Part shown: positions 1-25,812 of the stretch, piece by piece | Layout: the number at the start of each line of letters is the position of its first letter | Position numbering within the stretch: position 1 is the stretch's first letter | IMG/VR virus record: IMGVR_UViG_3300006875_000143 | Location: 1-25,812 of that record | Strand: one strand, 5' to 3' | Origin: a virus | Length of the DNA stretch: 25,812 nucleotides | Notes under the pieces: generated by a model | Database searches by the model: none | The model's input: the letters and a program-made list of their open reading frames with translations, nothing else | Told to the model about the DNA's origin: nothing | Position numbers and translations under genes: made by a program

Positions 1-529
1 CCTGGGCGGGACCGTTGGGGCTTCCACCAGAATGTCCGACAAGGAAGACTCTACGGCGGCGCTGGGGAACTCCAAAATATTGAGCGTCCAGGACTCGGTA
101 GGCCCACCCGTACCCGAGTTCAACCATCGCCCCGAGGATGGCGCCAAAGTCCCGTCCACCTCCAGACGACAAGACACCGGGGACGTTTTCCCACAGTATC
201 CATCGGGGACGTAGGACAGCGGCCAGCCGGACAAATTCCAGGGCGAGGTTTCCGCGCTCGTCGGATAGTCCGCCTCGGAGTCCGGCAACGCTGAAACTTT
301 GGCATGGCGTTCCTCCAACAAGGAGGGAAACATCTCCAATGTTCTGCTGCAACGCAGGGCTGCGGACAATGCGCGTGAAGTCACCAAGGTTGGGCACCTC
401 CGGGAAGTGGTGTGACAGCACTGCAGATGGGAACGGCTCAATCTCTGCCACGGCTGAGGCATGCCATCCCAGCGGATGCCACGCCGCGCTGGCCGCCTCG
501 ATGCCGCTGCAAACCGAAAGAAACCGCAT
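1..529 (-). CDS. DNA cytosine-C5 methyltransferase, N-terminal part (C terminus beyond left edge)
   Basis: Transfers a methyl group from S-adenosylmethionine to C5 of cytosine in a specific DNA site; in phages this usually protects the genome from host restriction. Reading the minus strand from ATG 529 gives 176 residues with no stop before the window edge. The C5-MTase motifs appear in order: motif I with SVCSGIEAASAAWHPLGW near residues 5-22, motif IV GGTPCQSFSVAG with the catalytic Pro-Cys near residues 75-86, motif VI WENV near residue 117, and motif VIII QRRRRVFLVG near residues 156-165. The target-recognition domain and motifs IX-X are missing, so the cut is by the window and not necessarily by mutation. 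The gene is last in a leftward operon, two bases after the stop of the 35-aa membrane peptide, with a GAGG about 11 bases before the start. Family assignment is very secure; the target sequence cannot be told. Confidence 0.95.
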   Translation of the reverse strand, partial: MRFLSVCSGIEAASAAWHPLGWHASAVAEIEPFPSAVLSHHFPEVPNLGDFTRIVRSPALQQNIGDVSLLVGGTPCQSFSVAGLRGGLSDERGNLALEFVRLAAVLRPRWILWENVPGVLSSGGGRDFGAILGAMVELGYGWAYRVLDAQYFGVPQRRRRVFLVGHSGGSPNGPAQ

Positions 530-531
530 GG

Positions 532-639
532 TCAACGGCGCCTCTCAAGCCAGATTGAAAACTCTACCAACACGGCGCCACCAACAGTGGCCAAGGCAAA
601 GACGACGGACCAGAAAAACAGCTCGTACTCAGTGGGCAT
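532..639 (-). CDS. 35-aa single-pass membrane peptide
   Basis: A very short gene read from ATG 639 to TGA 534-532. The product has an acidic polar start (MPTEYEL), one hydrophobic stretch of about 22 residues rich in V, A, F and G (residues 8-29), and a basic end (LERRR), so it should be an inner-membrane peptide. A strong GGGAGG lies 9 bases before the start. The stop of the upstream 74-aa gene is one base away and the methyltransferase start is two bases downstream, so it sits cleanly inside a translationally coupled operon. I do not recognise a family and give no function. The spacing, ribosome site and sensible membrane segment are the evidence that it is real despite its size. Confidence 0.6.
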   Translation of the reverse strand: MPTEYELFFWSVVFALATVGGAVLVEFSIWLERRR

Positions 640-640
640 G

Positions 641-865
641 TTACTTGACCTCCCGGTTGCAGGCGCAGCAGGACGCGCCCACACAGTCAAACGGGTGGCC
701 GTCGCGCAGGTGGTAGCCGAGAGAGTGCGGGAGGACGCCATACTCACGGCAGGCGCGGTCGATGAAGGCCCAGGCCACGCAGCCCTCGGCGTTGTTCTCG
801 GCCAGAAACTTAGCCACGGCGGCCTTGCGGCGGAGTTCGTTCATCACAGAGTCAACGAGCGTCAT
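641..865 (-). CDS. Hypothetical 74-aa protein with Cys-rich C terminus
   Basis: First gene of the leftward operon. I chose ATG 865 and not the longer frame reaching 1057 because GGGAAG lies just upstream, a sigma70-like promoter ends about 40 bases before it, and the longer version would overlap the terminase-side gene at 999. The product is mainly helical at first (LRRKAAVAKFLAENN) and ends with several cysteines (CVGASCCACN, residues 61-70) plus Cys29 and Cys39, which could hold a metal, though the spacing does not match a zinc finger I know. No family recognised. It is co-transcribed with a membrane peptide and a DNA methyltransferase. Confidence 0.65.
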   Translation of the reverse strand: MTLVDSVMNELRRKAAVAKFLAENNAEGCVAWAFIDRACREYGVLPHSLGYHLRDGHPFDCVGASCCACNREVK

Positions 866-911
866 TGTGCTTCCCCGGTTGCGGCGGCGTGATTGCCGTC
901 CGTGAGTGCGC

Positions 912-940
912 TTTGTAGTGCCGCTCGTTGTGCCAGTCAA
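912..940 (-). promoter_or_regulatory. Sigma70-like promoter for the leftward methyltransferase operon
   Basis: On the minus strand, TTGACT (940-935) is followed by exactly 17 bases and then TACAAA (917-912): 5/6 and 4/6 matches to consensus. A run of eight A (961-954) lies about 13 bases upstream of the -35, where an UP element would be. Transcription would begin near 905 and give a leader of about 40 bases before ATG 865. Inferred from sequence only. Confidence 0.5.
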
Positions 941-998
941 GCGGGCACGTTGCTTTTTTTTCGTCGGCCGGTAAGTTGGCGGAAATAGGGGACTTCGC

Positions 999-1376
999 AT
1001 GGGCAACGAGATTAGCGCGCATCTGCTTGCAAACCTTCCGCAGAAAAAGAAGGGCAAGCCGCGTGGGCGGCCGTTCCAGAAAGGGCAGGTAGCTAACCCC
1101 CGAGGGCGGCCGGCTGACTACGGCGAGTTTCGCAAACTGTGCCGCTCCAAGAGTCCACAAGCCGTGGCCGCGCTGGAGGCCGCGCTGGACCGCTCTGACG
1201 CATCGAGCGTGGCCGCCGCTCGCGTGCTGTTGGAGTACGGGTGGGGCAAGCCCCAGGCCGCACCAGAGGACTTGGAGGCCGTGCGCCAGGGCGGCGGTGT
1301 AGCGCTCGCGCAGCTGTCCCGGGAGGAGTTGCTGTCTATCGCTGCGTTGCCGGACTCGGACGAGGGTGAGGAGTGA
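999..1376 (+). CDS. Putative terminase small subunit (DUF5681-like N-terminal motif)
   Basis: A 125-aa basic-then-acidic protein directly before the XF1762 and large-terminase genes, the usual place for the small terminase subunit that recognises viral DNA and loads the packaging motor. Residues about 14-38 hold the KGKPRGRPFQKGQVANPRGRP-type segment (GRPFQKGQVANPRGRP), a pattern known from short phage proteins with a DUF5681-like domain next to terminases; the two RGRP elements resemble AT-hooks. The middle (SPQAVAALEAALDRSD, VAAARVLLEYGWGKP) is helical and similar to helix-turn-helix regions in that group. ATG 999 has AGGGGA upstream. The gene's TGA overlaps the next GTG start by four bases. 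The small-terminase role rests on position and motif, not on a characterised relative. Confidence 0.6.
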   Translation: MGNEISAHLLANLPQKKKGKPRGRPFQKGQVANPRGRPADYGEFRKLCRSKSPQAVAALEAALDRSDASSVAAARVLLEYGWGKPQAAPEDLEAVRQGGGVALAQLSREELLSIAALPDSDEGEE

Positions 1377-1819
1377 GGCTGCAGCCAAGCACCATCAAGG
1401 CCGCTTGCCAGTTCGTCCGCGACGCGCACCGACACCACAAGCCTCCGCAGGGTGGATTGTTTGCCGTGGCGTTGGCCGATGATGCCGGGACGGTGCTTGG
1501 CGTTGCCATTGTCGGACGGCCGGTTGCGCGGCATTTGCAGGATGGGTGGACGGCCGAGGTGACGAGGGTTGCGGTTGTGGATGATGCCCGCAACGGATGT
1601 TCCATGTTGTATGGCGCCGCACGCAGAGCAGCCAAGGCCCTCGGGTATCGTCGGCTGATTACCTACACCTTGGAAAGCGAGGGAGGCGCCAGCCTCCGTG
1701 CCTCCGGTTGGCTCAACGAAGGACAGGCTGGCGGTGGAAGCTGGAGCGTTCCCAGCCGCCCGCGCTCGGATAAGCACCCAACGTGCAAAAAAACACGCTG
1801 GAGCGTTGCGCTTGAGTAG
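1373..1819 (+). CDS. XF1762 family protein (GNAT-like)
   Basis: A 148-aa protein starting at GTG 1373 in a GTGA overlap with the preceding stop. It carries the conserved blocks of the XF1762 family seen in many phages: the FVRDAHRHHKPPQGG segment near residues 14-28, GVAIVGRPVARHLQDG near residues 43-58, EVTRVAV, the NGCSMLYGAARRAAKALGY helix, and GGGSWSVPSRPRSDKHPT near the end. The fold is thought to be related to GNAT acyltransferases; the reaction and partner are unknown to me. It sits between the small-terminase candidate and the large terminase, and its last eight bases overlap the proposed terminase start. Family recognition is strong; function is open. Confidence 0.85.
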   Translation: MRLQPSTIKAACQFVRDAHRHHKPPQGGLFAVALADDAGTVLGVAIVGRPVARHLQDGWTAEVTRVAVVDDARNGCSMLYGAARRAAKALGYRRLITYTLESEGGASLRASGWLNEGQAGGGSWSVPSRPRSDKHPTCKKTRWSVALE

Positions 1820-3308
1820 GCGCGACCTCATAGCCGCCGCCCGCGCTGACGCCTGGCGACTCGGGGAGGTTTCGTGGCTGCTGGATGCCGGCCAACGTCA
1901 GTGGGTTGAATCTTTCTGGCGTGGGGACGGTGCCGCCGTCTGGATGATAGGCCGCCAGCGAGGCAAGAGCTTTGCGGCTCTGTCCATGGCGTGTGCGTAT
2001 GCGGTACGGACGCCAGGGGCAATCATCCGCTACGCGGCGCTAACGGCTAAAAGCGCCAGGGCTATTGTTGTGCCGACACTGGCGCAGGTGTTGAGGGACT
2101 GTCCGCTAGACGTTAGGCCCGAGGTTGGCGAGCTGGACGGCACGGTGCGCTGGAAGAATGGCAGCGTACTGACATGGGCCGGTACGGATAACGAGCAATT
2201 CGAGCGCTTGCGCGGCCCGAGGGCACACCTTGTCCTGCTGGACGAATCAGCGTTTTACGCCGATTTGGAGCGCGTGGAATCCGCGCTATTGCCTCAGTTG
2301 ACGACAACGGCAGGCCGCGTGCTCTATCTCAGCACGCCACCCGAGAGCGTAGGCCACACGTTCGTGCGCCGCTGGAACGCAGCCAGGGCGGCAGGCAGGG
2401 CTATCCACGCCACGGTGCACGACAACCCACGACTAGGCGCCGAGGGTGTGCGGCGCCTCATTCGGCAGGAGGCCGCTCGGCTAGGGCTGTCCGAGGGGGA
2501 GTTGGAGGCGTCCACCTTCTGGCGCCGTGAGTATTGCGCCGAGCTGGTGCAGGAGGAGAGCCGCGCCGCTATCCCGGGCTGGACGCAGGAAGCGCAAGCC
2601 GCGTGTGTTGGCGAGGTGCCACGCCCCGTGCATTTCGACGCCTACGTTGGCGTTGATTTCGGCTTCGGTGACCCGCATGCGGTGGTTTTCGGTTGGTGGG
2701 ACTACACTGGCAACCGCTTGGTCATTGAGGACGAACTAGAGCTGCGGGCCGCCAATACGGCCCAACTGGCCGCTGCTATCAAGGCTAAGGAAGCGCAGTT
2801 GTGGGGCGTGGACCGCTGGGCCGGAACGCTGCTCGGTGCGGCAGACGAGAAAACGCCCGAGTGGATGAAAGAGGCGGCCCGCACGTCAGCGGACATTCCG
2901 CGCCAGCCCTACCTCCGTTTTGGTGACAACGACCCGCTTACACTCGCGGACCTCCACGCGCAGTATGGCGTGGCCGTGTACCCAACGCGCAAGGATGACA
3001 AGGCCCTAGCCGTCAGCGACCTGGACGAAGCGGTGCGCCAGCGGCGCCTGCGAGTGCATCCACGTTGCCGCCGCCTCATTGACCAGCTGGCAAGCACCAC
3101 CTGGAACAAGGCCCGTACCGAATGGCAGCGCACGGACAAGGACCACGGGGATTTGCTGGACGCACTGCTCTACATGCACCGCAACGTCAGGCGACACCGT
3201 GACCCAAAGCCGCCAGGGTGGGGCATCGACAAGAGCAACACATGGATTCCGCCAGAAGCGGACCCAATGGATACGCTCAAAGCGCTGGGCGGTATGCGGC
3301 GCCGCTGA
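1812..3308 (+). CDS. Terminase large subunit (packaging ATPase-nuclease)
   Basis: The motor that pumps viral DNA into the prohead and cuts it. Counting from TTG 1812, residues 47-53 form the Walker A loop (GRQRGKS), residues 140-145 the Walker B LVLLDE, and LYLSTPP is the coupling motif. The C-terminal RNase H-like nuclease shows VGVDFGFGDPHAVVFG with Asp282 and HGDLLDALLYMHR with Asp447/Asp450. The length, 498 aa, is typical. I prefer TTG 1812 because GGAG lies 8 bases before it and it gives the normal short run before the LLDAGQRQW adenine-binding Q motif; GTG 1698 would add 38 residues wholly overlapping the XF1762 gene and lacking a clear ribosome site. The upstream overlap of eight bases suggests coupled translation. 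Function is certain; the start is a judgement. Confidence 0.93.
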   Translation: MSRRDLIAAARADAWRLGEVSWLLDAGQRQWVESFWRGDGAAVWMIGRQRGKSFAALSMACAYAVRTPGAIIRYAALTAKSARAIVVPTLAQVLRDCPLDVRPEVGELDGTVRWKNGSVLTWAGTDNEQFERLRGPRAHLVLLDESAFYADLERVESALLPQLTTTAGRVLYLSTPPESVGHTFVRRWNAARAAGRAIHATVHDNPRLGAEGVRRLIRQEAARLGLSEGELEASTFWRREYCAELVQEESRAAIPGWTQEAQAACVGEVPRPVHFDAYVGVDFGFGDPHAVVFGWWDYTGNRLVIEDELELRAANTAQLAAAIKAKEAQLWGVDRWAGTLLGAADEKTPEWMKEAARTSADIPRQPYLRFGDNDPLTLADLHAQYGVAVYPTRKDDKALAVSDLDEAVRQRRLRVHPRCRRLIDQLASTTWNKARTEWQRTDKDHGDLLDALLYMHRNVRRHRDPKPPGWGIDKSNTWIPPEADPMDTLKALGGMRRR

Positions 3309-3327
3309 CTCTTGCTAAGGAGGCCAC

Positions 3328-5403
3328 ATGGGAAACCCGGACACCTATTGGGCGGCAGACGACACCGAGACTTGCATCGAGGCCGCCATGGCTCGGCGGC
3401 GCGAATACCGCGACTGGCTTACGCGCACCGGACGCATTGGCCGCATGCAGCGCAGCCTCCGCGCCTACTACGGCTACACGCCCATGGGTGACGGGGATAC
3501 CTCCGTCATTCTGCAGGGCGGCGAGCAAGGCGAAATGGCAGACCTTGCCTGTAACCATTTCGCTGCGCTGGTGCGTCAGGCGTTGGTGCTGATTACCTCT
3601 GACAAGGCAGCGTTTAAGGCTGTTGCCGGAAACTCTGACTACAAGAGTTTGGCGCAAGCCGCCCTGGCTGACGGCCTGCTGGAACACTATGACCGCAAGC
3701 TCCACGTTTCCGACATTGAGGGCGCCGCCGCCTTTCGCTCGCTTCTCATGGGAGAGGGTTACGTTTCGGTGACGTGGGACACCGAGGCTGGCGAGACTTA
3801 CGGGCTGGACCCTGAGTCTGGCCAAGCTATCCGCGAAGGGGACTTGTCCTTCCGCGTCTTCTCCCCGCTGGAGGTGGCCTATGACGTAGCCGCCACGCAG
3901 GGCGAGCGGCCATGGATGCTGCTGCAGACGCGCCGCAACAAGTGGGATTTGGTGGCACAGTACCCGGACAAGAAAGACGGCATCCTCGGCTCCGAGCGCC
4001 TGCGCGACGATTACGACTGGATGACTTGGACGCTGGACCAGTTCAAGCGCAGTGACGACATTGTGAACGTGTACGAGCTGTACGTCCCGCCGAGCGCGGC
4101 CGTCCCGGCTGGCCGCCTGGTCATCTTCGTGGATGGCAAGACGTGGCTCTTTGACGGCCCTCTGCCGTATGACAGCGTGCCCGTTTACGGAATGATGCCG
4201 GATGAAACCATCGGCGTTTCCGCTGGGCACACGTCCACGTTTGACTTGCTCGGCATGCAGCAAGCTGTGGATATGTGCGCCACGATTGCCACCACCAACC
4301 TGCAAGCCGGTGGCGTGGTTAACTTTTGGGCGCCGTCTGCCAACGACTTGAACGTGCGGCAGATTTCGGGAGGAATGAACTTCATTAACAGCCCGGTCAA
4401 GCCCGAGGCCCTTAATGGTGTGGCTATGTCGCCAGAGGTTGGCCGGTGGGCCACCCAATACGTTTCGTGGATGCAGGCTATTTCAGGCATCAACAGCGCG
4501 GTGCGTGGAGACCCGGACAAGGGCATGCCCGCGCAGGCCATGGCGTTCCTTCAGGCGCAGGCCATCCAGTTCCACAGCGGGCTGCAGAAGGGCTTTCAGC
4601 GGCTCCGCGAGCAGGTGCGCACGGCCAACATCGAACTGCTCAAGCGCTACGCCAACAGTAAGCGCGTGGCCCTCATTGCGGGCAAGGCGACCGGCTACAT
4701 GCGCCGGGAGTTTACTGCCGACGACTTGCGCGACATTGACCGCGTTACGGTGGAGGCCATCAATCCTGCGCTTCGCACGATGGCCGGCAAGAAGGCCGTT
4801 GCCGACGAGCTGCTTCAGCGCGGCATGCTGCAGACGCCGAACCAATACATTCTGCTTCTTACAACTGGCAGGCTCGAACCGCTTTTCGAGGGAGAGGAAG
4901 CCAACCTGATGCGCATCCGGCGCAATAAGGAGTTGCTGCAAGCCGGCATTGGCCTGCCTCCCGTGGCAACGGGGCCAGACGGCATGCCGCTGGTGGACCC
5001 TGTTACTGGCCTTGCGCAGTTTGCCGACGACGGCGCCCAGCATGTACGGCCGCTTAAGACGGACACGCATTGGTTGGATATCCCCGAATATCTGGCCGTG
5101 TTGGCTATGCCGGACGCACGAGAGCGGCCCGAGGTGGTGCAAGCCGTTACGGGGGTTGTGGAATACCAACTTGCCCTCTGGCGCAGCATGGACCCTGCGT
5201 TGATTGCCGTGTTGAAGGGTCAGCCGGCGCCGATGCCCGCAGCGCCGCCGCCGCCTCCAGCGCCTCCCGGGCCTACGCCGGCCCCTGGCATCGGGCCTAT
5301 TGCTGGTGCGCCTCCGTCCGAGGTTGCGCCGGCCATCAACCTTCCGCAACTGCCGCGCACGCCAGGCGGCGAGGTTCCACCCATTGCAGGAGTTAACGCC
5401 TAG
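3328..5403 (+). CDS. Portal protein (P22-like podovirus head-tail connector)
   Basis: A 691-aa protein forming the ring through which DNA enters and leaves the capsid. It follows the large terminase and precedes the scaffold and coat genes, the conserved portal position. The N-terminal part has the usual RREYRDWLTRTGRIGRMQRS and YYGYTP region, then the ILQGGEQGEMADLACNHFAALV segment and VSVTWDTEAGE, then the central long helix region (QAMAFLQAQAIQFHSGLQKG) before the C-terminal barrel and helices. The last ~60 residues are a Pro/Ala/Gly tail (from about residue 636), probably disordered. Size is close to the P22 portal (about 725 aa). ATG 3328 has a strong AAGGAGG. Assignment rests on position, length and general pattern, so the portal call is firm but the exact subfamily is not. 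Confidence 0.88.
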   Translation: MGNPDTYWAADDTETCIEAAMARRREYRDWLTRTGRIGRMQRSLRAYYGYTPMGDGDTSVILQGGEQGEMADLACNHFAALVRQALVLITSDKAAFKAVAGNSDYKSLAQAALADGLLEHYDRKLHVSDIEGAAAFRSLLMGEGYVSVTWDTEAGETYGLDPESGQAIREGDLSFRVFSPLEVAYDVAATQGERPWMLLQTRRNKWDLVAQYPDKKDGILGSERLRDDYDWMTWTLDQFKRSDDIVNVYELYVPPSAAVPAGRLVIFVDGKTWLFDGPLPYDSVPVYGMMPDETIGVSAGHTSTFDLLGMQQAVDMCATIATTNLQAGGVVNFWAPSANDLNVRQISGGMNFINSPVKPEALNGVAMSPEVGRWATQYVSWMQAISGINSAVRGDPDKGMPAQAMAFLQAQAIQFHSGLQKGFQRLREQVRTANIELLKRYANSKRVALIAGKATGYMRREFTADDLRDIDRVTVEAINPALRTMAGKKAVADELLQRGMLQTPNQYILLLTTGRLEPLFEGEEANLMRIRRNKELLQAGIGLPPVATGPDGMPLVDPVTGLAQFADDGAQHVRPLKTDTHWLDIPEYLAVLAMPDARERPEVVQAVTGVVEYQLALWRSMDPALIAVLKGQPAPMPAAPPPPPAPPGPTPAPGIGPIAGAPPSEVAPAINLPQLPRTPGGEVPPIAGVNA

Positions 5404-5405
5404 CC

Positions 5406-5600
5406 ATGCCCTACAAGAGCCAAGCACAGCGCCGTTTTATGTACGCAGCAGAGGCCCGAGGTGACGTCAAGAAGGGCACGGCCGGACGCTGGGAGGAAGA
5501 AACCACCAGCACGCGGCTGCCCGAATACGTCAAAGAGGCGCAGCGCCGCGCCCTGGGAAAGCTTGCTGGCAAGGCCAAGGGAGGCAGCCGTGGCAAGTAA
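5406..5600 (+). CDS. Small conserved phage protein (DUF3008-like)
   Basis: A 64-aa highly basic protein starting two bases after the portal stop. The opening MPYKSQAQRRFMYAAEARGD is a pattern I know from many short phage proteins of the DUF3008 type (usual form MPYKSxAQxRFM.A), followed by a polar middle (LPEYVKEAQRR) and a Lys/Gly tail (GKAKGGSRGK). No catalytic or metal residues are visible. Function is unknown; its placement between portal and scaffold suggests a head-assembly or virion role. The last 11 bases overlap the next gene's GTG start. Confidence 0.75.
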   Translation: MPYKSQAQRRFMYAAEARGDVKKGTAGRWEEETTSTRLPEYVKEAQRRALGKLAGKAKGGSRGK

Positions 5601-5790
5601 GGCCAAGCCGGTTGTGGAGGCCATCAAGGAGAAGGTGGCCGCATTCAAAGGCAAGAAGGTTTCCGAGGCGGCGCCGGACGTGGCGCCACCTGTTGCTCCC
5701 GTTGCACCGCAGGGCGGGAAGCGGCGTTGTGTTGTCTGCGGCAATGAGGCTACCGGCCCGGTTTGCACCGTGGACGGCGCCGAGGGGTAA
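5590..5790 (+). CDS. 66-aa hypothetical protein with C-terminal CxxC motif
   Basis: Starts at GTG 5590, preceded by AAGGGAGG with a five-base spacer, and overlaps the preceding gene; the longer frame from 5461 would lie inside that gene and has no comparable ribosome site. Residues 1-30 are Lys/Ala-rich and likely helical (VVEAIKEKVAAFKGKK), residues 31-42 form an AP-rich linker, and the end carries RRCVVCGNEATGPVC (Cys47, Cys50, Cys59), half a zinc-ribbon with a third cysteine. No family recognised. It lies between portal and scaffold and its stop is two bases before the scaffold ATG, so it is clearly part of the head operon. Confidence 0.6.
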   Translation: MASKAKPVVEAIKEKVAAFKGKKVSEAAPDVAPPVAPVAPQGGKRRCVVCGNEATGPVCTVDGAEG

Positions 5791-5792
5791 GC

Positions 5793-6716
5793 ATGAGCGA
5801 AGCAGCGGCAGCAGAGGCAGCGGCACCGGCAGAGGTGGCAGAGGCACCAACGGAAAACGTACCGGCAGAGGCGGCGCCGCCCATGCCGCGCAAGCTACCG
5901 GCCCCGGTGGAGTTGAAGTTCAAGGGCAAGGTGGAGCGCGTGGACGACTTGGACCAACTCGCCAAATGGGCGCAGATGGGCCGGGGCGCTACGGAGGTTT
6001 TCGAGCAAGCCAAGGCGTTGCGCGAGGAAGCAGCGGCCAAGGCGGCACGCCTGGACAAGCTGAAAGGCGGCAGCCTTGAGGACCGGCTAGCACTGCTGAC
6101 GGAAACGCTCGGTGACGAGGAGGCGGCTCTTCAGTTCATGGAGGAGGCGCTTTACCAGAAGCGCATTGCGCCGCAGCAGTTGACGCCCGAGCAACGAAAG
6201 ATTCAAGAGTATGAGCGCAAGCTGCAAGCCTACGAGCAGGAAAAGGCGCAGGCGGCAAAGAGCCAGCAAGAGGCGCAACTAGAGGCGCAGGCCGAGGAAA
6301 TCGCCAACCAGTACGCCAAGACGGCGTCCGACGTGATGGCGAAGCTTGGTTGGGGGCCTGAGTTGGCGCCGCTGGTGCTGCGGGAAATGCTACCCTACGC
6401 CGAACAGGCATTGGAAGCGGGATTGGAGCCAGTGTCCGAGGACATTCTGACGATGTTCATGGAGGACCAGCAAGCCAAGCTATCCAACTTCACCAAGCAG
6501 CTAGAGGGTGAGTCCCTGCTGCGCTTTCTTGGTGACGACTTGGCAAACAAGGTGCGCAAGGCTGACCTGGCGCGGTTGCGTGGTGGACAGGCTAAGCCCG
6601 CGCAGAAGGTGGAGTCCAAGCAGGAAAAGCCGCTGCCAGACGACCCGCTTGAGGCAGAGCGCGAGCGTCAACGGCGGCGTAAGCAGTTTTGGGACAGCAG
6701 CCCCCACCGCTTCTAG
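5793..6716 (+). CDS. Scaffolding protein (putative)
   Basis: A 307-aa protein just before the coat gene, the standard scaffold position. It has the typical build: an acidic, low-complexity Ala/Glu/Pro N terminus (residues 1-35), a long charged helical centre with a Gln/Glu/Ala coiled coil (about residues 125-180, including YERKLQAYEQEKAQAAKSQQ), and a basic C terminus (ERERQRRRKQFWDSSPHRF) of the kind that binds the inside of the coat shell. Scaffolds guide procapsid assembly and then leave. I start at ATG 5793, two bases after the previous stop, rather than ten codons upstream inside the previous gene. No protease gene is seen nearby, so removal without cleavage, as in P22, is likely. Confidence 0.8.
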   Translation: MSEAAAAEAAAPAEVAEAPTENVPAEAAPPMPRKLPAPVELKFKGKVERVDDLDQLAKWAQMGRGATEVFEQAKALREEAAAKAARLDKLKGGSLEDRLALLTETLGDEEAALQFMEEALYQKRIAPQQLTPEQRKIQEYERKLQAYEQEKAQAAKSQQEAQLEAQAEEIANQYAKTASDVMAKLGWGPELAPLVLREMLPYAEQALEAGLEPVSEDILTMFMEDQQAKLSNFTKQLEGESLLRFLGDDLANKVRKADLARLRGGQAKPAQKVESKQEKPLPDDPLEAERERQRRRKQFWDSSPHRF

Positions 6717-6730
6717 TTGTTAGTGGCCTC

Positions 6731-6780
6731 TTGCTAGGCGTTGCGGGGCCTGTCTACCCTGCACGCCTAGCAACCCCGCA
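6731..6780 (+). promoter_or_regulatory. Interleaved inverted repeats in the coat-gene leader (6717-6919)
   Basis: The 203 bases between scaffold and coat genes are non-coding. Near their start are two perfect inverted repeats in the order A-B-A'-B': TTGCTAGGCGT (6731-6741) pairs with 6763-6773 (11 bp), and TGCGGGG (6742-6748) pairs with 6774-6780 (7 bp). With no spare bases between the arms both helices cannot form fully at once, so they are alternative hairpins. Neither is followed by a T run, so this is not a plain intrinsic terminator. Further on, 6864-6888 is almost pure pyrimidine, as in ribosomal protein S1-favoured leaders. Confidence 0.5.
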
Positions 6781-6919
6781 GGCTCGTTTCCCGGCTGACA
6801 GTGGCGCCCAACGGCTACCGCTAGCAGCGCGAAAGCGACACCAAAGGGAGAGGCGCAGTTAGGTTTCTTCTCTTTCGTTTTCTCTCTCGCGCTACGGCGC
6901 AAACACACCGAGGCACACA

Positions 6920-8191
6920 ATGGCAACTGTTAACACGACTTCGACGATGACGGGGTTTTTCAAGGAGATTTACGCGCAGGAGGTGTTGGACCTCACCGCG
7001 CCCATTTTGAAGGTGAGCAACAAGATTAAGTTCACCGAGGCCACTATGGTGGGCAACAAGTACCACCAGCCGGTTGACGTGGCGCTCGAGCACGGCATCA
7101 CGGCGGCGGCCGCCAACAGCGGCGCGGTTTCGCTGCTGACGCCGGTTGCGTCCATTCTGCAGGACGCGCAGGTTGAGGGCGCGCAGATTTTCGGCCGCGC
7201 CCAGGTGGACTATGAGGCCATGTTCCGCGCCACCCAGGCCGGCAAGGCGGCTTTCGGTTCCGCCACCAAGCACGTTGTTAAGCGGCTGGCCACCTCGGTT
7301 GCCAAGCGGCTTGAGATTTCCATGCTGCACGGGCAGCGCGGCATCGGCGCTGTGACGGCCACCAGCGGCAGCTCCACGTCCCGCACCTACACCGTGTCTG
7401 ACGAGTCCTGGGCGGCTGGCATTTGGGCTGGTTCCGTCAACGCCACGCTGGACTTTTTCGCGGCGGCGCTGACCGGCAGCAAGCTGAACAGCAACGCGGC
7501 CGTGGTTGTGGCGTCCGTCAACATCAACAACAAGACCATCAGCGTCACCGGTAACGCCACTGACCTCTCGGCCATCGACACCGAGATTTCGTCCAACGGT
7601 TCCGCCAACGTCTTTTGGGAGACTTTCTCGCCGTCTACCGAAATGGCAGGACTGGATAAGATTCTGAGGAACACCGGCACGCTGTTCAACATCAACGCGG
7701 CCACCTACGAGGTGTGGAGCGGCAACCTCTACAGCTCGTCCACGGGCACGCTGTCCATGGGCAAGCTGCTGGAGGCGCTGGCCACCCCGGTGGCCTTCGG
7801 TGCCGAGGGCGACTACCTGGCGGTCGTCAGCCCGAAGGCGTTTGAGGTTCTGAACACGGACCTCGCCGCGCTGCGGATGCTTGATAGCTCCTACGGCAAG
7901 AAGGGCCAGAATGGCTTCGGGTCCATCACCTACTACTTCCAGAATGGGACGCTGGAGATTATGGCGCACCCGCTCCAGAAGGACGGCCTCTGCCACGTCT
8001 TCAACCCGTCCGAGGCCAAGCGCATCGGTGCGACGGACCTCACGTTCATCACCCGGCGCGGCTCCGAGGATGCGCTTATCCTTGAGCTGTCCGGCTCGTC
8101 TGGCGCGGAAATGCGCTGCTACGTCAACCAGGCCCTCTTTATCGAGGCGCCCCGGCGTACCAGCGTGCTTGCCGGCATCACCTACGCCTAG
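6920..8191 (+). CDS. Major capsid (coat) protein, HK97-fold type
   Basis: A 423-aa protein following the scaffold gene. The N terminus (FFKEIYAQEVLDLTAPILKV) and the KRLATSVAKRLEISMLHGQRG helix match coat proteins of podovirus-type phages, where this helix is the spine of the HK97 fold. Residues about 185-235 hold a beta-rich insertion (AVVVASVNINNKTISVTGNA), like the small inserted domains found in many coat proteins. The C terminus (ITRRGSEDALILELSGSSG, then QALFIEAPRRTSVLAGITYA) is beta-rich as expected. Codon use is strongly biased to C- or G-ending codons, more than in neighbours, fitting very high expression. GAGG lies upstream of ATG 6920, and a strong terminator follows the stop. Coat function is well supported by position, length and pattern. 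Confidence 0.88.
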   Translation: MATVNTTSTMTGFFKEIYAQEVLDLTAPILKVSNKIKFTEATMVGNKYHQPVDVALEHGITAAAANSGAVSLLTPVASILQDAQVEGAQIFGRAQVDYEAMFRATQAGKAAFGSATKHVVKRLATSVAKRLEISMLHGQRGIGAVTATSGSSTSRTYTVSDESWAAGIWAGSVNATLDFFAAALTGSKLNSNAAVVVASVNINNKTISVTGNATDLSAIDTEISSNGSANVFWETFSPSTEMAGLDKILRNTGTLFNINAATYEVWSGNLYSSSTGTLSMGKLLEALATPVAFGAEGDYLAVVSPKAFEVLNTDLAALRMLDSSYGKKGQNGFGSITYYFQNGTLEIMAHPLQKDGLCHVFNPSEAKRIGATDLTFITRRGSEDALILELSGSSGAEMRCYVNQALFIEAPRRTSVLAGITYA

Positions 8192-8206
8192 GCGTGACAG
8201 CGAAAG

Positions 8207-8240
8207 GGGACGGCTGGCGTTGTGCTGGCCGTCCCTTTTT
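8207..8240 (+). terminator. Rho-independent terminator after the coat gene
   Basis: GGGACGGC (8207-8214) pairs perfectly with GCCGTCCC (8228-8235) across a 13-base loop and is followed at once by TTTTT (8236-8240). It lies 16 bases after the coat stop and just before the next gene's ribosome site, so it probably reduces transcription after the coat gene and lets coat mRNA accumulate. Confidence 0.85.
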
Positions 8241-8267
8241 CGCATCCACTCTCTACGGAGGCACACC

Positions 8268-8780
8268 ATGGCAAACACCATCGTTAGCATTTCCCATCCG
8301 TCGCCCTTCAACTTGAAGCAGGAGGGCACGTCCCGGCGCAGCAACGAGGCGCTGCAGCTCGTCATTGGGTTTCTTCGTGGCCTTGTCTCTGGCACGCAGA
8401 AGGGGACGGCCATCACCATCAATGCCGGCACGTCCACCTCCGCTCTGGCTGCGGCCTCTGGCACCGTTACCTACGTCACGCCCAGCGGGACGCAGACTGT
8501 CACCATCAACGGGGTTGCCATCACGGCGGCCAGCGGCGCCAGCGCTACGTTGACGGCGGCGGCGGTGGCTGCGGCCATCAATGCGTCAACCAACGCCCTG
8601 GTGCAGTACCTTGTTGCGGCGGTGCCCACGGCCGGCGTTGTGACCATTGTTGCGCTGCAGCCCGGCATCACCGGAAACACCATCACGCTTGCCGCATCCG
8701 GCACTGGTGCGACGGCTTCCGGTGCGCGCCTGACCGGTGGCGTGGGCGGCAGCAACAGTCCAGTCCTCGTTACCCTCTAG
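8268..8780 (+). CDS. Putative capsid decoration/head protein with Ala/Thr-rich beta domain
   Basis: A 170-aa protein beginning at ATG 8268 after ACGGAGG. The first 50 residues are mixed (FNLKQEGTSRRSNEALQLVIGFLRGLVSG); the rest is a Thr/Ala/Gly/Val-rich beta domain with the pattern TVTINGVAITAASG, then AAAVAAAINASTNALVQY, then GVVTIVALQPGITGNTITL. This strand-helix-strand pattern is known from beta domains in phage sheath-like and head or tail proteins. Position directly after the coat gene suggests a shell decoration or stabilising protein, but I do not recognise a specific family. A similar pattern recurs in the 817-aa tail protein at 10051. Confidence 0.6.
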   Translation: MANTIVSISHPSPFNLKQEGTSRRSNEALQLVIGFLRGLVSGTQKGTAITINAGTSTSALAAASGTVTYVTPSGTQTVTINGVAITAASGASATLTAAAVAAAINASTNALVQYLVAAVPTAGVVTIVALQPGITGNTITLAASGTGATASGARLTGGVGGSNSPVLVTL

Positions 8781-8788
8781 GTGCCATC

Positions 8789-9052
8789 ATGCCTATGGAT
8801 AACCCGATGGGCTATATGAAGAAGGGCAACCCGGGTGGCGCTGTCATGGTTGCCGCCAAGGGACGCATGGCCGAGCTGCTTCGCAAGATGATGGCGGCGA
8901 AGCTTAAGGCCAAGCTTGGAAAGGCCATGGGCGCCGAGTCCGAGGAGGAGGGTGCCGAGGAGATGGAATCCGAGGAGCCTGAGTCCAAGGAAAACGAGTT
9001 GCCCGACGACGAAATGCGGCAGCTGTTGGAGATGTATTCCAAGCTGAAGTAA
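8789..9052 (+). CDS. Hypothetical 87-aa protein, Met-rich basic then acidic
   Basis: Starts at ATG 8789, eight bases after the preceding stop, with only a weak AGGT ribosome site. The first half is Met/Lys/Ala-rich and basic (LRKMMAAKLKAKLGKAMG), the second half strongly acidic (SEEEGAEEMESEEPESKE), ending in a short helix (MRQLLEMYSKLK). Such charge-split helical proteins occur among small virion and scaffold-like proteins; no family is recognised. It lies between the decoration-protein candidate and the head-tail adaptor and is most likely a minor structural protein. Confidence 0.55.
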   Translation: MPMDNPMGYMKKGNPGGAVMVAAKGRMAELLRKMMAAKLKAKLGKAMGAESEEEGAEEMESEEPESKENELPDDEMRQLLEMYSKLK

Positions 9053-9072
9053 CCAGGGGAGGAGTCCGGCAC

Positions 9073-10047
9073 ATGGCGTGGCTGACTAGTGATTTGTTGG
9101 CTGACGTTCGACGCAGCGGCATGCTGCCGGACTCCGCGCCCTCGGGCGTTTCTGATGCTGACATTCTCGCGCAAGCGAACAAAGAGCTGCAGACGCGCAT
9201 GTTGCCGCTCGTCAACAGCGTGCGCGAGGAGTTTTACGTTCAGTCCCAAGTGGTGCCGCTGGTAGCAAACCAGCAGTTTTATCGCATCCCTGGGCGCAGC
9301 ATTGGCAACCGGCTGCGGGACGTGCAACTGCAATTGAGTGACGGCAGCCTGCAAAACCTTGCGCGCATTGCGCCAGAGGCCGTGCCGGAAATGTCTAGCG
9401 TGACGCCTTCCGTCACGCCTTGGGGTTACTACCTTGAGTCCGACAGCGTGATGTTGGTGCCGACGCCCAGCACCGCATCCGGCTCGCTGGTGCTGAAATA
9501 CCTCTTGCGGCCTAACTGGCTCATTACGCACAACGACAACCACACGCCGCACGTCATTGCCGTTACCAACAACGGAAACGGCACCACAACTATTACGCAC
9601 ACCGGAAGCGGCGGCTTCAACAGCATTGCCGCAGGCTCGCTGGACATTGTGAGTTTTAATCCGCCGTTTCGCACGGTGATGATTTCCACCACGCCCACGG
9701 CGCACGCTACCGGCACCATTACGGTGGCAACGTCAGCGTTGCCCTCAGACTTCACCACGGCCAACTTTGGCGGTGGAGCAGACAAGGGCGCCATCATTAG
9801 CGCCGCCGAAACGAGCAGCGTTGTGCAGGTGCCGCCTGAGCTGCAGATGGTGCTTAACCAGCGCGTGCTTTGCCGTATCCTTCAATCCATTGGCGACCTG
9901 GAGGCCCTGCAGGCCGCAGAGGCCAATGCGGCCCAGATGGAGCGGGACGCGGTGGGCTTGCTTGCCAACCGCACCGAGGGTGAACCTAAAAAGGTTGTGG
10001 GCCGCCTACTGTCTCAGCCACGCCGCCGCCTCGGGTACTGGTTCTAA
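9073..10047 (+). CDS. Head-tail adaptor protein (podovirus type, putative)
   Basis: A 324-aa protein between head genes and the large tail protein. The N-terminal LLADVRRSGMLPDSAP...DADILAQANKELQTRMLP is the usual opening of phage adaptor proteins that dock under the portal (role like P22 gp4 or T7 gp11). The middle contains FYRIPGRSIGNRLRDVQL and WGYYLESDSVMLVPTP, and the end a helix (LQMVLNQRVLCRILQSIGDL, EALQAAEANAAQMERDAVGL) and a basic tail ending in GYWF. A beta-rich insertion (residues about 155-235) makes it longer than many relatives. GGGGAGGAG lies upstream of ATG 9073. Role inferred from pattern and gene order. Confidence 0.7.
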   Translation: MAWLTSDLLADVRRSGMLPDSAPSGVSDADILAQANKELQTRMLPLVNSVREEFYVQSQVVPLVANQQFYRIPGRSIGNRLRDVQLQLSDGSLQNLARIAPEAVPEMSSVTPSVTPWGYYLESDSVMLVPTPSTASGSLVLKYLLRPNWLITHNDNHTPHVIAVTNNGNGTTTITHTGSGGFNSIAAGSLDIVSFNPPFRTVMISTTPTAHATGTITVATSALPSDFTTANFGGGADKGAIISAAETSSVVQVPPELQMVLNQRVLCRILQSIGDLEALQAAEANAAQMERDAVGLLANRTEGEPKKVVGRLLSQPRRRLGYWF

Positions 10048-10050
10048 GCC

Positions 10051-12504
10051 ATGCCTAGCCAGAGCGTCCTCAATGTGGTTGCCAAAGGGCTGGTAACGGC
10101 GCCTAACCCGCTGCTTATCCCCAAGGACGCGCTGGTTGTCGCTGACAACATCGTCCTAGACCGCCCTGGCTTCATTCAGAGCCGACGAGGCTTCAAGAAA
10201 TATACAAACGCTGTTGGCGGTGACGTGTGGGCCGTTGCGCCGTTTCAAGGGCGCATCCTGGCTAACTACGGGACCGCAACGGCTGCGGTCAACCTGCGCG
10301 TCAACAGCAGCAACGATGGCACCGGCAGTTGGTCAGCCGTCAGCGGCACATACACCAACACCGTGACTGACGGCTTTCGGATGCACACGGCAGAGGTGCT
10401 CGACCACCTCTATTTGACGTGCGCACAGGGCATCCATCGACTCAGCACGGCCAACACGGCAGAGCCGGCAGGCATGCCCAAGGCCATCGGCATCGACCTA
10501 TCAGGCCCGGCCGCCGTGCTTACCGGAAGCGGTGGTTTCCTTGCTGACGGCCAGTGCGTTGCCTACCGGGCTGTTTTCGGACGTTCCATCGGTGGCGCCT
10601 TGCGCCTGGGAAGCCCCAGCAGCCGAACGGTTGTTGCCAATGCGGCGCAGACGAGCGGCTATTCAGCAGCCACAGCGCGAAATACGGTCATTCGCGTGCT
10701 GCTGCCAAAGGCCAACAACACCGCCTCCACTGCCCTTACAACTGACTATTTCCTGCAGTTGTACCGCAGCGGGCAGGTTGCCAACGGGCAGACGCCCAGC
10801 GACGAAATGCAGCTGGTGTTTGAAGCCTACTTGACGGCCGGCAACATCAGCGCGGGATACGTTGACGTGACGGACAAGCAGCCCGACAGCCTGCGCGGCG
10901 CGTACCTCTACACCAACCCCAACACCGGGGAGGAAGGTGTGCGGCCCGGCATCCTCAATGCCAATGAGCCGCAACCTCCTGCGGCAGACATAGCTTGGTG
11001 GCGGGACGTCATGTGGTACGCGGCGAATGAAAACTTTGGCCGCACGCGCATCCTGTTTCAGATTCTCGGCACGGGCAGCGGTGGGCTTACTGTAGGCGAC
11101 ACGTTCACCATTGGCGGCGCCTCTACCCGCACCTACACGGCCATTGCGCCGGGCACGCCATCTGCCGGCCAATTTGTTGTGGAGTCCAACTATGCGGCCA
11201 GCGTCAACATTGAGCGCACAGCAACCAACCTAGTTGCCGCCATCAACAAAGACAGCGGCAACACTGGTTTTTATGCCTACTACATCAGCGGAGCCGCGCC
11301 GGACGCGCCGGGCAAGGTGCTGCTTGAGTCTCGCCTGGACACTGGCGCCGGCTTGAGCGCTGGACTCACCTACACCGGTAGCAGCCCCAACGCTTTTGCG
11401 CCCTCGCTGTCTGCGCCTGCCTCCCCGAGCGCTTACCTTGAGTCTAACCAGCTGTGGTTTTCCAAGCCTGGACAGCCGGAAGCGGTGCCGTCCGTCAACT
11501 TCCTAGAGGTTGGCCCGGCAGGTAGCGCCATCCTGCGTGTGCTGCCGCTGGGCAACCAGCTTTATGTGCTGTCCACGTCTGGCGTGTATCGAGTGCTAGG
11601 CGACAACTTTACCAACTTTACCGTGGACCCGGTGGATTTGACCGCCATCTGCGCAGCCCCGGAAAGCGCTGTCACGCTCGACGGCAGCTTGTTTTTCCTT
11701 ACCAACCAGGGCGCCGTCGAAGTAACCGAAGGCACGCTGGCCTACATTAGCGGCCCGATTGACTCGGACTTGCGCGAGCTGCTGCAAAGCGTGCTTTACG
11801 ACCAGCGCAACGGCTCTAGTCCGCTCAAGCTTTACGCTTTCAGCGTGGCGCACCAGCTCGACCACCGTGTGATGTTTTGGCTACCAATTGGCATTGACTC
11901 CACAGACTGTGGTTTTGCCTACGTCTGGGACACTCGCGCAAGGGCGTGGAGCCGCTGGTATCGAGGCGACACTATTGCCTCCTATGCATTCAGCTGTGGC
12001 TGTTATTCTCAGTCTGGTCCAACAGCCGTTGGGTTGACGATGGCCGAGCAAAACGGCGCCAGCGCTAACGACTGTTTCTGCTACGTCGAGCGGAGAGAGC
12101 TAACGACGAACGACTTTCAAGACAGCATTGCTGGAAGCGCCACCACCATAGCCATCAACCGCAGCGTCAAGTGGGCATACCAGGATGCCAACGATGCCAG
12201 CACGGGTAAGCACTGGCGAGAGGTGCAGTTTTTGTTTGGCGACTCTCGGCCCACCAACATCACGGTGGTACTGGACACTGAAATACAGGACGTAAACAAC
12301 ACGGAAGAAACCAGCACGACCTCCACCACCTACACAACGCCGGTTAACAACAAAATGCATCGGCTGCCGGTTGGGCAAAACTGCGGACGTGCCGCACGCC
12401 TGGGGGCACGCCTAACCTGCAATGCTAAACAGCAGGGCTTCGACGTGGCCGGGTTTGCGCTTCACTTCCGTGCCTTTGGGCCGAGGCTTACCCGTGGGCC
12501 TTAG
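10051..12504 (+). CDS. Tail stabilisation/tail tube-nozzle protein (P22 gp10-like role)
   Basis: A large 817-aa beta-rich protein starting three bases after the adaptor stop. The opening (VVAKGLVTAPNPLLIPKDALVVADNIVLDRPGF) is typical of podovirus tail tube or nozzle proteins, which form the end of the short tail. Repeated blade-like segments (VWAVAPFQGRILANYG, HLYLTCAQGIHRLST, QLYVLSTSGVYRVLGDNF, SLFFLTNQGAVEVTEG) suggest a beta-propeller. Residues about 339-445 are an inserted domain with TVGDTFTIGG and ATNLVAAINKDSGNTGFYA, resembling the beta domain of the protein at 8268. The C-terminal part carries YVWDTRARAWSRWYRGD. The last 11 bases overlap the next gene. Function is by family-like pattern and position. 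Confidence 0.72.
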   Translation: MPSQSVLNVVAKGLVTAPNPLLIPKDALVVADNIVLDRPGFIQSRRGFKKYTNAVGGDVWAVAPFQGRILANYGTATAAVNLRVNSSNDGTGSWSAVSGTYTNTVTDGFRMHTAEVLDHLYLTCAQGIHRLSTANTAEPAGMPKAIGIDLSGPAAVLTGSGGFLADGQCVAYRAVFGRSIGGALRLGSPSSRTVVANAAQTSGYSAATARNTVIRVLLPKANNTASTALTTDYFLQLYRSGQVANGQTPSDEMQLVFEAYLTAGNISAGYVDVTDKQPDSLRGAYLYTNPNTGEEGVRPGILNANEPQPPAADIAWWRDVMWYAANENFGRTRILFQILGTGSGGLTVGDTFTIGGASTRTYTAIAPGTPSAGQFVVESNYAASVNIERTATNLVAAINKDSGNTGFYAYYISGAAPDAPGKVLLESRLDTGAGLSAGLTYTGSSPNAFAPSLSAPASPSAYLESNQLWFSKPGQPEAVPSVNFLEVGPAGSAILRVLPLGNQLYVLSTSGVYRVLGDNFTNFTVDPVDLTAICAAPESAVTLDGSLFFLTNQGAVEVTEGTLAYISGPIDSDLRELLQSVLYDQRNGSSPLKLYAFSVAHQLDHRVMFWLPIGIDSTDCGFAYVWDTRARAWSRWYRGDTIASYAFSCGCYSQSGPTAVGLTMAEQNGASANDCFCYVERRELTTNDFQDSIAGSATTIAINRSVKWAYQDANDASTGKHWREVQFLFGDSRPTNITVVLDTEIQDVNNTEETSTTSTTYTTPVNNKMHRLPVGQNCGRAARLGARLTCNAKQQGFDVAGFALHFRAFGPRLTRGP

Positions 12505-12889
12505 TTTTCCATCTAAGCCACTGCGGGAAACAACCGGCGTCACGGCGGCATTGGTGCAGCCGTGGAATGAGCTGATGGCCTCCCTGCGCGACTACTTCGG
12601 CAGGGTGCCGCAGACTTACTTTGTGGACCTAATGGTGCGGACGGGGCAGACGAATCAAAGCGCATTCCCCATTGAGGTTTCCGTCCCTGATGGGCTGCGT
12701 CCAAAGGCCGTCACCGTCTGCTACGTCCAAAACCTGGACATTCCCGAAACCCAACTACACACCCAGGCGGTGTTTTGCGATTGGCGCCCAAGCCCTACTG
12801 GCGTCACCATTCGCTACCTAACCGGCCTCTTTAGTGGCGCCTACGCGCCTGCTAACTGGAAGCTGGTTCTAAAAGTGGAGGGAGACTGA
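12494..12889 (+). CDS. Hypothetical 131-aa tail-associated protein
   Basis: I start it at GTG 12494, which has GAGG seven bases upstream and overlaps the tail protein by 11 bases; the longer frame from 12422 would lie deep inside that gene. The product is compact and beta-rich (FVDLMVRTGQTNQSAFPIEV, AVTVCYVQNLDIPE, GVTIRYLTGLFSG, WKLVLKVEGD), like a small sandwich domain. No family recognised. It is locked between the tail nozzle gene and the first ejection-protein candidate, overlapping both, so a virion or tail role is likely. Confidence 0.6.
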   Translation: MGLSFPSKPLRETTGVTAALVQPWNELMASLRDYFGRVPQTYFVDLMVRTGQTNQSAFPIEVSVPDGLRPKAVTVCYVQNLDIPETQLHTQAVFCDWRPSPTGVTIRYLTGLFSGAYAPANWKLVLKVEGD

Positions 12890-13575
12890 TGCCGCCGAAG
12901 ACGCCAGAGCAGCTGCAGGAGGACTTTCGCAAGCGTCAGCAGCGCTTGCCAGGCATTCAGCAGGCCGCCCCACAGTTACAGCGCCAAAAGGCGCCAGCAC
13001 CCGTTACCGCTAACTACATGGGGCCACCGGAGGAGCAGCCGGCTAAGCCCGAGGAGCAGACGCAGGCCGGCCCCACGGGCTTTGTTGGTTTCGGCCAACT
13101 GCAGGCCGCAAACGTAGAAGCCGCCCAGCGGATGGCCGAGCGTGCAGGCGAGGAGGCCAAGGCCACCCGCAGTGGTGAGTTGCTGGGCACCGAGGCCGGC
13201 CGGCAAGCGCTACTGCAGCGCGCCTTCGGTACCGCATCGGAGCTCGACGCAGCCCTTGCCGGTGCGGCGGCACCCACCTACCTGCAGCAGCTTGAGCAGC
13301 AGTATGGCGCGGCGGCCCAGGAAAGGGCAGCGGCAGCCAAGCGAGAGGCTGCGGCGCGAGCTCAACAGCAGCAGCGCGAGCAAGCGACGAGGGACGCGGC
13401 TACGTTGGCTGCCTCAAGGCCGTCTGAGGACAAAGCCGTTTCGGATGAGGCTTCAAGGCTACGCGCCGAGGATGCGCGGCGGCCGCGTGGACAGGTGACG
13501 GCTGAAAAGTGGGCCAACCTGCACGGCATGACGCTGGAACAGTGGATTAAGGGCGGAAAGCGCCCGGCATACTAG
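12889..13575 (+). CDS. Putative ejection (internal virion) protein 1, 228 aa
   Basis: Starts at ATG 12889 in a TGATG overlap. It is Gln/Ala-rich and mostly helical after a Pro-rich start (residues 1-60), with a long likely coiled coil (LEQQYGAAAQERAAAAKREA, ARAQQQQREQATRDAATL). It ends with a small folded piece (VTAEKWANLHGMTLEQWIKG), which looks like a short helix-turn-helix-like or LysM-like end but is too short to call. It is the first of four adjacent proteins of this style. In P22 the corresponding place holds gp7 (229 aa), an ejected protein; length and position agree, but no sequence relation is claimed. Confidence 0.55.
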   Translation: MPPKTPEQLQEDFRKRQQRLPGIQQAAPQLQRQKAPAPVTANYMGPPEEQPAKPEEQTQAGPTGFVGFGQLQAANVEAAQRMAERAGEEAKATRSGELLGTEAGRQALLQRAFGTASELDAALAGAAAPTYLQQLEQQYGAAAQERAAAAKREAAARAQQQQREQATRDAATLAASRPSEDKAVSDEASRLRAEDARRPRGQVTAEKWANLHGMTLEQWIKGGKRPAY

Positions 13576-13583
13576 GAGGCACC

Positions 13584-14408
13584 ATGGAGCCAAAGACTCA
13601 GGCGCAGCAGTTTGCAAGTGCGGCCGGCGCTGGCGGCGCTGGCGCTTCTATTGGAACGGCCATCGGAACGGCCATTGGGCTTGCCATTGCCCAGGGCGAC
13701 TTTGAGAAGGCGCGGAAACTCCAGGCGCAGGCTATGGCCGAGCTGCAGAAGCTTACGCCGGAGCAGCTGTCCATGGTGCGCGCCGAGGTTGGCGAGTCCG
13801 CTTTCAAGAACATGACCGAGCCGCCCGAGGGCCGGGCCGCGCAGATGCGCGCCCTGCAGCGGCTTGAAGCCATGGGGGCCGGCGAAACTCCCGAGGATGC
13901 CGCCGCATACGCCAGGGCGCAGGCCGAGGCCGCTCAAGTCGAGCGCGGCTTGCGGCAAGCGGCCCTGCAGCGACTTGCCCAGCGTGGCGCTGGCGCTACC
14001 TCTGGCGTGGCACTGGCGGCCCAGCAGGAAGCCGCCCAGCAGGCAACGCAGTTGGCTGCCACCCGTGGGCTAGAGCAGGCCGCAGAGGCCCGGCGCCGGG
14101 CCTTGGAGGCCATCCGTTCCGCTTCCGGGGCTGCTGGACAGCTGCGCGCCGCTGACTACCAGGCGGCGGCCGAGAGGGCCAAGGCACAGGACATCATCAA
14201 CCAGTTTAACGCCCAGCAGCGGCAGAGGCAGGCCGAGGAGTATTACAAGGCGCAGGAGAGGCAGGCCGAGCGACTTTACGGTGCACGAGGCCAGCAGGCG
14301 CGTCAATACGAGGAGTCCGGCGCGCGCACCGTGGCGACAGGCGCCACCGTTGGACGTGGCATAGGCGGCATTGGTGACGTGGCCCTTATTGGAAGCGGGA
14401 AGGTGTAG
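13584..14408 (+). CDS. Putative ejection protein 2 with glycine-zipper segment, 274 aa
   Basis: ATG 13584 follows TAGGAGG. Residues 13-35 form a Gly/Ala-rich hydrophobic segment with small residues every four positions (GAGGAGASIGTAIGTAIGLA), a glycine zipper that could cross a membrane. The rest is Gln/Ala/Arg-rich helix (AQVERGLRQAALQRLAQRGA, AAQQEAAQQATQLAATRGLE), with another Gly-rich patch near the end (VATGATVGRGIGGIGDVAL). This combination is common in phage DNA-injection proteins that build a channel through the cell envelope. It lies within the run of four such genes, with start and stop a few bases from its neighbours. Confidence 0.6.
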   Translation: MEPKTQAQQFASAAGAGGAGASIGTAIGTAIGLAIAQGDFEKARKLQAQAMAELQKLTPEQLSMVRAEVGESAFKNMTEPPEGRAAQMRALQRLEAMGAGETPEDAAAYARAQAEAAQVERGLRQAALQRLAQRGAGATSGVALAAQQEAAQQATQLAATRGLEQAAEARRRALEAIRSASGAAGQLRAADYQAAAERAKAQDIINQFNAQQRQRQAEEYYKAQERQAERLYGARGQQARQYEESGARTVATGATVGRGIGGIGDVALIGSGKV

Positions 14409-14410
14409 CC

Positions 14411-15793
14411 ATGGCCGTTAACGAGGAAGTTGAAGCGTACCTCCGCAGCCTTTACCAACAGCCCAGCGCAGAGTTTGTTCCTTTTGCCTCCCCGGAGGCG
14501 GCCGTTGCCTTTCAGCCGGACTTGACGCCAATGGCACGCCGTCCTCGCTTTGGTAGCATGCTCGAGGGCGAGGTGGACCCGGTTACGGGCCAGACGCTAC
14601 GCAAGCCAGCCATCCAAGCCGTGCGGGAGGCTCGCATGGACGAGTTGGCCCCGATGGAGGCCGAGGCCGAGGCTGCCTCGTTGGCCGCTGGCCCCGCGGC
14701 GCTTGGTTTGTCGCCTTTGTCGTCCGTGGGAGCTGCGCCATCGACTCAAACGGCCATGGACCCGCTAACGGCTAGCCTTGGCATGCAGGGCGCAGGTGGC
14801 CCCATGCCGTATATGGATGCTCTGGCAGCTGCTCAACGAGAAGATGCGCTGGCCGCAGCGTTTCGCCGTGTTGGCGACCCGACAGAGCAGCTTGCGCGCA
14901 TTCAAAGCCGTGGCATCTATCAGCCGATGGGGCTGACGGCTATGCCGTCTGCCGTGTCCGAGCTGCAGCAGCGTCAGGCCGCCGTGTCTGACTTCTTGCG
15001 GCAGCAGAGAGAATCTGCGCTTTCAGCGGCACAGCTAGATGCTATGCGTGCGCTTGCTGAACAGCGCAGGCGCGAACCGGCCGAGCGTGTGCCTCTGGAG
15101 ACTGAGGCGCAGCGCAGAGAGCGACTTGCCAAGGCGGCTAAGACTGAAAAACAAACCGAGTTGCTTGGAAAGCCCAAGCCCGGAAAGGCTGCCGCCGAGG
15201 TTAAGCTTGACCCTGCAGCAACGAAACTTCGAACGGAGTTCAATCAGCTGCCAGAGGTTAAGACGTTCAACGAGGTTGACGCCACATATAGGAAAATGCA
15301 ATCGCTGTCAGAAAACCCATCTCCCGCTGGGGACATTGCGCTCGTTTTCAGCTTCATGAAGCTGATTGACCCGGGCAGCACTGTGAGGGAGGGCGAGCAG
15401 GCGCAAGCGCGCAACGCCGCTGGTGTGCCGGACCAGGTCCGCAACCAATACAACCGCCTGCTAAGTGGTGAGTCCTTGACGGCAGACCAGCGCAAGGACT
15501 TTTCTGCGCAGGGGCTTAGGGCTAGAAACGTCGCGGCGGACAAGTTTAACCAGCGGGCGGATTTCTATAGCGACCTTGCCAGGCGTTCTCGCGTCAAGGT
15601 GGAGGACGTGCTGCAGCGCGTCACCGGCCCGGGTGGCGGTGCTCCAGAAGCAACCCAAGCGGCCGCGGCACCAGCTCCGGCCGGGATGGTGCGCATCAAG
15701 GACAACAAGACGCAGCGCGTGAAGGAGTTTCCAGAGGCCGACGCCATGAAACTGCTACAGGACAAGTCCGGCCGTTTTGAGGTGGTGCGCTAA
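14411..15793 (+). CDS. Putative ejection protein 3, 460 aa
   Basis: ATG 14411 comes two bases after the previous stop. The protein is Ala/Glu/Arg-rich and largely helical, with a Met-, Pro- and Gly-rich section around residues 80-140 (MDPLTASLGMQGAGGPMPYM). Residues about 285-400 (LRTEFNQLPEVKTFNEVDAT, IALVFSFMKLIDPGSTVREG) match a pattern known from the ends of several phage internal or injection proteins, where a FxxxK.DPxS.VREGE stretch is conserved. Its stop TAA shares a base with the next ATG (TAATG), so translation is coupled. P22 gp20 (471 aa) holds a similar place and size; that parallel is by layout only. Confidence 0.62.
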   Translation: MAVNEEVEAYLRSLYQQPSAEFVPFASPEAAVAFQPDLTPMARRPRFGSMLEGEVDPVTGQTLRKPAIQAVREARMDELAPMEAEAEAASLAAGPAALGLSPLSSVGAAPSTQTAMDPLTASLGMQGAGGPMPYMDALAAAQREDALAAAFRRVGDPTEQLARIQSRGIYQPMGLTAMPSAVSELQQRQAAVSDFLRQQRESALSAAQLDAMRALAEQRRREPAERVPLETEAQRRERLAKAAKTEKQTELLGKPKPGKAAAEVKLDPAATKLRTEFNQLPEVKTFNEVDATYRKMQSLSENPSPAGDIALVFSFMKLIDPGSTVREGEQAQARNAAGVPDQVRNQYNRLLSGESLTADQRKDFSAQGLRARNVAADKFNQRADFYSDLARRSRVKVEDVLQRVTGPGGGAPEATQAAAAPAPAGMVRIKDNKTQRVKEFPEADAMKLLQDKSGRFEVVR

Positions 15794-17979
15794 TGGCACA
15801 GACGGCAGAGGAGTTGTTCGAGTCTGGCGGGCGCGAGCTGACGCCAGAGGAGTTGTTTGAGCAGGCCGGGACGCAAGTTGGAGAGGCCCCGGGTGCATTC
15901 GAGGCTGTGGCTCGAGGGCTGGCCGAGGGTGCAACCCTTGGGCTTAGTGGCCGCATTGCCGGCGTCGGTTCCGCACTTGAGGAGTTGGGCAAGCGCGCCG
16001 GGGCCGCATTTGTTGGCAGCGCACGGCCAGAGGTTCCGCTCGAGCAGGCTTTTGCCAGCGGACGTGCGGAGTCCGAGCGCGAGCGCATTCGGGCGCAGGC
16101 CGAGTTTCCCAAGCTAACTGCCGCCGCTGAGTTTGCTGGAGGCTTTGCGGCTCCATTGCCTGGGCTTGGCCAAGCCGCCACTTCCGCTCGCGCCGTGCCC
16201 GCTGTCGGGCGCGTGCTGGCTCCCGCTGTGCGGTATGGCGTCCCTGGCGCTATTGCTGGCGCTGTCTCAGCATATGGGCGCGGAGAGGCGGCAGACGTGC
16301 CGGCAGGCGCGGCCGCTGGCTTTGTTGGTGGCACCGTTGCCGGTCCTCTGGTGACAAAGGCAGCAGAGGCAACCGTTCCCAGAGCGCAAGCCGTTGGCCG
16401 TTTTCTGCGCGAGAAGGCCGCAGAGCGTGCGCTAAAGACTGTGATGATTCAGAAGGACATTCAGAAAATGCCAACCGCCAAGCGGCTCGAGGTTGGCGGA
16501 AGGGCGCTTGAGGAGGGCTTCATTAAGCCGTTCCGCACGGCGGCAGGACTTGAGGCTGGAATCCAGGAAGCCGAGGAGCGCATCCAGGGAGAGTTGTCTG
16601 AGGCATACCGCGCCGCAGACCAGGCCCTTGCGCAAAAGCAAGGGCTTTCCGAGGGCACCTTGCGGGAAGTGCGCGCCACGATTGCCGACAGGGCCGCGGC
16701 GGATGCACGTTCCGTCAGAGCGTCTGCTGCAGCGCAGGAGGCAGCGGAGCTGCAGAATGCGGCCGATATTCGCGCCCAGGTGGCCGAGCTTGAGGCGGCC
16801 AAGGAAACGCTCAAAACAAAGCTCCGCAATACGCTGGATGTGTTTGAGGGGAAGCGCACGGCCCGCCTCGAGGACGTTGAAGCAGAGGCTATGGCGGTGG
16901 GTGGGATTACCACCCAGCAGGCCGCAGAGTTTCCTTTTCAGCCTGTGGCCTTCCCTGAGTTGGCGACTCTTCGCGGAAAGACCGCAGGCCAGCAGGACAA
17001 GGCACTAGATGAGTTGGCGACACGGATGCTGGCAGAGGCCGACTCTCGCGTTGAGCGCGGAACTCGCGCATCAATCTACGGAGGCCGTCTAGCGCCAAGG
17101 CCTCTAGCTGAATATTCAGAGCCGGTGCGTGCCGCTTTTTCGCAAACCGGCAAGGCGCGTGAAGCAACAGTGTCGGCTGCTGCTACCGGCGGTGTTGTTC
17201 AAGCCCCTGAGCCACGGGACATTCAAGAACTTCGCCAAGGCGTGGGAATCGACTTGGCCGAGGTTGCTCGTCGCATTCGCTCGCAGGTCATCCCGCGCTA
17301 CGAGGCACCCGGGAACAAGGCCGAGGTGAAGCTGCTCTCAGACCTTGCGGACGAATACGAGGCCGAGGCGGCGCGTGGCGTGAACATTCAAGAAGCCAAC
17401 CGTTTCAAGACAGAAATTGGCAAGAAGGTTACGCGCTGGTTTACGCCCGAGGGAGCAACGGAACGTCGAAAAAACGAGGCCATCAAAGACGTTTACGACA
17501 CTGTTAACCAGTTTGTGGAAGAGTCAGTTGAAGCGCAATTGCCGCCAGAGCGCGTCAAGCAATACCTGGACGCCAAGCAGCGGTATTACGCTGTGATGCG
17601 CTTTCTTGAGGCCACCCCGTCAGCTATGGCGCGCGAAGCTGGCAACCGCGCGATTAGCCTGAGTGACTACCTGGCGGCGCAGATGGGAGCCATCTCTACC
17701 GTTGGACAGGGGGCACGGCTGCCGTTTGTTACCTTGGCCGCCGCTTTTGCGCACCAGCAGGCTCGTCAGCGTGGCAGTTCAGCGGCAGCATATTACGGTA
17801 ACCGCGTCAGCAAGTACCTGCAGCAGCGTTATGGCGACGACGCGGCGGCCGCTGCTGTTCGCGGTGGTGCTGGTGCTGCTGCGCAATACTACCGGCTCTC
17901 AAGCCAGGACCAGATGTTCCGCAAGCTTGACGAGGAAGACCGCAAGGCAGAGCAGAGTGGTGCTACCGCCGTCCCGTAA
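15793..17979 (+). CDS. Putative ejection protein 4, 728 aa
   Basis: The largest of the ejection-like proteins, starting in a TAATG overlap. It begins with a duplicated short motif (ELFESGGRELTPEELFEQAG), then a long Gly/Ala-rich hydrophobic region (residues about 30-195, including FAGGFAAPLPGLGQAATSA and GVPGAIAGAVSAYGRG, GAAAGFVGGTVAGPLV) that could insert into a membrane. The rest is charged helix and coiled coil, with RGVNIQEANRFKTEIGKKVT near residue 530, a segment also seen in other phage internal proteins. Such proteins leave the capsid ahead of the DNA. Its last 17 bases overlap the tail end of the converging gene at 17963. Role is inferred from composition and order. Confidence 0.62.
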   Translation: MAQTAEELFESGGRELTPEELFEQAGTQVGEAPGAFEAVARGLAEGATLGLSGRIAGVGSALEELGKRAGAAFVGSARPEVPLEQAFASGRAESERERIRAQAEFPKLTAAAEFAGGFAAPLPGLGQAATSARAVPAVGRVLAPAVRYGVPGAIAGAVSAYGRGEAADVPAGAAAGFVGGTVAGPLVTKAAEATVPRAQAVGRFLREKAAERALKTVMIQKDIQKMPTAKRLEVGGRALEEGFIKPFRTAAGLEAGIQEAEERIQGELSEAYRAADQALAQKQGLSEGTLREVRATIADRAAADARSVRASAAAQEAAELQNAADIRAQVAELEAAKETLKTKLRNTLDVFEGKRTARLEDVEAEAMAVGGITTQQAAEFPFQPVAFPELATLRGKTAGQQDKALDELATRMLAEADSRVERGTRASIYGGRLAPRPLAEYSEPVRAAFSQTGKAREATVSAAATGGVVQAPEPRDIQELRQGVGIDLAEVARRIRSQVIPRYEAPGNKAEVKLLSDLADEYEAEAARGVNIQEANRFKTEIGKKVTRWFTPEGATERRKNEAIKDVYDTVNQFVEESVEAQLPPERVKQYLDAKQRYYAVMRFLEATPSAMAREAGNRAISLSDYLAAQMGAISTVGQGARLPFVTLAAAFAHQQARQRGSSAAAYYGNRVSKYLQQRYGDDAAAAAVRGGAGAAAQYYRLSSQDQMFRKLDEEDRKAEQSGATAVP

Positions 17980-18184
17980 GCCGCTCAACCTTTATGCGTG
18001 CCAACTCGCCTTCGACAGCCGACAGCCGTTCCATGAGGGCCAAGTCTGCGGCTGGCGGCGGCGCTGGCTTGTCGTCTTTTCGTTGGAAGGCCAGCCACGC
18101 CAAAAAGGCAAGACGCGCCTGCCAAGCGGCAAAGGACAAGCCAAGGCCTAACGAGAGTCCCGAAACAACTGCCAAGGCGCTCAC
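17963..18184 (-). CDS. 73-aa membrane protein with C-terminal coiled coil (inverted island)
   Basis: Read from GTG 18184 to TAG 17965-17963. The start shares one base with the stop of the upstream minus gene (TAGTG) and has GAGG eight bases before it; the longer frame from 18367 would cover that gene. Residues 1-35 give one or two close hydrophobic segments (SALAVVSGLSLGLGLSFAAW, LAFLAWLAF), then a basic/Pro linker (QRKDDKPAPPPAA) and a short amphipathic helix (LMERLSAVEGELARIKVERL). No family recognised. It converges on and overlaps the ejection gene by 17 bases. A small membrane partner of the 86-aa protein, perhaps an exclusion or lysis-timing function, is possible but unproven. Confidence 0.6.
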   Translation of the reverse strand: MSALAVVSGLSLGLGLSFAAWQARLAFLAWLAFQRKDDKPAPPPAADLALMERLSAVEGELARIKVERLTGRR

Positions 18185-18444
18185 TAACGACGCCTCAGGG
18201 GATTGATGGTGAAAATCAACGCCTTTGCCACCTGGGCGCGAAAGTCTCTGGCGAAAGAGGCAAGTCCCTCGTTGCGCTCTGAGTCTACCGCAACAAAACG
18301 TCCGTCCTTGGTAATGGCTTGGAATCGCGTAAACTTTCCATCTCCATGGCGGCGAAAACCGAGCCAAACAATTTCCCCGGCCATGTGCTGCTCAATAACG
18401 CTGCTGGATTCCGGCCCCTTGTCCTGCTTTGCTCGCTGTGCCAT
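18184..18444 (-). CDS. 86-aa hypothetical protein (inverted island)
   Basis: Minus-strand gene from ATG 18444, 47 bases from the start of the divergent lysis gene. The product looks like a compact beta-alpha domain: IVWLGFRRHGDGKFTRFQAI and GRFVAVDSERNEGL suggest two hairpins, then a helix (LASFARDFRAQVAKALIF) and a basic end (NPLRRR). No family recognised. It is translationally coupled to the membrane protein downstream. Its ribosome site is weak (only GACGA nearby) and no convincing promoter is seen, so its expression signal is unclear. Protein-like composition and coupling support it being real. Confidence 0.6.
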   Translation of the reverse strand: MAQRAKQDKGPESSSVIEQHMAGEIVWLGFRRHGDGKFTRFQAITKDGRFVAVDSERNEGLASFARDFRAQVAKALIFTINPLRRR

Positions 18445-18491
18445 TTCGTCAGACTAGCGGACAATCACTCAAAAGAAAACGAGTCCTGTCA

Positions 18492-18743
18492 GTGTCTCCA
18501 GAGCTAATCGCACAGTTTATTACAGGCGGCGTAACGGCCCTGTTGGCGTGGAGTCTCAACCGCAACCTGTCCGGCCTTGACGCAACAATCAAGGACGTTG
18601 CCGGTAAGGTTGACGAGTTACACAAGGCCGAGACAGCAATGCAGGTGAAGGTTGCCGAGTTGTCCATTCGTGTCCAGCACACCGAGGCCATGCTTGCGGG
18701 TATTGAACTCGAGCTGGAGAAGCTTAAAGAGGCTAGGGGTTGA
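18492..18743 (+). CDS. 83-aa membrane-anchored coiled-coil protein (lysis module)
   Basis: I start at GTG 18492 (MSPELIAQFITGG); the longer frame from 18429 crosses the divergent gene. An N-terminal hydrophobic helix (IAQFITGGVTALLAWSL, residues 6-22) is followed by a long charged coiled coil (residues 30-80, IKDVAGKVDELHKAETAMQV and IELELEKLKEAR). This build is seen in XhlA-like membrane proteins and in spanin- or holin-like accessory lysis proteins. It overlaps the endolysin start by four bases (TTGA), so it belongs to the lysis cassette. Exact role, holin, spanin-like or anchor, cannot be decided. Confidence 0.62.
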   Translation: MSPELIAQFITGGVTALLAWSLNRNLSGLDATIKDVAGKVDELHKAETAMQVKVAELSIRVQHTEAMLAGIELELEKLKEARG

Positions 18744-19192
18744 GCCGGCTCATTCAGCACTTCCTAGCTGTCGTCGAAGCGCAGGAGGGGTTGCCGTATG
18801 TGTGGGCCGGCAAGGGTGAGTGCATAGCCGGCAAACGCCATGACTTTGTGACGCAGGGGCGGCGGTTGGTGTTTGACTGTAGCGGGCTGGTGACGTGGTC
18901 CCTACGGCAATGTGGCTGGAAAAGTCCTCGAGAGTTTTCGTCAAACGGGATGTGGATGCATTGGAGAAGGACGGACAAGCCACATCCAGGCGACTTCATC
19001 GTTTACGGAAAGCCACAGCTTGCTAGCCACGTTGAGGTTTTGATGCCGGATGGCCGTTCTTTCGGAGCCATCGGCGGAAACAGCAAAACCTCAAAGCCAA
19101 CGCCAGGCGCGTGCGTGCAGTACCGGAAGAAGAAGCGGCTAGACGTTCTTGGGTACTTAACCAACCCGCTAAGGCCAGAGGAAGATGCGTAG
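18740..19192 (+). CDS. Endolysin, NlpC/P60 (CHAP-like) cysteine peptidase
   Basis: Degrades peptidoglycan by cutting peptide bonds at the end of infection. The 150-aa product is one NlpC/P60 domain: an early PYVWAGKGE block (residues 19-27), the catalytic cysteine in RLVFDCSGLVTWSL (Cys47), the catalytic histidine in QLASHVEVLMPDG (His97), and a polar third residue near GGNSKT (Asn114). GDFIVYGKP lies between them, as expected. It lacks a signal peptide, so it needs a holin, and lacks a wall-binding domain, common for Gram-negative hosts. Start is TTG 18740 overlapping the previous stop, with AAAGAGG seven bases upstream. Confidence 0.88.
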   Translation: MSRLIQHFLAVVEAQEGLPYVWAGKGECIAGKRHDFVTQGRRLVFDCSGLVTWSLRQCGWKSPREFSSNGMWMHWRRTDKPHPGDFIVYGKPQLASHVEVLMPDGRSFGAIGGNSKTSKPTPGACVQYRKKKRLDVLGYLTNPLRPEEDA

Positions 19193-19298
19193 GCCTCTGC
19201 CAAGGCTAGGCGAGGCGGAGCGCATTCGCCTGTTAAGGTTACGAGGGTTAGACGTAAACCTAAAACCGTTAAACCTGACTCCAGAGGAGAGACAAGCC

Positions 19299-19553
19299 AT
19301 GAGCGATACGACTTCCCCCACCGTTGTAGAGCAGCCCGCCGTCCAGCAGCCGCTTCCCCAGCCTGCCCAAGGCGCCGTCGTCAACCAGAAGGCCGTCCGG
19401 CTGCTGACGCTGGTGGGCGTGGTGGCCGCTGCGGCCCTTGCCGCCTCCGAGGCTGGCGTGCTGCCTCCGTGGGTGGGTGCGGTGGCGCAGGCCGTCATTG
19501 GCCTGCTGGCCGCGGTGGGTGTGGCTAGCCCCGGCATTCGTAAGCAGGCCTAG
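19299..19553 (+). CDS. Holin candidate, 84 aa (possible longer form from 19185)
   Basis: After a polar, Pro/Gln-rich start (residues 1-25) come two hydrophobic segments, VRLLTLVGVVAAAALAASEA and VGAVAQAVIGLLAAVGVA, separated by the short turn GVLPPW, and a basic end (GIRKQA). This hairpin in the membrane and the place right after the endolysin suit a holin, which opens the inner membrane. ATG 19299 has AGGAG nine bases upstream. The frame is open further back to ATG 19185, overlapping the endolysin by eight bases and adding 38 residues with many arginines (RIRLLRLRG); GAGG there is only three bases from the start. Either or both could be used. No specific holin family is recognised. Confidence 0.6.
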   Translation: MSDTTSPTVVEQPAVQQPLPQPAQGAVVNQKAVRLLTLVGVVAAAALAASEAGVLPPWVGAVAQAVIGLLAAVGVASPGIRKQA

Positions 19554-19556
19554 TCA

Positions 19557-22500
19557 ATGCGCTACCGTGCCGCCGCCGTGGTGCTGGCCTTGGCTGCTGC
19601 GGCGGCCATCGGCCAAGTGCCGATGTATTCGGATTACCCGTGGGGGCTGGTGCAGAATGGCACCGACCAGGGGCCGGTCTACAACCTGGACTGCCAGCCA
19701 CCGCTGGTGTGCAGCTCCCCAAGCTACGGCAACGGACGCATTCAGCTTGGCGACGGAGGCGTGCTGCCCATCATCGTGGCGTATGCCGCGGACGCAGGCT
19801 TTGCGAACTCAGCGGCCGTGGCCGACTTGGCGCTTTATGCCAGGGACTCAGGCTTTGCGGATTTGTCCGCACAGTCATTCTTCGCCTTTGACGCCGGGTT
19901 TGCTTACACCGCTGGAAGCGCCAACACCGCCGCTTATGCCTTCGACGCTGGGGCCGCCAACTATGCCACGGCCGCTGGCGTGGCCATCTATGCGCTGGAC
20001 GCAGGGCAGGCTGATTACGCACCTGTGGCCGGCTATGCGGCCGCCGCGGGCACGGCCAACACCGCCAACACGGCCGACCTTGCGGCGTATGCCTACGACG
20101 CCGGCCGCGCCAACTATGCGGACACAGCTGGTGTTGCGACTTATGCTTTGGATGCTGGCAGGGCGAACTATGCGGACACGGCCGGTGTGGCTGCATACGC
20201 TTTGGACGCCGGCCGCGCCAACTACGCCGACACGGCTGGAAGCGCCGGAACGTCAACAACGGCTCAATACGCCTTCGATGCTGGCAACGTCGTCTGCGTC
20301 GGATGCATCGTTGCCGACCGCATCGGCCTCGCCGCGGTCATCCGAGAGAAGATTCAAGCAGGAGCCGTAAATCACACCGTCATTGAGGATGGCGGCATCC
20401 TGGGGAATAACATCATCCCCGGAGGCGTTACCTCTACCCAAATTGCAACGGGAGGAGTCGCAACAGCCAACATTGCCAACGGTGCCGTTACCGAATCGCA
20501 GATTGGGGCGCTTGCCGTCACCGAGGGAAAACTGGGCGCTTTGGCTGTTACGGAGGGCAAGCTGGGCGCAGGCGCAGTTACCAACACAAAACTGGGCGAC
20601 CTGTCTGTTTCAAGCGGGAAACTGCAAGACTCAGCCGTGACGACGGCAAAGCTAAACGCCCTGGCGGTGGATTCAACCAAGCTGGCTGCTGGTGCTGTCA
20701 CGACCGCGAAGATTGCAGCCAATGCCGTAACGACCAATGAACTTGGCGCCGCAGCTGTTACGTCAACCATCCTTGCTGATGGCTCTGTCCTCGAGGCCAA
20801 GGTTGCAACGTCCGCCATCACCACAACCAAACTTGCGGATATGGGTGTCACGGCCCCAAAGCTGGACGACGGCATCCCGCTTACCGCCTATGACGAAGCA
20901 GGTGTTGCAGGCATCAGCTCCAGGTCCACGGCCACTAACGCCACCAAGGGCAGCTGGGACGGCTCTACCGGATACATTCGCTTCACGGTTGGCTCCGGTG
21001 TCACAAACCCTCAAGTTTCAACCGGCCTCTACACCGGAACCAGCACAAACCTACTGACACCGAAGGCCGTCATGCGTTACCGGCTGGCTGGAGACTTTGC
21101 CGCCAAAGCCCCAACGGCCATGACGGCCAAAAACACCGCAAACGTGGCACAGACGGCCTCTGCGGTTTTTGTCAGCGACGGCAACTGGCACACCGCCGTT
21201 TTTGACATTTCTGGATGGACAACGGTTGGCACGTTGCGGATTGACCTTACAACTGCAACAGACGCAACTGCGTATTGGGATATTGCCTATGTGGGCACCG
21301 GCATTCCTGGTGGCGGAACTGGGGCGCTCATTTCCAAGGCTGGCAACGTCGGCGTTGGCATAACCCCCACCAGCAAACTACATGTTGATGGAACTATCAC
21401 CATTGGCACCAGCACGAACACCTATCAGGCTGGTGTGCTTGGCTATACCGACGCAAATTGGGGTTTCATCTACCGTCCGCCTCAAGCCGGTGCAATTGCC
21501 GCACACAATTTCGAGGCTTATGACGGAAGCGACCTTTTGACCATCACAAATGGCGGATATGTCGGCATTGGAACGCTAACCCCTGGAAGTTTTCGCCTTG
21601 CGGTGGTTGGCCCAGCTGCCGGCACCGCCACTGGCCCGGTTGTGTTTTCAACCCCTGGAACCGCACAAGGAGAACGCAGCGCGCTGGCAATGCTTGGAAC
21701 ATTCCAGGCAACACCAGGCGACAACACGCCGCGTCGAGCCGCTGATGTTGTTGCGGGCTTCAATGGTGGAAATTGGGGCACGGAATATATGTCCCTAAAC
21801 GTCGGCAACAACGGCAGCGGTAACGACGCCTTCGCTTTGACGGCAGAAAAAGTTCGAATTACCAGCGGAGGCGACGTTGGCATCAGCGTCACGGCGCCTC
21901 GCTCAAGGATGCATGTCTACGGCACCAGCGCCACTCCCGTCGGCAGCGGCAGCACGGAAAAGGCAAACCTCATCGTTGAGGGCAGCGCCACCAATGCGCT
22001 GAAGATGGGGACGGACCCGGCCTCGCCTTACGGCTCGTGGATTCAGAGCACGGACAGGACCAACAACGGCATTCAGTATCCACTGGCATTGAACCCAATG
22101 GGCGGGAAGGTGGGAGTAAACACCCTTGCCCCGGAAGAACAACTGGAAGTCAAAACCGGAACCACCGCTTACGGTGTTTTGCACAGCGACGGCACACGCA
22201 AGGTGGGAAGTTACGTCGACACCTCGGGCGGCTGGTATGGCACCAAGTCCAACCACGACCTGCACCTATTCACCAACAACGGCGCCAAGCGGCTGACTGT
22301 CACTACGGCTGGCAACGTGGATATCGCTAGCTTTGGGACGCCTGCCTCAGAAACTCACGTTTGCAGCGACACCACCGGAGTGCTGGTGCTGTGCAGCGCG
22401 TCCGACGAGCGCAAGAAAGAGAAAATTCGGAGCCTTGGCAATCCGCTAAAGCTGGTGCTGCAGATGCGCCCGGTGCGCTACGAGTGGAAGGACAAGGGCC

Positions 22501-22766
22501 GAATGGGCAAGGGCGAGGATATTGGTTTTGTCGCCCAGGAGATAATGACGGTGCTGCCTGAGGTGGTGGGCAACAACAGCGACGGAACCTACCTCATTCA
22601 TTACGACAAACTAACCGCGGTGCTCGCCGGGGCCATTCAGGAGTTATACGAGGACCGCACATGGCTAGCGAAGCGGGTGCAGGCACTTGAGGACCGCGCC
22701 CAGGCCGCGGAGGACAAGCTGGCGCAGCTTGAGGCAAGGCTTGCAAAGCTGGAGGGTGCCAAGTGA
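19557..22766 (+). CDS. Large tail fibre with signal-like N terminus, repeats and S74 chaperone domain
   Basis: A 1069-aa receptor-binding fibre candidate. Residues 1-20 look like a secretion signal (MRYRAAAVVLALAAAAAIGQ), unusual for a phage fibre. Cys46/Cys52 follow. Residues 79-243 carry DAG repeats with an 18-residue period (DAGRANYADTAGVA). After Cys247/Cys250 comes a 10-residue repeat (residues about 290-438, AVTEGKLGAL, AVTTAKLNAL) typical of fibre shafts. Residues about 440-945 include a beta domain and blocks such as GNVGVGITPTSKLHVDG, common in trimeric fibres. From Ser949 (SDERKKEKI) a peptidase S74 intramolecular chaperone domain (VRYEWKDKG, DIGFVAQEI) leads to a C-terminal coiled coil; S74 domains help trimerise the fibre and cut themselves off. 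A second in-frame Met (residue 23) lacks a good ribosome site. Fibre/S74 call is strong; secretion is open. Confidence 0.87.
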   Translation: MRYRAAAVVLALAAAAAIGQVPMYSDYPWGLVQNGTDQGPVYNLDCQPPLVCSSPSYGNGRIQLGDGGVLPIIVAYAADAGFANSAAVADLALYARDSGFADLSAQSFFAFDAGFAYTAGSANTAAYAFDAGAANYATAAGVAIYALDAGQADYAPVAGYAAAAGTANTANTADLAAYAYDAGRANYADTAGVATYALDAGRANYADTAGVAAYALDAGRANYADTAGSAGTSTTAQYAFDAGNVVCVGCIVADRIGLAAVIREKIQAGAVNHTVIEDGGILGNNIIPGGVTSTQIATGGVATANIANGAVTESQIGALAVTEGKLGALAVTEGKLGAGAVTNTKLGDLSVSSGKLQDSAVTTAKLNALAVDSTKLAAGAVTTAKIAANAVTTNELGAAAVTSTILADGSVLEAKVATSAITTTKLADMGVTAPKLDDGIPLTAYDEAGVAGISSRSTATNATKGSWDGSTGYIRFTVGSGVTNPQVSTGLYTGTSTNLLTPKAVMRYRLAGDFAAKAPTAMTAKNTANVAQTASAVFVSDGNWHTAVFDISGWTTVGTLRIDLTTATDATAYWDIAYVGTGIPGGGTGALISKAGNVGVGITPTSKLHVDGTITIGTSTNTYQAGVLGYTDANWGFIYRPPQAGAIAAHNFEAYDGSDLLTITNGGYVGIGTLTPGSFRLAVVGPAAGTATGPVVFSTPGTAQGERSALAMLGTFQATPGDNTPRRAADVVAGFNGGNWGTEYMSLNVGNNGSGNDAFALTAEKVRITSGGDVGISVTAPRSRMHVYGTSATPVGSGSTEKANLIVEGSATNALKMGTDPASPYGSWIQSTDRTNNGIQYPLALNPMGGKVGVNTLAPEEQLEVKTGTTAYGVLHSDGTRKVGSYVDTSGGWYGTKSNHDLHLFTNNGAKRLTVTTAGNVDIASFGTPASETHVCSDTTGVLVLCSASDERKKEKIRSLGNPLKLVLQMRPVRYEWKDKGRMGKGEDIGFVAQEIMTVLPEVVGNNSDGTYLIHYDKLTAVLAGAIQELYEDRTWLAKRVQALEDRAQAAEDKLAQLEARLAKLEGAK
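20088..20249 (+). repeat. Three tandem 54-base repeats in the tail-fibre gene
   Basis: Three consecutive units of 54 bases encode YAYDAGRANYADTAGVAT, YALDAGRANYADTAGVAA and YALDAGRANYADTAGSAG (residues 178-231). Older, diverged copies with the same 18-residue period extend upstream to residue 79 (DAG at 79, 112, 130, 148). The DNA copies differ mostly at third positions, so the protein repeat is better kept than the DNA. Confidence 0.85.
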
Positions 22767-23074
22767 GCAACTACAAGCCGCCAGAATCAGCAGCTCGAGC
22801 TGCCGCCCACGGCCTGGCGCTTCGACGGAAATGGGGGCGCGGAGGAACGGCTGTTGGCGTTGCTAGGGCTAGGGACTTGTCCAACGGCCGAAGCGTAAGC
22901 CGTGAAACCGTTGGCCGAATGGCCTCATTTGCTCGTCACTTGGCGCAAAAAGAGTCCAACCCGCCAGACGGAGGCCCAAGCGCGCAGGCAATAGCCATCA
23001 AACTGTGGGGCGGCAGGGTTGGCATTAACTGGGCGCGGTCCATCATGGACCGCCTCAAGGGTCGTAAAAAGTAA
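22763..23074 (+). CDS. Small conserved phage protein, 103 aa
   Basis: Starts at GTG 22763 in a GTGA overlap with the fibre stop and has GGAGGG upstream. The sequence ALRRKWGRGGTAVGVARARD followed by LSNGRSVSRETVGRMASFAR, then AIAIKLWGGRVGINWARSI, is a conserved unit I recognise from phage proteins, where it occurs alone or at the end of capsid-protease or XkdF-like polypeptides. Its function is not established to my knowledge. Here it is a stand-alone gene at the end of the late operon, directly before a terminator-like hairpin. Family pattern is convincing; role is unknown. Confidence 0.7.
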   Translation: MSNYKPPESAARAAAHGLALRRKWGRGGTAVGVARARDLSNGRSVSRETVGRMASFARHLAQKESNPPDGGPSAQAIAIKLWGGRVGINWARSIMDRLKGRKK

Positions 23075-23075
23075 C

Positions 23076-23102
23076 GGCCCCTCCGCACCATGCGGAGAGG
23101 CC
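23076..23102. terminator. Hairpin at the end of the late operon, possibly bidirectional
   Basis: GGCC and CTCCGC (23076-23086) pair with GCGGAG and GGCC (23092-23102) around a five-base loop, with one C-A mismatch. It lies one base after the stop of the rightward operon, facing the leftward operon. There is no T run on the plus strand; read leftward, TTTTT follows five bases after the stem (23070-23066). It therefore looks better as a terminator for the leftward operon, with a weaker or factor-assisted effect rightward. Confidence 0.55.
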
Positions 23103-23105
23103 GTC

Positions 23106-23137
23106 GACGCTGGCCCTGGAACCTGAAATCCAGCGTC
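23106..23137. repeat. Inverted repeat overlapping the stop of the CxxC gene
   Basis: GACGCTGG (23106-23113) is the exact inverted copy of CCAGCGTC (23130-23137), with a 16-base loop. It covers two bases of the stop codon of the leftward 73-aa gene and stands three bases from the preceding hairpin, so the convergent junction holds two stacked hairpins. Confidence 0.6.
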
Positions 23138-23357
23138 AGTAAATGAGGCCGGCCAGTGTCACGCTCGGCGGCATGCGCTCCACGCGCACGCAGCAGAGGC
23201 ACACGCCAGAGGCACCACGGCTGGAAAACCGCCATAGCGACTCGGCCACACGCTCGGCTCGGCCGCAGTAGCTATAGCGGCGGCCTGCCTCAAAAGCGTG
23301 CGTAATTCCGTCCCCGCGCCTGGGGATTCGCCATTCAATCTCAGGCATCCTCGCCAC
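23136..23357 (-). CDS. Small CxxC-type protein, 73 aa
   Basis: Last gene of the leftward recombination operon. The start is GTG 23357, or three codons later at ATG 23348; both overlap the end of the nuclease gene, and neither has a strong ribosome site, so coupling to the nuclease is likely. The product is Arg-rich and contains YSYCGRAERVAESLWRFSSR then GVCLCCVRVERM, giving Cys31, Cys53, Cys55 and Cys56, possible metal ligands. It ends in VTLAGLIY. No family recognised. Position suggests an accessory part in DNA processing, which is only inference. Confidence 0.6.
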   Translation of the reverse strand: MARMPEIEWRIPRRGDGITHAFEAGRRYSYCGRAERVAESLWRFSSRGASGVCLCCVRVERMPPSVTLAGLIY

Positions 23358-24534
23358 TCTTCTGCCGCCTTTCCTTAACCTCCAGCTTGCTTGTGGCTGT
23401 GATTCCGCCGAGCTGGGCCAGCCGGTCTATGATGGCCCTCTTTGCCGCTGCCAGCGTTGCCTTGCGTCCGGCTGCCTTCTCGGCGGCAACCCACTGGCGG
23501 CAAGCCTCCTCGATGCTGGACTTACTGGCGGTGAGCTCCACGGCTACATCAGCCGCCGCAGGCCCCAACACGTCCAGCGCGGCGGCGTGCGCCTTGCGGC
23601 CGTCCAGCGACTCGCGCACGGATTCAACCTCGGCCAGTACCCACCCACCCGGAAGGCTGACGGACTCCCGTGCGGCGTACTCCTTCAATGCGGCCTCTAC
23701 CCTGTCCAGCACAGCGCGAGCGTCCTTTATGCGCTGCCAGGCGGCGGCGGCCGTGGACTGGTCCAGCACCGGCACGTCCATCATTTCCGTGACCAGCGCG
23801 GCCTTGGCCGGACACACCGGAAATGCCGGGCAGTAGCGACACCACGGGCCTTCTTTTGGCGCCACTACCTGGGCCTCCACGAGCTCCCGGGTTTCAAGCA
23901 GCTGCTCGCGCACCGTGGCCAGTTCCAGCGCGTCCAGCGGCTCCAAGTCCAGCCATGCGCGGCCGTCCGAGGTGTCCACGCGCAAATGGCCGACCTCGGC
24001 CGCGTCCACGCCATAGACGCGGGCAAAGGCCAGCGCGAGGGCGCGTAACTGTCCAGAGGCGGCGGGGTTAGGGAGCCAGCCCCGGCCCGTCTTCACGTCA
24101 ATGACGTACACCACGCCGTCATGCACGCGCACCAGGTCTGCGGTGCCCACCACGGCGTTGCGGCCCCGGTGGCCGTAGCTTCGGGCTGCAGCGTCCAGCA
24201 CCTCGGCCGTGTCCTTGTCCATATCGTACAGGACCGCCGTTTCCGGCCTCCACCCGGCCTGTAGGTCCACGGGCCAATTGTCCGTGTCCAGCGCGAGGGC
24301 AGTTTCACGCAACTCGGGTGGCATCCGCTGGGCCGCCTCTGCCGGCGTGGCGCCTCGGGCTATGGCCTCCACATAGGCGTGCAGGGCACGGCCGGACTCT
24401 GCCCACGGCGACGATGGCGCCGTCACCTGCGGCAGCACGCAGGAGGTAGGGCAGGCCAGCGCCCGAGTCAACCCACTGGCGGTGGGCAGGCGCGGCCGGT
24501 GGCGCTCGCGGGCGAGGGATGCGTCCTGGCTCAT
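23341..24534 (-). CDS. PD-(D/E)XK nuclease, RecB/Cas4-like with Fe-S cysteines (DUF2800-like)
   Basis: A 397-aa exonuclease candidate that would make single-stranded DNA for the annealing protein next to it. His52 (RALHAYVEAI), Glu98 (WRPETAV), Asp133 (GTADLV) and Asp146/Lys148 (VIDVKTGRG) form the PD-(D/E)XK core. Cys28/Cys32 in LACPTSCVL lie before the core, and Cys242, Cys245 and Cys251 in WCRYCPAFPVCPAK after it, the split arrangement that holds a 4Fe-4S cluster in AddB- and Cas4-type nucleases. The pattern matches phage DUF2800 proteins. The C-terminal third is helical (SKSSIEEACRQWVAAEKAAG). Its ATG overlaps the ERF gene's stop (ATGA), indicating coupled synthesis. Confidence 0.88.
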   Translation of the reverse strand: MSQDASLARERHRPRLPTASGLTRALACPTSCVLPQVTAPSSPWAESGRALHAYVEAIARGATPAEAAQRMPPELRETALALDTDNWPVDLQAGWRPETAVLYDMDKDTAEVLDAAARSYGHRGRNAVVGTADLVRVHDGVVYVIDVKTGRGWLPNPAASGQLRALALAFARVYGVDAAEVGHLRVDTSDGRAWLDLEPLDALELATVREQLLETRELVEAQVVAPKEGPWCRYCPAFPVCPAKAALVTEMMDVPVLDQSTAAAAWQRIKDARAVLDRVEAALKEYAARESVSLPGGWVLAEVESVRESLDGRKAHAAALDVLGPAAADVAVELTASKSSIEEACRQWVAAEKAAGRKATLAAAKRAIIDRLAQLGGITATSKLEVKERRQKSGEDA

Positions 24535-25199
24535 GCCTGCCCCCGCAGTTCCTTCTGGCGGCTAGCAAACGCCTTGCGCACCTCTGGCACGGCCGTAACG
24601 CCCAACTGCTTGATGATGCGGGTTGCCGCCTGCAGGTCTTCCGGGGTGCCGCACTCGGCAATTGCCAGTAGGGCACGCTCCATGGGGTCCGGCTCAGCCG
24701 AAGCAGGCGCGGCCGGCTGTGGTGCTGGCGTGGGTACGGGTTGGGGCGCGGGCTGCTCGCGCATGGGCTGGCGCCGCTGCACGGGCGGAAGCACCGGAGC
24801 GCTAGGACGCGTCCCGGCCTCTCCGTCGTCATCATCCTGGGCAATACCCACCAGCGCGGCCAGAGAGTAGCGCCGGGCATAGGTGAGCGCCGAGCCGTAG
24901 CCCTGCGGCGTCTTCTGGGCAACCGGCATCTGCAAGTCAGAGGACACCCACTCCCCAGAGGCATGCGCGAGGATGGACCGCACGCCCACCATGCCCTCGG
25001 CCTGCGTTACCTGCTGAATGACGGACAGCCCGTTAGCCGCCAGCGGCTCACGGATAGCGGACCAGACGGCGGCCAGGTCCGCATATCGCGTCTTGAAGTG
25101 GGGGTTTGTGGCGTCCTTGGTTGCAAACGTCATTTGGCCCTGCGCCTTAGCGAGTGCGGCAGCCAGGGCGGCAATGCTGGCGCTCATGCTGTCACCCAT
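24531..25199 (-). CDS. erf: ERF-family single-strand annealing protein
   Basis: Anneals complementary single strands in phage recombination, often for genome circularisation. The 222-aa product has the ERF opening (LAKAQGQMTFATKDATNPHF, KTRYADLAAVWSAIREPL), a middle with GVRSILAHASGEWVSSDL, and the hallmark GYGSALTYARRYSL (residues 100-113) followed by an acidic DDDDGE. A Pro/Ala/Gln linker (about residues 131-170) joins a small C-terminal helical piece (ATRIIKQLGVTAVPEVRKAF). Start ATG 25199 is backed by GGAGG six bases upstream and overlaps the 45-aa gene by eight bases. It precedes the PD-(D/E)XK nuclease in one operon, a classic exonuclease/annealase pair. Confidence 0.9.
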   Translation of the reverse strand: MGDSMSASIAALAAALAKAQGQMTFATKDATNPHFKTRYADLAAVWSAIREPLAANGLSVIQQVTQAEGMVGVRSILAHASGEWVSSDLQMPVAQKTPQGYGSALTYARRYSLAALVGIAQDDDDGEAGTRPSAPVLPPVQRRQPMREQPAPQPVPTPAPQPAAPASAEPDPMERALLAIAECGTPEDLQAATRIIKQLGVTAVPEVRKAFASRQKELRGQA

Positions 25200-25329
25200 T
25201 GGCCACCTCCAGCCCGGCCTTGCTGGCCAGCTCGGCCAGTGCAGCGGTCAGCCGCTCCAGCGCAACCTTTTGGCGGTGGACCTCAAGGGACAACAACTCG
25301 ACGGCTTCAACGGCGTTGATGGGTTCCAC
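25192..25329 (-). CDS. 45-aa helical protein, first gene of the recombination operon
   Basis: Starts at GTG 25329, four bases after GGGGAGG, and ends at TGA 25194-25192, overlapping the ERF start. The whole product reads as one amphipathic helix (INAVEAVELLSLEVHRQKVA then LERLTAALAELASKAGL), probably a coiled-coil oligomer. No family recognised. It is the promoter-proximal gene of the operon with ERF and the nuclease. It may serve partly as a coupled leader peptide, or act with ERF; neither is shown by the sequence. Confidence 0.65.
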   Translation of the reverse strand: MEPINAVEAVELLSLEVHRQKVALERLTAALAELASKAGLEVANG

Positions 25330-25346
25330 AGTGCCTCCCCGGCAGC

Positions 25347-25363
25347 GGGGGCGAAATGCCCCC
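25347..25363 (-). promoter_or_regulatory. Short GC hairpin at the 5' end of the recombination mRNA
   Basis: GGGGGC (25347-25352) and GCCCCC (25358-25363) pair perfectly around a five-base loop. With transcription predicted to begin near 25367, the hairpin would sit only a few bases from the 5' end and about ten bases ahead of the ribosome site. 5'-terminal hairpins protect mRNAs from decay in some systems. Confidence 0.5.
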
Positions 25364-25373
25364 AGCGGCGGCG

Positions 25374-25402
25374 TAGATAGTCCGTTGCGCGTAACGTGTC
25401 AA
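25374..25402 (-). promoter_or_regulatory. Sigma70-like promoter for the recombination operon
   Basis: On the minus strand, a perfect TTGACA (25402-25397) is followed by 17 bases and TATCTA (25379-25374), a 3/6 match to the -10. AAAAA (25419-25415) lies 12 bases upstream of the -35. The start would be near 25367, about 38 bases before GTG 25329. The layout closely repeats the promoter at 912-940. Confidence 0.55.
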
Positions 25403-25405
25403 GGC

Positions 25406-25439
25406 TTGCGCTTCTTTTTGTTGCGCGCTATGTAGCGCG
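25406..25439 (+). promoter_or_regulatory. Rightward promoter with palindromic operator candidate
   Basis: TTGCGC (25406-25411), a 17-base spacer and TATGTA (25429-25434) form a weak rightward promoter. A 16-base perfect palindrome, CGCGCTA-TG-TAGCGCG (25424-25439), covers the -10, where a bound repressor would block RNA polymerase. It lies 30 bases before the ribbon-helix-helix-like gene, fitting autoregulation. Three copies of TTGCGC (25385, 25406, 25421) cross the divergent promoter region. Confidence 0.5.
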
Positions 25440-25469
25440 TGCCGGGCTAGTCCGGCCAAAGGGGACAGC

Positions 25470-25679
25470 ATGAAAATCGAACTGCCGAACCGACGTAAGC
25501 ACAGCAACCTGACAGTGCGGGCTGACCAGCCTTTTCTTGAGCGGTTGGATGCGCTGCTGTCCAGCTACAAGCGGCGGTGGCCCACCGAGGCCCCGCATAT
25601 GTCCCGCAGCTGGCTGGTGACGGAGCTTCTGAACGCGGCCATGACGGACGCCGAGGCCGAGTTGGAGGCCCGCAAGTGA
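25470..25679 (+). CDS. Ribbon-helix-helix-like DNA-binding protein, 69 aa
   Basis: A small basic protein transcribed away from the recombination operon. HSNLTVRADQPFLERLDALL (residues 11-30) reads as the short beta strand followed by helix 1 of a ribbon-helix-helix domain, and SRSWLVTELLNAAMTDAEAE (residues 45-64) as helix 2 with the common SRS(W)L turn. RHH proteins bind DNA as dimers through the strand pair, normally at short palindromes; one lies directly upstream. AAAGGGGA precedes ATG 25470. It probably controls itself and perhaps the divergent operon. The family call is by pattern, so it is likely but not certain. Its stop overlaps the next GTG by the usual GTGA. Confidence 0.65.
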   Translation: MKIELPNRRKHSNLTVRADQPFLERLDALLSSYKRRWPTEAPHMSRSWLVTELLNAAMTDAEAELEARK

Positions 25680-25812
25680 GCGTCCGAGGGAAGCGGGCAG
25701 TGTCTATTGCGGCGCTGGGGACTGTGAATCTTCCGGCTCGACAGGCCGAGGTTTACGAGTTTGTTCGTCAACACCCGTACCACACCGCGCTGGAGCTGGA
25801 GAACATGAGCGG
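25676..25812 (+). CDS. Hypothetical protein, winged-HTH-like N terminus (cut by right edge)
   Basis: Opens at GTG 25676 in a GTGA overlap with the preceding gene, with GGAGG seven bases upstream, and stays open for 45 codons to the window edge. The start is basic (VSVRGKRAVSIAALG), followed by LPARQAEVYEFVRQHPYHTA and LELENMSG, which resembles the first helices of a winged helix-turn-helix (the pattern of a helix ending in a ...HP..T..EL turn). It would be a second regulator or replication initiator in the same unit as the RHH-like protein. Too little is present to name a family. Confidence 0.6.
   Translation, partial: MSVRGKRAVSIAALGTVNLPARQAEVYEFVRQHPYHTALELENMS

Follow-up and report, generated by a model that had tools for sequence, protein, structure and literature searches.

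To our knowledge, tailed phages assemble in the cytoplasm, and their particles are taken to be built wholly in that compartment. The locus described here raises the question of whether a tail fibre can take another route. The window, by which we mean the whole 25,812-base IMG/VR virus record IMGVR_UViG_3300006875_000143, encodes a tail fibre, P0001, for which an initial annotation pointed to a signal-peptide-like start and closely paired cysteines, and offered two explanations: an N-terminal half of host origin, or passage of the fibre through the periplasm. Here we ask whether the leader is a real signal peptide and what it may mean for the assembly of the phage.

A tail-fibre gene in the late operon of a short-tailed phage

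The late genes of the window all run in one direction, and their order from terminase to fibre (Table 1) indicates a short-tailed phage layout. The host seems to be a soil or water bacterium. The ATG of P0001 lies 3 nt downstream of the stop codon of the preceding gene, which encodes the holin-like protein (63% in the sister phage described below), and the NlpC/P60 peptidase of the lysis region is related to Mx8 p72 (35%, E 1e-14) and Mx9 p20. Elsewhere in the window, the stretch just before the terminase, 1373-1819 (+), weakly matches the Pfam family of Mom DNA-modification proteins (20.7 bits against a cut-off of 27.1), an 86-aa reverse-strand ORF within the late operon at 18184-18444 (-) is 75% identical over 73 residues in the sister phage and has no family match, and a recombination pair composed of a PD-(D/E)XK exonuclease and an Erf-type ssDNA-annealing protein is encoded on the opposite strand at 23341-25199 (-).

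Table 1. Features of the late operon and of the fibre gene P0001, in window coordinates.
Feature	Position	Strand	Basis or remarks
Terminase	1698-3308	+	late gene, upstream of fibre
P22-like portal	3328-5403	+	late gene
Coat	6920-8191	+	late gene
SU10-like adaptor	9073-10047	+	late gene
Nozzle-like protein	10051-12504	+	late gene
Internal virion proteins	reach up to 17979	+	late genes
Internal virion protein	14411-15793	+	Mx8 p56 38%, E 8e-25; phrog_13634 E 4e-31
Short coiled protein, lysis region (spanin or XhlA-like, weak)	18429-18743	+	
NlpC/P60 peptidase (lysis)	18740-19192	+	Pfam NLPC_P60 E 4e-9
Two-helix membrane protein (holin-like)	19185-19553	+	hydrophobicity highest near residues 70 and 97
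Tail-fibre gene P0001, 1069 aa, signal-bearing, Peptidase_S74 end	19557-22766	+	ORF, Pfam, PHROG
Predicted Sec signal peptide, residues 1-19	19557-19613	+	MRYR n-region, 13-15-residue hydrophobic core, cut after AIG
Conserved module QxPMYSDYPWGLxQNGxDQGPVxNLxC, residues 20-46 (about 25 residues)	19614-19694	+	comparison with sister phage
Cysteine pair 46/52	19692-19712	+	P0002 counterpart pair 44/51
DAG repeats, units of about 18 aa	19779-20291	+	three 54-bp copies at 20080-20239, 76% matches
VCVGC, cysteine pair 247/250	20292-20306	+	sister fibre: NCSGC at 144/147
Fibre shaft repeats (AVTxxKL type), residues 250-439	20304-20873	+	tblastn and PHROG: many phage fibres
Cysteine pair 936/946, just N-terminal of the S74 cleavage site	22362-22394	+	cysteine positions
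Peptidase_S74 intramolecular chaperone, SDxxxK (S949, D950, K954)	22401-22568	+	Pfam and motif

P0001 is the sole late gene of the window that matches tail-fibre families in PHROG (best phrog_28766, E 2e-22), and its residues 949-1004 match Pfam PF13884 (E 2e-14, 53.9 bits against a cut-off of 22) with the SDxxxK motif described for S74 (PMC10769870). A C-terminal S74 chaperone with this motif is likewise found in the K1F endosialidase and the T5 L-shaped fibre. With the S74 domain, a phage-fibre-like shaft and a place in the late structural operon, P0001 works as a tail fibre by all the features tested, and its presence in the virion is predicted. The DAG-repeat stretch has no relative in IMG/VR.

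The leader resembles a Sec signal peptide and is translated

The fibre opens with MRYRAAAVVLALAAAAAIGQVPMYSDYPWG, its residues 1-20 being MRYRAAAVVLALAAAAAIGQ, and up to the predicted cut its N-terminus reads MRYRAAAVVLALAAAAAIG, followed by Q. This leader has the features of a Sec type I signal, namely a basic n-region, a hydrophobic core and small residues at -3 and -1. For scoring we used a home-made signal score that adds a cleavage matrix, the hydrophobic core and charge; its training set consisted of 22 textbook E. coli signals, which themselves score 17.6-26.6. P0001 scores 12.4 with the cut after Gly19, a modest value, below those of the textbook signals, in which the weak Gly at -1 has its part. 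A score of at least 12 is nevertheless reached by only 1 of the 150 ORFs of the window, namely P0001, so that an artefact of spurious ORFs in high-G+C DNA was rejected. Furthermore, of 343 start codons lying internally and in frame none attains 12.4, and among 2000 shuffled N-termini 7 do so.

We found the same contrast with other phage fibres. The control set comprised 80 IMG/VR S74 loci, 52 of them with complete 5' ends, each scored at whichever of as many as eight start codons gave the highest value; none of these 52 viral S74 fibres reaches 12 (highest 9.5), and a signal-like start is thus rare on viral S74 fibres. In the late genes of P22, LUZ24, BUCT555, ppBjS10J-1 and Mx4 there is no signal-like start on tail or fibre proteins, the matches in control phages being limited to the P22 membrane translocase and Rz1 spanin and to two small lysis-region proteins of the Bradyrhizobium phage. 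For comparison, scores of 11.6-15.4 are obtained for three plasmid-borne S74 ORFs of Bacteroidota, of which two carry plain secretion signals. Accordingly, the signal-like start first pointed out from the sequence holds up, and so does the statement that fibres normally have no signal; the parallel statement about cysteines does not, since ordinary fibres do contain them.

Next we examined whether the leader is translated. Base differences between the window and its sister phage fall on codon position 3 in 13 of 23 cases (P 0.019), and the codon differences are 9 synonymous versus 7 non-synonymous; this excess at the third position, together with the synonymous changes, indicates that the leader is translated. 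A second in-frame ATG (Met23) is kept in both phages. Ribosome-site pairing clearly favours Met1 over Met23 in the window (-4.4 versus -1.8) and hardly does so in the sister phage (-5.6 versus -5.1). Met23 as the true start was rejected on the codon-position bias and the ribosome-site comparison, and the annotated start of P0001 appears real because the sister phage keeps the same kind of leader in different letters.

A sister phage keeps the leader and the adjoining module

The sister phage, IMGVR_UViG_3300037189_018126, is 82% identical to the window phage in the portal, 72% in the coat and 65% in the nozzle. IMG/VR scans with the fibre N-terminus, portal, nozzle and cysteine module returned its contig, one portal-identical fragment and nothing else, and the NlpC scan gave two further weak matches. 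Its fibre, P0002, opens with MRVAAVALALVAALAVAQSPMYSDYPWGLLQNGVDQGPVWNLNC and reads MRVAAVALALVAALAVA up to the predicted cut, followed by Q, with a signal score of 20.1. The P0002 cut between A17 and Q18, preceded by Ala-x-Ala, aligns with that between G19 and Q20 in P0001. The close homologue thus starts with a leader and not at the conserved Met23; close homologues that all start at residue 23 or later were what the initial annotation had named as evidence against its reading.

Residues 20-46 are nearly identical in the two fibres and beyond them there is little in common: P0002 has ten cysteines and is without an S74 end, and the match found for its shaft is a Bdellovibrio MAT protein of solved structure, Bd2439 (8ol4, E 1e-5). 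A kept N-terminal end in front of a swapped body fits the docking end of a fibre, the conserved unit here including the leader, and residues 20-46 are likely, from this comparison, the attachment end of the mature fibre. In the sister phage, the locus 2758-4922 holds three further late genes, of 118, 420 and 184 aa, whose products combine signal-like starts with 4, 8 and 8 mature cysteines; the window has none of them at that place.

The initial annotation had also proposed a secreted protein of the host as a possible source of the N-terminal half. Scans of genome_contigs with the fibre N-terminus and the nozzle gave zero matches, and the residue 20-46 module was absent from the genome_contigs scan and from phage records, Myxococcota genomes lying outside the profile search. 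Wholesale capture of this half from the host is very improbable: in style its signal, its DAG repeats and its cysteine pairs recall host proteins, and secreted bacterial S74 proteins exist, but the leader and 25-residue module are common to the sister phage and the shaft repeats match phage fibres, which leaves the proposal unsupported. A fibre-like ORF without signal in the Silvanigrella phage CP017838 (portal 30%) was set aside as a comparator, being uninformative because it is not homologous to P0001.

Cysteines in signal-bearing late proteins are paired and enriched

P0001 has six cysteines (46, 52, 247, 250, 936 and 946) and no others. Six randomly placed cysteines would fall into three pairs of neighbours, with partners no more than 10 residues apart, with a probability of 7.5e-5, and the close pairing that had been read from the sequence is borne out. 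CxxC is present in none of the 80 viral S74 ORFs, and four named phage S74 fibres have no cysteines at the site of the 936/946 pair; in both CxxC and signal, P0001 therefore differs from the Peptidase_S74 fibres and spikes surveyed. Its density (6 in 1069 aa) is above the median of the IMG/VR S74 fibres (0.19 per 100 aa) and inside their range (maximum 0.93), so the cysteine content alone is not decisive.

Furthermore, we compared late proteins across six phages. The median number of cysteines per 100 aa past the cut is 2.58 in 21 signal-bearing or candidate late proteins versus 0.22 in 45 other virion proteins, an approximately tenfold excess (P 2e-9), and the number of mature cysteines is even in 18/21 of the former (P 7e-4) versus 12/20 others, P values that are optimistic because partly related proteins were counted as independent and the set, picked by eye and score in phages that were themselves found through signal-bearing proteins, was assembled around signals. 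Enrichment and even counts match what would be predicted for proteins folding in an oxidising compartment. Together, the leader and the paired cysteines suggest that the fibre likely passes through the periplasm.

Signal-like leaders on fibres of Mx8, Mx9 and uncultured phages

In the Myxococcus phages Mx8 (NC_003085) and Mx9, p64 and p14 ("putative tail fiber") begin with MRYLPSAAGLAVGVLLGVIISVSTPASA, a signal of 28 residues that ends in ASA, followed by TRNSVGTYTLPGGNPVVSGTTISSTWANSTLQDI. The domain behind the cut is an ordinary podophage fibre N-terminal domain, which begins at residues 1-8, with no leader, in the fibres of Stenotrophomonas phage BUCT555 (MPRNGSGTYLLPTGINPVVTQTLITSNWANTTMSDI) and Bradyrhizobium phage ppBjS10J-1 (MENATLPRQANGTYLPPANTAAVSGTTISST). 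The Mx8/Mx9 signal is therefore placed before a complete ordinary fibre, and its predicted cleavage would restore a plain N-terminus. The two phages are 98% identical in this region and count as one lineage. Further signal-like starts are found on Mx8 p66, Mx8 p67 and Mx9 p15; p67 (38819-39367), located among the late genes, is GDSL-lipase-like. Such starts as a trait of all M. xanthus phages were rejected: in the myophage Mx4 they are found on 0/29 late genes, which indicates that having M. xanthus as host does not by itself bring the trait with it.

Mx8 p64 and Mx9 p14 resemble P0001 in having a signal-like leader, in matching phrog_28766 and in adjoining lysis genes. They differ in the module after the leader (TRNxVGTYTLPGGNPVVSGTTISS...), in their length of 357 aa, in having only two cysteines, and in that no S74 end was seen. 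The Mx8 phages also share with the window the internal virion protein (p56), which is the main link to the myxophages, and the NlpC/P60 peptidase (p72); beyond these two no homologue was detectable by BLASTP (E 0.01), neither for the terminase nor for the portal or coat. The window phage is by its genes Mx8-like in part, related to Myxoctovirus by modules and not filed as a member.

A match to residues 29-221 of P0002 (37%) lies in an ORF of the uncultured podovirus MW202477. In both Manatee Spring phages, MW202477 and MW202637, signal-like starts and numerous cysteines are found together on several late proteins of tail type, including homologues of the phrog_5939 tail family (E 1e-13 and 1e-22) and of the phrog_3484 fibre family. 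In MW202637, a 146-aa protein encoded right after the major capsid gene (21412-21852) has a signal score of 18.2. A third homologue, P0003, has a short uncharged hydrophobic start only, below the acceptance level of the signal score.

Proposed export of the fibre and its attachment at lysis

Taken together, we favour, at a probability of about 0.55, the reading that P0001 is the receptor-binding fibre of an Mx8-like podophage, which bears a cleaved Sec leader, is exported and disulfide-bonded, and joins the virions at lysis. The sequences themselves show a translated and conserved leader, the paired cysteines, the S74 chaperone and, in Mx8/Mx9, the fusion of such a leader to an ordinary fibre N-terminal domain. 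Export via Sec, although well supported, is inferred, as are leader cleavage, disulfide oxidation and subsequent attachment to the virion. Under this hypothesis, the first 19 residues would act as a true signal peptide and direct the fibre to the periplasm, where it would trimerise with the aid of its S74 chaperone, form disulfides within the fibre, and be trimmed by signal peptidase and by S74 self-cleavage. At lysis the holin would breach the inner membrane and the NlpC/P60 peptidase the wall, the fibre would meet finished virions, and its conserved mature N-terminus would dock on the tail. Such late docking is plausible, as fibres commonly come last in the building of phage particles and spikeless P22 particles accept tailspikes in vitro. 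In the open-licence literature we found no published exported or signal-bearing tailed-phage fibres for this group.

It is conceivable, although unlikely, that P0001 is exported and is not a virion part at all but a protein derived from a fibre, displayed on or released from cells that are infected or lysogenic, which may for example mask receptors against superinfection or prevent progeny from sticking to debris, in a place comparable to that of lambda Lom. Bacteria do carry secreted S74 fibre-like proteins: the S74 proteins of Flammeovirga and Aureispira have signals, and so do the Bdellovibrio mosaic adhesive trimer (MAT) proteins, which share with P0001 a long trimeric fibre. In MAT proteins the signal peptide is followed by a shared beta-rich domain of about 130 aa, and the tips are exchangeable, with or without S74, with disulphides seen in some of them (PMC10769870). 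The MAT match of the P0002 shaft agrees with such a role, the solved chains of this comparison being tips only. However, MAT proteins are chromosomal predator adhesins displayed on Bdellovibrio, whereas P0001 sits in a phage late operon, and we do not file it as a MAT family protein. Lambda Lom likewise has a signal peptide and a gene between the tail spike and tail fibre genes (PMC12309495), but it is an outer-membrane barrel of the host cell and no fibre. Three considerations argue for a virion role instead: a podophage needs a receptor-binding protein and no other is recognised among the late genes of the window; a docking end would be expected to stay constant as fibre bodies are exchanged, and the module that follows the leader does so; and in Mx8 and Mx9 the signal precedes an entire N-terminal domain of a fibre.

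Another, improbable, explanation is that the leader does not work as a signal, either because the hydrophobic stretch stays on a cytosolic protein, for instance as a docking plug, or because translation starts at Met23. The modest score with Gly at -1 and the conservation of Met23 speak for it, and P22 gp7 shows that virion proteins can lose their N-termini in the cytosol (database record note). Set against it are the codon-position bias of a translated leader, the aligned cut site with its Ala-x-Ala and the score of the sister fibre, the independent Mx8/Mx9 leaders on a domain that functions elsewhere without one, and the cysteine enrichment. We therefore retain the exported, virion-bound fibre as the best explanation for P0001.

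A wider reading, which we put forward tentatively and rate somewhat short of even, is that in a podophage group including Mx8 and Mx9 the receptor-binding protein and other tail proteins may be exported, oxidised and matured in the periplasm and clipped onto capsids at lysis, that is, that the virion would be assembled in two compartments.

If true, a fibre that is exported and disulfide-bonded would break the rule of wholly cytoplasmic assembly in tailed phages; it would account for cysteine-rich fibres in environmental phages and would give phages a route to disulfide-stabilised receptor binders. Such a fibre could plausibly also link the fibres of phages with the fibre adhesins that bacteria secrete, the Bdellovibrio MAT proteins among them. 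The trait can be read in the cultured Myxococcus phages Mx8 and Mx9 as well, and is testable there.

Follow-up and report, generated by a model that had tools for sequence, protein, structure and literature searches.

The DNA considered here is the IMG/VR record of an uncultivated phage, which we analysed over its entire length of 25,812 bases (henceforth the window) and which we take to be a fragment because the genes at both of its ends run off the sequence. Close to its right end a 138-base intergenic stretch lies between two divergently oriented sets of genes (Table 1). On the leftward side are a small ORF and the genes for a single-strand annealing protein and an exonuclease; on the rightward side the gene for a 69-aa putative DNA-binding protein is followed directly by a second gene (gene 2), only the N-terminal 45 residues of whose product are encoded within the window. 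A preliminary description had interpreted the intervening stretch as a control region for divergent transcription, the recombination genes lying on its leftward side, and this interpretation is supported both by the ERF/exonuclease layout and by the presence of the same layout in three kin loci, two of which are closely related.

Table 1. Genes and candidate control elements at the right end of the window
Feature	Position	Strand	Remarks
PD-(D/E)XK exonuclease	23341..24534	-	
ERF-type single-strand annealing protein	24531..25199	-	
First leftward ORF, 45 aa	25192..25329	-	GTG start preceded by GGAGG
Leftward promoter, to recombination genes	25374..25402	-	TTGACA (25402-25397), 17-base spacer (25380-25396), TATCTA (25379-25374)
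GTTGCGCGTAAC	25384..25395	.	10/12 bases palindromic; in leftward promoter spacer; contains first TTGCGC; candidate operator, from sequence and the GTTGCGCG repeat
Putative rightward promoter	25406..25434	+	TTGCGC (second copy), 17-base spacer, TATGTA (25429); weak
GTTGCGCG (25420) + GTAGCGCG (25432)	25420..25439	+	one strand, spaced 12 bases; the record's only such pair by the GTTGYGCG-like pair measure
Palindrome CGCGCTA-TG-TAGCGCG (CGCGCTATGTAGCGCG)	25424..25439	.	7/8 pairs complementary; centre is the putative rightward -10 TATGTA (25429-25434); candidate operator
Near-palindrome GCCGGGCTAGTCCGGC	25441..25456	.	7/8 pairs; at the inferred rightward transcription start; adjoins the first palindrome; overlooked in the preliminary description
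69-aa putative DNA-binding protein	25470..25679	+	RHH-like by eye; predicted strand-strand-helix-helix
Gene 2	25676..25812	+	GTG start overlaps the preceding gene's stop; runs off the window

Promoters, repeats and palindromes in the intergenic stretch

All promoter ranks given here rest on general sigma-70 weights. With these weights the leftward promoter ranks third among all sites in the record and the putative rightward promoter 623rd; the latter is only third even among the rightward sites of the region, the top one of which (25448-25477) overruns the start codon. A scan of positions 25190-25500 with a stricter consensus returned no promoter on either strand, a result that counts against both promoters, and no terminator was found in the same interval. 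The two -35 boxes are separated by 3 bases, and since the inferred leftward start near 25367 and the rightward one near 25441 lie about 74 bases apart, two polymerases would crowd each other anyway. The predicted leader of the leftward transcript contains a hairpin, GGGGGC-ATTTC-GCCCCC as read leftward (25347-25363), immediately ahead of the 45-aa ORF's ribosome-binding site, which could serve in the tuning of translation.

The hexamer TTGCGC had been noted three times on the plus strand, and all three copies are indeed there (25385-25390, 25406-25411 and 25421-25426), with the first two 21 bases apart and the first situated, again as described, inside the spacer of the leftward promoter. Across the record this hexamer occurs at background frequency (50 copies against 46 expected). 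Among 2000 local shuffles, 35 contained three copies of any one hexamer within 42 bases, and the record as a whole has 12 such triples, compared with 2.06 in shuffles. The TTGCGC copies differ in their roles: the first is part of the leftward-spacer near-palindrome, the second would serve as the rightward -35, and the third flanks the main palindrome on its left. Given that one copy is a putative -35 and that the wider repeat is GTTGCGCG, TTGCGC itself is probably not the recognition unit. The longer repeat is found as GTTGCGCG at 25384 and 25420, as GTAGCGCG at 25432 and as GTTACGCG at 25388 on the minus strand. Allowing at most one mismatch, GTTGCGCG is counted four times in the window (P 0.002 against local shuffles); at two mismatches this excess is gone (P 0.16). 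The motif was derived from the window's own sequence, and its choice, like that of the 12-base spacing, was made after looking. By the one-mismatch counts, here and in the kin, the GTTGCGCG-type repeat is better supported than the TTGCGC copies.

The 16-base palindrome that had been placed on the rightward -10 is likewise present, centred on the putative TATGTA. Palindromes with 7-base arms and a loop of 0-6 bases number 23 across the record (21.2 in shuffles), and shuffling the 138-base intergenic stretch 2000 times produced one in 210 cases; from this count and that for the hexamer triple it follows that each observation is weak singly, both being modestly rarer than chance. A search of all viral contigs with the exact 16-mer matched two stretches, which we judge to be no more than chance would give for a sequence of this length. 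The occurrence of two 16-base near-palindromes within 138 bases is less expected (P 0.013 against local shuffles) and holds for 0.7% of the record's windows of that size. Over the full record, 16-mers in which 7 or more of the 8 pairs match show no enrichment (15, compared with 18.7 in shuffles), and by the same measure they are absent from the corresponding control regions of three related records. Taken together, these figures bear on the reading that the palindromes and TTGCGC copies are chance products of GC-rich DNA around two ordinary promoters, to which nothing binds specifically. The ease with which shuffling produces such a palindrome, the background frequency of TTGCGC and the lack of enrichment or counterparts in the kin all speak for it, but a single 138-base stretch combines two adjoining near-palindromes with a unique 12-base repeat pair, and we hold this account to be doubtful.

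Comparison with related records

One relative, L003, has a terminase and a portal protein identical to those of the window, and the overlapping ORFs listed are at least 96% identical. It reaches 2.9 kb past the window's start and there encodes an HTH protein, a replication initiator, RusA and a cytosine methyltransferase; the gene for this cytosine DNA methyltransferase (L003 2241-3413, extending into window 1-535) lies on the minus strand among plus-strand genes. More distant kin share the exonuclease, namely L017/L018 (a single 33,961-base record), L022 and L024, whose enzymes are 44-47% identical to that of the window. The exonucleases of L022 and L024 are 94% identical to each other, and these two records are close relatives rather than independent witnesses. 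In L017, L022 and L024 a small gene diverges from the exonuclease-bearing recombination operon, and in L017 a replication initiator is encoded further along the strand of the small gene. The annealing protein of L017 is RecT-like and is matched by L022 and L024 over part of its length. The common operon slot for the annealing protein is occupied by an ERF-type protein in the window (24531-25199) and by this RecT-like protein in L017 (9508-10467), and the two show weak C-terminal similarity (E 3e-5 and 0.008), as if the annealing core alone had been swapped. An excisionase-like gene and an integrase sit between the small gene and gene 2 in L017 and L022; L024 starts just 66 bases past the small gene, so the gene order beyond this point covers L017 and L022 only. 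Beside the integrase gene of L017, positions 7323-7379 resemble by eye the 5' part of a tRNA with its anticodon arm, and ARAGORN calls no tRNA there; this is perhaps an attachment site.

Few further relatives of this phage group turned up in the searches made here. A blastn search of 23300-25812 against phages matched 95 records, and among the 20 listed all matches fell within the annealing-protein gene; the search with the annealing protein yielded one distant relative (L002). Genome scans with exonuclease alignments confirmed no relative, and the sole return of a scan with the L003 replication protein was L003's own contig. L019 and L025, distant relatives by way of the annealing protein or the exonuclease that were read in part, were excluded from the control-region counts because the genes upstream of their recombination genes run, by eye, in the same direction. 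The comparison of control regions accordingly comprises four: those of the window, L017, L022 and L024.

All four regions (4/4) have a TTGACA promoter with a 17-base spacer directed toward the recombination genes, which by the sigma-70 weights ranks second in L017 and in L022 and first in L024, beside its third rank in the window. Repeats of the type described above also recur. With at most one mismatch, GTTGCGCG is found four times in L017 (P 0.01), twice in L022 (P 0.046) and three times in L024 (P 0.045), and with two mismatches the corresponding P values are 0.02, 0.08 and 0.12. L022 and L024 contain GTTGTGCG repeats spaced 12 bases; a similar pair in the window faces the other way with respect to the recombination genes. 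The window, L022 and L024 each have one pair of GTTGYGCG-like sequences on the same strand with this 12-base spacing, in every case inside the control region (mean 0.05-0.15 in 20 shuffles of each), and none occurs in L017, L018 or L003. An alignment of L022 with L024 is identical in 50 of 56 columns over the GTTGTGCG repeats and the promoter and in 28 of 61 on the adjacent small-gene side, gap columns being counted as different and the borders of the 56-column block having been set after looking. Further out, 21 of 23 and 32 of 40 columns are identical on the small-gene side and 31 of 42 beyond the promoter; the block therefore exceeds its one neighbour, yet other stretches are conserved as well. 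An inverted repeat around CACTGAACG...GTCAGT, not seen in the window, lies ahead of the small gene in both L022 (3732-3751) and L024 (401-420).

A LexA (SOS) box was considered as a candidate in L022 and L024 and rejected. With the Myxococcus consensus CTRHAMRYBYGTTCAGS (PMC9705874), which may differ from that of the host, none of the best six sites in the window lies in the control region. Sites with three mismatches to this consensus are present in every record, and those of L022 and L024 are no better than background; one of the three listed for L024 is in its control region (402-418).

The 69-aa protein and its counterparts

Searches with the 69-aa protein recovered no family in Pfam (E up to 10), PHROGs (up to 0.1) or NCBIfam (up to 10), no match among PDB sequences (E up to 5) and no relatives in viral_contigs, phages, plasmids or the records of L002-L006. 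A structural model from the single sequence (mean pLDDT 72) predicts strands at residues 2-7 and 12-17 and helices at 22-36 and 46-68. This order of elements, modelled with moderate confidence, fits RHH, and by eye the N-terminal strand and the last helix, which starts with SRS, resemble the RHH pattern. No clear fold emerged from comparison of the model using Foldseek and VIA-align 2; among the fold matches listed none was named as an RHH protein, which does not in itself indicate a different fold. The RHH label appears plausible. The small proteins of the kin have no detectable relation to it (hhalign probability 0.3%), and the L017 small protein, modelled from an alignment of three sequences, consists of three helices with no strand, the confidence being low at the N-terminus and the best match in fold comparison having an E of 6.8. 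Hence, an operator shared with the kin would have to be either a coincidence or an element read by another protein.

The second of these options leads to the view that the control region is real and that its repeats serve a different regulator, the gene 2 product being the most likely candidate and a host factor the alternative, while the small protein acts elsewhere. Gene 2 does have relatives where the small proteins show no detectable relation (51% over 41 aa with E 8e-7 in L017; weakly, with E 0.012, in L022), and the GTTGYGCG-like pairs are found in the window, L022 and L024. Against this, the window encodes no more than the first 45 residues of the gene 2 product, gene 2 is present in L017, which lacks the 12-base pair, and the gene 2 product is DNA-binding as read by eye, its PHROG family being one of unknown function. 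We consider this view unlikely. At the other extreme, the 69-aa protein might found an unrecognised phage repressor family in which tandem near-palindromes over the -10 and a third site in the opposite spacer would balance recombination against replication, and whose slot would be filled in the kin by unrelated proteins reading a similar repeat; this strikes us as quite improbable.

Proposed mode of control and known systems

We favor the reading that the stretch is a divergent early control region of an ordinary kind, in which an autoregulatory operator overlies the rightward promoter, and to this reading we assign a probability of roughly one half. Starting from the letters, the gene layout and the similar leftward promoter in the kin, which are directly observed, we infer the further elements, namely the rightward promoter, the protein fold, binding, repression and dose dependence. 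A good sigma-70-type promoter would drive leftward expression of the small ORF, the ERF annealing protein and the exonuclease, and a weak one rightward expression of the 69-aa putative DNA-binding protein and gene 2. The two adjoining near-palindromes would span the rightward -10 and start region, and the 69-aa protein most likely binds them as paired dimers, thereby repressing its own unit. At a higher dose of this protein the near-palindrome in the leftward spacer may allow repression of the recombination genes too. We regard autorepression of the rightward unit as the most probable mechanism and an extension of it to the leftward promoter as possible. The preliminary description had suggested that one regulator could switch between the two directions. 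A true bistable switch, in which one protein on the leftward spacer site and the palindromes would set recombination and the rightward unit as alternatives, is highly improbable, for although GTTGCGCG copies lie in the leftward spacer and beside the rightward -10 and the -35 boxes are 3 bases apart, both units look early (recombination on one side and, on the other, replication genes carried by L003, whose sequence overlaps the opposite end of the window), early functions are usually expressed together in phages, and the place beside the small gene held by the integrase in L017 and L022 is taken by gene 2 in the window (which with L003 forms a partial genome). The main outcome at present is an ordinary divergent promoter hub, the leftward promoter of which has similar counterparts in the kin.

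The favored reading invites comparison with three known systems. The autorepression of the P22 Arc/Mnt type offers the likeness of a small putative strand-helix-helix protein encoded beside palindromic sites over its own promoter; however, the half-sites here differ from those of Arc and Mnt, and RHH membership here is putative. In the RHH autorepressor AmrZ, the amrZ1 operator has GGC half-sites with a 5-base linker (PMC3325190). Like GCGC-TATGTA-GCGC in the window, it consists of two half-sites on either side of an AT-rich linker in the promoter of the protein itself, whereas the half-site and linker are different, and AmrZ, compared through the PDB sequence search only, gave no match. The divergent early region of lambda, in which pL is directed toward recombination and pR toward a small regulator and replication, provides the third parallel. 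The window differs from it in that its promoters stand back to back without an intervening repressor gene, and in that no CI- or Cro-like gene was recognised among the proteins scanned here. With regard to promoter strength, the leftward promoter is good and kin-like and the rightward one weak, the stricter scan having found neither. In lambda one repressor binds operators at both promoters; the window has sequence repeats at both. The layout of the window is lambda-like in that the recombination operon lies on the left and diverges from a regulator/replication unit on the right, to which the small putative regulator and gene 2 belong; replication genes are found in L003 and, further along, as the replication initiator of L017, the stretch between the window's end and the start of L003 lying outside the data. 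If true, the proposed arrangement would represent a compact, testable case of phage early control with back-to-back promoters.
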